Source: a virus. From it: a stretch of 64,000 nt of DNA. The DNA lies in IMG/VR virus record IMGVR_UViG_3300027831_000001, positions 1 to 64,000 of that record; one strand, written 5' to 3'. This document shows positions 1 through 64,000 of the stretch, one piece after another; the first letter of the stretch is position 1, and each line of letters starts with the position of its first letter. A program made the translations under genes and the position numbers. The notes beneath the pieces were generated by a model, which saw nothing but the letters and a program-made list of their open reading frames with translations, ran no database searches and was not told where the DNA came from.

Positions 1-6112: not shown

Positions 6113-6706
6113 GTGATCGTCCCGTCGCCAACCCAGGCCGTCGCCGTGCGGGCGTGGCTCCTGGCTGTGCTCAATGCGGACGACCAGGGCGTGGCGCTCG
6201 ACCCCGCGCCATTCGAGGCCGTGTTCCTGGGCGAGCGCGACGGCCCGCGCGAGCGCCAACGGTGGGCCCGGATCAACACGATCGCGCTCGTCAGTCGTGG
6301 GCTCTGCCGCTCGCGCGAGGGCACGGGCGATGACCTGCTAGAACGCCGCGCGGAGCATCGTGAGTGGACGACCTCGATCACGGTGTGCAGCCGGCTCGAC
6401 CCCACGGCGCGCGCGCTGGCCGACGAAGCGGCCCAGCATCTACAGCGAGCTCTGGGCGCGCGCGAGGGCGTCGCCACCGTGCCGCTCCGGACCGTGGGCG
6501 TGTCGTACCTGCGCGGCTCCGACGTCCAGGACACGAGTCGCGTGCGCTCTGGCTCCGAATGGGAGACGCGAGCCACGGCCACGGTGGTCTGGCTCTGCGG
6601 CTGGACGGCCACGACCGCGACGCCCCCGGTGGAGCGCGTGACCGGGACGGGCGAGGTGGACGACCAGGGGCCGCTAGCCTTTGACAGCGACGACGGGGCC
6701 CCCTAA
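6113..6706 (+). CDS. Tail terminator / neck protein (LIC_12616-like)
   Basis: GTG at 6113, 6 nt after TAGGCT (class C). The 197-residue protein starts Ile-Val-Pro-Ser-Pro-Thr-Gln. Its C-terminal half carries an Arg-Ser-Gly-Ser-Glu-Trp-Glu-Thr-Arg-Ala pattern like the Gly-x-x-Trp-Glu-x-Arg-Ala seen in myovirus neck/tail-terminator proteins. Position directly before the sheath gene fits: the protein would cap the tail and receive the head. The next ATG overlaps its TAA stop. Confidence 0.7.
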   Translation: MIVPSPTQAVAVRAWLLAVLNADDQGVALDPAPFEAVFLGERDGPRERQRWARINTIALVSRGLCRSREGTGDDLLERRAEHREWTTSITVCSRLDPTARALADEAAQHLQRALGAREGVATVPLRTVGVSYLRGSDVQDTSRVRSGSEWETRATATVVWLCGWTATTATPPVERVTGTGEVDDQGPLAFDSDDGAP

Positions 6707-8121
6707 TGCCGATCTCCGACCTCATCACCCAGACGATCGTCACCGGCAGCGCCCCGCTGGGCTTGCCGTCGCTCCTGATCCCCCTCTGCGCCGCCGTGCT
6801 GGACACCGACCAGAACACGGCTTGGGATGCGGCCTACGGCGCTGACGTGGACGTCGTGAGCCTCTCGCCCAGCACGTGGAGCGCGGCCCTGCTGGCTCTG
6901 GGTGTGGTGGCCGGTGATGACCTCTATGAAGCCCTGGTGGACATGCACAGCCAGCGCCTGCCCGACGGGCGGCAGAGCGCCCCCGACGAGATCCTGCTGG
7001 CGCGCCGCTCGACCCCGGTGGCGATGGTCCGAACGGTGAGCTTCGGCACCCAGGCCGACGGCGACTACACGATCACGATCAACGGCTCGACGTTCCTGAC
7101 CGACGGCACGGGCAACACGAACGCGCAGATCGTGACCGAGCTGGTCGCGCTCGTCAACGCCGACACCTCGCTGCCCGTCACGGCGGCCGACGGCGTAGGC
7201 GACACGATCACGCTGACGGCCGACGAGGCCGGCGTGCCGTTCACCAGCAGCGTTGCGCACTCGACCGGCAACCTGACCCGGATCACGATCGCGACCACGA
7301 CGGCGAACAACGGGATCGGCGAGGACATCGCGACATGGAGCGCGCAGGACGATCGCTGGACCTTCCTGCTCGAGACGACCCGCAGCCACGGCGTGATCAC
7401 GACGGCCGCGACCACGCTGGCCGCCCTGACGCGTCGGCGCCTGCTCGCGTGCCAGACCGACGACGCGCTGGCCCAGGACGGCGGCTCCACGCTGGACCTG
7501 GCTTCGCTGCTCGGGACGCCTGGCCTGGGCCTCGAGGATGTCATTGTCGTGTACCACGACAATGATGACGACTTCGTGGACTGGGCGCTCGTGGGCAAGG
7601 TGTGCGGCGCGGGCCTGCCCGGTGACTACGGCTGGGTGCACGTTGGACTGTCGAGCGTCTCTGGTCTCACGGCCTCGCAGTTGACCAGTACGGCCACGCT
7701 GGCCAGCAAGCGCTACACCTGGCTGGAGGTCTACGACGCCACGGTGCCGCCGACGAGCAGCACGCGCGGCGGCCGAACGCTGGGCGGTGACCCGGCGGAC
7801 ATCGTGCAGCTGATCATGGACCTCAACCTGCGGATCCCGGTGCGGATCTACGAGCGGCTGCGCAATGGAAACGTTCCCTACACGGGCGGCGAGGCCACCG
7901 TAGAGGCGGCGATCCGCGGAGCTCTGGCCGAGCGCACGGGGCCGCCCGGACGCGGCGCGCTCGTCGAGGGCTCGATCGTCGTGACCGTGCCGCCCGCGAG
8001 CGAGCAGACGGCCGAGGACGCGCTGGCTCGTCTCTACGACGGCGTGACCTGGGCCTGCACGGCGCACGGCAGGGTGGAGCGCGTGAGCATCATCGGCACC
8101 CTTTCGCAGGGTGGGGAGTAG
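6706..8121 (+). CDS. Contractile tail sheath protein (DUF3383-like)
   Basis: 471 residues, close to the usual length of the DUF3383 sheath family of simple contractile phages. There is an N-terminal Ser-Asp-Leu-Ile region and an inserted Ig-like beta domain at about 105-200 (repeated Thr-Ile-Thr-Ile, Thr-Ile-Thr-Leu strands). A C-terminal segment has Leu-Asn-Leu-Arg-Ile-Pro-Val-Arg-Ile-Tyr-Glu, then Gly-Ser-Ile-Val-Val-Thr-Val-Pro. It forms the outer sheath around the tube and contracts on infection. ATG overlaps the previous stop (TAATG), and the tube gene follows after 3 nt. Confidence 0.8.
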   Translation: MPISDLITQTIVTGSAPLGLPSLLIPLCAAVLDTDQNTAWDAAYGADVDVVSLSPSTWSAALLALGVVAGDDLYEALVDMHSQRLPDGRQSAPDEILLARRSTPVAMVRTVSFGTQADGDYTITINGSTFLTDGTGNTNAQIVTELVALVNADTSLPVTAADGVGDTITLTADEAGVPFTSSVAHSTGNLTRITIATTTANNGIGEDIATWSAQDDRWTFLLETTRSHGVITTAATTLAALTRRRLLACQTDDALAQDGGSTLDLASLLGTPGLGLEDVIVVYHDNDDDFVDWALVGKVCGAGLPGDYGWVHVGLSSVSGLTASQLTSTATLASKRYTWLEVYDATVPPTSSTRGGRTLGGDPADIVQLIMDLNLRIPVRIYERLRNGNVPYTGGEATVEAAIRGALAERTGPPGRGALVEGSIVVTVPPASEQTAEDALARLYDGVTWACTAHGRVERVSIIGTLSQGGE

Positions 8122-8124
8122 ACC

Positions 8125-8571
8125 ATGGCCGACGGCGCAATCTTCGACCACGCAACATGCCTCTTTGTTTTCGCCGGCTTGCCGCTCTTGCAGGGTCGAG
8201 CGGCGGGCACCTACTTCACGCTCACGCCGAAGCGGCAGCGCGCCATGGCGGTCAACGGGGTCGACGCGGCGGGCTACTACGTGACCAACGATGATCGGAG
8301 CTACACGATGTCGCTGGTTTGCCTCCCGAATAGCGACGACAACACGATCCTCGGAAACGCCTTCGCGCTCTGGGAGGCCAGCCCGGCAAAGTACGTCTTT
8401 CCGGTCTCGATCAAATACGGCCTCTCGAACTACACCGGCAACGTGCTGATCACCGGAACGCCGCCGATCGAGATGAGCGACGCCGCCACGACGGTGACAT
8501 GGACTTTCGAGTCCACGCGCATGGTGGGCGTACGGCTCGGCGCGGCTCCGGCCCCGCTGGCGCCCGTGTAG
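8125..8571 (+). CDS. Tail tube protein
   Basis: 148 residues, beta-rich, directly after the sheath gene, as expected for the tail tube of DUF3277-type phages. It has Ala-Met-Ala-Val-Asn-Gly-Val-Asp-Ala near residue 36 and Tyr-Thr-Met-Ser-Leu near 60, with alternating strands. A purine-rich GGGGAG 6 nt before the ATG acts as a Shine-Dalgarno. This abundant protein therefore appears to use a leadered start while most neighbours look leaderless. Confidence 0.75.
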   Translation: MADGAIFDHATCLFVFAGLPLLQGRAAGTYFTLTPKRQRAMAVNGVDAAGYYVTNDDRSYTMSLVCLPNSDDNTILGNAFALWEASPAKYVFPVSIKYGLSNYTGNVLITGTPPIEMSDAATTVTWTFESTRMVGVRLGAAPAPLAPV

Positions 8572-8594
8572 CGCCGCCGTGCTAGCATGTCGGC

Positions 8595-9329
8595 ATGAAT
8601 CCGCACGACATGCTGACGGCCGGCCGGCGAGAAGCCGAGGTCACGATCAAGGGCCAGCGCTGGCGCGTGCGCGAGCCCGATCCGCTCCGAGCCTCGCAGG
8701 TGATCGTGATGGTCACCGCGCTGCTGGGCGACTGGCTGACCAAGATCCTGAGCGGCTCCGTGCTGCGGCTCCAGCCCGCGCGGTGTCCCAAGGGGCACGA
8801 GACCGCGGAGGCGATCAACGGCCGCCGGTGGCTCTGCCAACACGTGACCGAGCACGGGCCATGTCGCGAGATCTGGCCGCAGGAGTACGAGCGGGACGAG
8901 CACGGCCGACCGGTCGCGATCGATCTGCGGTTCGCGCTCGACAACCCGGACATGCGGGCGCGGCTCGCCGTGGAGGCCCTGAGCGCCTTGGAGCGCGTGG
9001 ATCCGCGGGAGCTCACCGACTGGTACCGGCTCGCGCTCGTCGGCGCCGTCGATCTGTGGGTCGGCCCCGCGCTGAGCCGCGACGGGTGGCTGACCGTGCA
9101 GGACCTCCAGACCCTGGCCGCGCGCGCGGGCTCGGGCGTCGTGCTCCTGCGACTGCTCCGAGCTGCGGCCGAGGCCTGGATCCTCCCCTCGCTGGTCGAC
9201 GACTGGACCGATACGTCCCCCGCTTCGCCGACCACCGAGACCGATGGGGGATCGGAGGGCCAGCCGTACACGCCGGTGAGGGCCGCACCCACTACCCGGG
9301 AGCCGCCCCAGACGCGCCGCCGCGGGTAG
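8595..9329 (+). CDS. Tail assembly chaperone, short (zero-frame) product
   Basis: 244 residues. ATG lies 6 nt after TAGCAT (class B). It sits between tube and tape measure, the place of the G/GT chaperone pair that coats the tape measure during assembly. Residues about 55-105 contain Cys-Pro-x-Gly-His ... Cys-Gln-His and Cys, possibly a metal site. The C-terminal 40 residues are low-complexity Thr/Pro/Gly, as expected near a frameshift region. Confidence 0.65.
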   Translation: MNPHDMLTAGRREAEVTIKGQRWRVREPDPLRASQVIVMVTALLGDWLTKILSGSVLRLQPARCPKGHETAEAINGRRWLCQHVTEHGPCREIWPQEYERDEHGRPVAIDLRFALDNPDMRARLAVEALSALERVDPRELTDWYRLALVGAVDLWVGPALSRDGWLTVQDLQTLAARAGSGVVLLRLLRAAAEAWILPSLVDDWTDTSPASPTTETDGGSEGQPYTPVRAAPTTREPPQTRRRG

Positions 9330-9511
9330 GCCAGGCCTGGGAGGTGTGGCGTCTGGCCGCCGTGGAGAAGGTCGCGACGCTGGCCGAGATCCGCGACCAC
9401 TGGACCATGGACGCCGTGCTGGACGCGAACGACTGCCTGGACCACCAGATCGACCTGACGACGTGGCTACGCGGGCCGGCGCCGCCGAAGACAGAGCAGC
9501 GCCGCCGGTAG
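9246..9511 (+). CDS. Tail assembly chaperone extension by -1 frameshift
   Basis: In the -1 frame a good coding stretch follows (Gly-Gln-Ala-Trp-Glu-Val-Trp-Arg-Leu-Ala-Ala-Val-Glu-Lys-Val-Ala) and ends at TAG 9511. It has no start of its own. That TAG forms the -10 of the next gene's class C signal, supporting 9511 as a used stop. The shift site is not certain; the G-run at 9246-9250 (GAT GGG GGA) is the best candidate I see, and it is not a perfect X-XXY-YYZ heptamer. Confidence 0.55.
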
Positions 9512-9520
9512 CCTCCCACC

Positions 9521-9970
9521 ATGGCCCGCCTGGTCAAGTACGCGAGCACGCTTGACCGCGCAGGCCTCCAGAACGTGACCCGCGGGTGGCGTTCGCTGAA
9601 CGGCGCCACGATCGAGTTCGGGGCCATGTCGCCCACCGGGGGCCCGCCGCCCGAGCACACGGGCCACGACGGCAAGCCCAAGGGCGTGACGACGAACGAC
9701 GTCTTGAGGTTCATCGAGTTCGGGACGCCCACGATGGCCGAGCGCCCGGTGATCCGCTTCGTCCAGGCCACCATGCGCCAAGAGATGCGCGAGGGTGCGG
9801 CCGCGGTGTCGCGTGCCGTCGCGGCCCGGCGCGCCCACGTGCCGCTGCTCCACGCCCTGGGCGAGCGGCTGGCCCAGGCAACGCGCGCCCGGATCCAGTC
9901 CGTGGACGCGATCGACACGGGGCAGACGCTGCGATCGATCCACTACCGGCTGGGCCGGCGAGGGCCGTAG
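9521..9970 (+). CDS. HK97 gp10-like morphogenesis protein
   Basis: 149 residues. Start 6 nt after TAGCCT (class C, with TAG being the upstream stop). Ile-Glu-Phe-Gly-Thr-Pro-Thr-Met-Ala-Glu-Arg-Pro-Val-Ile-Arg at about 66-80 matches the Phe-Gly-Thr ... Arg-Pro-Phe pattern of HK97 gp10/virion morphogenesis proteins, which act at the head-tail junction or in tail completion. Its place between chaperone and tape measure is slightly unusual. Confidence 0.6.
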   Translation: MARLVKYASTLDRAGLQNVTRGWRSLNGATIEFGAMSPTGGPPPEHTGHDGKPKGVTTNDVLRFIEFGTPTMAERPVIRFVQATMRQEMREGAAAVSRAVAARRAHVPLLHALGERLAQATRARIQSVDAIDTGQTLRSIHYRLGRRGP

Positions 9971-9979
9971 CCTCCCGCC

Positions 9980-11950
9980 ATGCCGGAATGGCCAGGACTG
10001 GGGGGATCGTCGTCGCGAGCGAGCGGCGGCGACGTCATCGCCCAACAGGTCGGGCGCCTTGCGTTCGATGTCGACGAAAAGGGACTTCAGCAGTTCAACC
10101 GGGGGCTGGAGCAGGCCAAGACGTCCAGTGACGGCTTCGGCGCGCGAGCTGTCGCGCTGGGCAACATCATGTCCGACCTGGCCAGCAAGGCCGCCGGCAT
10201 GGCCGTGGACGTGGTCAAGTCGGCGGTTCACATGGGCAAGGCCCTAGTAGAGAACTTTGCCGACTCCACGACCGAGATCGATCGGTGGAGCCGACGCCTG
10301 GGCGTCACGACGACCGAGCTTCAGGAGCTTTCGATCATCGGGGGCGAGGGCGTGCCCAAAGCGCTCGAGAAGTTGCGCGAGGGCCTGGGCGAGTTGGCGC
10401 TACGCGGGTCGGGCCCGGCCGAGACGGCACTTGGCGCGCTCGGGTTGCGCCTGCAAGACCTGGAGGGCAAGGGCGCGACGGATCAGTTTCGGACCCTGGC
10501 CGATGCCCTGCAAGACCTGCCCAGCGACGCGGAGCGGACCAAGGTGGCGCTCGAGTTGCTGGGCGAGGAAGGGGCCGCCTTGCTGCCCCACCTGGGCAAG
10601 GGAGCCGCGGGCGTAGATGCCATGGTGGCCAAGGCCCACGAGCTCGGGCTGGTCCTGGACGAATCGGCGATCGCCAAAGGCAAGGAAGCCAAGCGGGCCA
10701 TGAAGGAGCTGGACGCCGAATGGCAACAGGCCAGCAACACGGCCGCAACGGCCCTGGCTCCCGTGTTCACCGATCTGGCTCGCGGTACGGCCGAATGGCT
10801 CGATTCGAATCAGGAGCTGATCGAGCAAGACCTACCGGCCTTCGTGGAGCTCGTGGTGGAGACGGGCCAGGACGCGATCGCGTGGGCCGTCGAGTTCGGC
10901 GAAGACGTGGTCTACCTGTCGACCGAGATCGGCCACTTGGCGGAGTCCATCGAGGATGGCCTGGTCGCGGCCTACGAGGTGGCCGAGCCGGTGATCTCCG
11001 CGGTCACGACCGTGATCGAAGCCCAGGTGGCCGCGCTGGGTACAGCCGTGGAGTGGATCGAGTCCATGGTAGGCCGGCTGGAGGGCGCGCGGGCCATCGT
11101 GGCCGAGATCCAGACCGGCCTTGGCCTGGACGACACGCCGACGACGAGCACGCGAGGGAGCAGTGCGCTGGAGGCCGAGAATGCCGCTCGCCGTCGTGCG
11201 CAGGGGATCGCCGATCATGCGTACGTCGATCCGTCGATGCCCGCTCGAAAGCTCGACGAGCTTGCCCGCGACGTCACGCAAGAACCGGCCGTACGGGCGC
11301 AGGCGCAGCGCTACCTGCCAGCGGCGATCGAGCGAGAGGACGCAGCGTTCGAAGCCGAGAACGTGGCCTACCAGCAACGCGTGGAGCAAACCAAGGCCAA
11401 GCGCGAGCGCGAGCGCGAAGCGAAGGAACGCCGCAAGCGAGCGGAGGCCTATCGGCGCAAGGCCAAGGGCGGAGGGGGCGGTACGGCCGGCGTTGACACC
11501 CGCGATGCCGAGGCGCGGCTGGGCGCCGAGATCACGGCCCTGGCCGAGGCCAGCGGTGCCACGGCGAAGGCTCGCCGTGCGGCTCTAGTAGCGGCGGCCA
11601 AGCAGTTGGACGAAGGGGCCGGCGATGTCGTGGCTCGGCAGGCCGCCGCGTCGGTCCTGACCGGCAAGACGGGCGTCGACTTGTCGAATCAATCCGCCGA
11701 TGCGGCCCTGTTCGGACGGCTCACCCAGATCGGTGGAGCCGACGCGGCCCGCCATGCGACGGACGGCGCGCGCTTCGTGACGATCGACCAGTCGCAGCAC
11801 AACACGATCACGGTGAACGTGCCGGAACAAGTCGGCGGCGCACTGACGCCCGACGGCGCGGCCGAGGTATTCACCACCGCGGTTCGGCGGATCCTGTCGG
11901 ACGACTACCGGAAGATCATCGAACGCGGCGAAGGAGCCCTGAGCCCATGA
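9980..11950 (+). CDS. Tail tape measure protein
   Basis: 656 residues. Class C start (TAGCCT, 6 nt, ATG). The N-terminal part has Phe-Asp-Val-Asp-Glu-Lys-Gly and a long helical stretch. There is a hydrophobic region near residues 290-370 (Ala-Ile-Ala-Trp-Ala-Val-Glu ... Val-Ile-Ser-Ala-Val) and a coiled-coil, charged region at about 450-500 (Arg-Glu-Arg-Glu-Arg-Glu). It sets tail length and is ejected. It is short for a tape measure, predicting a short tail. Its TGA overlaps the ATG of the next gene. Confidence 0.8.
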   Translation: MPEWPGLGGSSSRASGGDVIAQQVGRLAFDVDEKGLQQFNRGLEQAKTSSDGFGARAVALGNIMSDLASKAAGMAVDVVKSAVHMGKALVENFADSTTEIDRWSRRLGVTTTELQELSIIGGEGVPKALEKLREGLGELALRGSGPAETALGALGLRLQDLEGKGATDQFRTLADALQDLPSDAERTKVALELLGEEGAALLPHLGKGAAGVDAMVAKAHELGLVLDESAIAKGKEAKRAMKELDAEWQQASNTAATALAPVFTDLARGTAEWLDSNQELIEQDLPAFVELVVETGQDAIAWAVEFGEDVVYLSTEIGHLAESIEDGLVAAYEVAEPVISAVTTVIEAQVAALGTAVEWIESMVGRLEGARAIVAEIQTGLGLDDTPTTSTRGSSALEAENAARRRAQGIADHAYVDPSMPARKLDELARDVTQEPAVRAQAQRYLPAAIEREDAAFEAENVAYQQRVEQTKAKREREREAKERRKRAEAYRRKAKGGGGGTAGVDTRDAEARLGAEITALAEASGATAKARRAALVAAAKQLDEGAGDVVARQAAASVLTGKTGVDLSNQSADAALFGRLTQIGGADAARHATDGARFVTIDQSQHNTITVNVPEQVGGALTPDGAAEVFTTAVRRILSDDYRKIIERGEGALSP

Positions 11951-12522
11951 CGATCGACATCATCCAGGACCGGCCCACGATCTGGCCCGGCGGCTTCCTG
12001 GGCTTCCTCCAGGGCAGCGGGGCCGAGCCGTTTAGCTTCGACTGCACGATCCGCGAGGACCACGGGATCCAGTACGCCGTCACGTCGGCGCCGATCGAGG
12101 GCGGGGCCCGGACGACCGATCACGTCCAGCGCCTGGCCGTCCCGTTCAGTTGCGAGGCCGTGCTGGCCGACATGACGGATCGGCTGGTCACGCCGTCGGT
12201 GGCCGGACGCGCGCGGGCGCTCTACGAGCAGCTGCTGGCTATCGCGGACACGCGGGTACCGTTCGACTTCGTGACCACACTTCGCGTCTACCAGTCGATG
12301 GTGTTCGAGCGCATTGGCACGATCCGCACCGCCGATACGGGCCGCGCCCTGGTGTGCTCGCTGGTCATGCGCGAGATCGAGATCGCGACAGTCGACCAGC
12401 TGGCCGTACTGGCCGACGCCGCGGTTGCGTTTTCGCTGGGCTCGCAGAACTTGGGGAGCCTGACGCCCGGGACATCGACCATCGTCCCGGTCGATACGGG
12501 CGTGACGCTGCCGGTGGCCTAG
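11947..12522 (+). CDS. Dit-like baseplate protein
   Basis: 191 residues, overlapping the tape measure stop (ATGA). The pattern Glu-Asp-His-Gly-Ile ... Val-Thr-Ser-Ala-Pro-Ile-Glu-Gly-Gly ... Asp-His-Val-Gln-Arg-Leu-Ala-Val-Pro resembles the N-terminal Dit-like domain in myovirus tails, which links tube to hub. Assignment rests on pattern and position. Confidence 0.6.
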   Translation: MTIDIIQDRPTIWPGGFLGFLQGSGAEPFSFDCTIREDHGIQYAVTSAPIEGGARTTDHVQRLAVPFSCEAVLADMTDRLVTPSVAGRARALYEQLLAIADTRVPFDFVTTLRVYQSMVFERIGTIRTADTGRALVCSLVMREIEIATVDQLAVLADAAVAFSLGSQNLGSLTPGTSTIVPVDTGVTLPVA

Positions 12523-12555
12523 CCCCGCCGCCCGCGGTGTGCTAGCGTTGCTAGC

Positions 12556-12987
12556 ATGAGCACCTTTGGCGCATGGCTCGACACCCTGAGCCGCGACGGC
12601 GGCGACACGGACCGCATGCAAGCGGGCGACACCGGGATCCCGCTGGCCCAGATCCGGCAGCACGCCCACACGGTGGAGCAACGCGACCCGCACGGCAACG
12701 CGGTGGCGGCCTGGGCCACCGATGGCATGAAGATCGAGATCGCCCTGTTCGATTTCTGGTGGTCCAACGCCGACCGCGGCGATCCCCACTATGTGCTGCT
12801 GGCCCGGTTGTCCGGCTTTGTGTTCCACCCTCCGACGGAGCCGACCGCGGAGGCTCGCCACCTGTGGATCGGCGACCGCGACGGATACCTGTACTACCCC
12901 GATTTCGACGTGCTGGCCTGGTGGTTCGGCGTTGTGGCACGGGTCTACGGCGAGACCCAGGCGCGTCAGTACGGCGCACCGGTCTAG
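12556..12987 (+). CDS. Unrecognised baseplate-region protein, 143 aa
   Basis: ATG follows a duplicated TGCTAGCGTTGCTAGC signal (class B). The protein has many Trp, Tyr and Asp residues and alternating strands (Tyr-Val-Leu-Leu-Ala-Arg-Leu ... Leu-Trp-Ile-Gly-Asp-Arg-Asp-Gly-Tyr-Leu-Tyr-Tyr). It lies between the Dit-like and plug genes, so a baseplate role is plausible. No family recognised. The TAG stop forms part of the next start signal. Confidence 0.65.
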   Translation: MSTFGAWLDTLSRDGGDTDRMQAGDTGIPLAQIRQHAHTVEQRDPHGNAVAAWATDGMKIEIALFDFWWSNADRGDPHYVLLARLSGFVFHPPTEPTAEARHLWIGDRDGYLYYPDFDVLAWWFGVVARVYGETQARQYGAPV

Positions 12988-12996
12988 CCTCCCGGG

Positions 12997-13344
12997 GTGG
13001 CCGATCTGCCGATCCAAGACCTCCAGAGCGCCGACCCGTTCGCCGCCACGTTGATCGGCACAACCGTGCTGGACGGGGTCAGGATCGGCCTGCGGCTGTG
13101 GATGAACGCCCGGGATTTCCGTTGGTCCGTGGACGTCTTGGACAGCGCCGGCCGCTTCCTGATCCAGGGCCAGGCCTTGGTCGCGCAGGCCGACGTTTTT
13201 CGCCCCCACCGCGCGCGCCTGCCCAACCTGCCGCCCGGCCTGCTCTTCGTGATCGACACGACGGGCCAGGGCGCGGAGCCCAGCGGCTTCAACACGTGGC
13301 GCACGACCCACGGCCTCGTGTACCGGCCCGAGGCCGACCTGTAG
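12997..13344 (+). CDS. Baseplate plug protein (Pam3 gp18-like)
   Basis: 115 residues, GTG start 6 nt after TAGCCT. The pattern Leu-Trp-Met-Asn-Ala-Arg-Asp-Phe-Arg-Trp-Ser-Val-Asp-Val-Leu-Asp (about 28-43), followed by Leu-Ile-Gln-Gly-Gln-Ala-Leu and Gly-Leu-Leu-Phe-Val-Ile-Asp, is typical of the small baseplate plug family. These close the tube below the hub. Neighbours on both sides are baseplate genes. Confidence 0.65.
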   Translation: MADLPIQDLQSADPFAATLIGTTVLDGVRIGLRLWMNARDFRWSVDVLDSAGRFLIQGQALVAQADVFRPHRARLPNLPPGLLFVIDTTGQGAEPSGFNTWRTTHGLVYRPEADL

Positions 13345-13376
13345 CGACGGCGCGATGGTCGTGCTAGTGTGTCGCA

Positions 13377-13832
13377 ATGAACTCCACGAGCACGATCGCG
13401 GCCCTGCGCGAGATCGCCGACGCGATCGAGACCTACCCGAGCACGTCCCCAGGATCGGCCCTCCGCTTGCGCGACATCGCCACCACGCTGGAGCGGCAGG
13501 GCGGAGCGCTGGACACCGTGGCCCTGGCCGAACGCCTGGAGGCCGCGGCCGCAGCGATCAACGCGGCGGCGGAGCGCCTGGATGCCTTGACCGTGGCGAC
13601 GCCGGACCTGGACGTCGCGCACGTTGAGGCGCTCCGCGGTTTGCACAACGCCCCGCCGCCGATCGTCACATCGCGCGCGGTGACCAAGCGCTATACGGGG
13701 TGGCCGCATGAGATCTATGCTGACGTCACGGCCTCGGGTGGGCAGGGCGGAGCCGCGCCTCGGTGCCCCGACGGCAAGCCCTGCGAGTCCTACGCGGCAT
13801 GCGTCAACGCGGGCGGCTGCACGCGCGAGTGA
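13377..13832 (+). CDS. Unrecognised protein with C-terminal Cys cluster, 151 aa
   Basis: ATG 6 nt after TAGTGT (class B). Residues 1-90 are Ala/Leu-rich helix (Glu-Arg-Leu-Glu-Ala-Ala-Ala-Ala-Ala) suggesting a coiled coil. The C-terminal 20 residues hold four Cys (Cys-Pro-Asp-Gly-Lys-Pro-Cys ... Cys ... Cys), a possible metal site. It is followed 4 nt later by the HNH gene, and the two look like cargo inserted in the baseplate module. Confidence 0.6.
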   Translation: MNSTSTIAALREIADAIETYPSTSPGSALRLRDIATTLERQGGALDTVALAERLEAAAAAINAAAERLDALTVATPDLDVAHVEALRGLHNAPPPIVTSRAVTKRYTGWPHEIYADVTASGGQGGAAPRCPDGKPCESYAACVNAGGCTRE

Positions 13833-13836
13833 AGCC

Positions 13837-14451
13837 ATGCCGGTTCCCCGCGACGGCGATCGGATCAGCCCCTCGGGCCGCGTGGTGCTCCGTGGTCGCC
13901 GGGGTGTGATCGTCGGTCCTGGCCGCCGGGGCGAGTGCACGTGGTGCGCCGGCAAGGTCACGGAGGCCCGGCGCTCCACGTGGTGCAGCCAGTGGTGCGT
14001 GGATGCCTACCAGGCCACCCAGCCGCAGCACCAGCGCGAGGCCCTGCGGGAGCGCGACCGCGAGCGCTGCGCCCTGTGCGGCCTTGACTGCCAGCGCTAC
14101 CGGGCGATCGTCTTGGCGCTCTGGCGACGTCGCGGCGGCGGGATGCGCTGGTCGGGGCACGAGACCTGCGCGGCCGTGGGCCGGCTCCTGACCGCGCTCG
14201 GCCGGGCGACGGGTACCCGGCTGGCCTTCGACCTGTTGGAGCGGCGGCGCGACTGGTGGGACGTGGACCACGTGGTGCCGATTTCGGAGGGCGGCCACCC
14301 GTACGACCCGCGCAACCTCAGGACCCTCTGCCCGTGGTGCCACCAAGACGAGAGCGCCGCAGGGGCAGCACGACGAGCGGAGCAGCGGCGAGGCCTGGAG
14401 GATCCGGGCGCTCAGGTTGCGCTGTTTGACCCCGGGGCGCCGTCGTGCTAG
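13837..14451 (+). CDS. HNH endonuclease
   Basis: 204 residues. The HNH core is clear: Trp-Asp-Val-Asp-His-Val-Val-Pro-Ile-Ser-Glu-Gly-Gly near 146-158, then Asn-Leu-Arg-Thr-Leu-Cys-Pro-Trp-Cys-His, giving the metal ligands and general base. Two further Cys pairs (Cys-Thr-Trp-Cys near 32, Cys-Ala-Leu-Cys near 74) suggest an N-terminal zinc region. It may be a free-standing homing-type nuclease or a phage DNA-processing enzyme. No intron is visible. Its TAG stop is the first part of the next gene's -10. Confidence 0.85.
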   Translation: MPVPRDGDRISPSGRVVLRGRRGVIVGPGRRGECTWCAGKVTEARRSTWCSQWCVDAYQATQPQHQREALRERDRERCALCGLDCQRYRAIVLALWRRRGGGMRWSGHETCAAVGRLLTALGRATGTRLAFDLLERRRDWWDVDHVVPISEGGHPYDPRNLRTLCPWCHQDESAAGAARRAEQRRGLEDPGAQVALFDPGAPSC

Positions 14452-14454
14452 GTG
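14426..14454 (+). promoter_or_regulatory. Promoter combining class A -35 and class B -10
   Basis: TTGACC (14426-14431), exactly 17 nt, TAGGTG (14449-14454), 6 nt to ATG 14461. It lies inside the end of the HNH gene, whose TAG stop is bases 14449-14451. Confidence 0.7.
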
Positions 14455-14460
14455 TGTTGA

Positions 14461-14814
14461 ATGAGCACGCGGGACGTGAGCGACGAGACCCTGGACGCGA
14501 CGCTGCAAGACGCGCTCGCGAGCGCCAAGACCGAGCGCGAGCGCCTGTCGCTCGCGCTGTTGATCGAAGGGCTGCGACCTGTCCTGGTCCCCCGGCGCAT
14601 CGCTCGGGGGATGCCCAAGACATGGATCCTGGTGGGGTGGGCCGGTCGTGCCATCGGCGGCAAGATCCCCATCTACTCCCCGTCAGGGCGGCGCATCGAA
14701 GGGCACGACCAGAATCGCCGTACCCTGATCCTGTTCTTGGCCACGCTCTCGTCCGCCGATGGCACGGCCAGGCCAGCCACCACCGAGGAGATTGCCCGGC
14801 GCTATGGCGGATAG
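14461..14814 (+). CDS. Unrecognised protein, 117 aa
   Basis: ATG 6 nt after TAGGTG. The N-terminal half is helical and acidic. The middle has Trp-Ile-Leu-Val-Gly-Trp-Ala-Gly and Gly-Gly-Lys-Ile-Pro-Ile-Tyr strands. The C-terminal Ala-Thr-Thr-Glu-Glu-Ile-Ala-Arg-Arg-Tyr could be the start of a DNA-binding helix pair. It overlaps the RecR-like gene by 11 nt, so the two are probably co-translated. No family recognised. Confidence 0.65.
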   Translation: MSTRDVSDETLDATLQDALASAKTERERLSLALLIEGLRPVLVPRRIARGMPKTWILVGWAGRAIGGKIPIYSPSGRRIEGHDQNRRTLILFLATLSSADGTARPATTEEIARRYGG

Positions 14815-15313
14815 CCTCGCCCGCTTGCTCGCCCGTCTGCCCCGCGTGGGCGAGGTCACGGCCGCTCGGCTCGCCGCTGCCATCGGGGCCCAGCCGGAGG
14901 ACTACCGGCGAGCCCTGGCCTGCGCGGTGGAGCAAGAGGCCCAGGTCCTACGGTGCTCGATCTGTGGCGACGACGTGGACGGCCCGACCTGTGGGTGCGA
15001 GCGCGGACCGGCCGAGACGATCCTGGTCGTCACGACGCCGGCCGCTCGCCGCTCGATCACCCGGGCTTGGCCCGGCCGTTACCACGTGCTGGGCGGGCTC
15101 GGTCTGGCGGCCGTCCCGGGCACCCGTGCGCTCCTGGAGCGGTGCCGCGACGGGCAGGTGCGCGACGTCGTGCTGGCCCTGGGCGGCTCGCCCGAGGCAC
15201 GGGAGACCGACGCCACGCTGGCCCGGGTCCTAGGCCCCGTGGGGCCCACCGGCGGCCCCTCTAGCCTCCGAGCGTGGCGGCCCTCCGACAGTACGACCGC
15301 GGGGTCGGGCTGA
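14804..15313 (+). CDS. RecR-like recombination mediator
   Basis: 169 residues with RecR architecture in order. A helix-hairpin-helix comes first (Leu-Ala-Arg-Leu-Pro-Arg-Val-Gly, residues 9-16). A four-Cys zinc motif follows (Cys-Ser-Ile-Cys-Gly ... Cys-Gly-Cys, 51-65). A Toprim-like domain at about 72-147 includes the hallmark Tyr-His-Val-Leu-Gly-Gly (93-98). Bacterial RecR is about 200 residues, so this one is shorter at the C-terminus. The first Toprim acidic position, normally Glu, is Thr-Thr here (Leu-Val-Val-Thr-Thr-Pro). RecR loads RecA on gapped DNA with RecO/RecF. In a phage it may aid repair or dampen host recombination. The 3' end overlaps the hub gene by 40 nt. Confidence 0.75.
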   Translation: MADSLARLLARLPRVGEVTAARLAAAIGAQPEDYRRALACAVEQEAQVLRCSICGDDVDGPTCGCERGPAETILVVTTPAARRSITRAWPGRYHVLGGLGLAAVPGTRALLERCRDGQVRDVVLALGGSPEARETDATLARVLGPVGPTGGPSSLRAWRPSDSTTAGSG

Positions 15314-16269
15314 CCGTCTACCCGCCGCAGGACCTGGGCGGAGCTGCCACGCCGCCGATCGTGATCAATGCCCGGCCACCACTGCCGGGCGTGCCAGCCG
15401 AGCCCCAGCTGTGGATCCAGGCCAGCGTGACCAACACGCTCAGCCCGGCGCCCAAAACGGCCACGATCCGGATCCTGGGCCTCTCGCAGACGACCCGGGA
15501 CACGATCGCCGGCACGGTGCGATCGGTCGCGCAGTGGCTCCCGCCGCAAGCGGTCGTCAATGTGGACGGCGTGCTGCGCCCTGGCGGCCAGATCGTGACG
15601 TCCACGCTGGCCGGCATGGCGGCCGTGATCCTGGAGGCCGGCTGGGGCGGCGCGCTGCAAGAGGTCTTCCGCGGGACGGCCACGAGCGTGCGATCGCGAC
15701 GGCAGGGGCCCGACTGGATCACGGAGATCCAGGCCACCGATGGCGGGTTCCAGTTGGCCAAGGCCGTGGCGTCAAAGCAGTTCGCGCCCGGCACGACCAG
15801 CGGGGCCGTCCTGGCCTACCTGGCCACCACGCTGGGCCTCGATCTCGCGCCGACCCAGGGACTCGCCGCGCTCCAGGGATTTGTGCTCGTCGGGGGCCTG
15901 TCGTGCGTTGGCGACTGTGCGGCCGCGATCCAAGACATGTGCGACGCCCTCCGGCTCTTGTGGTGGGTGGAGGACGGCCAGATCTGGATCCTGGGCGAGG
16001 GCGAGAGCCTGCCGGGCCAGCCACTCGTCGTGTCGCCCGAGCCGCTGCCCAACGCGATTCGGCTCTACCAAGAGGCCGAGCCGATCGACGGCCAGGGCCT
16101 GCGGATCCGGTGCGCCCTGGCCAGCGCGCTGCGGTGCGGGCACTTGGTCGCGCTGGCGTCCAGCGAGCAACGAGGGACCTACCGCGTGGAGGCCGTCGAG
16201 CACGCGATCGACAACCGCAGCGGCGACATGGCCAGCGCCGCGGTGCTGCGGTTGTCGAGCCCGATCTAG
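15274..16269 (+). CDS. Baseplate hub protein (late control D / Mu gp44 type)
   Basis: 331 residues, GTG start 6 nt after TAGCCT inside the end of the RecR-like gene. The sequence (Leu-Ser-Gln-Thr-Thr-Arg-Asp-Thr-Ile ... Val-Phe-Arg-Gly-Thr-Ala ... Ile-Thr-Glu-Ile-Gln-Ala-Thr-Asp-Gly-Gly) and a C-terminal domain binding the spike fit hub proteins of simple contractile tails. Placement before the spike, gp25 and J genes supports this. It ends in a CTAG shared with the converging minus gene. Confidence 0.65.
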   Translation: MAALRQYDRGVGLTVYPPQDLGGAATPPIVINARPPLPGVPAEPQLWIQASVTNTLSPAPKTATIRILGLSQTTRDTIAGTVRSVAQWLPPQAVVNVDGVLRPGGQIVTSTLAGMAAVILEAGWGGALQEVFRGTATSVRSRRQGPDWITEIQATDGGFQLAKAVASKQFAPGTTSGAVLAYLATTLGLDLAPTQGLAALQGFVLVGGLSCVGDCAAAIQDMCDALRLLWWVEDGQIWILGEGESLPGQPLVVSPEPLPNAIRLYQEAEPIDGQGLRIRCALASALRCGHLVALASSEQRGTYRVEAVEHAIDNRSGDMASAAVLRLSSPI

Positions 16270-16670
16270 TCCTCCCACTCGTCGGTGTCCGACGGGAGCG
16301 GCACGTCAAGTGCCGCGAGCTCCGTTTCCTCCAAAGCCTGGAGCGTGACGTCGGCGTCGAGCGGGCAGGGCACCGGCGTGGTGGCCGGCAGCAGGACTTC
16401 GTAGACGCAGCCGTCGACCGCAAGCGCGTAGCATCCGGGCTCGCCGGCTACCGCACGCGAGCGCGGGCCGCCCAACCCGCCGCCGCCACGCAGGCGGTAG
16501 GTGTGTCCGTCGATGTCGACGGACGCGGCCCAGCCACTGCCCATGTAGCCGGTGTACCCGCGCAAGGCGGCGCGCAGTGGTGCCGGGCCATCGACGTCGC
16601 GCCACGAGATGGGCCGGAACGCCGAACGAACCGCAAGAGGAGCAGGGGATGGGATCGTGAATCTGGACAT
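16266..16670 (-). CDS. Unrecognised protein, 134 aa, second gene of an early-type pair
   Basis: ATG at 16670 is preceded by a long hairpin, as in the early pairs. The protein is beta-rich (Trp-Ala-Ala-Ser-Val-Asp-Ile-Asp-Gly-His-Thr-Tyr-Arg-Leu) with a Gly-rich turn at about 78-85 and an acidic C-terminus. Not recognised. It shares a CTAG stop region with the hub gene. Confidence 0.65.
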   Translation of the reverse strand: MSRFTIPSPAPLAVRSAFRPISWRDVDGPAPLRAALRGYTGYMGSGWAASVDIDGHTYRLRGGGGLGGPRSRAVAGEPGCYALAVDGCVYEVLLPATTPVPCPLDADVTLQALEETELAALDVPLPSDTDEWED

Positions 16671-16681
16671 GGCACCCCGAA

Positions 16682-16720
16682 AGCCCGCCCCTCGACTGGG
16701 AAGAGTCGAGGGAGCGGGCT
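16682..16720 (-). promoter_or_regulatory. Intercistronic hairpin before an ATG start
   Basis: Strong stem: AGCCCGC plus CCCTCGACT pairs with AGTCGAGGG plus GCGGGCT, one bulge, 6-nt loop. It ends about 11 nt before ATG 16670. Longest member of the hairpin class. Confidence 0.7.
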
Positions 16721-16741
16721 GGGGTGCCGGCCACGATGCGG

Positions 16742-16981
16742 CTAGGCGAGGGCGCCAAGCCCTCGTGCAGTGATGAGCACGCGCTGCTGCGCCCCCGAGG
16801 GGACGAGCCGCAGCAGCCCGCGGCGGGCGAGCCGGTGGACCCGGGCATACCCGGCCGCGTGCCCGCGGTCGCACCCGTCGACGCGGCGGACAATCTCGAG
16901 GATGCTCGCCGCGCCTGCAATCGGGCGAGCGGCGAGGTAGAGCAACACGGCGGACTGCTTGGGGGAGGTTCGGGTGCTCAC
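16742..16981 (-). CDS. Small winged-helix-like protein, 79 aa
   Basis: GTG at 16981, 7 nt after TAGCTT. The order helix (Lys-Gln-Ser-Ala-Val-Leu-Leu-Tyr-Leu-Ala), helix (Ala-Ser-Ile-Leu-Glu-Ile-Val-Arg-Arg-Val), helix (Tyr-Ala-Arg-Val-His-Arg-Leu-Ala-Arg-Arg-Gly-Leu), strand-turn-strand (Leu-Arg-Leu-Val ... Arg-Val-Leu-Ile-Thr) matches a winged helix. It is probably a small DNA-binding regulator; the family is not named. Confidence 0.6.
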   Translation of the reverse strand: MSTRTSPKQSAVLLYLAARPIAGAASILEIVRRVDGCDRGHAAGYARVHRLARRGLLRLVPSGAQQRVLITARGLGALA

Positions 16982-16988
16982 AAGAACT

Positions 16989-17017
16989 AAGCTAATACAC
17001 GCGCGGCCGTCCGTCAA
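16989..17017 (-). promoter_or_regulatory. Class A early promoter, near-consensus
   Basis: TTGACG (17017-17012), 17-nt spacer, TAGCTT (16994-16989), 7 nt to GTG 16981, with the full upstream box CGTGTCGCTTTTCGG. It shows that the early promoter class is also placed inside the tail module. Confidence 0.85.
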
Positions 17018-17054
17018 CCGAAAAGCGACACGACCCGCGGGACCCCAACCCGAT

Positions 17055-17399
17055 CTAGCCGGACAGCGAGGCGATGCGACCAGCGATCGCCCGTGCCCGT
17101 TTGGCGTCTTCTCGCATGGACGCCGCCCGCTCGTCCATCGCCCTGGCTTCGGCCTGCACCGCAGCGACGACGGCCGCGCGCGCCGCAGGATCGGTCTTGT
17201 AGCTCAGCCGCGGGGCCCGGCGCTCGATCACCGTTCCGCAGCGGAGCCACCGAGCGTGGCAGGTGAGGCACTCGCGGGCGTCGATCCTCACCACCTCGTA
17301 GTCGTCGGGCGCGTCGAAGCCGACGTAATGCCCACGCTCCACGCCCTTGGCGCGGCCGCACGCGGGGCACTTGAGGTAGCTCGCTCGTCCGCCGCTCAT
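17055..17399 (-). CDS. Zinc-ribbon protein, 114 aa
   Basis: Two Cys pairs, Cys-Pro-Ala-Cys-Gly (about 11-15) and Cys-Leu-Thr-Cys-His (about 44-48), form a probable zinc ribbon. A C-terminal Ala/Arg/Glu-rich coiled helix follows. ATG 17399 overlaps the upstream stop (ATGA). Last gene of a four-gene early operon. Role unknown, probably nucleic-acid or protein binding. Confidence 0.65.
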   Translation of the reverse strand: MSGGRASYLKCPACGRAKGVERGHYVGFDAPDDYEVVRIDARECLTCHARWLRCGTVIERRAPRLSYKTDPAARAAVVAAVQAEARAMDERAASMREDAKRARAIAGRIASLSG

Positions 17400-17560
17400 G
17401 GTTCACCTCGTCTCGGAAGCGGACGGTCCGGCACATGGCCGCGGCCGCTGCACGGCTCGCACCCGCCCGGCTCCACGCCGTAGCCATCGCCACCGCAAGC
17501 GGGGCAGACCACGCGGCCACGCGGCGGCGCGGCGTCGGGGGTCTCGCGGCGGCGGGTCAT
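17396..17560 (-). CDS. Small zinc-finger protein, 54 aa
   Basis: Contains Cys-Pro-Ala-Cys-Gly-Gly-Asp-Gly and Cys-Glu-Pro-Cys-Ser-Gly-Arg-Gly, the CxxCxGxG pattern of DnaJ-type zinc fingers. ATG 17560 and the stop at 17396 both overlap neighbours as ATGA, supporting translation. Confidence 0.65.
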   Translation of the reverse strand: MTRRRETPDAAPPRGRVVCPACGGDGYGVEPGGCEPCSGRGHVPDRPLPRRGEP

Positions 17561-17718
17561 GGCCCCACCGTGCTCGGGGCGATGTCCTCGCCACACGCCT
17601 CGCAATAGGAGCCATCGGTGGCCGGGGTGCAGTCGTCGCAGCCACACGGGCCAAGGGGCTCCGGGTCGCGCGGGTATGCCTGCCAGTCGCCTGGGAGCGT
17701 GCCGTTGTCGGTGCTCAT
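17557..17718 (-). CDS. Small Cys-rich protein, 53 aa
   Basis: A short gene from ATG 17718 (Met-Ser-Thr-Asp-Asn-Gly-Thr) to TGA 17557, with ATGA overlaps at both ends. Cys pattern Cys-Gly-Cys-Asp-Asp-Cys followed by Cys-Glu-Ala-Cys-Gly predicts a treble-clef or ribbon zinc site. Third Cys-rich member of this operon. Function unknown. Confidence 0.6.
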   Translation of the reverse strand: MSTDNGTLPGDWQAYPRDPEPLGPCGCDDCTPATDGSYCEACGEDIAPSTVGP

Positions 17719-17947
17719 GGTGTCTCCGTGAGAGCGCGGCGAAGCGCTTCGGTGTCGCTGGTCGGGACGTTGCGGAAGTCCTGGGCCTTGCGGTCCAGGA
17801 CGCGGTAGAGGCTCACGCTCCGCGGCCCCACGGTGGCCCGGCGGTCGGTGCCCGGAAGCTCGAAACGAGCGCGGCCTGCTGTAGCTCGCGCACGGTGTCG
17901 AGGGTGTGGAGTTGCTGAATGGCCAGCGGGCGGGTTGCGGTGTTCAC
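17715..17947 (-). pseudogene. First gene of the early zinc-protein operon, frameshifted
   Basis: GTG 17947 is 7 nt after TAGCTT, and the gene begins Val-Asn-Thr-Ala-Thr. The start frame stops after 44 codons. The better coding continuation (Arg-Phe-Glu-Leu-Pro-Gly-Thr-Asp-Arg-Arg-Ala-Thr-Val ... Arg-Ala-Leu-Thr-Glu-Thr-Pro) is in another frame ending at 17715 with ATGA. Length is two bases over a multiple of three. Dropping one GC in GCCGCGCTCG near 17870 would give a clean 76-residue protein. Confidence 0.6.
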
Positions 17948-17954
17948 AAGAATC

Positions 17955-17983
17955 AAGCTAGTACGAACGCGGCATCCGGTCAA
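17955..17983 (-). promoter_or_regulatory. Class A early promoter, near-consensus
   Basis: TTGACC (17983-17978), 17-nt spacer, TAGCTT (17960-17955), 7 nt to GTG 17947. The upstream box is ATGTCGCTTTTCGG. The further GGCTATCTTCG is the complement of the class C signal of the divergent amidase gene, as at 4142. Confidence 0.85.
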
Positions 17984-18021
17984 CCGAAAAGCGACATGAC
18001 CCCGAAGATAGCCTCCCAGGC

Positions 18022-18702
18022 ATGTCCCGCCGCCGCCGCGAGCAACCCGAGCCGCCCGAGCAAGACCAGCCCCCGGAGCCCACGCCGGACGACCTGCCGA
18101 CCGTGGAGGTCATGCCGGCCACGCTGGTGCAGCCGGACGTCTTGCCGCCCGCCGCGATCGCTCGCCTGCTCGGCCGCCGCGACGTCGGGCTCCCGGAGCC
18201 CCGCGTGTCGGCTCGCCTGCCCCGGCGCGCCGGCATCGTGCTGCACTGCACGGCCAGCGTCCGGCCAACCTCGCCCGAGCACGCCCTGGAGCGGGTCCGC
18301 AAGATCCACCGGGTCCACACGGCGCCGCGCCGCATGGTGGAGGTGACGGACGAGCGCGGCACCCGGATGGTCAACAAGGGCGGGCGCGGCTGGCCAGCGG
18401 CCGGGTACCACTGGGCCGTGGATGAATGGGGCAACATCTACCAGCTGCTCGGCTGGGGCTTGCTCGGGCGTCATTGCAAGACGGCCCCACCGTCGCTCAA
18501 CATGAGCACCCACGGGATCGTGCTCTTGGGCAAGGGCCTGGAGACCACGGAGGCCGAGCGCGCGGCCGTGCGGTGGCTGGTCGAGGACGCAGAGCAGCGC
18601 TTTGGCCCGCAGTGGGTGATCGGGCATGGCGAGGTGAGCGAGAAGGAATGCCCGGGCCCGGCCGGGCGCGCGCTGGTCCAGGCCCTGGCACGGCCCCGCT
18701 AG
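18022..18702 (+). CDS. N-acetylmuramoyl-L-alanine amidase (endolysin)
   Basis: 226 residues. The N-terminal 60 are Pro/Glu-rich. The amidase_2/PGRP fold follows: Gly-Ile-Val-Leu-His-Cys-Thr (first zinc His near 75), Ala-Gly-Tyr-His-Trp-Ala-Val-Asp, Gly-Ile-Val-Leu-Leu-Gly, and a last ligand region Val-Ile-Gly-His-Gly-Glu-Val ... Glu-Cys-Pro-Gly-Pro. It cleaves the amide bond between muramic acid and the stem peptide. Start 7 nt after TAGCCT (class C). No signal peptide is evident, so it needs a holin. It is far from the holin-like genes at 38547; a virion-associated role is also possible because it sits among baseplate genes. Confidence 0.8.
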   Translation: MSRRRREQPEPPEQDQPPEPTPDDLPTVEVMPATLVQPDVLPPAAIARLLGRRDVGLPEPRVSARLPRRAGIVLHCTASVRPTSPEHALERVRKIHRVHTAPRRMVEVTDERGTRMVNKGGRGWPAAGYHWAVDEWGNIYQLLGWGLLGRHCKTAPPSLNMSTHGIVLLGKGLETTEAERAAVRWLVEDAEQRFGPQWVIGHGEVSEKECPGPAGRALVQALARPR

Positions 18703-19046
18703 GGCTGGTATCCGCCCGACTTCCAGGCCACACGGGCAACCTCGGCCGCCACGGCGGACCCGAAGCGGAGCGCCCACACGGCCTCACGCTCGAAACACGG
18801 CCATTCGACATCAAGCCCCACGACCCCGTGGGCGAGCTCGTGCAGCGTGGCCTCCACGTCCCCGACGGTTTCGATCGTCTCCGCGTGGACCAGCAATGTG
18901 CCGTCACGCCCGCGGCATAGCTGGGCCCCCAGCGGGGCATCGCCCAGCGGGCGCGCTCCCTTGGGCCGCGCGCCTACCACGACCGGGATACCAAGCTCGT
19001 GCCCCAGGTCTTGCAGGCGCTCCCGGTGATCGTCGATTGTGCTCAT
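18699..19046 (-). CDS. Small HExxH metalloprotease-like protein, 115 aa
   Basis: Contains Thr-Leu-His-Glu-Leu-Ala-His-Gly (about 75-82), a zincin HExxH motif, followed about 14 residues later by Glu-Arg-Glu-Ala-Val-Trp, which could supply the third ligand. This resembles minimal IrrE/ImmA-type domains. ATG 19046 lies 7 nt after TAGGTG (class B). It may cleave a repressor or host protein; activity is unproven. It ends on a CTAG shared with the amidase stop. Confidence 0.65.
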   Translation of the reverse strand: MSTIDDHRERLQDLGHELGIPVVVGARPKGARPLGDAPLGAQLCRGRDGTLLVHAETIETVGDVEATLHELAHGVVGLDVEWPCFEREAVWALRFGSAVAAEVARVAWKSGGYQP

Positions 19047-19085
19047 GTCTACACACCTAGCACGGCGACCCGCTACCCTGCAAGC

Positions 19086-19868
19086 ATGCCTACCGCGCGC
19101 GCTATCGACGAGCCCGGGCCGCTGGACGTGCGAGCCTCGCTGATCCGCGGCGCCCTGGAGGCCATCACGGGGATCCGGGTGGCCAAGGTCCTGGCCTGGC
19201 ACCCCGACCAGACGGCCGACCTCCAACTCGTGCGGCGGCGGCGGTTCTTCGCCGGGCGTGGCCGCGCCGGCACGATCGTGGACGAGCAGCCCCTACCCAG
19301 GGTGCCCGTGGGTTGGTGGCGTTTCGGCCGGATGCTCCTGGCCGGCGAACTGGAGGCCGGCGACGAAGTGATCGTGGTCGGCCTCGCCCGCGAGTTCCGG
19401 CAGTGGTGGACGACCGGGCAAGCGTTCGACCCGAGCAGCGAGGCCATGCACAGCGGCCGCGATGTCTTCTGCCTGCCGTGGCTCTCCTCGCTGGCCCGCC
19501 CCATGGTGGCCCGAGCCGCGCGCACGTTCTACATGGGGCGCGAGGACGGTACGGCATCGGTCTCGATCCCCATGGACGTGCCGGCCCGGATCGTGATCGA
19601 TGGGGGACCGGCCGGCATCGTCCTGGGAGCAACGGCCGCCTCGCCCGTGGTGCTCTACACGCCGCACGCGGCCGCGATCGCCTCGTTCGTGGGCACGATG
19701 TCCACCGCGTTCACGACGTGGGCCACGGCCGCCGGCCCGCCGCCCTTCGCCGGAAACCTCCCGGCCGTGTCGGGCGCCTACATCACAAGCCTGGCCGGTG
19801 CCATCACGGCGCTGGGGGTCTCCGTCGCCCTGCCCGCGATGGCCACGACCAAGACGGTGGCCGAGTAG
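19086..19868 (+). CDS. Baseplate central spike protein (Gp138 N-terminal type)
   Basis: 260 residues, ATG 6 nt after TACCCT. The middle (Pro-Val-Gly-Trp-Trp-Arg-Phe ... Gly-Asp-Glu-Val-Ile-Val-Val-Gly-Leu-Ala-Arg ... Trp-Trp-Thr-Thr-Gly ... Asp-Val-Phe-Cys-Leu-Pro-Trp) matches the OB-fold N-terminal domain of Gp138/Mu gp45-type spikes. The C-terminal region is repetitive and beta-prone. The trimer would form the membrane-piercing tip. Confidence 0.65.
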   Translation: MPTARAIDEPGPLDVRASLIRGALEAITGIRVAKVLAWHPDQTADLQLVRRRRFFAGRGRAGTIVDEQPLPRVPVGWWRFGRMLLAGELEAGDEVIVVGLAREFRQWWTTGQAFDPSSEAMHSGRDVFCLPWLSSLARPMVARAARTFYMGREDGTASVSIPMDVPARIVIDGGPAGIVLGATAASPVVLYTPHAAAIASFVGTMSTAFTTWATAAGPPPFAGNLPAVSGAYITSLAGAITALGVSVALPAMATTKTVAE

Positions 19869-20354
19869 CTACCCCTGGGGCGTGAGCGGCTGCGCCAGGA
19901 TGACCTCGCCCGAGCGGCGCGGCCTCGCGTCGGCCACCAAGCCCCACCGCTCGCGGGTGGCCAGCCACGTCGTGAAGGCCTGGGAGTCCTCCGTGGTCGC
20001 GGGGCCGACCGAGGCCGGTGCTCCGCGGCGCCGGTCTAGGCCTACGATGGTGCGCCGCTCGGCCGGCGTGCGGATGAGCCGGCCGCCGGTCAACCGGGCC
20101 CACGTGCGCAGCTGCTGCCGGCGACGCGGCGAGCGGAGTTGACGGGAGCGGCGGGGGCGGATCGCGGCCAGGTAGGCGCGCAGGGTCTCCATGGCGTGGC
20201 GGAACATCAAGCCGGGTGGGAGACAGGGCAAGCCCTCGACCCGCTCCAGCGCGCGCGGGTCCAGCACGGTGGCTCGCGGCAGGTTGGGCGGGATGGAGTC
20301 CACCAAGGCCTGGACGTCGGCCAGGATCTCGTCGTTCGTTCGGGTGTCACTCAT
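19869..20354 (-). CDS. Unrecognised basic protein, 161 aa
   Basis: ATG 20354 (Met-Ser-Asp-Thr-Arg-Thr) is 7 nt after TAGCGT (class B). The N-terminal third is acidic helix. The middle is very Arg-rich (Arg-Pro-Arg-Arg-Ser-Arg and Arg-Arg-Arg) and may bind nucleic acid. Its stop abuts the spike gene stop on the other strand. No domain recognised. Confidence 0.6.
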   Translation of the reverse strand: MSDTRTNDEILADVQALVDSIPPNLPRATVLDPRALERVEGLPCLPPGLMFRHAMETLRAYLAAIRPRRSRQLRSPRRRQQLRTWARLTGGRLIRTPAERRTIVGLDRRRGAPASVGPATTEDSQAFTTWLATRERWGLVADARPRRSGEVILAQPLTPQG

Positions 20355-20397
20355 GGCCGCCACGCTAGCACACGCGACGCCGCCCTACCATCCCACC

Positions 20398-20772
20398 ATG
20401 CCTTCAACCTGGGCCGTCGATCCCACGACGCTTGATCTTGTGCTCGACGACCAGGGCTTCACGCTCGTCGATGGCATCGAGGCCATCGAGCAGGACCTGC
20501 GGCTATACCTGGGGCTCCGGCAGGGCGAGATCCCAACGCGCCTGGATCTTGGCATCCCGTGGGGCCCGTTGCTCGAGAGCGGCGCGAGCCCGGGCGTGCT
20601 GGCTCAGGTCGTGGGAGAGCGCGGCGTCTTGTCGCGCCCCGGCATCGTGGCCCAGCAGACCACGGTGGAGATCGAGGACCGCACGGCGACGGTGAGCTAC
20701 GCGGCCCAGGCGAGCCTGGCCGACCAGCGACGACGAGCTGCACTGCGCGGCTCGATCACGATCCTGGTGTAG
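20398..20772 (+). CDS. Baseplate wedge protein, gp25 / Mu gp46 type
   Basis: 124 residues. Start 6 nt after TACCAT. Ala-Ile-Glu-Gln-Asp-Leu-Arg-Leu-Tyr-Leu-Gly-Leu-Arg-Gln-Gly-Glu-Ile-Pro-Thr-Arg followed by Leu-Gly-Ile-Pro-Trp is characteristic of the gp25/Mu gp46 family, which joins sheath to wedge. Located between spike and J genes, as usual. Confidence 0.8.
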   Translation: MPSTWAVDPTTLDLVLDDQGFTLVDGIEAIEQDLRLYLGLRQGEIPTRLDLGIPWGPLLESGASPGVLAQVVGERGVLSRPGIVAQQTTVEIEDRTATVSYAAQASLADQRRRAALRGSITILV

Positions 20773-20782
20773 CCTTCGGGCC

Positions 20783-20986
20783 ATGCAAACCGACTCGCTC
20801 TCGATGGCCTTCGCTGACGCATCTCGCCTGGAAGCCCTGAGCCCCGGGGACAGCACGGTCGTGCTCGTGCTCGACGGCCAGCACGGTGGCGCGCCGGCCA
20901 CGATCACCATCGTGGCCACGCCGGCCGAGATCCTGGAGGCCATCACGGCCATGGCCCAGCAGGCCCGCGCGGCGCTCCTGCCCTAG
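20783..20986 (+). CDS. Small baseplate-module protein, 67 aa
   Basis: Start 7 nt after TAGCCT, where TAG is the stop of the gp25-like gene. Two beta-like stretches (Ser-Thr-Val-Val-Leu-Val-Leu-Asp and Ala-Thr-Ile-Thr-Ile-Val) are followed by a helix of Ala. The class C start and neighbours suggest a structural or assembly role. Unrecognised. Confidence 0.6.
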   Translation: MQTDSLSMAFADASRLEALSPGDSTVVLVLDGQHGGAPATITIVATPAEILEAITAMAQQARAALLP

Positions 20987-20995
20987 CCTCCCGCC

Positions 20996-22510
20996 ATGCC
21001 CGATCCGCTCGTCGTCGGAGAGACCGGCCTCCCGCTCTGGCGCTACGCGGACTGGCGCGCGTTCTGGGAGACGCGATGGCGCGCCGCCTACGGGCCCGAC
21101 GCCGACACGCGCGCCGAGACACCCTTCGGGCTCGTCGTCGACACGCTGACGCTGGGCCACACGCTCCAGAGCGACGCCCTCCAGAGCGTGTGGGCGAGCT
21201 CGTTCTTCCGCACCGCCAGCGGCGTGGCGCTCGACCAGCTGCTCGACATCTTCGGACGCGTGCGCCTGCCCGCCCTGCCGACCAGCGTGACGGCGATCTG
21301 GTACGGCGATGCGACGACGGTCGTGTGGGACGGCGTCGGCACGGGTCCAGCGGCGACCGTGTCATCGGCCGGCCCGACCGACGGCGATCGATACGTCGTG
21401 CAGGAAGCCGGCACGATCCCGGCGGCCGATGACGCCGCCGTAGTGGTCTACGAGGTCCTGCGAGCTATCGACGGCGACACCTACGGGATCGAATTCGACG
21501 ATGGCGGCGGTCCGGTGTCGCAGACGTTCGACGCCAGCAGCACCTCGGCCCAAGACGTGGCCGAGGGCCTGGCATCCGAGATCGTGTCGACTTGGCCCGA
21601 CTACACGGTGACGACCCACCCGCACCCAAACGCCGACCGGTGGGTGATCGTGATCCAGGGAAGCTGGATCGCGGCCGCGATCTCACCTGCGTCGACCGAC
21701 CCCGGCAGCGCGGCCGTCTACGGTGGTGTCGCGCTCGAGATGGCCGGCGCCGTCACGGGCCCGCGCGTCGTCTTGGCCGGCACGCTGATCGAGATCGCGG
21801 CGCCGGCCACCGGTCTCCAGGGCATCGTCAACCCGGCAGACGGCACGCCGGGCCGCGACCGCGAGACCGACGTGGACTTCAGGGCGCGGCACCTCGACAC
21901 GATCAACGTGGGCGGACGCGGGACGCCGCAACGGATCCGGGCCGCCGTGCTGAGCGAGCTCCCCGACCCGCTGGTCGAATACTGCCGGGTGGACGAGAAC
22001 GTCCAGGGCGTGACGATCGAAGGCCGTCCGGGCCATAGCTTCGAGGTCACGTGGATCGGGACCGCGACGGCCCAGCAGGTGGGCGAGGTGGTGTTCATCC
22101 AGAAGCCCGCCGGCATCCGGGCATGGGGCGGTACCGAGGTGACGGTCGAGGACGAGGTGGGCGAACTCCACCGCGTGGGCGTGTCGCCCGGCACCGAGCT
22201 GTATCTGCACCTGGAGATCGAGGTCACGGCCGGTGAGGGCTTCCCCAGCACGGGTGACCCCGAGGGCGCGATCCTGGAGGCCGTGGTGGACTACCTGGAC
22301 GACGCGCTGGGGCTCGGCCAGGACTTCTACCGCGTCGCGGTCAACCTGCCGATCTTGCTCACCGTGCCCGGCATCTCGGCCATCGTGATCACGGCCGACG
22401 CCACGGCGGCCCCGGGCGATCCTCCGACCCTCGCCGCCGCCGACATCACGGTGGCCAGCAATGAGATCCTCCGGGTGTCCAGCACGCGGATCACCGTCGC
22501 GGTCGTCTAG
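20996..22510 (+). CDS. Baseplate J-like wedge protein
   Basis: 504 residues. Class C start on the previous stop. The N-terminus has Phe-Gly-Leu-Val-Val-Asp and Ser-Gly-Val-Ala-Leu-Asp-Gln-Leu-Leu (about 75-83), the family signature. A core domain shows Asp-Gly-Thr-Pro-Gly-Arg-Asp-Arg-Glu-Thr-Asp-Val-Asp-Phe-Arg-Ala-Arg near 281-297. An inserted beta domain lies at about 100-260. It builds the baseplate wedge with gp25 and I proteins. Confidence 0.8.
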   Translation: MPDPLVVGETGLPLWRYADWRAFWETRWRAAYGPDADTRAETPFGLVVDTLTLGHTLQSDALQSVWASSFFRTASGVALDQLLDIFGRVRLPALPTSVTAIWYGDATTVVWDGVGTGPAATVSSAGPTDGDRYVVQEAGTIPAADDAAVVVYEVLRAIDGDTYGIEFDDGGGPVSQTFDASSTSAQDVAEGLASEIVSTWPDYTVTTHPHPNADRWVIVIQGSWIAAAISPASTDPGSAAVYGGVALEMAGAVTGPRVVLAGTLIEIAAPATGLQGIVNPADGTPGRDRETDVDFRARHLDTINVGGRGTPQRIRAAVLSELPDPLVEYCRVDENVQGVTIEGRPGHSFEVTWIGTATAQQVGEVVFIQKPAGIRAWGGTEVTVEDEVGELHRVGVSPGTELYLHLEIEVTAGEGFPSTGDPEGAILEAVVDYLDDALGLGQDFYRVAVNLPILLTVPGISAIVITADATAAPGDPPTLAAADITVASNEILRVSSTRITVAVV

Positions 22511-22544
22511 CCGCCCGGGCGCCCGGCGTGCTACTTATGCACGA

Positions 22545-23375
22545 ATGAGTGCATTCGATGTCCAGCACCGCGACGCCTTCGATTCGCTCGTGGCCGCACG
22601 GGATGCCGGCGGGGCCGATCTGGTGCTCACGAGCCCGCCCTACCCGGACGCGCGGGAGAATCACGAGGGCTATGCGACGTTCGACACCACGCTTGAGGGC
22701 TACCACCGGCTGGGCCGCGCCGTGTTCGATGCGCTCAAGCCCGGGGGCGTGTGCGCGCTCAACGTCGATGGGCCCGTCAAGGTGTGGCGGCCCGAGCTTG
22801 GCGAGAGCGAACGGAGCTTGATCGCGTTCGAGGTGGCGCTTGATTGGGCCAAGGTGATCGGGTTCCGGTACCTAGAGCACTGCGCGTACGTGCGCGATGG
22901 TGCACCGGGTCGTTTCTGGGTGCGGTGGCGCAGCGGTTGGGAGCCAGTACACGTGTTCGCTCGGCCCGGCGCAAACCCGCACTTTGACCACACGGCCTAT
23001 CAGACCCCGGCTGTATCGGCGGGCGCACGACAGAAGACGACGACGCGCCACCCGGACGGGCGAACGATCAAGAACCCCGCGCACGTACAAGCGGACACGC
23101 GACAGGTGACGACGGCTCTGTGGTGCAAGCCAGGGACCACGGAGCAAGAGCACCACGCGCCATTCTCCCGCGTTCTCGCCGATGCCTACGTGCTTTGCTA
23201 CTCCCCGCCCGACGGCCTCGTGTGCGACCCATTCGTTGGCTCCGGCACCGTAGCCCTGGCCTGCCATCGCCACGGCCGGCGCTTCGTGGGCGGCGACCTC
23301 GGCCACCGCGAGCGCGACGGCCGGCGCTGGGTCGACATCGTGAACGAGCAACTCGGCCAGGGCCGGCTGTTCTAG
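22545..23375 (+). CDS. DNA methyltransferase, SPPY type
   Basis: 276 residues. Motif IV Leu-Thr-Ser-Pro-Pro-Tyr near 28-33 and C-terminal motif I Cys-Asp-Pro-Phe-Val-Gly-Ser-Gly-Thr-Val near 227 place it in the beta class. SPPY most often indicates cytosine-N4 methylation, though adenine-N6 is not excluded. No restriction partner is adjacent, so it is an orphan that probably protects phage DNA. Start 7 nt after TACTTA (class B), inserted between the J and I genes. Confidence 0.8.
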   Translation: MSAFDVQHRDAFDSLVAARDAGGADLVLTSPPYPDARENHEGYATFDTTLEGYHRLGRAVFDALKPGGVCALNVDGPVKVWRPELGESERSLIAFEVALDWAKVIGFRYLEHCAYVRDGAPGRFWVRWRSGWEPVHVFARPGANPHFDHTAYQTPAVSAGARQKTTTRHPDGRTIKNPAHVQADTRQVTTALWCKPGTTEQEHHAPFSRVLADAYVLCYSPPDGLVCDPFVGSGTVALACHRHGRRFVGGDLGHRERDGRRWVDIVNEQLGQGRLF

Positions 23376-23384
23376 CCTCCCGCC

Positions 23385-24080
23385 ATGGCCTTCGTCCCCC
23401 CGGTCACGTTCGGCACGATCCCCTGGGCCCAGCGCGAGGGCACGGACCAGACGGACCGCGACGCGCCCCTGCTGCCGATCGGGCCGGGGGAGCTGGACGC
23501 CGAGACGACGGCCCGCCGCCGCCGGTGGTACCAGCTGAGCAACGCCCCGGGGTGGGACACCCTGCTGACCCTGATCGGCCAGGGCATGGCCCACATGGAG
23601 GCCGCCGTGGGCTCGGTCGATCAAGGCCGATGGCTCGTCAACGCCGAGGGGACCGTGTTGGACGAGATCGGCGCGCTCGTGGGGCGCCCGCGGCAGGGCT
23701 TGAGCGATGCGCTCTACCGGCTGGCCATCCGGGCCGAGGCCGCGTCACTGCTCTCGAGCGGCACGATCCCCGAGCTCGTGGAGCTGACGCGATCGCTCCT
23801 TGGTGACGACGTGCGGGTGCGCGAGATCTGGCCGGCCACGATCGTGATCTCGGCGCCCGACGTCGCGACCGACGTGTTCCTTGTTTTGTTGGACGTCCTG
23901 GCCGACGTGCCGGCCGCGGGCGTCGGCGCCCTGCTGTCCACCTGGACCGCCGCCGACGTGGGCGGCTACGCGAGCACGACGGGCGCGACGACGCGCGAGC
24001 CTGGCCGCTACGGGAGCACCACGGGGGTCAGCGACTCTCGATCGTGGTACGCCACCGGGCAGCCGATCGGCGGCGAATAG
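23385..24080 (+). CDS. Baseplate/tail protein I-like (DUF2612-like)
   Basis: 231 residues. Residues about 50-130 (Asn-Ala-Pro-Gly-Trp-Asp-Thr-Leu ... Leu-Asp-Glu-Ile-Gly-Ala-Leu-Val-Gly-Arg-Pro-Arg ... Leu-Tyr-Arg-Leu-Ala-Ile-Arg) resemble DUF2612/tail protein I proteins that connect wedge to fibre. The C-terminal 40 residues are Gly/Ser/Thr-rich, with a repeated Gly-Tyr/Arg-Tyr-x-Ser-Thr-Thr-Gly. Class C start on the methyltransferase stop. Confidence 0.65.
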   Translation: MAFVPPVTFGTIPWAQREGTDQTDRDAPLLPIGPGELDAETTARRRRWYQLSNAPGWDTLLTLIGQGMAHMEAAVGSVDQGRWLVNAEGTVLDEIGALVGRPRQGLSDALYRLAIRAEAASLLSSGTIPELVELTRSLLGDDVRVREIWPATIVISAPDVATDVFLVLLDVLADVPAAGVGALLSTWTAADVGGYASTTGATTREPGRYGSTTGVSDSRSWYATGQPIGGE

Positions 24081-24089
24081 CCTCCCGGT

Positions 24090-25154
24090 GTGCCGACGTC
24101 CAGCGCCCCTCAGTACGACCTACCGGCCTACGCGACCGACGGCGTCTATGTCGTGCCCGGCACGCCAACATGGGACGGCGCGGCTCGCCGGGTCGCGACC
24201 GGGATCGAAGCATGGGCGGCCGCCGGAGCCACGCCTGTAGGCGAGCGGCTGGCCCAGTCGGAGAATGAGTGGCTGGCCCGCGCCCAGGAGTGGAGCCAGT
24301 TCTCGCGCGACGAGCAGGGGACGGCCGTCTATGGCGACGGCTCAGCCGGCGTCGTCACACTTGGCGCAGGTACGACCACGCTTGCCGCCGATACGTACTA
24401 CGACGACTTGACGGTGCCGAACGGGTCGACGTTGGCCACCGCCGGATTCCGGGTGTTCGTGGCCGGCCTGCTCTCCGTGGCGGTCGGCGGGGTGATCCAT
24501 GCCGATGGCGGAGCGGCGAGCGGGGCCACGGGCGGCGCAGGAGCGCCCGTCGGGAGCCTCGGCGGCGGTACGGCTGGCGCCAACGGTGCGACCGACACGG
24601 CGCCGGGCCGTGCGGGCACGGTCGGCACCAGCATCACGTTTGCCCTCGGCGCACAGGGTGGCGCAGGCGGGATCGATGAGCAGGGCAACGCCGGCGGCGC
24701 GGGCGGGACGTTCACGGCCCCGGCGGCGAGCGTTGGCGGCAGTCGGCACGCCGCGGCCGCGCTGGGCTATCCGACGGGCAGCATCACGGCTTGGCGCGGT
24801 GGCTCCGGCGGCGGCTCTGGTGCCGTGTACGACGGCGGCACGGCGGGCGGGGGCGGGGGCGGTGCGGGCGTCCTGGTCTTGTGGGCCCGCAGGATCGACA
24901 ATCAGGGGACCATCCGGGCCAACGGTGGAGCCGGAGGAAACGCGGTCGTGCTCGGCTCTGACGGTGTGGGCGGAGGAGGCGGCGGCGGTGGTGGCCGCGT
25001 GTTCGTGGTCCATCGCGAGGCTGTAGGCGGCACCCTTGGCACGATCCAGGTCAACGGCGGGGCCGGTGGGCTTGGTGGAACGAACCAGGCCACGCCTCCA
25101 GGTCTGGATGGCGTGGCCGGCGGCACCGGATCGATCGTGCTGCTGGTGGCCTAG
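24090..25154 (+). CDS. Glycine-rich tail fibre / adhesin
   Basis: 354 residues, GTG start 6 nt after TAGCCT, last gene of the baseplate series. The N-terminal 75 residues probably attach to the baseplate. The rest is dominated by Gly/Ala with repeated Gly-Gly-Ala-Gly-Gly and Gly-Gly-Gly-Gly-Gly runs, alternating with short hydrophobic strands. This resembles glycine-rich adhesins whose receptor-binding part is made of packed polyglycine helices. Receptor binding is inferred from composition and position. Confidence 0.65.
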   Translation: MPTSSAPQYDLPAYATDGVYVVPGTPTWDGAARRVATGIEAWAAAGATPVGERLAQSENEWLARAQEWSQFSRDEQGTAVYGDGSAGVVTLGAGTTTLAADTYYDDLTVPNGSTLATAGFRVFVAGLLSVAVGGVIHADGGAASGATGGAGAPVGSLGGGTAGANGATDTAPGRAGTVGTSITFALGAQGGAGGIDEQGNAGGAGGTFTAPAASVGGSRHAAAALGYPTGSITAWRGGSGGGSGAVYDGGTAGGGGGGAGVLVLWARRIDNQGTIRANGGAGGNAVVLGSDGVGGGGGGGGGRVFVVHREAVGGTLGTIQVNGGAGGLGGTNQATPPGLDGVAGGTGSIVLLVA

Positions 25155-25639
25155 GAGCCGGCGAACGCAGCCGCGTCGTCCAGCATGCCGATCACCTGGT
25201 CGGCATCGGGTCCGCCTTGGCCGTCCGGCAGAAATCCGATCCGGCAGAAATACGGATTGACCTGCGCGGCCGCGTTGCCCGGGCCGTTGCTGGTGTATAG
25301 GTGCCGCACCCAGCCGCCGAGGAACTCGGATCCGACGCGGGCATAGTCGCCGCTGGTCAAGTCCATCTCCAGCAACACGGCCCCGGTCTCGCCATCGGCG
25401 AGCGCATCGGCGAGCGCGATCGTCTCGGCCGGGGTGGCGAAGGCCTCGCACAAGGGATCGATCAGTCGCGGATTCACCCGCACCAGATCAGCGGTATTGT
25501 CGGCCACGACATACAGTGTGCCGATGCCCCAATTGTATGAGAAGCGCTGAAGCGACCTGAACTCCATATCGGGAGGCTCTGAGTCGCAGCCGACCACTAC
25601 GGAAAGCGAAAGGAGGGCAAGGACGGCGAGGCGTTGCAT
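25151..25639 (-). CDS. Lipoprotein, 162 aa
   Basis: ATG 25639 gives a signal peptide with hydrophobic core (Leu-Ala-Val-Leu-Ala-Leu-Leu-Ser-Leu-Ser-Val) and lipobox Val-Val-Gly-Cys near residues 19-22. The mature part is acidic with few Cys. Asp after the lipid Cys would, by the Enterobacteria rule, favour retention in the inner membrane. Candidates are superinfection exclusion or a spanin-type role. An upstream in-frame ATG at 25687 would spoil the signal peptide. It shares the CTAG end with the fibre gene. Confidence 0.7.
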   Translation of the reverse strand: MQRLAVLALLSLSVVVGCDSEPPDMEFRSLQRFSYNWGIGTLYVVADNTADLVRVNPRLIDPLCEAFATPAETIALADALADGETGAVLLEMDLTSGDYARVGSEFLGGWVRHLYTSNGPGNAAAQVNPYFCRIGFLPDGQGGPDADQVIGMLDDAAAFAGS

Positions 25640-25739
25640 GGGCGGCACCATTGACGATCGCCCGCCCGCCGTCAACAAGTATTGCATTGACCGGCCGGCT
25701 GGTCAGAAAAGTTCCGGCTGGCTCACCGGTATATCGTGA

Positions 25740-27107
25740 TCAGAACAGGCTCCCCTGGACGGCCAGGCCGGCCACCGGCGGCGGCACGTCCTCCAGGGCC
25801 ACGCCCAGGCCTTGCGCCCACCGGATGCGGGCTCGGGCCACCGCATGGGCCCAGGGCGTCATGTCGGAGCCGATGAACCGGAACCCCTCGCGCACGGCCG
25901 CAACCCCGGTGGTGCCCGAGCCCATGAAGGGGTCCAGGATCAAGCCGCCCGGCGGGGTCACCATGCGGGCGAGCCAGCGCATCAAGGCGAGCGGCTTGAC
26001 CGTCGGGTGGGGGTTGCCGATGGGCTGGCCGTCCTTGTCGACCAGCAGCACCATGCCGGGCTCCCAGGGCACGAAGCCACCGCCGGGGCCCTTGGCCCAC
26101 CGCAGGTGCTCGCAGCCCTGCTCACGCTCCCGGGTCGCGGCCTTGGGGGTGTAGAAGAACTCGGACACGGCCCCGGTTCCACCACGGTGGATGTCCTCCT
26201 GCTGTTGCGATCGTGGCGCGCAGCCAATGCGGCCGGGCGAGCCACCGTCCGGGCCCAGGTTGCGCTTGACCGCGGTACCGATCGTCCGCTTCCCCACCAA
26301 GGCATCAAGCCTCGCCGCCGCGGCCTCGCTCAGGGTGAGGTTCGGGGGCCAGCGGCCGGTCGACACGTTTGGCCAGCCGGGCGGTGGGCTGCCGTGGTTC
26401 GTGGCGCCCGACTGTGCGCGCTCGTTCCCGGTGCCGTGCCCCTGGCACTTCGCGGGCCACCACGAGCACCGCGTGCCACCGCCGGCACCCTCCAGCCGGC
26501 ACGCTCCTACGTTCAGCCCACCCACGCCCCACCGCTGGACGTTGGCCGCGATGGTGCGCTCCGAGCAGGGCTTCTGGGCCAGCACGGCCGGCTCATGCCC
26601 GGGGGCCAGTTGGGTGTTCCACCCTTCCCATTGGGCGGCCTCGGGAGTCGCCGGGGCGGTGATGACCGGCGCGTCCTGCCAGGCTCCACCGAGCGCGAGC
26701 GTGCCCGCCTTGCCGTTGCTGGCCGGGCGAGGATGCTTGCCCACCACGGGCCGCACCGCTCCCGCGTCCTTGTCGATGCGCTTTGAGATGTCATCCCCGT
26801 GGGGCATGCCCTGGCCTTGCAGCCACGGCACCATGTCCCGGATCTCGAACCCGGCAAGCTCCACCGCGCAGGCGAGCCAGTGGTACGTGCGAGCGGCCCC
26901 GTAGGCGATGACGTGACCGCCGGGTTTGAGGACCCGCAGGACCTCGCGCCACACCTCGCGGTCGAACGCGATCCCGGTGACGTCCCACCCGTGGCCCATG
27001 AAGCCGATCTCGTAGGGCGGGTCACATATGACGGCGTCCACCGAGCAGTCCGGGAGCCACCGCAGGAGCTCGCGGCAGTCTCCGAGGTACAGCGCGGCGG
27101 ACCTCAT
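25740..27107 (-). CDS. DNA methyltransferase, DPPY type
   Basis: 455 residues, beta-class. Motif IV Cys-Asp-Pro-Pro-Tyr-Glu sits near 28-33. A long middle region carries the target-recognition part. Then come Asn-Pro-His-Pro-Thr-Val-Lys-Pro and motif I Leu-Asp-Pro-Phe-Met-Gly-Ser-Gly-Thr-Thr-Gly. DPPY suggests adenine-N6 (or cytosine-N4) methylation. ATG 27107 overlaps the stop of a 16-codon open frame. Last gene of a long overlapping operon; no restriction gene nearby. Confidence 0.85.
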   Translation of the reverse strand: MRSAALYLGDCRELLRWLPDCSVDAVICDPPYEIGFMGHGWDVTGIAFDREVWREVLRVLKPGGHVIAYGAARTYHWLACAVELAGFEIRDMVPWLQGQGMPHGDDISKRIDKDAGAVRPVVGKHPRPASNGKAGTLALGGAWQDAPVITAPATPEAAQWEGWNTQLAPGHEPAVLAQKPCSERTIAANVQRWGVGGLNVGACRLEGAGGGTRCSWWPAKCQGHGTGNERAQSGATNHGSPPPGWPNVSTGRWPPNLTLSEAAAARLDALVGKRTIGTAVKRNLGPDGGSPGRIGCAPRSQQQEDIHRGGTGAVSEFFYTPKAATREREQGCEHLRWAKGPGGGFVPWEPGMVLLVDKDGQPIGNPHPTVKPLALMRWLARMVTPPGGLILDPFMGSGTTGVAAVREGFRFIGSDMTPWAHAVARARIRWAQGLGVALEDVPPPVAGLAVQGSLF

Positions 27108-27154
27108 GGCAGCACGACCCCAACGGCGGAGGTCGGCGGGCCGAGCTGGGTCAC
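27104..27154 (-). CDS. Possible 16-codon coupling ORF
   Basis: GTG 27154 overlaps the stop of the upstream gene (GTGA), and its TGA overlaps the methyltransferase start (ATGA). The peptide (Val-Thr-Gln-Leu-Gly-Pro-Pro) looks meaningless. The exact overlaps at both ends suggest it carries ribosomes across the gap. It may be chance. Confidence 0.3.
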   Translation of the reverse strand: MTQLGPPTSAVGVVLP

Positions 27155-27345
27155 AGGCCGAGCACCTTTCGCACGCGGTCGCGCTCGGCCGCCGTCCCGA
27201 CATCGCACCCGTAGCGAAAAGCCCGCTCGATCAGATCGGCGATCTCGGCGCGAAGGTTGTGCCTCTGGTCGGGCTCCAGCGAACGGCGGCGCTCCCATGC
27301 GGCGAGTACGTCCGGCGCGTCGGCCCCTCGGATCTTGGACGTCAT
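27151..27345 (-). CDS. Small protein, 64 aa
   Basis: Met-Thr-Ser-Lys start at 27345 overlapping the upstream stop (ATGA). Helical and charged, with Ile-Ala-Asp-Leu-Ile-Glu-Arg-Ala-Phe and one Cys. Unrecognised member of the overlapping operon. Confidence 0.6.
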   Translation of the reverse strand: MTSKIRGADAPDVLAAWERRRSLEPDQRHNLRAEIADLIERAFRYGCDVGTAAERDRVRKVLGL

Positions 27346-27578
27346 GGCCACACCTGCCGCCCGCCGAGCAGCACCCACCGGCCATCAATGACCGAGCCGG
27401 GCCGCACCGCCGGATCCTGGGTCGTGGCCTCGCCGGGCTCCTGGCGATCGAAGGCCTCGATGACATCGGGCCCGACGCGGCGCTGGGCAAGCTCGGAGCC
27501 ACCGCGGCGCCGAGGGACCGAGCGGAGCCGCAGGGTCTGGCCGTCGGAGACGATCCAGCCGTGGAGCGGGCGCGTCAT
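27342..27578 (-). CDS. Small protein, 78 aa
   Basis: ATG 27578 and stop 27342 both overlap neighbours (ATGA). The protein begins Met-Thr-Arg-Pro-Leu-His-Gly-Trp-Ile-Val and ends in a beta-like Trp-Val-Leu-Leu-Gly-Gly. Charged middle. No family recognised. Confidence 0.6.
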   Translation of the reverse strand: MTRPLHGWIVSDGQTLRLRSVPRRRGGSELAQRRVGPDVIEAFDRQEPGEATTQDPAVRPGSVIDGRWVLLGGRQVWP

Positions 27579-27769
27579 GCCTGGGGCCTCCGGCGCTCGC
27601 GGTCCAGCATGGCAGCCGCGCGCTCACATCCCAGGGCCGCCAGGTCCTCCAGGACGTCCAGGAGCGTGCACGTCGGGGCCAGGCCCGGCGTGGCGAGCCA
27701 TCGATCGTGGAGCCGGTCGCGGAGGTCATCGATCCGGACCAGGACGTGGCCCGTGGTAGCGCGGCTCAT
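27575..27769 (-). CDS. Small helical protein, 64 aa
   Basis: Start ATG 27769 overlapping the upstream stop. Helical, with Val-Leu-Val-Arg-Ile-Asp-Asp-Leu-Arg-Asp-Arg-Leu and a Leu-Leu-Asp-Val-Leu-Glu-Asp-Leu segment. Possibly a small protein-binding factor. Unrecognised. Confidence 0.6.
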   Translation of the reverse strand: MSRATTGHVLVRIDDLRDRLHDRWLATPGLAPTCTLLDVLEDLAALGCERAAAMLDRERRRPQA

Positions 27770-27954
27770 CGGGCACCCCCAAGCAGGGCGGCGCCCCGGT
27801 AGAGCGCCGCGGCCGAGCGAGCGTGCTGCTCGCGGCGAGCTCGGTCGCGCTCCGCCAACGCATCGGCTTCTCGCTGGAGTCGGGCGAGCCGCTCGCGCTC
27901 CAGGCCGTAGGGCTCGGTCGTCGGGCGGGGACGGGATACGGGTGCATCGGTCAT
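27766..27954 (-). CDS. Small coiled-coil protein, 62 aa
   Basis: Start ATG 27954 overlaps the upstream stop. A Pro-rich N-terminus is followed by a heptad-like Arg/Glu/Leu/Ala helix (Leu-Glu-Arg-Glu-Arg-Leu-Ala-Arg-Leu-Gln-Arg-Glu). Function unknown. Confidence 0.6.
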   Translation of the reverse strand: MTDAPVSRPRPTTEPYGLERERLARLQREADALAERDRARREQHARSAAALYRGAALLGGAR

Positions 27955-28220
27955 GCGGCACCGCCGATCTGGGCGCGCAGCCACGGGCCGGGCCGGACCA
28001 TGACGGCCACTTCCCATGGCCACCGGTCAGCCGTCTCCGTGGCCCAGGCCTCGGAGACGGCATGGGCCGCGGCGTCCAAGGCGTCATGGCTGCGCTCGGC
28101 TTCATCCCACGGCGGAGCGTCCGGCAGGGCCTGGAGCCACGCATGGAAGGCCGCGTCCTCTTCGTCATAGGCCGCGAGGGCAGCCTGGGTCAGCGGGTAG
28201 GACGGTGCGGGGCTACCCAT
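27951..28220 (-). CDS. Small Trp-rich protein, 89 aa
   Basis: ATG 28220; the start overlaps the end of the tiny membrane gene upstream. Five Trp and several acidic residues, mainly helical, with a short hydrophobic C-terminal segment (Trp-Pro-Trp-Glu-Val-Ala-Val-Met-Val). Not recognised. Confidence 0.6.
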   Translation of the reverse strand: MGSPAPSYPLTQAALAAYDEEDAAFHAWLQALPDAPPWDEAERSHDALDAAAHAVSEAWATETADRWPWEVAVMVRPGPWLRAQIGGAA

Positions 28221-28302
28221 GGCGGCCCCCGGTGGTCTCGCGGACGAATCCCAGGACGGCCACGACGGCCAGCCAGACGATCACCATGAAGGCGGAGCTC
28301 AT
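28213..28302 (-). CDS. 29-residue membrane peptide
   Basis: Reads Met-Ser-Ser-Ala-Phe-Met then Val-Ile-Val-Trp-Leu-Ala-Val-Val-Ala-Val-Leu-Gly-Phe-Val and a charged tail, i.e. one transmembrane helix. ATGA overlap with the upstream membrane gene makes it likely to be translated. It may pair with that gene as a holin/antiholin or be a small membrane regulator. Confidence 0.55.
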   Translation of the reverse strand: MSSAFMVIVWLAVVAVLGFVRETTGGRHG

Positions 28303-28490
28303 CCGACCACCGCCCGCCCGATGAGGTAGAGCACCACGGCAAGGACCACCACAAGGCCCGCCTGGATGGCCAGGCCGAGCCCGACGCCCAAGAGGTCGCC
28401 CACACTCGCGCCGCTGGCCGGCGGGGGACCCATGACCTCGATCTCGCGCTCCCGGTCTAGTACCCACTGCGGTTTTGCGGTTTTGCTCAT
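28299..28490 (-). CDS. Small single-pass membrane protein, 63 aa
   Basis: Hydrophilic N-terminus (residues 1-30) then Leu-Gly-Leu-Ala-Ile-Gln-Ala-Gly-Leu-Val-Val-Val-Leu-Ala-Val-Val-Leu-Tyr, one transmembrane helix ending near the C-terminus. First gene of the overlapping operon that runs down to the methyltransferase. Its ATG follows TACCTAT (class B) by 6 nt. Holin-like size, but the context does not prove lysis. Confidence 0.65.
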   Translation of the reverse strand: MSKTAKPQWVLDREREIEVMGPPPASGASVGDLLGVGLGLAIQAGLVVVLAVVLYLIGRAVVG

Positions 28491-28496
28491 GCCTGC

Positions 28497-28513
28497 ATAG
28501 GTAGCACTATCAT
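28497..28513. promoter_or_regulatory. Compact divergent leaderless promoter
   Basis: Only 29 bp separate the ATG at 28490 (minus) and the ATG at 28520 (plus). Minus -10 TACCTAT is at 28503-28497 and plus -10 TATCAT at 28508-28513, each 6 nt from its ATG. The whole interval is an imperfect palindrome between the two ATGs. Simultaneous use by two polymerases seems impossible, so it would act as a switch. Confidence 0.6.
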
Positions 28514-28519
28514 CCCTGC

Positions 28520-29128
28520 ATGGCTAGTACGAAGCCCCGCAAGCGTCGCGGAGACCCGACGAAGCCCCGAGAGGGCGGTGCTCTCGGTCAACCGACGGCA
28601 TGGACACCGGGTCAGCGCCCCGCATGGCTCGACGTCGCGCTTGCGTCCGTGCTGCCGAACCCGCGCCGCAAGGGACCGGGTGCATGGTGCCAAGGAATTC
28701 GCGATCTGCTGGTCGGGCAGGTCGCCGGGACGGGCTCGGTCGATCGCGCGTGCGACATGGCGGGCGTCCACCCCGTGACGGTGAAGGAATGGCTACAGCG
28801 CGGCCACGTGGAGCAACAGGCCTGGGAAAAGGCCAACGCGGCAGGTGAGGACCCGGGACCGGTCACGGAGCACATGCGTTTCGTGCGCGAGATCCGGATC
28901 GCTCACGGCTGGTGGGCGGGGCGACACGTGGCCCGACTGGAAGCGGCGGCCGAGGCCGGCGACCTGGCCGTGACTCAATGGCTTCTGACCCACATGGGCC
29001 CGAAGATCGCGGCCGAGCGGGTCGAGCACTCGATGGTGGATCATCGTCAAAGGCTTGACGAGTGCGCGGACGACGTCGACGCCATGCTGGACGCCATGGT
29101 GGAGCGGCGAGCCAAGGCCAGGGCATGA
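28520..29128 (+). CDS. terS: Terminase small subunit
   Basis: 202 residues. A helix-turn-helix is visible near 70-95 (Val-Asp-Arg-Ala-Cys-Asp-Met-Ala-Gly-Val-His-Pro-Val-Thr-Val), the type small terminases use to bind the packaging site. The N-terminal 20 residues are Lys/Arg-rich and the C-terminus is helical. It overlaps the large subunit gene (ATGA), confirming the pair. Confidence 0.75.
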   Translation: MASTKPRKRRGDPTKPREGGALGQPTAWTPGQRPAWLDVALASVLPNPRRKGPGAWCQGIRDLLVGQVAGTGSVDRACDMAGVHPVTVKEWLQRGHVEQQAWEKANAAGEDPGPVTEHMRFVREIRIAHGWWAGRHVARLEAAAEAGDLAVTQWLLTHMGPKIAAERVEHSMVDHRQRLDECADDVDAMLDAMVERRAKARA

Positions 29129-30702
29129 CGGCGAGCAGGGCCGAGCGGTGGGCCGACCTACCGGCTGACCTGCGGGCCGAGTTCATGGCCCGGCTGTACC
29201 CGACCAGGGAGGCCCGGGCGCGCCTGCGGTGGGACTGGTCATGGTGGGGCCGGCCCGAGCAGATCTGGCGGCCGGGGCCCGAGACCTACACGCTCATGAC
29301 GGCCGGGCGCGGGTTCGGCAAGACAAGCGCCGGGGCCCATGCCGTGCACTACGTGGCCCAGCACCCGGAGCTATGCGGGGGCCGGGTTGCCCGTGGGCCA
29401 GACGACCGAGCGGCCGGGCGCGGCGGCATGATCGGGATCGCGGGCCGCACGGCGAACGACGTCAACGAGACGATGGTGGACGGCGACACGGGCATCATGG
29501 CCTCGTGCCCGCCCGAGCTCCGGCCCGTGTGGAACAAGCAACGGATGACGCTTACCTGGGCCAACGGGGTCAAGGCGCGGCTCATGACCGGCGACGTGCC
29601 GGCCTCGTTCAGAGGCCCAAACTTCGGGTTCATCTGGGCCGACGAGCTGCCCCACTGGTCCAAGGCCGAAAAGAGCTGGAGCGCGGCCGAGGATGCCTTG
29701 CGCAAGTCCTCGGCCGGCCACCACCCCCGGGGCCTGATCACCAGCACGCCGCTGGGCACGTCGCTGATCCTCCGGCTGGCCTTTCAACTCGCCGACGGCC
29801 AACCCATCAAGGCGCCGCTGGGCACGCCCGAGCACGAGACCGTCATGGCGGCCGACCACTGCCGCTACCTGCGAAACCCTGACTCGAGGGTGATCGGCGG
29901 CTCGACCTACGAGAACGCCAGCAATCTGTCGGACCGCTTCATGACCCGCACGGTGGCCAAGTACGCGGGCACCCGGGACGGCGATCAGGAGATCGAGGGC
30001 CTGATCCGGCTCGGGACCCCCGGGGCCCTGTGGGTGCAGGACTGGATCCAGCGGTGCGAGGACGAGCAGATCCCGGCCGACGCCGATCGCCGCGCCGTGG
30101 TGGTGGACCCGTCGGTCTCGGACGGCCAGCGCGTCAAAGGCTCGGACGACGTGTGCGAGTGCGGGATCATCGGCACGGCCTACTCGGTCAAGCGGCGCCG
30201 GCTCTGGCTCACCCGGGATGCCTCGCTGGTGGCGCGCCCGCGCGACTGGGCCGATCGCGTCGTGGCCCTCGCGCTCGAGATCGACGCACACGAGATCGTG
30301 GCCGAGGACAACAATGGCGGCGGCATGGTGCGCGAGAACGTGGAAGCCGCATGGCTCCGCGCTCGCGCTCAGGGCCGGCGCAAGCCCAAGATCGTCTTGG
30401 TCACGGCCCACCGCAACAAGGCCGAGCGGGCAGCCTTCGCGGCCCCGGCCTGGGAGGCCGGCAAGGTCACGCACGTTGGGCCAGCGCGGCGCTGGGTCGC
30501 GCTCGAGAGGCAGCTGACCACCTACGACCCCAACCGCCCGCACGACCGGCAGCAAGCCGATCGCATGGACGCTGCGGTCTGGGCCGCCCTGCACCACCTG
30601 GGCGACGGCACGGACCGGGCCCGCGTCTCCCCGCTCACGACGGCCGAGGCCTGGACCAGGATCGCGGCCGGCATGGGGCGCGCGGCCCAGGGGCGGGGCT
30701 AG
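29125..30702 (+). CDS. terL: Terminase large subunit
   Basis: 525 residues. The ATPase has Walker A Thr-Ala-Gly-Arg-Gly-Phe-Gly-Lys-Thr-Ser (59-68) and Walker B Phe-Gly-Phe-Ile-Trp-Ala-Asp-Glu (167-174). The RNase H-type nuclease shows Val-Val-Val-Asp-Pro-Ser (325-330) and Ile-Val-Ala-Glu-Asp-Asn-Asn-Gly (391-398). It drives genome packaging and cuts the concatemer. Complete length. Its TAG end is shared (CTAG) with the converging small gene. Confidence 0.9.
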   Translation: MTASRAERWADLPADLRAEFMARLYPTREARARLRWDWSWWGRPEQIWRPGPETYTLMTAGRGFGKTSAGAHAVHYVAQHPELCGGRVARGPDDRAAGRGGMIGIAGRTANDVNETMVDGDTGIMASCPPELRPVWNKQRMTLTWANGVKARLMTGDVPASFRGPNFGFIWADELPHWSKAEKSWSAAEDALRKSSAGHHPRGLITSTPLGTSLILRLAFQLADGQPIKAPLGTPEHETVMAADHCRYLRNPDSRVIGGSTYENASNLSDRFMTRTVAKYAGTRDGDQEIEGLIRLGTPGALWVQDWIQRCEDEQIPADADRRAVVVDPSVSDGQRVKGSDDVCECGIIGTAYSVKRRRLWLTRDASLVARPRDWADRVVALALEIDAHEIVAEDNNGGGMVRENVEAAWLRARAQGRRKPKIVLVTAHRNKAERAAFAAPAWEAGKVTHVGPARRWVALERQLTTYDPNRPHDRQQADRMDAAVWAALHHLGDGTDRARVSPLTTAEAWTRIAAGMGRAAQGRG

Positions 30703-31016
30703 GGCTCGCCCCTGGCTACCGCGATCACGGACTGGAGCCACGGCGGCAGATCGTGATCTCCGTGCGCCTCCACGCGCACCAGCACGGCCCGCCCTATGCC
30801 TCGCTCCGCTTGCTCGCGCCGGTCCTTCCGGGCCTGCTCGTCGTACTCAGCTTCCCACTTCGCGCGCCGTGCTGTCCTGGCCGCAGCCACCTTCGCCGGG
30901 CTGTGCTGCGTGCAATAGAACTTCCCGCCCTCTTGGACCGTTGCCCGCCGCGAGCATTGAACGTAGTGGTAATCCCGCATGCGCTTCACGCAGCACCGAT
31001 CGACCGACGCACTCAT
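30699..31016 (-). CDS. Small zinc-finger-like protein, 105 aa
   Basis: ATG 31016 is 6 nt after TAGGTG (class B). Cys-Cys, Tyr-His-Tyr-Val-Gln-Cys-Ser and Phe-Tyr-Cys-Thr-Gln-His in the first 40 residues give a plausible Cys/His zinc site. A Lys/Arg/Glu-rich helix follows, then a small hydrophobic C-terminus. Antisense islet between terminase and portal. Unrecognised. Confidence 0.6.
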   Translation of the reverse strand: MSASVDRCCVKRMRDYHYVQCSRRATVQEGGKFYCTQHSPAKVAAARTARRAKWEAEYDEQARKDRREQAERGIGRAVLVRVEAHGDHDLPPWLQSVIAVARGEP

Positions 31017-31072
31017 GCAACACACCTAGCACACTGGACCATCACGCGCAACCCGCCCCGTAGGCTCCCGCC

Positions 31073-32737
31073 GTGGGCCTGCTCTCCCGACTGCTCCGCC
31101 GCCAAGACTCCCGGCCCCTCGCCGCCCTGGCCCGGCGCGACCACTGGGGGACGGCCTCGCCGGGCGGCCGTTGGGTTGGCCCCGGTGGCCAGGGCGGAGC
31201 CACCGATCGCACGGCCCAGACGAGCTGGGATCCCGGCTACCCGGTGGACCAGTGGCTGGCCGATGCGCTGCTGAGCGCCAACCCGTTGGCCCGTCGGATC
31301 GCGTCCCAAGAGCCCGAAGACGCGACGCGCGAGGGCTACGACCTCGTAGGCCTAGACCCCGGGGCGGCCGATGCCGTCGAACAGGCATGCGAGGGGGGCG
31401 AGCACGGCCGCGGCCTGGGCCTCTTGTCCGTCCTGGCCAAGGCCCGCACGTGGGCCCGGGCCTACGGCGGCGGCGCCCTGGTGCTCCTGGTGGACGACGG
31501 CCGGCCGTACGACCAGCCGATCGACCGCTCGAACATCCGGGCCGTGCGCGGGATCTTGGACGCCGATCGCTACGAGCTCACGGTGCAGCGGATCGGGATG
31601 GACCGCGACGAGCCGCAGACGTGGGGCAAGCCGCAACTCTACCGGTTGAACCTCAACCGCGGCGGCGGGGTGGGCCAGGTTGCGACCGTCCACGCCGATC
31701 GGGTCGTGCGGCTCGACGGCGTGCCGCTACCTCGCCGGTTGAAGCTCCAGCGGCAAGGCTGGGACGGCTCGATCTTTGACCAGTGCTTCTCGGCCCTGCG
31801 CAACTACGGCGCGACGCTCGACCAGGTGGCCGAGGCCGTGTCGATGCTGAACCAGGGCACGCTCACCTCTGAAGGCCTGGCCGAAGGCCTCGAGACCGAG
31901 CAAGGCCCGGCGATCTGGGACGCCCGCATGCTGGCCCTTCGGCGCTCCGCCGGCATGTACAACGACATCGCGCTCGGGCCCGGCGAGACCTACCAGGTGC
32001 ACAATCGCAGCATGGCCGGCTTGGGCGAGGCCGTGCTCGCGCTCGAGGACGCCTTGATCGCCGCGGCGGACGGCATGCCCCGCTTGGTGCTCTTGGGCAA
32101 GCTCACCGCGGGCTTCAGCAACGGCTCCAACGGCGAGCTCCGGGCCTGGTACGACACCGTCGCGGCTCGCCAGCCCCGCCACTACACGCCAGCGATCCAG
32201 GCCGTGGTGGACCTGGTGATGCTGTCCCACGAAGGCCCGACGGGAGGCCAGCGCCTGCCCTACACGGTGGAGTGGCGCCCGCTCTGGTCGCTCAGCGAGA
32301 CCGAGCAGGCCCAGCGCGACCTCGCCCGAGCCCAGCGCCGCGCCACCGATCTGGGCGCCCGTGTGATCGACCGAGCCGAGGCCCGCCGCGAGCCCGCGGT
32401 GCTCGAGCTCTACGGCCCCCTGGATCCGGACGCGCCCGAGGAGGGACCGCCGGGCTCCGAGCCGCTGGACAGCGACGCTCCGCTGGCCGACGCGCCGGAC
32501 GACGGCGTGATGCCGGAGGGCGTGGTGTCGCTCGTGTCCACGCCGCCCAGCACGGCCCGACCGCCGGCCGACTTGCTGACCGAGGAAGAGGCCTGCGCGG
32601 CCGCCCGGATCAACGTGCGCCGGCTCCGACGGCTCATGCGCTCCGGGGCCCTGCCCTACTGGGATTTCGGCGGGGAGTGGAAGGTCTCGGCGGCCGACCT
32701 GGCCGCCCTGGGATCTAGCCACCACGTGGCCCCCTAG
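31073..32737 (+). CDS. Portal protein with C-terminal helix-turn-helix domain
   Basis: 554 residues, GTG start 6 nt after TAGGCT. Residues 1-450 fit the DUF1073-type portal family: Asn-Pro-Leu-Ala-Arg-Arg-Ile near 69, Tyr-Gly-Gly-Gly-Ala-Leu-Val near 126 and Leu-Gly-Lys-Leu-Thr-Ala-Gly-Phe near 343. The portal is the dodecameric DNA gate. An acidic linker (about 440-500) leads to Leu-Leu-Thr-Glu-Glu-Glu-Ala-Cys-Ala-Ala-Ala ... Arg-Arg-Leu-Met-Arg-Ser-Gly-Ala-Leu-Pro-Tyr-Trp (about 501-530). That matches an excisionase/MerR-like HTH_17 module including the wing (Trp-Lys-Val-Ser-Ala-Ala-Asp-Leu). Such a fusion is unusual. Confidence 0.8.
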   Translation: MGLLSRLLRRQDSRPLAALARRDHWGTASPGGRWVGPGGQGGATDRTAQTSWDPGYPVDQWLADALLSANPLARRIASQEPEDATREGYDLVGLDPGAADAVEQACEGGEHGRGLGLLSVLAKARTWARAYGGGALVLLVDDGRPYDQPIDRSNIRAVRGILDADRYELTVQRIGMDRDEPQTWGKPQLYRLNLNRGGGVGQVATVHADRVVRLDGVPLPRRLKLQRQGWDGSIFDQCFSALRNYGATLDQVAEAVSMLNQGTLTSEGLAEGLETEQGPAIWDARMLALRRSAGMYNDIALGPGETYQVHNRSMAGLGEAVLALEDALIAAADGMPRLVLLGKLTAGFSNGSNGELRAWYDTVAARQPRHYTPAIQAVVDLVMLSHEGPTGGQRLPYTVEWRPLWSLSETEQAQRDLARAQRRATDLGARVIDRAEARREPAVLELYGPLDPDAPEEGPPGSEPLDSDAPLADAPDDGVMPEGVVSLVSTPPSTARPPADLLTEEEACAAARINVRRLRRLMRSGALPYWDFGGEWKVSAADLAALGSSHHVAP

Positions 32738-32999
32738 TGGCCAACGCTCCGCCGAACGTGAGCAGTGCGCGCTCGCGCAAATCGGCGTCGGTCCCCTCGG
32801 GCTCCGTGTCCGTTGCGGGGCGCCGCAGGATGGACGGGCCGCTGAGCCAATCGGCCGGGCCCCTGAACGACTCGCCCGTAGCCGCGAGATCCAACGTCGC
32901 CCGGACGCCCGTGGGGAAGGTGAGCGTCTGCGTGAGCACGGACGGAGCGACCACGAGCGTGGCAGCACCGGCGAGGAAGCGGCGGCGGGTGGCCTTCAT
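32715..32999 (-). CDS. Exported protein with Tat-type signal, 94 aa
   Basis: ATG 32999. The N-terminus Thr-Arg-Arg-Arg-Phe-Leu-Ala-Gly followed by Ala-Ala-Thr-Leu-Val-Val-Ala-Pro-Ser-Val-Leu is a twin-arginine signal pattern. The mature part is short and polar. Export by the Tat route is inferred. A GGGGGTGAAG stretch before ATG may serve as ribosome-binding site. The 3' end overlaps the portal gene end by 23 nt on the opposite strand. Confidence 0.55.
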   Translation of the reverse strand: MKATRRRFLAGAATLVVAPSVLTQTLTFPTGVRATLDLAATGESFRGPADWLSGPSILRRPATDTEPEGTDADLRERALLTFGGALATRGPRGG

Positions 33000-33352
33000 G
33001 GCTTCACCCCCGGCAAGTGCGAGCGGCGCCACGATGCCACCGATGCGCGAGACGAACACCCGGCCATCCCGGGCCAAGTGCTCCGGGCGGGGCCGGGGGC
33101 ACCGCGACGTGCCAGACGTACGCATGCGAGGGCCACGCGATCTTGACCCCGCCGCCGCAGCTTCTCGCCCATGACCGTCCAGGGGCACCCCGGGCAGCGC
33201 TGCAAGACGTCCACGGCGTGACCCAGGCGCCGTGCCTCACGGGCCAGCCGGCGCGCCCGCTTGCGTGACCGCGTGCGGTGGATGCTGGCTAGCCGCGAGC
33301 GCCTAGGGCCGATCCGGTGGCTCACGGCAATGAGCCATTCGGTGGCCTTCAT
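32996..33352 (-). pseudogene. Small gene with three apparent one-base insertions
   Basis: ATG 33352 (Met-Lys-Ala-Thr-Glu-Trp-Leu) overlaps the upstream stop. The start frame is open to 32996. Between about 33160 and 33010, however, GC-rich third positions and sensible residues move to the other two frames (Val-Lys-Ile-Ala-Trp-Pro-Ser-His-Ala-Tyr, then Glu-His-Leu-Ala-Arg-Asp-Gly-Arg-Val-Phe-Val). Removing one base from each of a GGGG, a CCCCC and a GGGGG run restores one clean frame of 117 codons ending in ATGA. Probably sequence error or decay. Function unknown. Confidence 0.5.
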
Positions 33353-33567
33353 GGCTCCACCCCCGGCTCGTCTGGCGAAGGCACGTACGGCCCCCACTGG
33401 GTCACGGCCTCCGCGATGTAGCTCCCACCGTAGATGCGGATGTATCGCTGGCAGGCATCCGGCGTGGTGGCCGTAGGCCGGTCAACGGTCACCAGCTCGC
33501 CGCACACCCAACGGCCGCCGCCGCCACGCAGGCGCACCCACCAAAACCCGTCTTGTCGATCGCTCAT
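33349..33567 (-). CDS. Small Trp-rich protein, 72 aa
   Basis: ATG 33567 (Met-Ser-Asp-Arg-Gln-Asp-Gly-Phe-Trp-Trp) is 8 nt after TAGCGT (class B). Beta-prone: Trp-Val-Arg-Leu, Arg-Trp-Val-Cys-Gly-Glu-Leu-Val-Thr-Val, Tyr-Ile-Arg-Ile-Tyr. Stop overlaps the next gene (ATGA). Unrecognised. Confidence 0.6.
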   Translation of the reverse strand: MSDRQDGFWWVRLRGGGGRWVCGELVTVDRPTATTPDACQRYIRIYGGSYIAEAVTQWGPYVPSPDEPGVEP

Positions 33568-33615
33568 GCCTACCCACGCTAGCATGCCGGTCGCGTCTGT
33601 GCTAGCGTATTGCGA

Positions 33616-35523
33616 ATGAACACGTACGCGAAGCTTCTTGATCACCTGCGGTCCGGCCCGGTGGGTCTAACCTTTCTCCGCGACGCCCTGGAGGATCTGC
33701 TAGAAGCCCTGGCCCGCGACCTAGGCCGCACGGTCGATCCGGCGACCCCTGAGGCCGAGGTTGCCCGGGCCGCCGCCGAGATCGACCGCTTGGCCCGGGC
33801 CGGCACGTCTTGCTTGGTCGTCGCCGCAGAGCCGCCCGCCCAGGCCATGGAGTCCCTGGTGGCGCTTGGCTGGTCCTGGGTCCCGATGCGCTCGGAGATG
33901 GTGCGCGACGGCGCGATGCCGATCCGGGTGGCCTGGACGTCCTCCGCGATCCGCGGTCCCAGCTGCGGGGCCCTCTGGCTTGTCGGCGCCACGCAAGCGA
34001 TGGCCGCGGAGGCGCGCCGGGGCCTTCGCCGCCCGCCCGGGGTGACGATCACGACCGGCATGGTGGATCGGTCGGTTCCGGCGGGTGTCGAGCCCGTGAT
34101 CCGGGACACCGACACGACCGATCCGCCAAGCGATCCCGAGCCCGTGCTGCCTCCGGGGTGCTCGATGCGGCCGGCTACCAGCCCGCCGTCATGGTGGGTC
34201 GTGCACGGGCTGGGCCACATGGTTGGGAGCGGATCGTCGCCAGATGCGGCTGCGCATGACGCGTGGGCGCTGTTCGGACGCTTCATGTCCCGGGAGGACT
34301 ACGAGGCCCTGGTGGCCGCGGATCTCCGCGAGCTCGCCACAGCACGACGGCTCGACGACGCGCGCTTTGCCTTGGACGCCGCCGGGGTTGGGGACGGCGA
34401 CATCGCGGCGAGGATCGGTGTTCTCGCATCGGATGCGACGCACTTCCAGGCCACGGCCGCACGGCTGCGCAAGGACGTAGCCGATGCCCAGGAGCGCGAG
34501 CGGCTGGCCTGGGCAGAGCGCGACCGAGCCTCGGAGCTTGCCAACGAAGCCGAGCGCCGCGTGGCCGCCATGGAGGCCGAGCGGGATGCACGAGCGCGCG
34601 ACCGGCTCGGCCTTGAACAGCAGGCCCAGCGAGGACGCGAGGCGGAGCGCGAGCTGGCCGACGCGCGCGAGGGTTGGCTCAGGGCTGAGCGACGGGCCGA
34701 GCGGGTGGCCGACCTGGAGCGCCGCCTGGAGGCCGAGCACGACGCGACCCATGCGGCGGAGCTCCGAGCCGAGGCCGCGGAAGACCGTGTCCTGGAGTTG
34801 ACGGCCGCGCGCGGCCATGCCCGCGAGGAAGCCGATCGTCTGCGCCTCCTGGCGAAGTCGCGAGCGGCCGAGATCCTCGCCCTACTCGACCAGGTCCGCG
34901 CCGCGGAGGGCGAGGCCGACCGAGCGAAGGCCGACGAACTCGTGGCCCGGCAGCGGCATGCTGCCCTGGGAGACCTGTACAACGCTGAGCGGGCCAGGTT
35001 GATCGCCGAGCGGGACGCGTATGCCCGCGACTGGGCGGAAGCCGTGGGCGAGTGCGACGCGGCCCGGGCCATGACCGAGCGGACCAACGAGCTCTTGGCC
35101 ACGATCGAGCTGCGCGAGCGCGACGGATTGGCCCGCCTGACCGCCGAGCGCGACGAAGCCCTGGGCAAGCTCACCGCCGTGACCCAGGAGCGTGACAAGG
35201 CCTGGGCCACGGCCAAGCGGGCGGCCGCCATGCTGCCCCCGATCAAGATCTTCCGCTCGCCGGAGCCGGGCGTACGCGAGCGCGTCGTGTTCCCCGACGG
35301 CTCGGTATGCGTGGAGCGAGAGACCATGGACGACCATCGACGGCAGGGGCAGCCGTGGGTTGTCCTCTGGGAGGTCTCGCCGCCGTACCCGGCCGAGTCG
35401 ATGGCGGCCGACTGGTCGCACGAGCGGCGGCGCGGCTGGGATCAGGCCCTCGCCGCGCTGACCCAGTCCCGCGATCGCGCGGGCGTCATGCTCCTGGGGC
35501 CCGAGGATCCCGACCATGACTAG
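33616..35523 (+). CDS. Long coiled-coil protein, 635 aa
   Basis: ATG 7 nt after TAGCGT (class B). Residues 1-210 form a globular part with Ala/Leu-rich helices and a Gly/Pro/Thr linker at about 155-190. Residues about 220-530 are an uninterrupted Ala/Glu/Arg/Leu coiled coil (Arg-Glu-Arg-Leu-Ala-Trp-Ala-Glu-Arg-Asp-Arg-Ala). The C-terminal 100 residues are again globular (Val-Phe-Pro-Asp-Gly-Ser-Val-Cys-Val). It may be a scaffold, an anti-host structural factor or a fibre; nothing decides. The last four bases overlap the next small gene. Confidence 0.7.
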   Translation: MNTYAKLLDHLRSGPVGLTFLRDALEDLLEALARDLGRTVDPATPEAEVARAAAEIDRLARAGTSCLVVAAEPPAQAMESLVALGWSWVPMRSEMVRDGAMPIRVAWTSSAIRGPSCGALWLVGATQAMAAEARRGLRRPPGVTITTGMVDRSVPAGVEPVIRDTDTTDPPSDPEPVLPPGCSMRPATSPPSWWVVHGLGHMVGSGSSPDAAAHDAWALFGRFMSREDYEALVAADLRELATARRLDDARFALDAAGVGDGDIAARIGVLASDATHFQATAARLRKDVADAQERERLAWAERDRASELANEAERRVAAMEAERDARARDRLGLEQQAQRGREAERELADAREGWLRAERRAERVADLERRLEAEHDATHAAELRAEAAEDRVLELTAARGHAREEADRLRLLAKSRAAEILALLDQVRAAEGEADRAKADELVARQRHAALGDLYNAERARLIAERDAYARDWAEAVGECDAARAMTERTNELLATIELRERDGLARLTAERDEALGKLTAVTQERDKAWATAKRAAAMLPPIKIFRSPEPGVRERVVFPDGSVCVERETMDDHRRQGQPWVVLWEVSPPYPAESMAADWSHERRRGWDQALAALTQSRDRAGVMLLGPEDPDHD

Positions 35524-35695
35524 CCCATGCCCGCTCTGCGGCTGCCCTGCCCCGGGCGGCCATGCCTGCTCGACCGTCCCGGCGCTCCCGCCCGTGCCGC
35601 TTGTGGTGGACCACCGGGGACGCCGGGCCCTGGTGGTGGCCGAGCCACCGGCCCCGCGTGAGCAGCGGGGTGAGCCGGTGCGCCGTCGCGGGTAG
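35516..35695 (+). CDS. Small Cys-rich protein, 59 aa
   Basis: ATG 35516 overlaps the coiled-coil gene's end. It opens Met-Thr-Ser-Pro-Cys-Pro-Leu-Cys-Gly-Cys and has a further His and Cys, a likely small zinc knuckle. A beta hairpin (Pro-Leu-Val-Val-Asp ... Ala-Leu-Val-Val-Ala-Glu) and a basic tail follow. Unrecognised. Confidence 0.55.
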   Translation: MTSPCPLCGCPAPGGHACSTVPALPPVPLVVDHRGRRALVVAEPPAPREQRGEPVRRRG

Positions 35696-35700
35696 TGTGC

Positions 35701-35845
35701 TAGGGTGGTCGCGCTTGTAGCGGTGCCCTGGTCCGCTGGTAGATGGGGCGCGCAACACAGGCCAGCCTGTGCGCGATGGGTTCGACTCCGAAAAGCCGGA
35801 CAAGCAAGCAAGGGCGGGACTCGCAAGGGTTCCGCCCTTCTCTTT
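35701..35845 (+). ncRNA. Structured small RNA 1 with cloverleaf-like fold
   Basis: An extended -10 (TGTGCTAGGGT, hexamer 35701-35706) predicts a start at 35713. From there GCTTGT pairs with ACAAGC at 35800-35805, extended by CGG/CCG. Three internal arms follow: GCCC/GGGC, a strong CACAGG-ccag-CCTGTG arm flanked by CGCG/CGCG, and a weak arm with the T-loop-like GGGTTCGACTCC. I could not fit a normal anticodon arm, so it is tRNA-like, not a clear tRNA. An intrinsic terminator follows. Confidence 0.6.
35810..35845 (+). terminator. Intrinsic terminator of RNA 1
   Basis: Stem AAGGGCGG (35810-35817) / CCGCCCTT (35832-35839) followed by CTCTTT. Confidence 0.75.
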
Positions 35846-35862
35846 GGTGCCGGGTAGTGTGC

Positions 35863-36028
35863 TAGAGTGGCCGCGCTGGGGAGCCAGCGCGAAGGTGGCC
35901 ACCGGGCAGCGATCCAGCCGCGTCGTAGCTCAGCCGGGGAGAGCACCGAGATGATCGGAGGACGGCCGCACACCCAAGCGGCCCAGCGCGTGAAGGGCGG
36001 GACTTGTAAGGGTTCCGCCCTTCTTTTT
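35863..36028 (+). ncRNA. Structured small RNA 2 with tRNA D-arm-like element
   Basis: The promoter copy GGGTAGTGTGCTAGAGTGG (hexamer 35863-35868) repeats that of RNA 1. A 9-bp closing stem CGCGCTGGG (35872-35880) / CCCAGCGCG (35982-35990) encloses hairpins: GGTGG/CCACC, GCTC/GAGC within GTAGCTCAGCCGGGGAGAGC (a canonical-looking tRNA D-arm), CCGA/TCGG and GCCG/CGGC. No matching acceptor or T-arm was found, so it is not called a tRNA. A terminator nearly identical to that of RNA 1 follows. Confidence 0.6.
35993..36028 (+). terminator. Intrinsic terminator of RNA 2
   Basis: Stem AAGGGCGG (35993-36000) / CCGCCCTT (36015-36022) followed by CTTTTT. It is an almost exact copy of the RNA 1 terminator. 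Confidence 0.8.
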
Positions 36029-36049
36029 GGTGCCGGTAGCCTCGCGCCC

Positions 36050-36814
36050 ATGCTGGCCCTGCTGCTCTGGCTCCTAGCCCTGTCGCCCCGCGAGGCCGTG
36101 GCGTTCGTGACCCCGGTGGAGCACGAGCGCCAGGCCTTGCTGGCCATCGGCTGGCGAGAGTCACGGCTCCGCCGGGTCGGCCGCCACAAGGCCGATGACC
36201 GGCCCCGAGGGTGGACGGGCGACGGCAACACGGCGGCCCGGCGCGTCGGCTCCCGAGCCTGGGCCCGAGCCGTCCAGCGCGGGATCGTCCGGCCGTGGTG
36301 TCAGCCCCTGGGCGACGCTCGAGACTGGAGCACCCGCGGGCCGTGGGGCCAGGTGGCGGCCTATGCCGTGCCCTACCTGCCGGCCTGCTCGCCCCCGTGG
36401 GTCTTGGATCTGCCCGTCGTGTCGGCCTGGGCAGCCGTCCAGCGCCTGCGGGTGGCCCGGGGATCCGGGGCTCCGCCGGCCCTGCGCAGGTGGGCCCGGG
36501 AGGAAATCGACACGGGTGCACAATATCGGTTGACCGCGGAACGGATTAGGACTAGCTTACTTTTCATGAGCACCGCAACCGCCAGCCACTACGCCATCAA
36601 GACCGGCCGCACCTTCACCGTCGTCAGCGTCTACGCCGACCGCAACCAGTGCGCGGTGGATGCCACGGCCGGCGGGCGGATCGTCCACCCCTTCACGACC
36701 GACCGCGACATCAAGGCCGCCGCGCGCGACGGTGCCGGGGTCGGCTTCAAGACCCTGCGCGACGCCTTGGAGAGCCGCGAGGGCGTGACCCGTCGTCGCG
36801 ACCTGGACTGTTGA
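36050..36814 (+). CDS. Signal-anchored, lytic-transglycosylase-like protein
   Basis: ATG 7 nt after TAGCCT (class C). The N-terminus Leu-Ala-Leu-Leu-Leu-Trp-Leu-Leu-Ala-Leu is a signal or anchor. Leu-Ala-Ile-Gly-Trp-Arg-Glu-Ser-Arg-Leu (31-40) resembles the catalytic Glu-Ser helix of SLT-type lysozymes. The region to about residue 160 could be a small muramidase. The frame then runs without a stop through a promoter and into the small gene at 36566, so the 254-residue reading is either a true fusion or read-through. Next to the MuF and holin-like genes, a lysis or ejection role is likely. Confidence 0.6.
   Translation: MLALLLWLLALSPREAVAFVTPVEHERQALLAIGWRESRLRRVGRHKADDRPRGWTGDGNTAARRVGSRAWARAVQRGIVRPWCQPLGDARDWSTRGPWGQVAAYAVPYLPACSPPWVLDLPVVSAWAAVQRLRVARGSGAPPALRRWAREEIDTGAQYRLTAERIRTSLLFMSTATASHYAIKTGRTFTVVSVYADRNQCAVDATAGGRIVHPFTTDRDIKAAARDGAGVGFKTLRDALESREGVTRRRDLDC
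36530..36558 (+). promoter_or_regulatory. Class A promoter inside a coding frame
   Basis: TTGACC (36530-36535), 17 nt, TAGCTT (36553-36558), 7 nt to ATG 36566. TATCGG precedes the -35 as part of the usual box, and a CGACACG lies just upstream in the opposite orientation. It is the only plus-strand copy of the near-consensus early promoter. Confidence 0.8.
36566..36814 (+). CDS. Small early-type protein, 82 aa, nested in frame
   Basis: ATG 36566 begins Met-Ser-Thr-Ala-Thr-Ala-Ser, the early-gene opening, with an ideal class A promoter. The sequence is a compact alpha/beta (Phe-Thr-Val-Val-Ser-Val-Tyr-Ala ... Gly-Arg-Ile-Val-His-Pro-Phe) with a helical end. I think this is an independent early gene displaced from the left cluster, now in frame with the upstream gene. 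Function unknown. Confidence 0.65.
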   Translation: MSTATASHYAIKTGRTFTVVSVYADRNQCAVDATAGGRIVHPFTTDRDIKAAARDGAGVGFKTLRDALESREGVTRRRDLDC

Positions 36815-36830
36815 GCGCCATGCTCCCCCA

Positions 36831-38537
36831 GTGATCCTCGCCCCCGATGACCTGCTGCCGAGCGGTCCAGCTCGCTGGACCCGGGAAGCCGTGGGCGAGG
36901 CCTGGGCCACATGCCGCCGCGCGCTCCGGGCCGCCTTGGCCGATCCGACGATCGAGACCGTGGTGTGCCTCGCCGGGGCGCCGGCCTCGGGCAAGAGCAC
37001 GTGGACGCGCGACCACGACGAGCCGGGCCTGGTGGTCTTTGATGCGTGCTGGGCCGAGCCGGGACGGCGGCGCGCGCTGGCCCAGCAGATCCGGCAGGCC
37101 GGCAAGGTCGCGATCGCCGTGTGGGTCGTGACCCCGTTGGAGGTCTGCCGGGAACGCAACGCCGCACGCCCGCCCGATCGCCACGTGCCCGACGGGGCCC
37201 TGACGCGCTCCTGGCTGGCCCTGCGCGAGTGCCCGCCCTCGCTGGCCGAGGGGTGGAGCCGGGTGCTCGTGCAGGACGGCACGGCCCCGCGGGTGCACGA
37301 CGACGCGCTCCCGCCTGAGCGGCAGCTGGAGCGGCTCGGGCAGGCGCCGGCCAACCAGGCTTGGGCGCTCGCGCGCGGGCGCGTGCTACCGGCCTACCGG
37401 GAGGCCATGGCGCGCCTGGGAGAGCGCCGCGGGGCCGAGCCGCCGCCCCGGGTGGCCCAGTCGCTGCGGTCGCTCGCCAGGGCGTTGGAGCGCGGGCAGG
37501 CCGGCGACGACCAGGTGGGCCGGAGCCTGGGCCGGATCGGAGCTCGGGTGGAGCGGGCAGCTGTGCGCGAGGTCCAGACCCTGGTGGGCGAGCTCGTGCC
37601 GGGGTGGACGGCTGAGCCGCAAGACGAAGCGGTCTCGGACTGGGCCGAGCGGGTGGGCCAGCAGGTGGCCGACGTGCGGCGCCGGCTCGCGCCCGGGATC
37701 GATGCCGCGGTGGCCGAAGCATGGCGCAAGGGCTGGACCGCGGCGGAGCTCGAGCGCCACTGGAAGGAGCACGGCTTGCCGCTTGACGGCGGCGGGACGG
37801 CGGAGGGCCAAGGATCCGTGCTGGCCCACGACGCCCACGCGGGCCTGGTCCAGGAAGCGACGCGCGCGCACCAGGAAAGCGCGGGCCTCGACTGGTACGA
37901 ATGGGAGCACAACCCCAGCGCGCACCCACGGCCCGAGCATGTGGCCCGCCACGGCCAGGCCTTCCAGTGGAGCAAGCCGCCGGCCGACGGGCACCCCGGG
38001 ACGCTGCGCAACTGCCGGTGTCGCGCCGTGCCGCTCGTCCGGCCCCAGGATGTGGAGCGGCTGCGCGCCGTCGAGCGCCCGGCGATCTCAAGCGCTCCGC
38101 CGCCGACGGCGAAGATCGAACCCGGGAGCCGCGGCAACACGCGCGACCCGATCCCGTTGGAGCTCGACGCCCCGACAAAAGAGGCTGCCGTTGCGGCGCT
38201 GGGCCGCGTGGGCCTGCGGGGTGTCGACATCATCGCGACCCGCAAGGGGCGATCGGGCGTTGGCCGCTACCAGGGCACGGACCCCGCGCGAGCCTCTCGG
38301 ATCGCCTTGGGCCAAGAGGGCCAGGCTGACGACGGGAAGCCCGTCGAGCCTCTGCGGATCCTGATCGAGATCGAGCACGACGGGACGACGAGCATGCACC
38401 TGCGGGACGGCAACCACAGGGCGATCGGCGCGCGCGAGGCCGGGGCAACGCATCATGTGGCCGAGGTCGTGATCGCGCGCGAGACCGCCGGGGGCTGGAC
38501 CGAGCAGAAACCATTCACGGCCGCCGTGGCCCTCTAG
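36831..38537 (+). CDS. P-loop kinase - MuF - DGNHR-domain fusion
   Basis: 568 residues, GTG start. Residues 45-165 form a P-loop kinase of polynucleotide-kinase type (Gly-Ala-Pro-Ala-Ser-Gly-Lys-Ser-Thr, 49-57). Residues about 225-402 are a Mu F-like minor head protein, ending in the typical Trp-Tyr-Glu-Trp-Glu-His ... Leu-Arg-Asn-Cys-Arg-Cys-Arg-Ala (355-399). Residues 425-568 are a separate domain with Leu-Arg-Asp-Gly-Asn-His-Arg-Ala-Ile (524-532), like the ParB/Srx-type Asp-Gly-x-His-Arg motif. MuF proteins attach to the portal and can carry effectors into the cell. A kinase at the N-terminus is not something I know from the family. Confidence 0.75.
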   Translation: MILAPDDLLPSGPARWTREAVGEAWATCRRALRAALADPTIETVVCLAGAPASGKSTWTRDHDEPGLVVFDACWAEPGRRRALAQQIRQAGKVAIAVWVVTPLEVCRERNAARPPDRHVPDGALTRSWLALRECPPSLAEGWSRVLVQDGTAPRVHDDALPPERQLERLGQAPANQAWALARGRVLPAYREAMARLGERRGAEPPPRVAQSLRSLARALERGQAGDDQVGRSLGRIGARVERAAVREVQTLVGELVPGWTAEPQDEAVSDWAERVGQQVADVRRRLAPGIDAAVAEAWRKGWTAAELERHWKEHGLPLDGGGTAEGQGSVLAHDAHAGLVQEATRAHQESAGLDWYEWEHNPSAHPRPEHVARHGQAFQWSKPPADGHPGTLRNCRCRAVPLVRPQDVERLRAVERPAISSAPPPTAKIEPGSRGNTRDPIPLELDAPTKEAAVAALGRVGLRGVDIIATRKGRSGVGRYQGTDPARASRIALGQEGQADDGKPVEPLRILIEIEHDGTTSMHLRDGNHRAIGAREAGATHHVAEVVIARETAGGWTEQKPFTAAVAL

Positions 38538-38546
38538 GCTCCGGGC

Positions 38547-38735
38547 ATGCCCGACAGGTCACGCGCTCGGCCCCGACGTGTCACCCACGCCCATGCCGGC
38601 TACGCGCTGGCCAGCGCGGCCCTGACGGCCTCGATCGTGCTGGCCGAACAAGGTCAGTGGTACGGCGCCGCCGCGGCGCTCGTCGTCGCCACCCTGCTGG
38701 GCGAAGTGGGACGCCGCCAGCGGAGGCGCGCGTGA
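38547..38735 (+). CDS. Holin-like two-helix membrane protein, 62 aa
   Basis: ATG 6 nt after TAGGCT (class C; TAG is the MuF stop). Basic N-terminus, then Tyr-Ala-Leu-Ala-Ser-Ala-Ala-Leu-Thr-Ala-Ser-Ile-Val-Leu and Gly-Ala-Ala-Ala-Ala-Leu-Val-Val-Ala-Thr-Leu-Leu, two weakly hydrophobic helices, then Arg-Arg-Gln-Arg-Arg-Arg. Size and topology suit a small holin. Overlaps the next gene (GTGA). Confidence 0.6.
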   Translation: MPDRSRARPRRVTHAHAGYALASAALTASIVLAEQGQWYGAAAALVVATLLGEVGRRQRRRA

Positions 38736-39274
38736 GCTCCCCGCAGCGGCCCACGCTGGTGGACGTCGCGGCGCCGAGCCCCGACGTGTCGGGCGTGCAG
38801 CCGATCGCCCACGAGTCCACGCTGCTGCGCGACCTGGCCCGCGAAGCCCTCGCCGAGGTCAGGGGGCAAGCGGCCGCGCCTGCTCCAGCTGGTGGCGGTC
38901 CGGTGGCGCCCCGCATCGGATCCGCGACGCTTCTCGTCTTGGCCCTCGGCGGAGCCTTCCTGGTGCAGCGCGGCGAGGCGACGCGCGACTTGGTGGCCAC
39001 GGCCACGGCCGAGCAGGCCAAGGTGATCGCCACCATGGAGGCCCGGCTGGCTACCGTGGAGCAGGACCGCAGCGCCGACCGAGGACGCGAGATCAAGCGT
39101 GATGACGCACTGCGCGAAGCCCTGTTCGTCCTGGCCGAGGACTCGCGCGCCGTCTGGGATGCGCTTGAGGTCCTGCACGGCAACACGGCGCCGGCCGGCG
39201 CCGCACCGCTGCGCAAGCCCACGACGTCAAGCCGGCTCACGGGGCTGCGCGACACCGTGGGTCGCGTGGAGTAG
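38732..39274 (+). CDS. Membrane plus coiled-coil protein, spanin-like, 180 aa
   Basis: GTG 38732 overlaps the holin-like stop. Polar residues 1-60 are followed by a transmembrane helix at about 64-78 (Ala-Thr-Leu-Leu-Val-Leu-Ala-Leu-Gly-Gly-Ala-Phe-Leu-Val). A long Ala/Glu/Arg coiled coil and a short basic C-terminus follow. This suits an inner-membrane spanin, but the long N-terminal tail is atypical; a holin-associated protein is an alternative. Confidence 0.5.
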   Translation: MSSPQRPTLVDVAAPSPDVSGVQPIAHESTLLRDLAREALAEVRGQAAAPAPAGGGPVAPRIGSATLLVLALGGAFLVQRGEATRDLVATATAEQAKVIATMEARLATVEQDRSADRGREIKRDDALREALFVLAEDSRAVWDALEVLHGNTAPAGAAPLRKPTTSSRLTGLRDTVGRVE

Positions 39275-39283
39275 CCTCGCGCC

Positions 39284-39505
39284 ATGACCCGCTCCCGCAA
39301 GGTGATCCTGGCCTCGGGCCTCTCGCTCTCGCTCGCGACCGGCTACGCGATCGCCCAGTGGTGGCCGATCTTGATCTGCTGTCGCACCGACGGGACGGAC
39401 TGCTACCCGATCGAGCAAGCCCAGTCGTGCCCCGGTGATCACCTGGTCTACGAGTGCACGTGCCCGACGACACTGCCCGACGGCACGACCGACTGCGGGT
39501 GCTAG
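39284..39505 (+). CDS. Secreted or anchored Cys-rich protein, 73 aa
   Basis: Class C start on the previous stop. Basic start, then Val-Ile-Leu-Ala-Ser-Gly-Leu-Ser-Leu-Ser-Leu-Ala-Thr-Gly-Tyr-Ala, a signal or anchor. The next 45 residues hold eight Cys (Cys-Cys, Cys-Tyr, Cys-Pro, Cys-Thr-Cys, Cys-Gly-Cys). Disulphide-rich and probably periplasmic. In the lysis region it could be an outer component, but there is no lipobox. Confidence 0.6.
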   Translation: MTRSRKVILASGLSLSLATGYAIAQWWPILICCRTDGTDCYPIEQAQSCPGDHLVYECTCPTTLPDGTTDCGC

Positions 39506-40095
39506 CCCCAGTCGATCCCTTGCTGCTCATACGCGTTGACGTACCAGCGGGGCAGCGTCGTGGGGTCGATGCGAGCGTGATCACCGTCCGGCGAATACTG
39601 GATCGTGACGCCCAGCGCGTCGGCCAGATCGCCCACGACCTCGGCCGAGCTCATGACCGGCCAACCCCCGAGCGAGCTCGCCACGATGTCGAGGAGCTTC
39701 GTCTCTCGCTCCTCCCACGGCCCGCGGAGCTCCGCCAAGGTCTGGCAGAGCCGATGCACCAAGCCGGCCGTGGGTGCATTGCGGTCGTGCGGCAGGCCAT
39801 CGAGGTAGCGCTGGGCCATGGCTCGGATCCGCTTGTTCTCGGCCAGCAACAGTCGTCGGCCCTGCCGCTCTTCGTCTGGCTCGCGCGGGTTTTCGAGCGC
39901 GATCCAGGAGTCCTGCTCGGCCCGGGCCCGCATCGCTTCAGCGTGCTCCAGGCTCTCGTGCAGCGCTTGGATCTCGTCCAGCAGCACCGCCGCGCATGCT
40001 CGAGCGGCGGTCAGCTTCTCGCGCAGGTCCGCCACGTCGTCGGCGTCGTGCGGCTCCGTGGCCTTGATGATCTCTGCCGCCTGATCCGTGTTCAT
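39502..40095 (-). CDS. Coiled-coil protein, 197 aa
   Basis: ATG 40095 (Met-Asn-Thr-Asp-Gln) is 6 nt after TAGGTG (class B). Residues 15-115 are mostly Ala/Leu/Glu/Arg coiled coil. The C-terminal part (Leu-Gly-Val-Thr-Ile-Gln-Tyr-Ser-Pro-Asp-Gly-Asp) is globular. Unrecognised; downstream end of the minus block. Confidence 0.65.
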   Translation of the reverse strand: MNTDQAAEIIKATEPHDADDVADLREKLTAARACAAVLLDEIQALHESLEHAEAMRARAEQDSWIALENPREPDEERQGRRLLLAENKRIRAMAQRYLDGLPHDRNAPTAGLVHRLCQTLAELRGPWEERETKLLDIVASSLGGWPVMSSAEVVGDLADALGVTIQYSPDGDHARIDPTTLPRWYVNAYEQQGIDWG

Positions 40096-40113
40096 GCGGC
40101 ACACCTAGCACGT

Positions 40114-40833
40114 CTAGCCCAGGCCCGGCAGCCCCAGCGTCACGCCCGACGGCACGCCCACCATGGCCTCCGCGCGCGCGAGGTGTGGCCGTGCCCGGTC
40201 CTGCGCAGCCTGCCAGACCTCGCGCTCCAGCTCGGCGCCGACGAAGCGCCGGCCCTCCAGGATGGCCGCGATCCCGGTCGTGCCCTCGCCGGCATGGGTG
40301 TCCAGCACCAGGTCGCCGGGGCGGCTGTAGTCCCGCACGATGGCCCTCATGACCCCCAACGGCTTGCCCCCGCGCCGTGGGCTCCGCTCGTCGCCGGGCC
40401 GACGCACGTAGGCACCGGGGTTCGACCAGCCGCCTAGCCAGGCCTTGGCCTTGGGGCGCGAGGCGATCAGGTAGCAGGCCCAGGACGCCGGGCCGTCGCC
40501 TTGCTGCCTGACCGTCATACCCATGTCGACGATGGGCACCGGGGCGAACACGTACCGGCCCGCGCGCTCTAGGGCCGCGCTCCAAACCGGCGCCAAGATG
40601 TGGCAGGTGATCGAACAGAACCACCCGCACACGCGGGGAGACCAGTGCTCCACGTGCTCGTCCACCATCGCGGGCGTCATCGCCTCGTAGCCCAGCGACC
40701 CGCTCACCTCCAGGCCATCGTTCCCGTCGTGCACCTTGGCCGAGTAGGGCGCATCGAAGATCGCTGCGTCGACATCCTGGATGTCGGCCAAGGCGGTCTG
40801 CCATGGGCCGTGGCGTAGGTCGAAGATCGCCAC
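40114..40833 (-). CDS. DNA methyltransferase-like protein, DAPY type
   Basis: 239 residues, GTG start right after the upstream TAG. Motif IV reads Phe-Asp-Ala-Pro-Tyr (26-30) and motif I Leu-Asp-Thr-His-Ala-Gly-Glu-Gly-Thr-Thr-Gly (near 177-187). These stand for the usual DPPY and DPFxGSGTT, so it is a beta-class enzyme with divergent motifs. Lys-Pro-Leu-Gly-Val-Met-Arg precedes motif I, as in active relatives. Activity and base specificity are uncertain. Third methyltransferase in the window. Confidence 0.7.
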   Translation of the reverse strand: MAIFDLRHGPWQTALADIQDVDAAIFDAPYSAKVHDGNDGLEVSGSLGYEAMTPAMVDEHVEHWSPRVCGWFCSITCHILAPVWSAALERAGRYVFAPVPIVDMGMTVRQQGDGPASWACYLIASRPKAKAWLGGWSNPGAYVRRPGDERSPRRGGKPLGVMRAIVRDYSRPGDLVLDTHAGEGTTGIAAILEGRRFVGAELEREVWQAAQDRARPHLARAEAMVGVPSGVTLGLPGLG

Positions 40834-41025
40834 CTAGCGGTACTCCACGGGCACGAGACGATCGGCCTCTCCGTCCATGTCGCAGGCCGTCCGGCGCAGC
40901 GCTGCTCGGCGCTCGCGGTCCTGCTCGTCGTCAGCCTGCCGGTGCAACGCCTCGGCCCGACGGGCGAGCGCGCGTGCTTCGTCCACGGTGGCGAAGTTGA
41001 AGGGCGGGCGCTGGTCGTGGCTCAT
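40834..41025 (-). CDS. Small helical protein, 63 aa
   Basis: ATG 41025 overlaps the upstream stop (ATGA). After a short Pro/Phe start, it is an Arg/Ala/Glu helix (Ala-Leu-Ala-Arg-Arg-Ala-Glu-Ala-Leu-His-Arg-Gln-Ala). Unrecognised member of the ERF operon. Confidence 0.6.
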   Translation of the reverse strand: MSHDQRPPFNFATVDEARALARRAEALHRQADDEQDRERRAALRRTACDMDGEADRLVPVEYR

Positions 41026-41219
41026 GTCGTCGCGTCCTCGCGCGCTCGCCCGACGGCGTGCCCCCGCTTCCATGCGCGCAGGCACGGCGGGTGCCACATG
41101 CCGACGCCGGGCGCCCCCATCGTGAAGGCCTCTTCGTCCTCGACCCCCTCGGTGCGCAGGTCCATCAAGCCAAGGCAGCCGCAACAAGAGTCGGCGGGTT
41201 CGTGCTCATGCGCGACCAT
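41022..41219 (-). CDS. Small Cys-containing protein, 65 aa
   Basis: ATG 41219 overlaps the upstream TGA (TGATG). Cys-Cys-Gly-Cys near residue 12 and a later His-Pro-Pro-Cys suggest a compact zinc site. Unrecognised. A GTG at 41222 is an alternative start. Confidence 0.6.
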   Translation of the reverse strand: MVAHEHEPADSCCGCLGLMDLRTEGVEDEEAFTMGAPGVGMWHPPCLRAWKRGHAVGRAREDATT

Positions 41220-41425
41220 CACTCACCCCCGATCCCGCTCGGAAGCGGGGCCAGCACGGCCAGCACCACACGAGCCGGTGCCATGTTGGCCGCGCCCGGC
41301 GGCGTCGTGATGTACAACTCGCCTTCATGGCTGAGCCACACCTCAGCCCGCCCGTCCGTGGCGAGCCTGACCACGTTTGCGCCCTGGCCCTTTGCCCACT
41401 TCCACCCGCGGGGAAGCCGGTACAT
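41219..41425 (-). CDS. Small protein, 68 aa
   Basis: ATG 41425 overlaps the ERF gene stop (TGATG). Beta-prone (Val-Val-Arg-Leu-Ala ... Glu-Val-Trp-Leu-Ser ... Glu-Leu-Tyr-Ile-Thr-Thr), ending with a hydrophobic stretch and a Gly-rich tail. Could be a small OB- or SH3-like fold. Unrecognised. Confidence 0.6.
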   Translation of the reverse strand: MYRLPRGWKWAKGQGANVVRLATDGRAEVWLSHEGELYITTPPGAANMAPARVVLAVLAPLPSGIGGE

Positions 41426-42423
41426 CAGGCACCCCCGGCGGCTTGCTGCCGCATCGCCAGGGCCTCGCGGAGCTGCGACGCTGCCAGCCTGTACTGCTCA
41501 GCTGTGCCGGTCGTCTGGGGAAACTGGCCCGGCTCCACACCGATCGCTCGCTCACTCACCCCCCTGACCTCGGCGCGGAAAGTATCCAGTGTCGTGCGGG
41601 GCGGGTTCTCGCCGTTGGCCCGCCGGTAGTCCTCGGCTCGCCAGTTCATCAGTGCCTGGCCGGCCGCGAGCCAGTGCGCGTGCGCTTCCGTGGTCTCCAG
41701 ATCCGCCGCGGGCTTGGTCTTGCCTCTCTTGGCGGGTACCGGCTCAGGCGTAGAGACCGCGGGTTGCGTCTTGGTCTCGCGCGGCGGGTCCAGTAGGCGG
41801 CGGGCCGCGGCGGTCATGGCCTGTACCTGCGCGTCCGTGGGTTGGTCGTCGTACACGACGCCCGCGGCCTCGCGGATCTCCGCGTGGGCCTTGGCCGTCG
41901 TGATCCGCTGAGTTTGCGCGTAGGCGTCCCGTGCGGCCTCGTAGGCCTCCCAGAGCGGATCGGCCTTGGGCTCAGGCTCCCGATCCGGTCGGCGGTCGTG
42001 TCCTCGCGGTGCCTTGCTGGCCGCGTTGCCGTCGTCATCATCGTCGTCGGGACACACGGCGAGCGTGGCCGAGAGGCTGTAGCGGCGCGCGTAGGTGAAG
42101 GCCGATCCGATCTGCTGCGCCGTGGCGTTGCGGGCCAGCGGGATCGTGACCTTGCCGCTGCGGTATTCGTGCCCCTTCCAGAGCAGGACCGTCTCCACCA
42201 CGCACTCCACGGCCGACTCGGTGATCACCGTGTGGGCCTCTTGCGGGTACGCGAACTCTTGTTCGTTCAGCGCGTCCTCGCAGGCGTCGCACACCGCGGC
42301 GAGCGTGGCGTATCGCGACTTGAATGCCGGGTTATTTCTATCTTTGCTCGCTCGCTTTACCTTTGCGAAGACGCGCGCGAGCGCGTCGTGGAACTCGGCC
42401 TTGCTTGGTGGTACCGTGCTCAT
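41425..42423 (-). CDS. erf: ERF-family single-strand annealing protein
   Basis: 332 residues. The ERF core spans about 8-134, with the signature Ile-Gly-Ser-Ala-Phe-Thr-Tyr-Ala-Arg-Arg-Tyr-Ser-Leu (105-117), then a run of six Asp and Gly-Asn. ERF proteins anneal homologous single strands during ph-age recombination and genome circularisation. The C-terminal half is an Ala/Glu/Arg linker plus a second helical part, longer than in typical ERFs. It lies directly downstream of the Gp157-like gene, a common pairing. Confidence 0.8.
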   Translation of the reverse strand: MSTVPPSKAEFHDALARVFAKVKRASKDRNNPAFKSRYATLAAVCDACEDALNEQEFAYPQEAHTVITESAVECVVETVLLWKGHEYRSGKVTIPLARNATAQQIGSAFTYARRYSLSATLAVCPDDDDDDGNAASKAPRGHDRRPDREPEPKADPLWEAYEAARDAYAQTQRITTAKAHAEIREAAGVVYDDQPTDAQVQAMTAAARRLLDPPRETKTQPAVSTPEPVPAKRGKTKPAADLETTEAHAHWLAAGQALMNWRAEDYRRANGENPPRTTLDTFRAEVRGVSERAIGVEPGQFPQTTGTAEQYRLAASQLREALAMRQQAAGGA

Positions 42424-42430
42424 GCCAACA

Positions 42431-42459
42431 CATCTAGCACGGCCGTCTGCCGGGGTCAA
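42431..42459 (-). promoter_or_regulatory. Promoter of the ERF operon, merged class A/B
   Basis: TTGACC (42459-42454), exactly 17 nt, TAGATG (42436-42431), 7 nt to ATG 42423. TCGG precedes the -35 as in the early class. The TGA stop of the upstream Gp157-like gene is inside TTGACC. Confidence 0.75.
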
Positions 42460-43406
42460 CCGACCTTCACGTGGCACCGGCGGACGAGCGAGACCCCGGG
42501 GGGCGAGGGCTTCCAGCGCAGGACGTCAAGCCCGGGCCGCGGCTCGATCGACAAGCCGGCCTCATCAAGCGGTGCGCCGATCTGACCCGGGGCCAAGGCG
42601 AGCCTCCACGCCCAGCCGCCGTGCGCCGGCTCCCGGCTCATCCACACGCGCCCGTGCCCCTCCACGTCGTACCGCCCCGCGCAAGGCGGCTCACCCTCCC
42701 GGTACCCGAGCAGCATGTCCGCGCCCGCGGCCTTGCGGTCGATCTCCACGCGAGCCGGCGTGATCTTCTCGGGCACTACGCGTTGCCACGCGGGCGGCAG
42801 GACCTGGACGTCGAAGCCCTCGCCGGTCTCCACCGCCGTGGAGCGCCGGACCGACAGCGTGAACGTACCCACGGTGGCCTTGGACTTCCCGGGCGCCAGG
42901 GTCTCCAGGAGCGTTAGGGCGTGACCCTCGGCCCACTGGCGCCGCTTGGCCAGCCGTTGCTCCACGCCGGCCAGGCGCTCGCGCTCGCGCACCACCGCGG
43001 CCTCCTGGTCGTCCAGCCATCGCAGGTAGCGGGCCACGTGCTCGGCGGCATCGCGGGCCGAGACGTCGCGCGCCGCTTCGGCGGCCTCGGTCTCATCCGT
43101 GACCTCGCCCGCGTGTTGGAGGTACAGGGCATCCACATGGTCTACGGCCTCGCCGTGGACGTGCAGAGCTTGGCCCACGGCGGAGCGGGGGCGAGCGTTG
43201 GCGCGGGCCTGTAGTGTGCGGTTGTCGGTCGTGGGCTTGGCCGCGGGTCGGCCGTGGAGATCGTCATGGTCTTGGCGTGACATGGCTCGTGCCTCGTGTC
43301 TCTTGCATGTGTGGCGGCGCGCGATCAAGGCCCCGCGCGCGTAGGTACTCCAGTGGCGGGTGGCCGATTCGGGGCACCCGGGCTCGTCGCACCTGACGGT
43401 GGTCAT
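42456..43406 (-). CDS. Gp157-like protein with N-terminal zinc finger
   Basis: 316 residues. The N-terminal 40 have Cys-Asp-Glu-Pro-Gly-Cys and His-Thr-Cys-Lys-Arg-His, a plausible zinc finger. Residues about 130-260 match the siphovirus Gp157 family: a long helix (Leu-Ala-Gly-Val-Glu-Gln-Arg-Leu-Ala-Lys-Arg), then Gly-Thr-Phe-Thr-Leu-Ser-Val-Arg-Arg-Ser and Val-Pro-Glu-Lys-Ile-Thr-Pro. The family travels with phage recombination genes but has no firm biochemical role. An internal ATG (Met-Ser-Arg-Gln) would give a form without the finger. ATGA overlap upstream. Confidence 0.7.
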   Translation of the reverse strand: MTTVRCDEPGCPESATRHWSTYARGALIARRHTCKRHEARAMSRQDHDDLHGRPAAKPTTDNRTLQARANARPRSAVGQALHVHGEAVDHVDALYLQHAGEVTDETEAAEAARDVSARDAAEHVARYLRWLDDQEAAVVRERERLAGVEQRLAKRRQWAEGHALTLLETLAPGKSKATVGTFTLSVRRSTAVETGEGFDVQVLPPAWQRVVPEKITPARVEIDRKAAGADMLLGYREGEPPCAGRYDVEGHGRVWMSREPAHGGWAWRLALAPGQIGAPLDEAGLSIEPRPGLDVLRWKPSPPGVSLVRRCHVKVG

Positions 43407-44113
43407 CGTGAGGTCTCCACGTGGTATGAAATGCACCACGTCCAAGGGTGGTCGGCCCAGGCCGCACCGGGGCGCTTGCCGTTGATTTGGTCCCACAAGC
43501 CGGCGAAGCCCCACCGGTGTGTGGAGCCGCTGGCCTGCGCCACGCCCTCGGCTCGCGCGTCTTCTTCGGTGATGGCCTGCACCCGCTGGACCCGTACATC
43601 ATCGATCACGAGAGTGAGCCGCGAGGCCCAGCGGGGCATGTGGATCCCACGGCGCTCGCGTCCCCACTGGTCGCCGAACGACCCGCAGAGCAGGGCGCCG
43701 TGGGTCGTGTGGCCGTCCGCCGGGTACCGCAGCGGTGCCCACGGCTCCGGGTAGCCGGCATCCAGCGCCGCCTGGCCGATGGCCGTGGGGCTCTTGTCGT
43801 CCAGTTTGATCCCGGTCTGCCAGGCCTCGCGCACAACCAGGCGATCGCCGGGCACGCCGTACGGGCAGGCGGCCGCGTAGCTCTTGCCGCTCTTGCTGTA
43901 GCTCGGGCCGTGGTACGGCGGCGCCTCGCGGTCCAGCACGACCCACGCGCCCGACGGGCACGACCATCCCCAGCTCGCCGGGTCATCCTCTTGGCCCCGG
44001 CCGCCGATGAAGTCTGGCCAAGGCTGCACGACCCGGCGCGTCTGGGTCTTGCGGCCCTCCAGGCTCGCGACCACCAAGGGGCCGCGCATGAGGATCGGGC
44101 GCTCGCGGGTCAT
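43403..44113 (-). CDS. ASCH-like phage protein, 236 aa
   Basis: ATG 44113. Pro-Ile-Leu-Met-Arg-Gly-Pro-Leu-Val ... Gly-Arg-Lys-Thr-Gln-Thr-Arg-Arg near the N-terminus, Gly-Asp-Arg-Leu-Val-Val-Arg-Glu-Ala-Trp in the middle, and Ile-His-Met-Pro-Arg-Trp-Ala-Ser-Arg later. This is the hallmark set of a widespread phage family often labelled morphogenetic or ASCH-superfamily. The ASCH fold suggests RNA or nucleotide binding; the true role is unknown. Confidence 0.75.
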   Translation of the reverse strand: MTRERPILMRGPLVVASLEGRKTQTRRVVQPWPDFIGGRGQEDDPASWGWSCPSGAWVVLDREAPPYHGPSYSKSGKSYAAACPYGVPGDRLVVREAWQTGIKLDDKSPTAIGQAALDAGYPEPWAPLRYPADGHTTHGALLCGSFGDQWGRERRGIHMPRWASRLTLVIDDVRVQRVQAITEEDARAEGVAQASGSTHRWGFAGLWDQINGKRPGAAWADHPWTWCISYHVETSR

Positions 44114-44130
44114 CGCGTCACCTCGCTCGG

Positions 44131-44622
44131 CTACTGCTGCCAGGGGAGGGAGGCCCATTCGGGAGAGGCGAGCATCGCACGCGTCTCCGCTTCGACGTCC
44201 ACGGGCTCCCGAAACGCCGCTCGCCAGCGACTATGGAGCACGCGCGTAGCCAGCCATTGCAACCCGCAGAGCGAGCCCGCACGGACCGCGCTTTCGGGCG
44301 CAATGCCCGACATCAGAGCGGCACGCTCCGCGCAGGCGTTGTAATCCGAGAGCCACGCCCTGAACCGCCGCATCCTCACTCTCGCCTTGGCGTGGCACAT
44401 GGCGATGCCGAAGGTGAGCGCCGGAGTCGTCCGGCTGGGTGTCCACAGCCACGTGCCGCCGTTGGGCCCCTTCGCTTCCACAAAGTGCGTGCCTGCGGCG
44501 AGCACCGGCGCGATGTGAATGGCGTCGCCGCGGCGATCCAAGAATACCACGAGTTCGCCCGCGCGTGGCCAAGGCTTGCTCTTGAGGCACTCGGGCCCCG
44601 GCCAGATCGGTTTCGTGCTCAT
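44131..44622 (-). CDS. Unrecognised protein, 163 aa
   Basis: ATG 44622 (Met-Ser-Thr-Lys-Pro-Ile-Trp) is 6 nt after TACATA (class B). The N-terminal half is beta-rich (Glu-Leu-Val-Val-Phe-Leu ... Ala-Ile-His-Ile-Ala-Pro-Val). The C-terminal half is helical with Arg-Met-Arg-Arg-Phe-Arg and several Cys. It is probably the first gene of the minus recombination block. Confidence 0.65.
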   Translation of the reverse strand: MSTKPIWPGPECLKSKPWPRAGELVVFLDRRGDAIHIAPVLAAGTHFVEAKGPNGGTWLWTPSRTTPALTFGIAMCHAKARVRMRRFRAWLSDYNACAERAALMSGIAPESAVRAGSLCGLQWLATRVLHSRWRAAFREPVDVEAETRAMLASPEWASLPWQQ

Positions 44623-44668
44623 GCCGGCTATGTAGCACAGCTCGCCGGTGCCGTGCTAGCATATTCGC

Positions 44669-45631
44669 GTGAGTGCCCACGACGATCTACTGACCGAAGC
44701 GCAGGCCGCCGCCCTGGTGGGCTGGACGCCGGCCAACATCCGCAGTCATCGCGAGCGCTGGGCCGCGGGCGTCCTGGCCGAGAGCCTTTCGGCCCAGCAG
44801 CGGCGCGACGTCTTGGCCGTGCGCCGCGGCGAGCTCCACGGCGCCCAGGGTGTCGTGGTGCTCGAGCCCGTCTCGCTGCGAGGCCTGCGGCTCGTCCGGG
44901 AGGTCGACGTGCCGGGCCCGGGCGACCTGCTGTTTCCGGCATGGGAGCTGACCTCCCTGGGCCTGGAGGTCGCGCGCCGGCTCCACCGAGGCCAGCGGGG
45001 CCAAGAGCCGCCGCCGCACTGCCTGACCGCGCAGGGGATCCGCTACCGCCGGGCCGACGTCGTGGCCTGGCTCTCGCGCCGGGCCGACGTGCGCGAAGCC
45101 GACCGGATCATCGCCACCACGATCCCGACCGTCGACGCCGCGGCCGTGCTGGGTCTCGCCCCGACGACGCTCCGATCCCTTCGCAGCCGTGCCCTGCGCG
45201 CCCAGGCCAGGATCGACGCCGGACGAGCTCGCCCCGACGATCCGGCGATCGCCAGCGCGTGCCCCCGGGGCCAGCGCGTCGGAGGCCAGTACCGCTACCG
45301 CCGGGCCGACCTGGATCGGTGGCTCGCCGATCATGGTCGCGCCCGTGGCCCCGACCCCCTCGAGGAGCCGCTGCCCGCGAAGCCGGGCCGGCTACTCACT
45401 GACCAGCAGGCGGCCAAGCTCATGGGCCTCGCAGCCTCGTGCCTGCCCGGCTACCGGTCGCGCGCCCGCAAAGCCCTGCGCTGGCTCGCCCAGCACCCCG
45501 AAGCCAGCGGCGACGAGCTCGACCGCCAGCGACGACGCGCCCGCGCGTGCCCGCCCCACGTGGTGACCCGTGGACGTCGGCGCTACCGGCTGGAGACCGT
45601 GCGGGCCTGGGTAGTTGCTCGTAACGCCTGA
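44669..45631 (+). CDS. Protein with three helix-turn-helix (HTH_17-like) repeats
   Basis: 320 residues, GTG start 6 nt after TAGCAT. Three repeats each combine a helix-turn-helix with a wing-type Arg-Tyr-Arg-x-x-x-Val/Leu-x-x-Trp. Repeat 1 is Leu-Leu-Thr-Glu-Ala-Gln-Ala-Ala-Ala-Leu-Val (7-17) with wing near 124-135. Repeat 2 is Thr-Val-Asp-Ala-Ala-Ala-Val-Leu-Gly-Leu (154-163) with wing near 209-219. Repeat 3 is Leu-Leu-Thr-Asp-Gln-Gln-Ala-Ala-Lys-Leu (242-251) with wing near 304-314. Probably a DNA-binding organiser or regulator at the head of the replication region. Confidence 0.7.
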   Translation: MSAHDDLLTEAQAAALVGWTPANIRSHRERWAAGVLAESLSAQQRRDVLAVRRGELHGAQGVVVLEPVSLRGLRLVREVDVPGPGDLLFPAWELTSLGLEVARRLHRGQRGQEPPPHCLTAQGIRYRRADVVAWLSRRADVREADRIIATTIPTVDAAAVLGLAPTTLRSLRSRALRAQARIDAGRARPDDPAIASACPRGQRVGGQYRYRRADLDRWLADHGRARGPDPLEEPLPAKPGRLLTDQQAAKLMGLAASCLPGYRSRARKALRWLAQHPEASGDELDRQRRRARACPPHVVTRGRRRYRLETVRAWVVARNA

Positions 45632-45682
45632 CCGGCCGATTCTACTTGCCTGGGAATACCCGACGACGTATGGTCCGCCGGC

Positions 45683-45862
45683 ATGGCCGAGATCGTGATC
45701 ACCCTGCCGGGGTATCGGTGCGAGCGGTGCGGGCACCAATGGGTCGCCCGCGGTTCGCGTTGTCCGTCTTCTGACACTCGCCCGCGGCTCTGTCCGAAGT
45801 GCAAGAGCGCTTGGTGGGACACGCCGCGCCCCGCTCGCGCCGGGAGCACGGCCGGTGGCTGA
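45683..45862 (+). CDS. Small zinc-ribbon protein, 59 aa
   Basis: ATG 45683, 8 nt after TATGGT. Cys-Glu-Arg-Cys-Gly-His-Gln-Trp and Cys-Pro-Lys-Cys-Lys-Ser-Ala-Trp-Trp form a clear zinc ribbon. Its end overlaps the initiator gene start (GTG 45855). Such ribbons occur in small transcription or replication accessory proteins; role here unknown. Confidence 0.65.
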   Translation: MAEIVITLPGYRCERCGHQWVARGSRCPSSDTRPRLCPKCKSAWWDTPRPARAGSTAGG

Positions 45863-46829
45863 CGCGCCCGATGCGATCTTTGGCCTTCCGTTGTCACCCG
45901 GCGAGCGCTTGGTGCTTGTCCTGCTTTGGCGCTACGCCCCGGCCGGAACCGAGCGGCCGATCGTGTGGCCCGGCGCCGCGCGCTTGGCCGACGTGACCGG
46001 CTTCAGCGAGCGCGCGGTGCGGCGCATGCTGGCCGACCTTCGGCGCGCAGGTGCGATCGAGCGCTGCACGCGACCGGCCGCCGCGATGGCGAGCGGCAAG
46101 GCGTGGCGGTTGAACCCTGACCCGTCGGTCACCCTGACCGAGCGGTCCCCTGACCCACCGGCCCCCCCTACCGTGACCGACGGGTCACGTTCACCCTGTC
46201 CCGTCGGTCACCCTGACCCGTCGGTCACCCTGACCAAGCGGCCCCCCCTACCCGGACCGAGCGGCCCTCCCCCCCCTGACCCACCGGTCCGGTTGACCCT
46301 GACCGAGCGGCCCCCCAGAAGCCCCATTGAAGCCCCAGAAGAATCCCCAGGTGAAGCCCCACCGGTGACCGCCGGGTTCGCGCTCCACCCCGCCCCGGTC
46401 AAAGCCGCCAACGGCGCACGCGCTCGCGGCAAGCCGCCGACGGGATGCACTGATCACCAGTGGGCGCAGGTCGCACAGGCCTACGCGGCGATCCGGGAGA
46501 TCGGGGGCCTCGCGCCTCAGTGGGGGCGGTACCTCGACAACGCGACGAACCGCGCGATCGTCGGCAGGATCTACCGCGACGGGTACACGGACCAGGATGT
46601 CGCGGCGGTGGCCCAGCACATCGGCGAGCGCTTGCGCGATGGCTCCTTCGGAGATCCCAAGTGGGCAGGGCTCGAATACGTGGCCCGCGCGGTGCGGCGC
46701 TACCTGGACGAGATCGCGACCCGACCGACGGCAACGCTTGCGGCCCCACGGCAACGCACCGCCGCCACTGCGAGCGCCCCTGCCCCGTTGACCTACTACC
46801 CCGAACCTGAGGACGACTGCCCCGCATGA
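45855..46829 (+). CDS. Replication initiator-like protein
   Basis: 324 residues, GTG start overlapping the zinc-ribbon gene. Residues about 12-75 form a winged helix (Ser-Pro-Gly-Glu-Arg-Leu-Val-Leu ... Thr-Gly-Phe-Ser-Glu-Arg-Ala-Val-Arg-Arg-Met-Leu), as in phage initiators and DnaD-type proteins. Residues about 90-165 are a Pro-rich linker encoded by tandem DNA repeats. Residues 185-290 form a helical domain (Trp-Ala-Gln-Val-Ala-Gln-Ala-Tyr), probably contacting the loader. The following gene is a DnaC-like loader with ATGA overlap, the lambda O-P arrangement. Confidence 0.7.
   Translation: MADAPDAIFGLPLSPGERLVLVLLWRYAPAGTERPIVWPGAARLADVTGFSERAVRRMLADLRRAGAIERCTRPAAAMASGKAWRLNPDPSVTLTERSPDPPAPPTVTDGSRSPCPVGHPDPSVTLTKRPPLPGPSGPPPPDPPVRLTLTERPPRSPIEAPEESPGEAPPVTAGFALHPAPVKAANGARARGKPPTGCTDHQWAQVAQAYAAIREIGGLAPQWGRYLDNATNRAIVGRIYRDGYTDQDVAAVAQHIGERLRDGSFGDPKWAGLEYVARAVRRYLDEIATRPTATLAAPRQRTAATASAPAPLTYYPEPEDDCPA
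46115..46312 (+). repeat. Iteron cluster, candidate replication origin
   Basis: Inside the initiator gene. TCGGTCACCCTGACC occurs three times (46125-46139, 46204-46218, 46220-46234). Related units CCCTGACC(C/G) and GACCGAGCGG recur at 46131, 46256, 46276 and 46297, and one inverted TGACCGACGGGTCA lies at 46174-46187. A less GC-rich tract with repeated GAAGCCCCA follows (46318-46365). The same layout, iterons within the initiator gene, is known from lambda. Confidence 0.65.
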
Positions 46830-47974
46830 GACACGAGATCACCCAGTGGAACCGCCGAGCCCGCTATTTGCTGCTGGTGCTCGATACGAAGGCCCCCGAT
46901 TCGCCGGTGGCCAAGGCGGGAGCACGGCTTCAACGTTGGCGGGAACTACAGGCCCAACTCGGCCCAGCCGCGCGCGAACTCCGGGCGGTCGCGCACCCGC
47001 CGGGGCTCGCCCGCGGTCCAGTGGGCGACGCGGTGTCGAGCCACGAGAGCGGGTGCCTGGTCCTGTCCTCGCCCGTGGGGGACGGCAAGACCAGCGGCGC
47101 GGCGTGGAGGGCCTACCACGCGCGCGGAGCCGTGCTCTGGCTCGACGCCGCCCGTGTAGGGCAGTGCCGCCAAGAGCAGCAACACACGACGTGGCTAGCA
47201 CAGTGCCGCACCGCCGACCTGGTGGTGCTGGACGATCTGGGGGCTCCGGGGTCGTTCGGCCTGTACGAAACGCCCCGCGTGGTCTCGATCCTGACCGCGC
47301 TTGCGGCTCGGCCAGAACGTTCGATCGTGACGACGAACCAGACCCGCGAAGTGTTCCTGCGGATCTACGATGGAATCGCGAAGCCGCGGCCCGGAGAGCC
47401 TGCGCAGGCCGAGGGACGGCTGACCGATCGCCTGCGCGCGCGCCCGAATCGGTGGGTCGACATCCCGCCCGGCGAGGAGAGCCGCCGCGCGCAGGCCGAG
47501 CCGCCACCCGATGGACTCCCACCACGGGAGCAACGCGCCCAGGAGTACGTGCGGGCCGTCGGGGCCCTGACCGACACCGCGCAGGCGTACGTGATGGCCG
47601 ACGTGGACCATGCGGCGGTGCTGCTCGTGGCTCGCGGTCTGGGCATGCTGGACGCCGTCGCCCTTGATGCTCGCGTGGCCGAGCATGAGGCCGGCCGGGC
47701 GAGAATCGACGAGTTGATCCAGGGCATCGGGAGCGACATGGACGCGGCCAATCGCTGGGCCGAGGTGGTCAAGCCCGCGGCAGACAAGCCGCCCGAAGAG
47801 GAACCCGGGGCAGCGCAGCGCCGCCGCGTGGCGCTGCTGGACCTACTGGACTACACGGCCAACCAACTAGGTCGCGACCCCGCGGAAGTCCTGGCCGAGC
47901 TCGGCCGCACCCGCCGGACCCTCGCACCCGAGGACGAGCCGCGCCTGCTAGCCCTCGCGCCTGCGGTGTGCTAA
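46826..47974 (+). CDS. DnaC-like helicase loader (AAA+)
   Basis: 382 residues. Walker A Ser-Pro-Val-Gly-Asp-Gly-Lys-Thr-Ser (82-90), Walker B Leu-Val-Val-Leu-Asp-Asp-Leu-Gly (132-139), sensor region Ser-Ile-Val-Thr-Thr-Asn-Gln (166-172) and Arg-Leu-Thr-Asp-Arg-Leu-Arg further on. This matches DnaC/IstB-type loaders that place the replicative helicase at the origin. The C-terminal 150 residues are helical and extra compared with bacterial DnaC. No helicase gene is seen in the window. ATGA overlap with the initiator. Confidence 0.75.
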   Translation: MRHEITQWNRRARYLLLVLDTKAPDSPVAKAGARLQRWRELQAQLGPAARELRAVAHPPGLARGPVGDAVSSHESGCLVLSSPVGDGKTSGAAWRAYHARGAVLWLDAARVGQCRQEQQHTTWLAQCRTADLVVLDDLGAPGSFGLYETPRVVSILTALAARPERSIVTTNQTREVFLRIYDGIAKPRPGEPAQAEGRLTDRLRARPNRWVDIPPGEESRRAQAEPPPDGLPPREQRAQEYVRAVGALTDTAQAYVMADVDHAAVLLVARGLGMLDAVALDARVAEHEAGRARIDELIQGIGSDMDAANRWAEVVKPAADKPPEEEPGAAQRRRVALLDLLDYTANQLGRDPAEVLAELGRTRRTLAPEDEPRLLALAPAVC

Positions 47975-47983
47975 CGTGGCCGC

Positions 47984-48286
47984 ATGAGCGACGACAAGCC
48001 CTTCCACGAGTGCGGCCAGCAAGTCGCGGACGCGACAACCCGCATGGGCGAGCCGGGCCACGACCCCACGGCCGACTGGTGGTGCGCGACATGCAAGGCC
48101 TACCTGGGCGACCAGGAGATCGGGTACCACGATCCGGACGACGTCGCACGATGGCTAGAGCAGCGCGACGATCCGCTGTGCGCCCCACTCACGGAGGAGG
48201 GGCGGGCGCGCCTCTTGGCTGACTATGACCCGCCCACCGCAGCCCAAGGGGTGGACGACGAGCAGGGCGAGGATGGGCGCTTCTAG
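47984..48286 (+). CDS. Unrecognised acidic protein, 100 aa
   Basis: ATG is 6 nt after TAACGT; TAA is the stop of the loader gene. Asp/Glu-rich, with His-Glu-Cys near the start and Trp-Trp-Cys-Ala-Thr-Cys-Lys near residue 33, a possible zinc site. Acidic tail. Unknown. Confidence 0.65.
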   Translation: MSDDKPFHECGQQVADATTRMGEPGHDPTADWWCATCKAYLGDQEIGYHDPDDVARWLEQRDDPLCAPLTEEGRARLLADYDPPTAAQGVDDEQGEDGRF

Positions 48287-48289
48287 GCC

Positions 48290-48673
48290 ATGCGTCTGGT
48301 CGTGGAGATCCCAGGCAACCCCTGGGCGGGCGCGATCAACCGCCGCGACCGAGCCGGGGTGACACGAGGGGGCCGGCTCTTCAACCGCAAGCAACCCGGG
48401 TTCAAGGCCTACCAGGCCACGGTGGAGCAATGGGCCCGGCAGGCCGCGCGGCTCCAGGGCGTGCGGTTCGGCCCCGCGCTGGTCCGGGTCGCGATCGTCC
48501 TGGGCGTGCCGGACCGCCGCCGCCGCGACCTGGACGGCCCGATCAAGGCGATCCTGGACGGCTGCACGAAGGCCGGGATCTGGGCCGACGACTCGCAGGT
48601 GTGGCGGCTCGCGGTGGAGAAGGCGCTGGGCGAGCCCCGGGCCGTGCTGACCGTGCGAGCGTGGCAAGGTTGA
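48290..48673 (+). CDS. rusA: RusA-like Holliday junction resolvase
   Basis: 127 residues, the usual RusA length. The catalytic acidic cluster is visible: Arg-Arg-Arg-Asp-Leu-Asp-Gly-Pro-Ile-Lys (77-86), Ile-Leu-Asp-Gly (88-91) and Trp-Ala-Asp-Asp-Ser-Gln-Val (98-104). It cuts branched DNA before packaging and during recombination. The TGA stop is within the TTGACC of the next promoter. Confidence 0.85.
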   Translation: MRLVVEIPGNPWAGAINRRDRAGVTRGGRLFNRKQPGFKAYQATVEQWARQAARLQGVRFGPALVRVAIVLGVPDRRRRDLDGPIKAILDGCTKAGIWADDSQVWRLAVEKALGEPRAVLTVRAWQG

Positions 48674-48698
48674 CCGCTTGGCCGGCATGTGCTAGCTA
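48670..48698 (+). promoter_or_regulatory. Promoter with TTGACC and 17-nt spacer
   Basis: TTGACC (48670-48675), 17 nt, TAGCTA (48693-48698), 7 nt to ATG 48706. Overlaps the end of rusA. Confidence 0.75.
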
Positions 48699-48705
48699 GG
48701 TTGGC

Positions 48706-49044
48706 ATGAGTGCGCTACGCCCGAGCAACGCCGACGTGCGCCGAGCCGTGCAGGTCGGATGGCGCGGCGTGGAGCTCGGTCTGGACACCGTGCCGGGCGT
48801 GGTGCTGGCTGACGTCAGGGCGTCCGGTGACGACGGAGAGCCGTGGACGAGCCCCACGGCTCTCGTGGTCCATGTGTGGGGCGGAGAGCCAGCGCGAGTC
48901 TGGGCACGCATGCTAGAGCACCGGGTCCACGGGTGGACGCTCGTTGCCCAGGTGTGGCCCGTGTCGCGGTGGGCGCGGCTGCGGGCCTGGTGGCGGTGGG
49001 CAACGTGGCCGCTTGTGCGGTGGCTGGATCGGGGGCAGGGATGA
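48706..49044 (+). CDS. Unrecognised protein, 112 aa, Trp-rich C-terminus
   Basis: Start 7 nt after TAGCTA. The N-terminal 75 residues look like a small alpha/beta domain. The C-terminal 35 have seven Trp (Trp-Pro-Val-Ser-Arg-Trp-Ala-Arg-Leu-Arg-Ala-Trp-Trp-Arg-Trp), possibly an amphipathic membrane-surface helix. Overlaps the next gene (ATGA). Unknown. Confidence 0.6.
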   Translation: MSALRPSNADVRRAVQVGWRGVELGLDTVPGVVLADVRASGDDGEPWTSPTALVVHVWGGEPARVWARMLEHRVHGWTLVAQVWPVSRWARLRAWWRWATWPLVRWLDRGQG

Positions 49045-49289
49045 TCGATCCGCGGGACAGGACCGATGCGCAGTTGAGCGCGGCGATCGATCGGGCCTAC
49101 GTGTTTCACGTGTACCGCGATATGGATGGGCGGACTCGCCCGGTTGCACGGGAAGCCGCACCGCTGAAAGCGCACGCAGTGGCACGCGAAGCGCTGCGCA
49201 AGTCTCCAGACGCATATCAGATCGCCGTGCGGCCAAACTTGACCCCTCCGACTTGGACAGCATGGATCTTGCCCGGGGGCCGCCGATGA
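49041..49289 (+). CDS. Unrecognised protein, 82 aa
   Basis: ATG overlaps the previous stop and its TGA overlaps the sigma gene start. Mixed sequence, Asp-Arg-Ala-Tyr-Val-Phe-His-Val-Tyr-Arg near residue 20 and a helix at 40-60. Third of a string of coupled genes leading into the sigma factor. Confidence 0.6.
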   Translation: MIDPRDRTDAQLSAAIDRAYVFHVYRDMDGRTRPVAREAAPLKAHAVAREALRKSPDAYQIAVRPNLTPPTWTAWILPGGRR

Positions 49290-50572
49290 CGCGCGGCAAG
49301 ACCACGCCCCGCGGCGAAGCCATCGCGGTACGGACCCGCGTGCTCGCGCAGTCGCTGGGCCAGGCCCGGGTGGACTACTGGGCGGCCCTGCTCGCGCGCC
49401 CGCAACTCGCCGCGCCGATCGTCCACGCCGTGCGGCTGGACGTGGAGACGGGCGGCTGGGAGCGACGCCTGGGCCGGCTGGTCGCGCACGCCCGGACGCT
49501 CGTGCAGACCCGGCGGCGCGGCGACGAGATCCGCTACGCCAAGGCATGCCGGCGCGCGGCCGAGTGGCTGGCCCAGCAGGACCGCGGGTGCGACGTCGCC
49601 AATGGTGTCGCCGATGCGATCGCGCTCTGGGCCGGGCGCCGGCTACCGGGCGATCACCGGTGGGCGGGCCACCGGCTCTACCCGGCCCGCACCCAGAGCC
49701 AGCGGTGGCGCCAATACTGGCACGCCGTGGACCACGGACGACGCGAGCGCGAGCGGCTGCGCAACGAGATCGTGGTGGTCAACGAAGGCCTGGTGATCAC
49801 GCTGTGCAACCGGTGGATCCCGTGGGCCGAGGGGCACTTGAGCCGCGAGGACATCCAGCAGGCCGGGCGGGAGGGGCTGTTCCGAGCCGCAGACCTGTTC
49901 GAGCCAGAGCGCGGCTTCCGGTTCTCCACCTACGCGGGCGGGTGGATCCGCCATCGGGTGTTCCGGCTCCACCAAGAGGGCCGCTCCGACGTCAGGGCCC
50001 CAACGGGCGTCCAGATGGTGGCGCTCGCGATCTCGGATCTGGCCGAACGGGGCGAGCGCGACCCGGCGACGATCCGCGCCGCTCTCCGCCGGCGTGCAGC
50101 CGAGAAGCGCGAGGCCGCGATCCGTCTCGCCCGCACGCCCGCGGCCCAGGCCAAGCTCCGCGCCGCACGGGTGAAGGAGCCGCCGACCGAGGACGCGATC
50201 GCGTCGGCGCTCGAGTACCTGGCGAGCCGCACGATCTCAATGGACGCGCGGCTAGGACGGAGTGAGGAGGGCCGCCCGCAGACCCTGGCCGACCTGCTGC
50301 CCGACACGTCGCCGCTGGCCGACGAGGTGATCGATCTGTGCCGACTCGAGGAGAGGCTGGCCGCCGTGGACACCGAGCGCGTGACGGCGCGGCTGCTCCA
50401 GGCCGTGGCGGGACTCGACCCCCGCGACCGAGACCACGTGCGAGCTCGCTACTACCGGGGCCGCACGCTGCACAGCCTGGCGGGCGAGCGCGGGACGTCA
50501 GCGCGAGACCTAGAGCGACACGAGCAGGCGATCCTGGATCGGCTCCGCGCCGACGTGGGGATCACGGCATGA
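49286..50572 (+). CDS. Sigma-70-family factor encoded by the phage
   Basis: 428 residues. Region 2 lies at about 158-235: Asn-Glu-Ile-Val-Val-Val-Asn-Glu-Gly-Leu-Val near 160, the core-binding Asp-Ile-Gln-Gln-Ala-Gly-Arg-Glu-Gly-Leu (189-198), and the -10-binding Phe-Arg-Phe-Ser-Thr-Tyr-Ala-Gly-Gly-Trp-Ile-Arg (211-222). Region 3 is near 240-330. Region 4 is at about 360-422, with an HTH Thr-Leu-His-Ser-Leu-Ala-Gly-Glu-Arg-Gly-Thr-Ser (394-405). The first 150 residues are a helical domain not known from sigma factors. It should redirect host RNA polymerase to phage promoters. ATG coupled to upstream gene; next gene coupled downstream. Confidence 0.8.
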   Translation: MTRGKTTPRGEAIAVRTRVLAQSLGQARVDYWAALLARPQLAAPIVHAVRLDVETGGWERRLGRLVAHARTLVQTRRRGDEIRYAKACRRAAEWLAQQDRGCDVANGVADAIALWAGRRLPGDHRWAGHRLYPARTQSQRWRQYWHAVDHGRRERERLRNEIVVVNEGLVITLCNRWIPWAEGHLSREDIQQAGREGLFRAADLFEPERGFRFSTYAGGWIRHRVFRLHQEGRSDVRAPTGVQMVALAISDLAERGERDPATIRAALRRRAAEKREAAIRLARTPAAQAKLRAARVKEPPTEDAIASALEYLASRTISMDARLGRSEEGRPQTLADLLPDTSPLADEVIDLCRLEERLAAVDTERVTARLLQAVAGLDPRDRDHVRARYYRGRTLHSLAGERGTSARDLERHEQAILDRLRADVGITA

Positions 50573-50769
50573 GAGGAACGGAGCACATGGGACGACAACG
50601 CAAGGGAATCAAGCAGCCGGTCCTGGGACGAATCGAGTACGTCAAGGACAGCACGATCACGATCAGTTGGCACGGAAGCGCCAAGGACCTGCACCGACTA
50701 TTGAACGTCATGGAAAACCGGCAAGACGTGGAGATCACGATCGCGCCGGCGCGAGAGGAGATGACGTGA
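50569..50769 (+). CDS. Small protein downstream of the sigma factor, 66 aa
   Basis: ATG overlaps the sigma stop. An internal ATG at 50587 with GGAG 6 nt upstream is an alternative start. Sequence (Arg-Ile-Glu-Tyr-Val-Lys-Asp-Ser-Thr-Ile-Thr-Ile-Ser-Trp-His) is beta-like, then Leu-His-Arg-Leu-Leu helix. Its tight coupling raises the possibility of an anti-sigma or co-factor; not shown by sequence. Confidence 0.6.
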   Translation: MRGTEHMGRQRKGIKQPVLGRIEYVKDSTITISWHGSAKDLHRLLNVMENRQDVEITIAPAREEMT

Positions 50770-51785
50770 TGATGACTCAATATCAAGACGGCCGGTTGAA
50801 GGCCAAGATCGAAGAGTGGACGCCCAGCGCAGGCCAGCAGATCGCTTTGGGCCAGTCGCACGGGATGGTCGTGCGGGTGTACGACCATGGCCCCGCCGAC
50901 GGGCAAGCCCAGGCGCCGCGGATGATCTTCGATTCCGAGCAGCGCCACGCCACGGCGGGGATCTTCGGCGACACGGCCGAGGCCGCCGACTACGCGGGCC
51001 GGATCGAGATAGCGCTGCTGATCGCCGCGCGATGGCGCGAGACGATCCAGCACGAGCGCCGCGAAGCCTGTCCGGCTCGCCAGCGCGAGCACTGGCATCG
51101 CCGCGACCTGGCCAAGGCGGAGGCCAGCGAGGCCAACAAGCGGGCCAAGCAGCACGGCGAGGACGCGGAGCGGTTGGCCAAGGAAGCCGACGATCCCGAG
51201 GTGCAGGTGGATGTGCCGCTGAGGGCAGGCGGCTACGCGGTAAAACTCGGCCCATCGCTGACCGATGGCACGGCCGAGACCGAGGAATGGCGCGTCCTGG
51301 TTTCGCACGAGGGCGCACCGATACGGCCGCAGAGCAGGGATCGCCGCCGCCACGGGCCGCCTGCCAAGAAGGCAGCGGAGCCCGACGAGCCCAGCACGCT
51401 CGTCGACGAGGCACTGGCCGAGACGGCGGCCAAGCGCCCCGGCCGTGATCCCGCGGCCGACCGCGCGGCGTTTGACGAGCCGGCCGAGCCCAAGAGCAAG
51501 GGCCGCAAAGGGCGGAGCAAGGCGCCTGCTCTGCCCGACCATGTGCCGGATGCCGCCGGCCTGCCGATCAAGATCGGCAGCAAGGTGGAGCTCGAAGACC
51601 ACCGAGGCGACGGCTACACGGCCGAAGTGGCGTCGATCGATCGATACGACGCCAAGATCGGACAGTGGGTGATCACCGTGGAGGACCTGCATAGCGGCGC
51701 CCCGGCCGAGGTCCTGTCCAGGGAGTGCCGTCGCCTAGATCCGCCACCCGAGCCCACGGAGGAGGACCCGGACGACGCGGCTTGA
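50769..51785 (+). CDS. Unrecognised protein with C-terminal SH3/KOW-like part, 338 aa
   Basis: ATG overlaps the previous TGA (TGATG); GTG 50766 is possible. Residues 1-110 are mixed, 110-170 helical and charged. Residues 200-290 form a basic Lys/Ala/Pro linker with Lys-Gly-Arg-Lys-Gly-Arg-Ser-Lys. Residues 290-335 are a small beta domain (Ile-Gly-Ser-Lys-Val-Glu-Leu-Glu-Asp ... Trp-Val-Ile-Thr-Val-Glu-Asp-Leu). Could bind DNA or chromatin-like complexes. The TGA stop is in the next -35. Confidence 0.6.
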   Translation: MMTQYQDGRLKAKIEEWTPSAGQQIALGQSHGMVVRVYDHGPADGQAQAPRMIFDSEQRHATAGIFGDTAEAADYAGRIEIALLIAARWRETIQHERREACPARQREHWHRRDLAKAEASEANKRAKQHGEDAERLAKEADDPEVQVDVPLRAGGYAVKLGPSLTDGTAETEEWRVLVSHEGAPIRPQSRDRRRHGPPAKKAAEPDEPSTLVDEALAETAAKRPGRDPAADRAAFDEPAEPKSKGRKGRSKAPALPDHVPDAAGLPIKIGSKVELEDHRGDGYTAEVASIDRYDAKIGQWVITVEDLHSGAPAEVLSRECRRLDPPPEPTEEDPDDAA

Positions 51786-51810
51786 GTGGCCGGGTCAGCC
51801 GTGCTAGCTT
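51782..51810 (+). promoter_or_regulatory. Promoter with TTGAGT and 17-nt spacer
   Basis: TTGAGT (51782-51787), 17 nt, TAGCTT (51805-51810), 6 nt to ATG 51817. The stop TGA of the upstream gene is within TTGAGT. Confidence 0.7.
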
Positions 51811-51816
51811 GGCGGA

Positions 51817-52152
51817 ATGAGCACGACGAACAAAGTGAAAGCCGTGAGTGACAGGCTCCGGCCCGAGATGGTGCATGCGATGAGGGTCGGGTTCGCCAAC
51901 AGCGGACCGACCAGTAAGGGCTTGGTGGCGCGGCGTCTGGCCTGCCCGGGTAGCCGGGCCCACGATCTGCGGTTCACCCCGATGGGTCGGCAGTGGGCCT
52001 CCATGCTGTGCATGATGGCCCGGGTCCACGCGACGCTGTACGCAGCGCGCGAGTTGCTCCAAAGCGAGCACTTCGATCGCAAGGCCCAGGCCGACGTGGA
52101 ATCGGCCCTGGCCGGGTGCATGACCGCGATCCGCCCGGTGGTGTGGCCATGA
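51817..52152 (+). CDS. Unrecognised helical protein, 111 aa
   Basis: Start 6 nt after TAGCTT. Met-Ser-Thr-Thr-Asn start, then Leu-Arg-Pro-Glu-Met-Val-His-Ala-Met-Arg and a helical bundle with Cys and Met (Trp-Ala-Ser-Met-Leu-Cys-Met-Met-Ala-Arg-Val-His). Coupled to the next gene (ATGA). Unknown. Confidence 0.6.
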   Translation: MSTTNKVKAVSDRLRPEMVHAMRVGFANSGPTSKGLVARRLACPGSRAHDLRFTPMGRQWASMLCMMARVHATLYAARELLQSEHFDRKAQADVESALAGCMTAIRPVVWP

Positions 52153-52667
52153 CGCGCCGAGTCGAGGCACTCGTGGTCCTGCAAGACCACGACGAAGGAG
52201 ACGAAGACTTCGGTCCTCGCCCAGCGACGCGCGGAGAGTGCCGCGAAGGCGAGAGACCATGTCCTTGGGTCGCATGCCGCTATCACCTAGCGGTGGAGAT
52301 CGGCGTTGACGGATCGCTGAGGCAGCGCCGAGATCCCGATCCGATCGAGTCGTCGACGCTGCCGACATGCGCGCTGGACGTAGCGGCCGAAGGGGAGCAC
52401 ACCCTAGGGGAGATCGGCGCCGTCATGACGCTGGCGCGCGAGCGGGTGCGCCAGATCGAGCTGTTGGCGACCCGGAAGTTCCGGGCCGCTGCAAAGCGCA
52501 TGGGCTTCGACCTGGTGGCTTTGCTACCGCCGGAGCTACCGGCAGGCCACGCATGGGCGGCCGCTGGTGATGAGTGGATCAGGGGCGAGGCGACCCCGGC
52601 CCACATGAAGCGCTACCAGGCTAAGCGCTACCAGGCCAAACGGGCGCGCAAGGCAGGTGCCGCTTGA
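52149..52667 (+). CDS. Sigma region 4-like DNA-binding protein, 172 aa
   Basis: Residues about 40-60 have Glu-Arg-Pro-Cys-Pro-Trp-Val-Ala-Cys-Arg-Tyr-His-Leu. Residues about 80-125 have Cys-Ala-Leu-Asp-Val-Ala ... Thr-Leu-Gly-Glu-Ile-Gly ... Ala-Arg-Glu-Arg-Val-Arg-Gln-Ile-Glu, the classic sigma-70 region 4 helix-turn-helix. Similar stand-alone proteins with CPxxxCRxHL plus region 4 exist in bacteria and phages. It lacks region 2, so it may act as a regulator at -35 elements rather than a full sigma. The C-terminus repeats Lys-Arg-Tyr-Gln-Ala. Confidence 0.7.
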   Translation: MTRRVEALVVLQDHDEGDEDFGPRPATRGECREGERPCPWVACRYHLAVEIGVDGSLRQRRDPDPIESSTLPTCALDVAAEGEHTLGEIGAVMTLARERVRQIELLATRKFRAAAKRMGFDLVALLPPELPAGHAWAAAGDEWIRGEATPAHMKRYQAKRYQAKRARKAGAA

Positions 52668-52924
52668 CCTGGACCGCAGCCCCACCACGCTGGCGACTCG
52701 CTCCTGTGCCCCGCCCGCCCGCGTGGATAGGCGACACGCCGGGCGAGCGCGTGGCGTCGATCGTGGCCGACGATCGACGGTGGGCCGCGGCCCTGCGGTG
52801 GACCCGGCGCAATCGGGCCCTGTACGTGGCGACCCAACAGATCGCCAAGGGCCTGCACGTCGTGGTCATGCGCGGCACGGCCCGTGCTCGGTTCCGGTTC
52901 GTGGAGCCGGCGCGGTGGTGCTAG
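52664..52924 (+). CDS. Small basic protein, 86 aa, TTG start
   Basis: TTG at 52664 overlaps the previous TGA (TTGA). Trp/Arg/Pro-rich, with a helix Trp-Ala-Ala-Ala-Leu-Arg-Trp-Thr-Arg-Arg-Asn-Arg-Ala-Leu and a beta end Leu-His-Val-Val-Val-Met. Probable nucleic-acid binding by charge only. Confidence 0.55.
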   Translation: MTWTAAPPRWRLAPVPRPPAWIGDTPGERVASIVADDRRWAAALRWTRRNRALYVATQQIAKGLHVVVMRGTARARFRFVEPARWC

Positions 52925-53433
52925 GGCGGCGGCCCAGCACGTGCCCCCAGGGCCACGCGGTGCGGCGCAATGGCAAGCGCTGGTGGTGCTGGGTCTGCGA
53001 TCGCGAAGTGGAGCCGCGCGCCCACCCGACGGCCAAGCTTGCCCGCCGCCGGGTCAAGCCGCTGGGCAGCGCGGAGAAGAGGGCCCGGACGCGCGCGCGG
53101 GCGTTCGGCGAGTCGGAGCGCATGGCATGGCTCCACTCGCTCCCATGCGTGGCCGCCGGGCGACCGGGTCACGTATGCGGCCCGTGGGACATGGAGCGCG
53201 GCGGGCCGCACATTCAGGCCGTACACGTGCGAGCGCGCGGGGCCGGTGGCACGGCGGATGATGTCGTGCCGGGCTGCTGGGTCCTGCACGAGCAGGCGGG
53301 CGAGCGCGGCACGGAGCAGCGCCGACGGTGCGAGGCCGAGCTGGGCCTGGATCTCGAGGCCGAAGCGGCGAGGCTTGCCCAGGAGTGGCGCGACTTGTGC
53401 CAGGCCGGCGAGTGTGCTAGCGTGGCGGAATGA
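52918..53433 (+). CDS. HNH/DUF968-like nuclease, 171 aa
   Basis: GTG 52918 (or 52915) overlaps the previous stop. An N-terminal zinc ribbon shows Cys-Pro-Gln-Gly-His and Cys-Trp-Val-Cys. The second half has Trp-Leu-His-Ser-Leu-Pro-Cys-Val ... Gln-Ala-Val-His-Val-Arg-Ala-Arg-Gly-Ala-Gly-Gly ... Asp-Val-Val-Pro-Gly-Cys ... Leu-His-Glu-Gln. This follows the Cys ... His-Val-Arg-x-Arg-Gly-Ala-Gly-Gly pattern of DUF968/NinB-region recombination nucleases. ATGA overlap with the next gene. Confidence 0.65.
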   Translation: MLGRRPSTCPQGHAVRRNGKRWWCWVCDREVEPRAHPTAKLARRRVKPLGSAEKRARTRARAFGESERMAWLHSLPCVAAGRPGHVCGPWDMERGGPHIQAVHVRARGAGGTADDVVPGCWVLHEQAGERGTEQRRRCEAELGLDLEAEAARLAQEWRDLCQAGECASVAE

Positions 53434-56400
53434 GCACGAAAGTTCTATTCCAACACGCGGACGGCCAGAGCGCCATGATGCTCGTCCAAGAAGGCGACGG
53501 CCTGATGATCGAGATCGCGAGCGGCCACCGGATCCTGAGCGTCGCGCTGCCGGAGGAGCGAAGACGGGAAGTCGCGGCGATCCTGGATCCAGCGCCCGAC
53601 AGGGGAGTCGAAGATCACGGCATCAAGTGGGAGCCGGCCAGCATGGAGACTGACGGGTTCGGAGTGGCGCGCGTGACACACTGGCGCACCAAGCCCGACA
53701 TTGACAAGTCAGACGATCGAGAAGACAGGACGAAGCCCGCGCCCAAGACCTACCTATGGCGGCCCGCGGGCGGGGCCTGGTCCTGGGGGATCTGGGTAGG
53801 AGGGCGTGGGCTTCCGGTGGGTGTACGGTGCGCGACTGAGGCCGAAGCGCTTGCCATCACTTGGCAGCACCACGACGAGCAGGTGGCCGACGTGAAGCGC
53901 CACGCCGCATGGCTCGCGGACCTGCACCGCGCGGCCGAGCGGGACATCGACCGACTGGCCGCCGCTCGTGAGCAGACCGCGGCAGCCGAGCAGGTGGTCG
54001 CCACCCTCCAGGCCACGCTCCGCCGAGAGAGGGAGTCGCGAGCCGACGCCCGAGCCGATGGGGCCGCAGCGCTCGCGCTGGAGATCGACCAAGCCGTGGC
54101 CACCCACGCCCCCGACGCCTTCCATGGCGACACCTGGACCACGGTATCGCGCGTGGAAGCGCTGGCCCAGTGGTGGCACGAGAGCGCCGACGTGCGCGAC
54201 GAATGGAACGGGTCGCTGGAGGAGCTACGCGCCGCCGCCCGAGCTGAGGAGCGGGCGGCCGTCGAGCGCGAGCTCGAGTCGGGCCTGCGCGCGCTCGGTC
54301 TGCGCCCCCACGGCACCGAGCTCCTCGACCTGGTGCGCACCGTGGCCGAGGCGCTCGAGGAGCGGCGAGCCGAGGGGCGCCGCGACGTGCTGAAGCGGCT
54401 GTTCGTCCACCGGGCCCCAGTCGACTACGTGGCCGACGACGAGACCCATGCGCTCGTGTACGCCACATACCCGACGTGGGCCGCGGCGGTTGACGCCCGC
54501 GATGCCATCGTCGCCCCGGCCTCCCCCAAGGCGGCACCGCCCGCCTCCCACGCCGTCCAGCCCGATGTGTGCGCCGCGGAAGCCAAGCGGCAGGTTGCCC
54601 GTTTTCATGCGTGGGCCAATGATGTCGCCGACATCCTGGATCGACCGCCCCGCACCACGGATCCGCTCGAGGACATCAAGACCGAGGTGGTGCGCCTCAA
54701 GATCAGCATCGCCGACGCCCGAGCCGAGGGGGTGGAGCAGGGGCGCGCGCAGGCGCTGTCCGAGACGATGGCCGCGCTCGCCTCGCTACGTTGGGTGCAG
54801 GAGTGGTGCCGCGGTCTGCTGGCGTCCGACGACTGGGCCCGCCGAGCGCTCGACAAGCTCGACGACGTGGAGCGCCGACTCGTGGCCTCGCCACCGGTGA
54901 AGGGAGAGTGGCAGCCCGAACACGGGCCCGACCAGCGCGGCCCCGACTACTACGCCGCGCGAGCGTGCGCGGAGAGCCGCGGCGAGCTCGTGGAAGAACA
55001 CGAGCTCGGGCAGGTCACCCGCTACCGGTGCAGCTGCGCTGACTGCCCCGGGCTGCCTTGGGCGCCGTCCAGCAAGCAGCCGCACCCGTGCGGGAAGACC
55101 CCGGCGGCCCCTCTCCAGGGAGGGACGGACGCCGACCTGAGCGATGAGGCTTGTCCGTGCTGCGAAGAAGAGGTTGATGACCGGAAGAACTTCTGCCCAG
55201 ACTGCGACCTGGACGTCTGCGACGAATGCTTCGACGGGCAGCGTTGCGGCGCATGTGCCTCATCAGTGGCCGCGCCCGTCGCCACTCCCACGGCTCCCAA
55301 GGAGCCCGAGCGGTACGTCACCGGGGCCGAGCTCGAGCGCGACATGGCGAACGCCGACGCCATCGGAGACGCGGCGCGAAGCTACGCCGAGGCCTACGAC
55401 ACCGCTGGTGGCGACGATTTCGACCCGCGAGCCCACGCCGCCTTCTCGCGCCTACTCGACGCAGCTCGGCGGTGGATGACCGCGGATCCCAAGGGGCCCG
55501 AGCCCGACGAAAAGCACGTGGCGCACACGCCCACGGGCAGGTACTGCAAAGCCTGCTACTCGCCGCTGTACGGGCCCGACGACATGCCGACCGACCTCGC
55601 CATCAAGTTGCGGTGGGCAACCGCGCTGGGCATGGCGACCCAAGGGCTCCGGGCGGGGCACGAGTCCGGCGAGATGCGGAGCTACCCCACGTCGACCGAG
55701 CGGTGGGGGCTCCCGCTCCCCTTCACGTGGGCGGTCGAGGATGGCCGCTGGTGCGTGAAGCGTCCCCACCCGCACGCGCCATGGCCCGTAGACGTGGGAG
55801 CCATCATCGACCGTCGCAACGCAGAGGACCCGGCCCCAAGCGCTCCCCAGGGAGAGCCGGACGCCGGGAGACTGCGCGCGCTCACCAATGCCGCGGAGGC
55901 GTACGGGCAGGCTCGACACTACGGCGCGCCGACGGAACACGCCGAAGCGCTTCTCGTCGAAGCCTCCCGAGCCTTCGCCACCCCCACGGCTCCCCAGGAG
56001 CCCGAGCCCGAGACCCCCGACGAGCGCGAGGCGGCCATCGTACGACGGCTGGCCGGCGAGTGGGGGGAGATCGAGGTGGGGCCCACCGAGTCGATCGACG
56101 ACGTGGTGAGCCACATCCACGGCGCAGGGACGGTCATCATGCGCATGGTGAACGAGGTTGGCGACTGGCGTGACTGGGCTCTTCGCCTCGCCGGCCGCAA
56201 GATGTCAGACTGGCGCAGCGACAAGGCGACGCGCGAGGCCGTGGAGAAGCTGCTGGCCGCCGCTGTGAAGCGCGGCCGCACCCCCGAGGACGTCGAGCGC
56301 GACTATGCAGCAGGCCCCGAGGATTTCGGCGGCGAGGACTACTCGGCCGAGGCGCCCGACGAGACTACCCGCCCCGCCCCGCTCGCGGCCGTGCCCAGGG

Positions 56401-56666
56401 TGGGCGCCCCTCCCGAGCCGTGGACCGTGGTCGAAGGCGGCGGGCTCGGTCGTGATGACCTGCGGCTCATCTCGCGCCCGTGGCACTCGGGCACCATGTA
56501 CGCCGGAGTCTCGTACAAGGGCTGGCTGACGTGCTTCGTGGACGACGCGAGCATGCCCACAGCGATGCCCCCCGAGGCCGCGGCGTGGCTGCTCGCCAAG
56601 ACCAGCGGACGCGACCCACGTGAACCGGTGCGCCCCATGAGCGACGAGCCCGGGGGTGCCCCGTGA
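53430..56666 (+). CDS. Giant modular protein, 1078 aa, unrecognised
   Basis: ATG 6 nt after TAGCGT. Modules seen: N-terminal beta domain (1-100); coiled coil at about 155-330; helical part to about 480; a Cys-rich region at about 525-610 with Cys-Ser-Cys-Ala-Asp-Cys, Cys-Pro-Cys-Cys and Cys-Pro-Asp-Cys ... Cys-Asp-Glu-Cys (two or more zinc sites). Pro-rich linkers with a repeated Ala-Thr-Pro-Thr-Ala-Pro-Lys/Gln-Glu-Pro-Glu (near 618 and 850) join further helical segments. The linker repeat is also visible in DNA (GCCAC[T/C]CCCACGGCTCCC at 55280 and 55978). It looks assembled from several phage domains. Role unknown. Confidence 0.7.
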   Translation: MSTKVLFQHADGQSAMMLVQEGDGLMIEIASGHRILSVALPEERRREVAAILDPAPDRGVEDHGIKWEPASMETDGFGVARVTHWRTKPDIDKSDDREDRTKPAPKTYLWRPAGGAWSWGIWVGGRGLPVGVRCATEAEALAITWQHHDEQVADVKRHAAWLADLHRAAERDIDRLAAAREQTAAAEQVVATLQATLRRERESRADARADGAAALALEIDQAVATHAPDAFHGDTWTTVSRVEALAQWWHESADVRDEWNGSLEELRAAARAEERAAVERELESGLRALGLRPHGTELLDLVRTVAEALEERRAEGRRDVLKRLFVHRAPVDYVADDETHALVYATYPTWAAAVDARDAIVAPASPKAAPPASHAVQPDVCAAEAKRQVARFHAWANDVADILDRPPRTTDPLEDIKTEVVRLKISIADARAEGVEQGRAQALSETMAALASLRWVQEWCRGLLASDDWARRALDKLDDVERRLVASPPVKGEWQPEHGPDQRGPDYYAARACAESRGELVEEHELGQVTRYRCSCADCPGLPWAPSSKQPHPCGKTPAAPLQGGTDADLSDEACPCCEEEVDDRKNFCPDCDLDVCDECFDGQRCGACASSVAAPVATPTAPKEPERYVTGAELERDMANADAIGDAARSYAEAYDTAGGDDFDPRAHAAFSRLLDAARRWMTADPKGPEPDEKHVAHTPTGRYCKACYSPLYGPDDMPTDLAIKLRWATALGMATQGLRAGHESGEMRSYPTSTERWGLPLPFTWAVEDGRWCVKRPHPHAPWPVDVGAIIDRRNAEDPAPSAPQGEPDAGRLRALTNAAEAYGQARHYGAPTEHAEALLVEASRAFATPTAPQEPEPETPDEREAAIVRRLAGEWGEIEVGPTESIDDVVSHIHGAGTVIMRMVNEVGDWRDWALRLAGRKMSDWRSDKATREAVEKLLAAAVKRGRTPEDVERDYAAGPEDFGGEDYSAEAPDETTRPAPLAAVPRVGAPPEPWTVVEGGGLGRDDLRLISRPWHSGTMYAGVSYKGWLTCFVDDASMPTAMPPEAAAWLLAKTSGRDPREPVRPMSDEPGGAP

Positions 56667-57163
56667 GCGTCGAAGAGTTCGCCGAGAGCATCGGCCGGGC
56701 CCGAGCCGCGCTTCCGGGCGGCACCCGCACTCTCGCCGGTGCCTGCCGCTTCTACGCGCCCACGGCCGCGGTGGAGATCGTGGGGGGCCGCGTGCAGGTG
56801 ACCGCGAGCCGCGGCGTGCTCACGCTGCGCCGCGAGAGCACGGCCGCCCCGTGGACGATGAGGGTCGCGCTCGACGGCGTGGCGTGGCCCGACGACGGCG
56901 ACGCCCCGACCGACGAGCCCTCGCTCGTGGCCGCCCTTGCTGCGGTCACCGGATGCCCGAGCAGCGCTCTCGAAAGCACTGCCGCGAGCCTGCGGTGGCT
57001 GGGCTCGCTCGGCGCAGACGTGGGCGACGAGCCGGAGCCACACGAAACCGACATGTGTTGCGTCTGCGATGGCGAAGGCGACGTCACAGAAGGCCACACG
57101 ACGTGGACGTGCACCGGCTGCGGAGGCTGCGGCTACAAAAGCGCGGCACCCCTGCGCCGGTAG
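56663..57163 (+). CDS. Protein with C-terminal zinc finger, 166 aa
   Basis: GTG overlaps the previous stop (GTGA). The N-terminal 120 residues are an Ala/Val-rich alpha/beta domain. The C-terminus holds Cys-Cys-Val-Cys-Asp-Gly-Glu-Gly ... Cys-Thr-Gly-Cys-Gly-Gly-Cys-Gly, a DnaJ-type Cys pattern, also seen at 17396. TAG stop is used in the next class C start. Unknown. Confidence 0.65.
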   Translation: MSVEEFAESIGRARAALPGGTRTLAGACRFYAPTAAVEIVGGRVQVTASRGVLTLRRESTAAPWTMRVALDGVAWPDDGDAPTDEPSLVAALAAVTGCPSSALESTAASLRWLGSLGADVGDEPEPHETDMCCVCDGEGDVTEGHTTWTCTGCGGCGYKSAAPLRR

Positions 57164-57172
57164 GCTCCAGGC

Positions 57173-57607
57173 ATGCCCTGGATGCTCGCCCGGCTGACCG
57201 ATGATCTGACCGCCGACGGGGCCTGGCACGGCCTCGATCGCTACGACTCCGCGGCACCCGATAGCCAGGGCGCGGGGTCGATCTTCTTTCCCGTAGGGGG
57301 CCAGGGGGCCCTGGTGACCCGCGACCAGGAGGTCCTGATCCGGGTCGTGTGGTGCACGGCCACCGGCGGTTTCGTCAGCGGGGCCGGGACGTCCTGCACG
57401 GTGGAGCCGGTGACGATCGATCGCTTGCCCCACCCGATCAGCGGCTCGGTCCAGGAGCGGCTCAGCGTGGGCGAGGCACGAGAGAACGCGGCTTGGCAGC
57501 CCCTGTTCTTGTCCGTCGGTCCCTCGGCGCTGGCCAGCGTGCGGCTCAGCGACATGGTCTACGCCAGCGCGGCCCGGGTCGCGGTCTACTACTGGACGGC
57601 GGCATGA
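57173..57607 (+). CDS. Probable virion protein, 144 aa
   Basis: ATG 6 nt after TAGGCT (class C), the signal of late genes. Beta-rich throughout (Gly-Ser-Ile-Phe-Phe-Pro-Val ... Glu-Val-Leu-Ile-Arg-Val-Val-Trp ... Val-Ala-Val-Tyr-Tyr-Trp), with Gly turns, like small head- or tail-decoration proteins. Overlaps the next gene (ATGA). Not a recognised family. Confidence 0.6.
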   Translation: MPWMLARLTDDLTADGAWHGLDRYDSAAPDSQGAGSIFFPVGGQGALVTRDQEVLIRVVWCTATGGFVSGAGTSCTVEPVTIDRLPHPISGSVQERLSVGEARENAAWQPLFLSVGPSALASVRLSDMVYASAARVAVYYWTAA

Positions 57608-59274
57608 CATTGCGCGCGGCAGGGTGGAGCGCGGCCCGAGCTCGGGCCAGTGGGGCCGCGGCGGCCAGCATCACGGCCGCCGGCGAGGGCGTGGCCGCGT
57701 CAGGTGTCCGCACCCTTTTGGCGCTCGCGCCTGCGTCCACGCTCGCCGCGGGGACCGACGTGCCCTCCTACTGGGCCGCGCGCTCGGGTCGGGCGCTCTC
57801 CACCTACTGGGGTGCCTACGCGCCCCTGGGGGCCACTGCTTACCTCTGGTGGGCACATGAGGGCAGCACCGACCCCGGCGCTTGGGTGGCCGCGCTCGCG
57901 GGCCTTACGGGGCACGAGGTCACCCTTGCCGCCGGCAACCGCACGGCGGAGCAGGTCGCCACCGAGACGGCCGCGGTCGTGGCCGGAATCACGGGCTGGA
58001 GCGCGACTCAGTCGGTTGGCGATCTCACCATCACTGGCCCCGCCGCCGTGACGGTTGGCCCGGGTTGGGATGCTGGCGCCGCGGGGTCAATGGTCGGCAT
58101 GCGCTCGATCACCGTCGCGGACCCGCCGACCGAAGGCCCGATAACGACCGTGCTGGCCCAGCACTTGCCGAATCCCGGAATCGCACGACCGATCATCGCC
58201 GTGGACGTGTTCATCGGCACGACGGCCAACGCGGCCGACCGCTGGCGCGTGGCCCTCTGGACCGCCGTTGGCGGCACTGACACGCCGGTAGGTGAGACGC
58301 TGCTGGTCGATCTGGGCCAGGTGCCAGCGTCGCAGATCGTCTCGCGCTCGTGGGCTCGGATCCCGATGCCGCCCGGCCAGGTGGTCACCGCGGACCAGGA
58401 CATGTGGTGCAGCCTCAAGTCGGGGCTGGGCCTCACGGACGTTGGCGGCCGACTCACGGGCGACCCGTTGATCGGCGACTGGACGGCCCAGAGCCTGGAG
58501 CAGGACTCCGGAACCCAGGACATCGACCCGGACGCCACGGTGGCCTGGCCCGCGACGTGGCCGGGTGACACCGGCCCGCAAAACCCCTTCGTGTGCGGCG
58601 TCCGACTGGTGATCGCTCGAACGGTGCACGACGGCTCCCACCACTCGGAGGCCGACCCCGCGATCTTCGGTACCCACGTGGCCGTCGGAGCACTCGCGAG
58701 CACGACCGACCTCGACTCCCACCTGCTCATGGTGGCCCCCTCGCCCGCGTTCCTCGGCATGATCATCGGCGGCGAGGGCTGGGCCGTCGGAGCCACGCGC
58801 GGGACTCAGCCGCGCCTCGGGGTGATGATCGGTGGCAGCGCGGTGGAGCCTGTAGATCCCGACGGCGCGACGCTCCTGGTGGACGGTGGGCAGCTCGTCG
58901 GGAGCAGCACGACCGCGTGGGAAGATCGGACTCATGCTCCCGTCGCGTGGGCGGCCAACGCCGCGACCACGTGGATCGCGAAGTGCGACGACGCCACGGC
59001 GGGTACCAACATCGCTTTTGCTCAGACGCCCGACCAGGTGGCCGCAAGCCCGGCGGACACGCCCGCGGACTGGCTCCCCGCCGTGAATGGAGGCATGCCG
59101 TTCGGCTCGGAATACGAGGTCTTCCCCGCCGACTCGGCGGTTTATAACGACACAGATCCGACGACGGCTTTTCAGTCGCCTTTTGTGGCCGATCCAGACG
59201 ACGCGCGCCCGACCAATATCCCGGGGGCGCGCATCCTGTGGTGGATCCCGGGCATCACGGCGACGCCGCTCTAG
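57604..59274 (+). CDS. Probable virion surface protein, 556 aa
   Basis: ATG overlaps the previous stop. The N-terminal 45 residues are Ala-rich helix. The rest is a beta-rich, Thr/Asp/Gly-rich protein with many Trp (Tyr-Leu-Trp-Trp-Ala-His ... Met-Trp-Cys-Ser-Leu-Lys-Ser-Gly), ending Ile-Leu-Trp-Trp-Ile-Pro-Gly-Ile-Thr. Composition suits a fibre, decoration or carbohydrate-binding protein. Coupling to a class C gene supports late expression. Family unknown. Confidence 0.6.
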   Translation: MTLRAAGWSAARARASGAAAASITAAGEGVAASGVRTLLALAPASTLAAGTDVPSYWAARSGRALSTYWGAYAPLGATAYLWWAHEGSTDPGAWVAALAGLTGHEVTLAAGNRTAEQVATETAAVVAGITGWSATQSVGDLTITGPAAVTVGPGWDAGAAGSMVGMRSITVADPPTEGPITTVLAQHLPNPGIARPIIAVDVFIGTTANAADRWRVALWTAVGGTDTPVGETLLVDLGQVPASQIVSRSWARIPMPPGQVVTADQDMWCSLKSGLGLTDVGGRLTGDPLIGDWTAQSLEQDSGTQDIDPDATVAWPATWPGDTGPQNPFVCGVRLVIARTVHDGSHHSEADPAIFGTHVAVGALASTTDLDSHLLMVAPSPAFLGMIIGGEGWAVGATRGTQPRLGVMIGGSAVEPVDPDGATLLVDGGQLVGSSTTAWEDRTHAPVAWAANAATTWIAKCDDATAGTNIAFAQTPDQVAASPADTPADWLPAVNGGMPFGSEYEVFPADSAVYNDTDPTTAFQSPFVADPDDARPTNIPGARILWWIPGITATPL

Positions 59275-59294
59275 CCGTCTCGGGCGAGCCGTGC

Positions 59295-59387
59295 TAGCGT
59301 GGCATCACCCAGGCGGGTCGGAATGGTCCGTGCTCGTGTGCTCATCAAGGGGCTGTCCGGGGAGACCCGGGTGGCCCCTTGTCTTTC
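59295..59387 (+). ncRNA. Short RNA gene ending in a strong hairpin
   Basis: TGCTAGCGT (hexamer 59295-59300) is a class B signal with no good start codon behind it. About 40-80 nt later a strong hairpin AAGGGGC-TGT-CCGGG-GAGA-CCCGG-GTG-GCCCCTT is followed by GTCTTT. The transcript would be about 80 nt. An ATG at 59332 could open a short frame, but it would run through the terminator. Confidence 0.45.
59347..59387. terminator. Bidirectional terminator
   Basis: Stem AAGGGGC / GCCCCTT with inner CCGGG / CCCGG. T-rich on the plus side (GTCTTT) and, for the converging minus gene at 59386, directly after its stop. Confidence 0.65.
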
Positions 59388-59511
59388 AGCGCTCCAGCGA
59401 CGCGTCCCACTCACGCTCCGCGCGTTGACGCTCCAGCGGGGTCATGCCGGCACGAAGCCGCCGCGAGTCGCCCAGATCCTCGCGGTCGCGGTTGAAGCCC
59501 GGGCGCCTCAC
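59386..59511 (-). CDS. Small charged protein, 41 aa
   Basis: GTG 59511 overlaps the previous stop (GTGA). Arg/Glu-rich helix (Asp-Arg-Glu-Asp-Leu-Gly-Asp-Ser-Arg-Arg-Leu-Arg and Leu-Glu-Arg-Gln-Arg-Ala-Glu-Arg-Glu-Trp). Last gene of the minus mini-operon. Unknown. Confidence 0.5.
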   Translation of the reverse strand: MRRPGFNRDREDLGDSRRLRAGMTPLERQRAEREWDASLER

Positions 59512-59762
59512 GGATCACCCCGCAGCAAGGCGACCACGTGGTCCGGCGTGGGCGGCAAGGGGCGGACGCGGGCGCGCTCGGCCTCACCGGCGGGCGTCCA
59601 CTCCACGGCGGCCCACTCCTCGCCGGTCTCGCGCTTGCGGCCTGCGCTGGTCTGCGCCGGCAGGGCAACGATCCATCCGCGAGCCAGCAAGGCCTTCGCG
59701 GTGCTGAGCGAGCGGGCGCGGCCGGTGGCCAGGGCGGAACGGATTGGCTTGGACAACGTCAT
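59508..59762 (-). CDS. Small protein, 84 aa
   Basis: ATG 59762 overlaps the stop of the membrane peptide gene. Ser-Thr-Ala-Lys-Ala-Leu-Leu-Ala-Arg-Gly-Trp-Ile-Val-Ala-Leu looks like an HTH-type helix followed by a wing (Glu-Trp-Ala-Ala-Val-Glu-Trp-Thr), so a winged-helix regulator is possible. Weak. Confidence 0.55.
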   Translation of the reverse strand: MTLSKPIRSALATGRARSLSTAKALLARGWIVALPAQTSAGRKRETGEEWAAVEWTPAGEAERARVRPLPPTPDHVVALLRGDP

Positions 59763-59857
59763 GGCAGCACCGCCCAGGTCAAGCCGGCCATGATGGCCAG
59801 GGTGAGCAACAGCGCGAGGACGAGCAGGCCAAGATCGGTGAAGAGTTGACGGACCAT
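59759..59857 (-). CDS. 32-residue membrane peptide
   Basis: ATG 59857, immediately after the upstream TAG. Asp-Leu-Gly-Leu-Leu-Val-Leu-Ala-Leu-Leu-Leu-Thr-Leu-Ala-Ile-Met-Ala-Gly is a single transmembrane helix. ATGA overlap downstream supports expression. Similar in kind to the 29-residue peptide at 28213. Confidence 0.55.
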   Translation of the reverse strand: MVRQLFTDLGLLVLALLLTLAIMAGLTWAVLP

Positions 59858-60199
59858 CTACCCCTCCTCCCATCCTGGTAGGCCGGAGGCGATGTAGTCG
59901 TGCACGAGACGTACCGTGCTGGCCTGCTCCATGGTCCACGCATGCGGGACGGGGCACCCGGATTCATGCCACCGGGCTACGCGGGCCCATTCGACCATCG
60001 CACGCTCGGCCGCCCGCAAGGCCGCGTCGTCCCGCTCCCGCCGCATCGTGGCCGCGTCCGCCTCCGCCATGAGGGCCCGCTGCTCCGCTCTCGCCGCGGT
60101 CTCGCTAGCGGCGCGCAGACGGACCGCCAAGTCGCGCACCTGCTCGCGAAGCTCCGTGATCCTGCCGGCCAGCGCGGAAAACTTCTCTTTTGTGCTCAT
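59858..60199 (-). CDS. Coiled-coil protein, 113 aa
   Basis: ATG 60199 (Met-Ser-Thr-Lys-Glu-Lys-Phe) is 6 nt after TACCTA. Residues 8-70 are an Ala/Arg/Glu/Leu coiled coil, and the C-terminal 40 are globular with Trp and His. First gene of a four-gene minus operon. Unknown. Confidence 0.65.
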   Translation of the reverse strand: MSTKEKFSALAGRITELREQVRDLAVRLRAASETAARAEQRALMAEADAATMRRERDDAALRAAERAMVEWARVARWHESGCPVPHAWTMEQASTVRLVHDYIASGLPGWEEG

Positions 60200-60263
60200 G
60201 CTGCATAGGTAGCACGCTAGACCGCCGCAGACAACCGCTCACTACGCTCACTACGCTCCGGTC

Positions 60264-61748
60264 GTGCCCTACGGCCGCCCGATCACCTCTGCCGCACTGG
60301 CCCAGGCCGTGGCTCGCCACGACCGCGGACCGGGCCCGGTGCAGCGGTGCGATCGGATGGCTTGGCGCGCCGACGCGAGCCGCAAGATCGTCCACCCCAA
60401 CGGCATGGTGGATGTGCCGGGCGTGGCCTGTCGGACCGGCGTGCAGGTGTACGACGAGCAGGGCCCCGACGGCCGCCCGGTCGTGACCCGCGAGCTCCGG
60501 CCGCCGTCGGAGGTCTTCGACCCCGCAAGCCTTGCGACGTTGAACGGCTCGCCGGTGACGATCGAGCACCCGGGCCAAGGCCCCGATCACGACGCTGGCC
60601 TGGGCGAGGTCACGACGGCCAACGCCCGCGAGCTCACCCACGGCTGGGTGCTGAGCGTGGAGCCGCACGAGGCCGACGGCCTGGTCTGGGTATGGCTGCG
60701 GCTTGCGAGCGAGGACGTCTTGGCCGCCGTGTCGGGCGGCAAGGTCGAGCTGAGCTGCGGCTACACGGCCACGCTGGCCGACCCGGCCGATCCCCAGTGG
60801 GCCGCGCTGGTGGCCTTGATCGGGCCCGAGCCCGGACTGGCCGCGAACGGCGACCGGTACGACCTGATCCAGACCTCGATTCGCTACAACCACCTGGCGA
60901 TCGTCGATGCCGCGCGCGCGGGACCGATCGCTAGGCTCCACCTCGACAGCAAGGGCCGATCCATGAAGACCAAGATCACGATCAAGCGCGACGGCAAGAC
61001 CACCACGGGCGAGCTACCGACGTGGATCGTCGATGCGGCGGCCAAGCATGCCGTGGATCGCAAGGATGCCGACGGCGTGCTGGGGGTCGCGATCGAGGGC
61101 AAGCCCGAGATGATGCTTCCCGAGGAGATGGTCAACACCATGCTGGCCGCGATCGGCATGGGCGGCAGCGGAGGCCCGAGCGCGCCCGAGCCCCAGATCA
61201 CGCCCGACGCTGACCCGATGGCCGAGCCGCCCGCCATGGTGGCTGACGCCGACGAAGAGGAGCCCGCGGCCATGAGGGCCGACGCGATCCGCAAGCTCGT
61301 GCAGGCCGAGATCAAGGCCGCGTTGCCGACCGTTCAGGCCCAGGTGCGTGACAGCGTCACCGCGTCGGCCCGCGAGCGGCAGGCCGTCGAGCGCCTGGCC
61401 CTCCCGGTGCTGGGCCACCGGTTCGACTACGCGGCCCACGACCTGCACGGGATCGCCGTGGAGGTCATCAAGGTCGACGGCTCGCCCAAGCTCGAGCAGG
61501 CCAAGGCCCTGGCCGAGCGCGCCCGCAAGGGCGACCAGGCCGCGGGAGGGCGCCTCGCTCAGCTCATGGAAGACGCGCTTGATCGGCGGCGCGACGCGGA
61601 GGACACGAGCGGCGCGCTCGGGGCCGCGATGTTCGACGTTGCGGCCAGCTTGCGGCAGGACGCGGAGGAGCCGGGCGAGAGCCTGGACGATCTGCGGGCC
61701 CGCAAGCGCGACACGGCCACCCGAGCCAAGCCCAAGAACGCGGCCTAG
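60264..61748 (+). CDS. Prohead protease / scaffold (DUF2213-like)
   Basis: 494 residues, GTG 6 nt after TACGCT (class C). Residues 30-230 match DUF2213 proteases: Gly-Val-Gln-Val-Tyr, Glu-Leu-Arg-Pro-Pro-Ser-Glu-Val, Gly-Ser-Pro-Val-Thr-Ile-Glu-His-Pro (catalytic His region), Glu-Leu-Ser-Cys-Gly-Tyr, and Tyr-Asn-His-Leu-Ala-Ile-Val. The C-terminal half is acidic and helical and would act as scaffold, removed by self-cleavage. A late internal ATG at about 60963 (Met-Lys-Thr-Lys-Ile-Thr) might give a separate scaffold. Confidence 0.8.
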   Translation: MPYGRPITSAALAQAVARHDRGPGPVQRCDRMAWRADASRKIVHPNGMVDVPGVACRTGVQVYDEQGPDGRPVVTRELRPPSEVFDPASLATLNGSPVTIEHPGQGPDHDAGLGEVTTANARELTHGWVLSVEPHEADGLVWVWLRLASEDVLAAVSGGKVELSCGYTATLADPADPQWAALVALIGPEPGLAANGDRYDLIQTSIRYNHLAIVDAARAGPIARLHLDSKGRSMKTKITIKRDGKTTTGELPTWIVDAAAKHAVDRKDADGVLGVAIEGKPEMMLPEEMVNTMLAAIGMGGSGGPSAPEPQITPDADPMAEPPAMVADADEEEPAAMRADAIRKLVQAEIKAALPTVQAQVRDSVTASARERQAVERLALPVLGHRFDYAAHDLHGIAVEVIKVDGSPKLEQAKALAERARKGDQAAGGRLAQLMEDALDRRRDAEDTSGALGAAMFDVAASLRQDAEEPGESLDDLRARKRDTATRAKPKNAA

Positions 61749-61788
61749 TCGCCCGATCGCCAACCCCCCACGAATCCACGAGATCACC

Positions 61789-63009
61789 ATGACCACGATC
61801 CGCACCGGCCGAGGCATTTCCTCAGTACAGCGCACCCAAGACGCCCGAGTGGCCGGCGAGCCCAGCGGGCCCGGCTTCGATAGGCCGTACGAGAATCCGT
61901 TTCTGGCCCAGATCTCCACCCTGACGCTCGCGGCCCAGTCCGACGTCAGCGATGAGATCGTGGCCGACCAGGTCTGGACCATCACGCTGACGGACCCGGA
62001 CGGCGTGGCCTATGCCACGACCTACACGGTCACGGCGGCCGACAATACGGCCGGCACCGACGGGGCGGGCTTGGCCCACATGGCGACCCAGTTGGCCGCC
62101 GCGATCGAGGCCAACGGCGACCTGATCAACGTCGTGAGCGCGAGCGCGGCCTCGGCCGTCATCACGATCACCTGGCTGGCCCCCAACCGCGGAGCCTGGA
62201 CCGTCGCGGGCGTGTGTGCTCCGGCGGCGGCCGAGACCGTCCTGCTCGCCACCGCGGCGACGAGCCAAAGCGCGGGCGGGAGCGTGCTGCCCATGGCTCG
62301 CTTCGTCCGCATGGCCGCGCCCTTCGGTGCGGGTATCCGCCGCGCGCGGCTGCCGACCAGCACAAGCGACATCTTGGCCGGTGTCGCGCTCCGCGATATC
62401 ACCCAGGTGCGCCTGTACGACACGAGCGTCGACGCCGTGGACTCGTACCCGATCGGCAGCATGGTGGGCGTGCGCGAAGAGGGGGACGTCCACGTGCGCA
62501 ACACGAGCGCGACGGCGGCCGCGATCGGCGATCCCGTGCACGTCGTGATCGCGACCACGGGCGGCGATCTGCTGGGCGAGGTACGGCCCGACCGCGACGG
62601 TACGGCCGACGTCTGGACCATCACGCCCACTGCGGTCAACGACGCCGTGTACGGGCTGAGCATCCACTTTCCGGCATGGGAGGACCAGCCGGCCATGACG
62701 TTCGTGGTGCCGCCTGTGACGGCCGACGGCTCCGCGACCGCGACCGAGATCGTCACGCTACTGGCCGCATCGATCGCCACCGTGTCGGAGCTTCCGAGCC
62801 TGCTCACCACGTCGGGCACGACCACGCTGATCCTGACCGGTGACCAGGAGGGCCGCCCCTTCACCGTGTACGACTCTGCCGAGGCCGGCGACTACGCATC
62901 GATCACCCACACGACCACGGCCGCGGCCTACACGATGCTGGCCCCGCGGTGCCGGTGGGTCCGCGGCGCCGCCGCTGGTGCCGTCGGTACGATCCGTATC
63001 GCCCGCTAG
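61789..63009 (+). CDS. Head decoration / cement protein (DUF2190-like)
   Basis: 406 residues between protease and capsid genes. The N-terminal 45 residues are extended (Asn-Pro-Phe-Leu-Ala-Gln-Ile near 39). Two Ig-like beta modules (residues about 45-150 and 290-390, Asp-Gln-Val-Trp-Thr-Ile-Thr-Leu and Ala-Asp-Val-Trp-Thr-Ile-Thr) flank a cement-type core. The start ATG is preceded by GAGATCACC, not by the TAnnnT signal. Confidence 0.65.
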   Translation: MTTIRTGRGISSVQRTQDARVAGEPSGPGFDRPYENPFLAQISTLTLAAQSDVSDEIVADQVWTITLTDPDGVAYATTYTVTAADNTAGTDGAGLAHMATQLAAAIEANGDLINVVSASAASAVITITWLAPNRGAWTVAGVCAPAAAETVLLATAATSQSAGGSVLPMARFVRMAAPFGAGIRRARLPTSTSDILAGVALRDITQVRLYDTSVDAVDSYPIGSMVGVREEGDVHVRNTSATAAAIGDPVHVVIATTGGDLLGEVRPDRDGTADVWTITPTAVNDAVYGLSIHFPAWEDQPAMTFVVPPVTADGSATATEIVTLLAASIATVSELPSLLTTSGTTTLILTGDQEGRPFTVYDSAEAGDYASITHTTTAAAYTMLAPRCRWVRGAAAGAVGTIRIAR

Positions 63010-63051
63010 TGCGACTCCACTTCCAACGCTGACCCACTGAGGATCACGACC

Positions 63052-64000
63052 ATGCAGACCGCCGCCCTCATCCGCGCACTCGATCCGATCCGCCGCCGCA
63101 TCGACTCCATTACGGCAGACCCGGGCGAACGGAAGCGTACCCGAAAGCGCTTCGATCAGCTGATCGAAGCGAGCGCCACCGTGCGCAGCTGGGCCGAGAA
63201 GGCCATCCGTGGCGACGCGGTCAATCTGCCGTACGCGGCCCGCCAGCTCGAATACGTCTACGAGCAGGCGATCGAGGTGGAGTTCGCCCACCTGGTATTC
63301 GCCGACCAGAGCGACCCGCTGGTCCCGTGGGACAGCCAGGTTCCGGTTGGCGCCCGCACGTTCACCTGGTACTACTCGGAAGGCGCGGGATCGGCAGAAT
63401 TCTTCGCCGCCATGGGGTCCGACGGGCTGCCCAGCCCGACCGTGATGGGGGCCGAGCAGGTCGGCAAAGTCGAGCCGTTCGGGTCCGAGATCAAGGTTCG
63501 GATCGACCAGCTCCAGGCCGCGGCCTTCGCCGGCCAGAACCTGGACGCTCAGCTGGCCCTCGCGGACAAGCGAGCGCACGCCGAGCTGCTCAATGCCACG
63601 GCGGCATGGGGGCGCCCCGACATCGGCCTGCCGGGCTTGCTCAACAATGAGCAGATCGGGAACTCGGTCGCGGCCGAGGGCGCGGGCAACAGCACGGCCT
63701 GGGCCGACAAGACGCCGGGCGAGATCATCGCCGATGTGCTCAGCATCGTGAATGGGATCCAGGAGGCCAGCCAAGAGCTGTATGCGCCGACCGTGATCGC
63801 TATGCCGGCCCGGCGCCTCCGAGTGCTCCGGCAGACCCGGATCACCGACGGCGCCTCGACCGACTCGGGCACCACCACGGTCATGGAATACTTGGAGAAA
63901 GCCTTGCGTGATGACGGCAAGACGATCCGCTTCCGGGCCTGCGAGGATCTCTTGGCGGCCAACGCGGCCGACTATACGGACATGTTCGATGGGCTCGACG
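63052..64000 (+). CDS. Major capsid protein (partial, 3' end beyond window)
   Basis: About 316 codons visible, open to the window end. A DUF2184-type capsid protein: Tyr-Val-Tyr-Glu-Gln-Ala-Ile-Glu-Val-Glu, Leu-Val-Pro-Trp-Asp, Ile-Lys-Val-Arg-Ile-Asp-Gln-Leu-Gln-Ala-Ala-Ala-Phe-Ala-Gly, then Asn-Ala-Thr-Ala-Ala-Trp-Gly and Gly-Leu-Pro-Gly-Leu-Leu-Asn-Asn. GAGG about 10 nt before the ATG serves as Shine-Dalgarno, as for the tail tube gene. It forms the HK97-fold shell. Confidence 0.8.
   Translation, partial: MQTAALIRALDPIRRRIDSITADPGERKRTRKRFDQLIEASATVRSWAEKAIRGDAVNLPYAARQLEYVYEQAIEVEFAHLVFADQSDPLVPWDSQVPVGARTFTWYYSEGAGSAEFFAAMGSDGLPSPTVMGAEQVGKVEPFGSEIKVRIDQLQAAAFAGQNLDAQLALADKRAHAELLNATAAWGRPDIGLPGLLNNEQIGNSVAAEGAGNSTAWADKTPGEIIADVLSIVNGIQEASQELYAPTVIAMPARRLRVLRQTRITDGASTDSGTTTVMEYLEKALRDDGKTIRFRACEDLLAANAADYTDMFDGLD

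What the first reader, a model, noticed from the sequence alone, without database searches (positions are those of the whole stretch)
49286..52667. Phage sigma factor plus a lone region-4 protein as candidate readers of the start code
The 428-residue sigma-70-family protein has clear regions 2 and 4 and an unfamiliar 150-residue N-terminal domain. 1.6 kb on lies a 172-residue protein with a Cys/His motif and region 4 only. Having both beside a genome with three promoter classes suggests a cascade: class A read by host sigma (good TTGAC), classes B or C by the phage factor. Assignment of factor to class is inference.
Basis: partly seen in the sequence, partly recalled or inferred. Interest (0 to 1): 0.75.

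Follow-up and report, generated by a model that had tools for sequence, protein, structure and literature searches.

The report
Phage sigma factor and promoter code
A bacterial virus known only from environmental DNA carries its own promoter-reading factor, which most likely switches the host's RNA polymerase to a set of very short late promoters placed directly against the virus's structural genes, plus a second small protein from a large unnamed viral family that probably reads the host's own kind of promoter instead.

Summary
The two genes are real. The 428-aa protein (49286-50572) is a sigma-70-family factor with regions 2 and 4. The 172-aa protein (52149-52667) has a Cys/His motif and only the second half of region 4. 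The promoter classes are also real: TAnnnT stands exactly 12 or 13 bases before 30 of 108 starts, the signature of leaderless mRNAs. But classes A (TTGAC) and C (TGCTAG) merge: hybrids exist and both precede ATGAGC/ATGAAC-type starts. Class B (TAGSCTCCSRSC touching the start codon, 17 genes) stands apart: no -35, no TGn, + strand only, and every class B gene with a recognisable product (8 of 8) is a virion or lysis gene. The sigma has lost the residues that read TTGAC and TGn, so B is its likeliest target (inferred). The small protein keeps the TTGAC-reading residues, so it probably acts at A/C-type promoters. It belongs to an unnamed four-Cys family found at 149 or more IMG/VR loci but not in 50,697 phage records. 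Rival: the host sigma reads all classes, since a lone -10 beside the ORF suffices in Deinococcus.

The parts
49286..50572 (+). Phage sigma-70-family factor (P0001, 428 aa): unknown N-terminal 150 aa, region 2 (aa ~160-242), region 4 (aa ~370-424)
52149..52667 (+). Lone region-4.2 protein (P0002, 172 aa): Cys/His domain (C31, C38, C43, H46, C74) plus recognition helix ARERVRQIE
48670..48705 (+). Hybrid A/C promoter heading the sigma operon: TTGACC, TGC-TAGCTA, then ATG at 48706
   Evidence: sequence
48706..49044 (+). First gene of the sigma operon (112 aa, no family)
49041..49289 (+). Second gene of the sigma operon (82 aa); its stop overlaps the sigma start (ATGA)
   Evidence: sequence
51782..51816 (+). 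Class C promoter of the operon that carries P0002: TTGAGT-17-TAGCTT, ATG at 51817
51817..52152 (+). Gene upstream of P0002 (111 aa); stop overlaps the P0002 start (ATGA)
9968..9979 (+). Class B element before the tape measure gene; its TAG is the stop codon of the previous gene
20984..20995 (+). Class B element before the baseplate wedge gene; TAG is the previous stop
23373..23384 (+). Class B element before a baseplate protein gene; TAG is the previous stop
9509..9520 (+). Class B element before the neck/tail completion gene; TAG is the previous stop
12985..12996 (+). Class B element before a virion structural gene; TAG is the previous stop
15262..15273 (+). Class B element before the baseplate hub gene
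18009..18021 (+). Class B element before the endolysin gene, divergent from a class A promoter, so no upstream stop codon is involved
31061..31072 (+). Class B element before the portal gene, in a divergent intergenic region
4196..4207 (+). Class B element, divergent from a class A-type TTGAC site
6101..6112 (+). Class B element, gene upstream of the tail sheath gene, divergent intergenic region
20770..20782 (+). Class B element; TAG is the previous stop
24078..24089 (+). Class B element; TAG is the previous stop
36037..36049 (+). Class B element
38535..38546 (+). Class B element; TAG is the previous stop
39272..39283 (+). Class B element; TAG is the previous stop
57161..57172 (+). Class B element; TAG is the previous stop
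2587..2622 (-). Class A promoter TTGACG-17-TAGGTT, start codon at 2586
5231..5266 (-). Class A promoter TTGACG-17-TAGCTT, start codon at 5230
17948..17983 (-). Class A promoter TTGACC-17-TAGCTT, start codon at 17947, divergent from the endolysin class B element
42424..42459 (-). Hybrid A/C promoter (TTGACC plus TGCTAG) of the ERF recombinase gene

Best explanation
A two-step transcription programme on host RNA polymerase. The host primary-sigma holoenzyme reads classes A and C, which are one promoter type (TTGAC and/or TGn plus TAGnnT, leaderless). One such hybrid promoter (48670-48705) makes the phage sigma. The phage sigma then takes the core to class B, a single 12-bp element (TAGSCTCCSRSC) that touches the start codon of late virion and lysis genes and often uses the previous gene's TAG stop as the first three bases of its -10. 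The sigma reads class B through the -10 and discriminator without a -35. The lone region-4 protein is a separate regulator of the -35-binding type, most likely occupying TTGAC elements of A/C promoters (of host or phage) to repress or retune them. Shown: gene identities, promoter classes, their gene sets, the residue changes. Inferred: which factor reads which class, timing, and the lone protein's role.
For: Leaderless geometry. Class B is distinct in element, discriminator (C at -6 in 16 of 17, C at -5 in 14 of 17) and downstream start context, and is on the + strand only. If the mRNA starts at the ATG, the conserved CC just after the hexamer is not transcribed, so it must act as DNA. Class B genes with a recognisable product are virion or lysis genes 8 of 8; A/C genes 0 of 3 (Fisher 0.006). 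Seven of 17 B elements do not use the stop codon of a called gene, and five of them lie in divergent regions, so B is not merely a stop-restart translation signal. P0001 has A, R, E, R where sigma70 has R584, E585, R588, Q589, and its region 3.0 does not keep H455/E458; R584/E585/R588 and H455/E458 are the -35 and TGn determinants (PMC2613000). P0002 keeps R, E, R, Q, its family helix matches primary sigma best, and no region-2 sigma was detected in 48 of 50 records searched, 49 of them family members. The sigma operon is behind a host-type promoter. No phage RNA polymerase was recognised among the large proteins scanned. In a distant relative (G004, portal 27-31% identical) seven homologues of class B genes lack class B elements, so B is lineage-specific.
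Against: No expression or binding data. The class B hexamer TAGSCT is still a TAnnnT that a host sigma could use, and TAGGCT/TAGGTT leaderless starts occur in other phages carrying the P0002 family and no detected sigma. P0001 has His at the Q437 position, which in sigma70 suppresses a T-to-C change at -12, while all class B elements have T (10 are forced by the stop codon). Host unknown; no relative of the sigma was found, so co-evolution cannot be tested. Whether G004 has a sigma elsewhere is unknown because it is a fragment. The functional segregation rests on 11 annotated genes.
Confidence: 0.5

Rival explanations
1. The host primary sigma reads all three classes; class B is an ordinary leaderless -10 promoter of the host's type, with late timing set by something else (copy number, a repressor or an activator). 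The phage sigma has another role, such as host reprogramming.
For: In Deinococcus a TANNNT next to the ORF is enough for a promoter (PMC12340547). TAnnnT at -12 is enriched in other P0002-family phages (32 against about 7 per offset), most of them without a detected region-2 sigma.
Against: Class B differs from A/C in discriminator, downstream start context, strand and gene set. A second sigma whose -35 and TGn residues are lost fits promoters without those elements.
Confidence: 0.3
2. The phage sigma and the lone region-4 protein act together as a split factor on one class, in the manner of T4 gp55 plus gp33.
For: They lie 1.6 kb apart; T4 uses separate genes for sigma2-like and sigma4-like parts (PMC2988020).
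Against: P0001 already has its own region 4. The P0002 family is widespread without a region-2 sigma. P0002 keeps TTGAC-reading residues that class B promoters give nothing to read, and lacks region 4.1. G004 has the P0002 homologue between structural genes.
Confidence: 0.08
3. Class B is a translation or stop-restart signal rather than a promoter.
For: Ten of 17 elements start with the stop codon of the previous gene, nine or ten bases before the next start.
Against: Five elements lie in divergent intergenic regions with no upstream gene on the same strand, including those before the endolysin and portal genes. TAGnnT sits at the same -12/-13 offset as in classes A and C.
Confidence: 0.07

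Closest known systems
T4 gp55 late sigma (with gp33 and gp45)
   Same: Phage-encoded divergent sigma-70-family factor that sends host core polymerase to late promoters (PMC2988020); T4 late promoters are, from general knowledge, a single -10-like element without a -35.
   Different: P0001 has a region 4 and a 150-aa N-terminal domain; class B is TAGSCTCC at a leaderless start, not the T4 late element; no gp33 or gp45 homologue was looked for.
Primary and alternative sigma-70 factors (RpoD, RpoS, RpoH)
   Same: P0001 region 2 aligns with RpoD/RpoS (E about 4e-10); region 4 is closest to RpoH.
   Different: Region 2.3 reads YAGGW where RpoD has YATWW, the Q437 position is His, all four -35 helix positions are changed, and there are about 30-40 extra residues after region 2.
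Leaderless -10 promoters of Deinococcus-Thermus (PMC12340547) and mycobacteria (PMC4633059)
   Same: TANNNT a few bases from the start codon, no 5' UTR.
   Different: Those are host promoters; here one subclass has its own conserved discriminator and gene set in a phage that carries a sigma.
Lone sigma-region-4 / HTH proteins (PF04545 only)
   Same: P0002 has the second half of region 4 with primary-sigma base-contact residues.
   Different: Fused to a conserved four-Cys domain (C31, C38, C43, H46, C74 in P0002) with no match in Pfam, PHROGs or the PDB; 149 or more loci in uncultivated phages.

Membership tests
sigma-70 family (P0001) | Region 2 (core binding, -10 melting) | tested here: met
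   PF04542 E 8e-9 over cut-off; RpoD/RpoS alignments
sigma-70 family (P0001) | Region 4 helix-turn-helix | tested here: met
   PF04545 22.4 bits in the protein scan (cut-off 24.1), 26.1 bits in the genome search; RpoH E 0.002; pLDDT about 70-83 over most of it
sigma-70 family (P0001) | -35 TTGAC contact residues R584, E585, R588 | tested here: not met
   A, R, E at those positions. This is a specificity feature, not needed for family membership
sigma-70 family (P0001) | Binds core and initiates transcription | not testable with these tools
   needs purified proteins
T4 gp55-type late sigma | Region 2 without region 4 | tested here: not met
   P0001 has region 4; so it may work like gp55 but is not filed as one
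T4 gp55-type late sigma | Late promoters are a single element next to the start site | tested here: inconclusive
   class B fits in form; start sites not mapped
four-Cys region-4 phage family (P0002) | C...CPxVxC..HL...CALD domain | tested here: met
   117 bits, E 4e-36 to a profile of 74 other loci, best shuffle 4 bits; invariant columns
four-Cys region-4 phage family (P0002) | Primary-sigma-like recognition helix RERxRQ | tested here: met
   ARERVRQIE
full sigma factor (P0002) | Region 2 | tested here: not met
   only profile positions 19-49 of region 4 match
leaderless promoters | TANNNT at fixed short distance from the start codon | tested here: met
   30 of 108 genes at -12/-13, p 2e-35 for -12
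leaderless promoters | Transcript 5' end at the start codon | not testable with these tools
   needs RNA data

The most novel reading that the evidence does not exclude
A phage sigma that reads promoters consisting only of a -10 plus discriminator (TAGSCTCC), placed so that the previous gene's TAG stop is the start of the -10 and the start codon is the transcription start, giving many late genes their own zero-length-leader promoter in a packed genome; alongside it, a widespread four-Cys, possibly metal- or Fe-S-binding, region-4 protein family by which uncultivated phages seize or silence TTGAC promoters of their hosts.
Probability: 0.3. Interest if true: 0.78.

Novelty: new variant of a known kind. 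Interest (0 to 1): 0.6.

Why it matters
If right, the promoter specificity of a divergent sigma could be worked out from one genome that carries 17 near-identical natural targets, directly testable with two proteins and short DNA templates. It would show late-gene control with no -35, no TGn and no 5' UTR, with stop codon, promoter and start codon packed into 15 bases. The lone region-4 family is common in environmental phages (at least 149 loci) but was not found in 50,697 phage records or 72,556 plasmids, so a frequent phage transcription regulator has no name or known function.

Tried and rejected
Relatives of the sigma by peptide patterns in viral contigs: none. Relatives by terminase: only another fragment of the same virus (100%). 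By major capsid: none. Portal and P0002 in genome contigs: none, so the host stays unknown. Scanning IMG/VR for class B (TAGCCTCCCGCCATG) found scattered, mostly single hits outside this virus, and no contig with a comparable set of class B elements. A class C pattern scan gave five scattered hits. A region 2.3 'YAG.WI' scan found three other sigmas, all with the Trp that P0001 lacks. Structure prediction of both proteins without an alignment was too poor for a fold search (mean pLDDT 42 and 43), so the N-terminal domain is unresolved and no fold search was run. H26, the only phage hit of P0002, is an ordinary RpoD fragment. Considered and rejected: class B as a Shine-Dalgarno or restart signal (divergent regions); C as a sigma-specific class (hybrids, shared start context); the two proteins as a fixed pair (2 of 50 records have a region-2 sigma).

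Full report
What was checked. The window is bases 1-64000 of a 67,951-base IMG/VR virus record, 69-75% GC per 2-kb stretch. P0001 (49286-50572, 428 aa) is a sigma-70-family protein with region 2 at E 8e-9 and region 4 at E 9e-5 and a PHROG sigma match at 4e-28 that starts at residue 155. P0002 (52149-52667, 172 aa) matches only the second half of region 4. There is no other region 2 or 4 in the genome. The genome is that of a contractile-tailed phage: tail sheath, tape measure, baseplate hub and wedge, portal, terminase, head protease, endolysin. No phage RNA polymerase was recognised among the large proteins scanned, so host core polymerase is presumably used.

The promoter classes. I called genes with a codon model that knows nothing of promoters and looked upstream. 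TAnnnT falls at -12 in 22 genes and at -13 in 8, and no more than twice at any offset from -60 to -16; TTGAC falls at -36 in 7 genes. That is a -10 whose transcription start would be the start codon itself: leaderless mRNAs, inferred from geometry. Class A: TTGAC-17-TAGnTT. Class C: TGCTAG (extended -10). Class B: TAGSCTCCSRSC touching the start codon, 17 genes (16 in the window, one at record position 66557). Strict B occurs 15 times on the + strand, never on the - strand, 0.25 expected.

Two systems, not three. Three promoters carry both TTGAC and TGCTAG (14461, 42423, 48706). Six of 18 class C sites have TTG at -38 to -34 with 17-18 bp spacing, class B 0 of 17 (p 0.019). A and C genes all begin [AG]TGA[GA][CT] (26 of 26 as listed, one false class A entry, 6706, removed and one minus-strand start re-read), class B genes never (0 of 17); a Fisher test run with the more cautious 25/26 against 1/17 gave 1e-9. 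B has instead C at -6 in 16 of 17 and C at -5 in 14 of 17. In a leaderless mRNA these bases are not transcribed, so their conservation points to DNA recognition. Eight of eight class B genes with a known product are virion or lysis genes; the three A/C genes with a known product are a methyltransferase, an ERF recombinase and a helix-turn-helix regulator (p 0.006). In ten B elements the TAG is the previous gene's stop codon; five lie in divergent regions, so B cannot be only a restart signal.

Which factor reads which class. In sigma70, R584 and E585 contact the -35 element at -31 and -33, R588 influences -33, and H455 and E458 read TGn (PMC2613000). P0001 has A, R, E, R at 584, 585, 588, 589 (SARDLERHE), and neither H455 nor E458 is kept in either alignment. 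It should therefore not depend on TTGAC or TGn, which are what A and C have and B lacks. Its own operon (48706, 49041, 49286, with ATGA overlap) is behind a strong host-type hybrid promoter, as a cascade needs. This is the basis of the assignment sigma to B; it is inference. Against it: His at the Q437 position is the sigma70 change that suppresses T-to-C at -12, while B has T, though ten of the 17 T are forced by the stop codon.

The lone region-4 protein. A profile from 74 of them scores P0002 at 117 bits, E 4e-36, shuffles at most 4 bits. A second search gave 149 loci encoding a relative. A cysteine that was not in the search pattern (C31 of P0002) is 99% conserved, making four Cys plus His46. 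The recognition helix is TRERVRQIE in most members, with base-contact residues kept in 54-56 of 57 parsed helices, and matches primary sigmas best. The Cys domain has no Pfam or PHROG name or solved relative. The family was not found in 50,697 phage or 72,556 plasmid records at E 1e-5. Only 2 of 50 records searched, 49 of them with the family, have a region 2. So P0002 is not specific to this sigma; it most likely binds TTGAC-type elements.

A distant relative. Record G004 (22.7 kb, 63% GC) shares about a dozen homologues at 24-49% identity, among them portal, protease, capsid, sheath, tape measure and baseplate proteins, and a P0002 homologue at 49%. None of its seven homologues of class B genes has a class B element; one (portal) has a plain leaderless TAGCGT. 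Class B is thus a feature of this lineage. Whether G004 has a sigma is unknown because it is a fragment.

Main rival. In Deinococcus a TANNNT next to the ORF is sufficient for transcription (PMC12340547), and other P0002-family phages show a modest excess of TAnnnT at -12 (32 against about 7). A leaderless-rich host could read A, B and C with its own sigma. I give this 0.3 and the phage-sigma-to-B reading 0.5.

Limits. Host unknown, no relative of the sigma, no usable structure, no RNA data. Start sites, timing and factor specificity are inferred from sequence.

Noticed in passing
window 422, 2953, 4884 (- strand starts): Several small minus-strand genes at the left end start with GTGAGC right after a G+C-rich hairpin-like sequence with a short T run (e.g. 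GCCCCG...CGGGGCTTGCGGCGT-GTG). Could be terminators or processing sites between genes.
   Followed up: no
window 4208, 18022 and record position 66557: Three divergent intergenic regions are near-copies: a TTGAC (class A) site one way, class B the other, with GGTCAACCGAAAA(G/T)CGACA between.
   Followed up: partly
window 22545-23375, 25740-27107, 40114-40833: Two N6/N4 DNA methyltransferases by Pfam and a third methyltransferase-like protein by eye.
   Followed up: no
L170 5626-15070 and L139 6176-11408: In other phages of the P0002 family, leaderless TAGGCT/TAGCTT starts lie just downstream of palindromes (AAAGTGAGGTCGACCTCACTTT; TGGACAAGCTTGTCCA), which look like operators.
   Followed up: no
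window 53430-56666: 1078-aa protein with no PHROG match, class C promoter, contains a Cys-rich CPCCEEEVDDRKNFCPDCDLDVCDECFDGQRCGAC stretch.
   Followed up: no
whole genome: TAG is the commonest stop codon (59 of 108; TGA 46, TAA 3), partly because class B -10 elements double as stops.
   Followed up: partly
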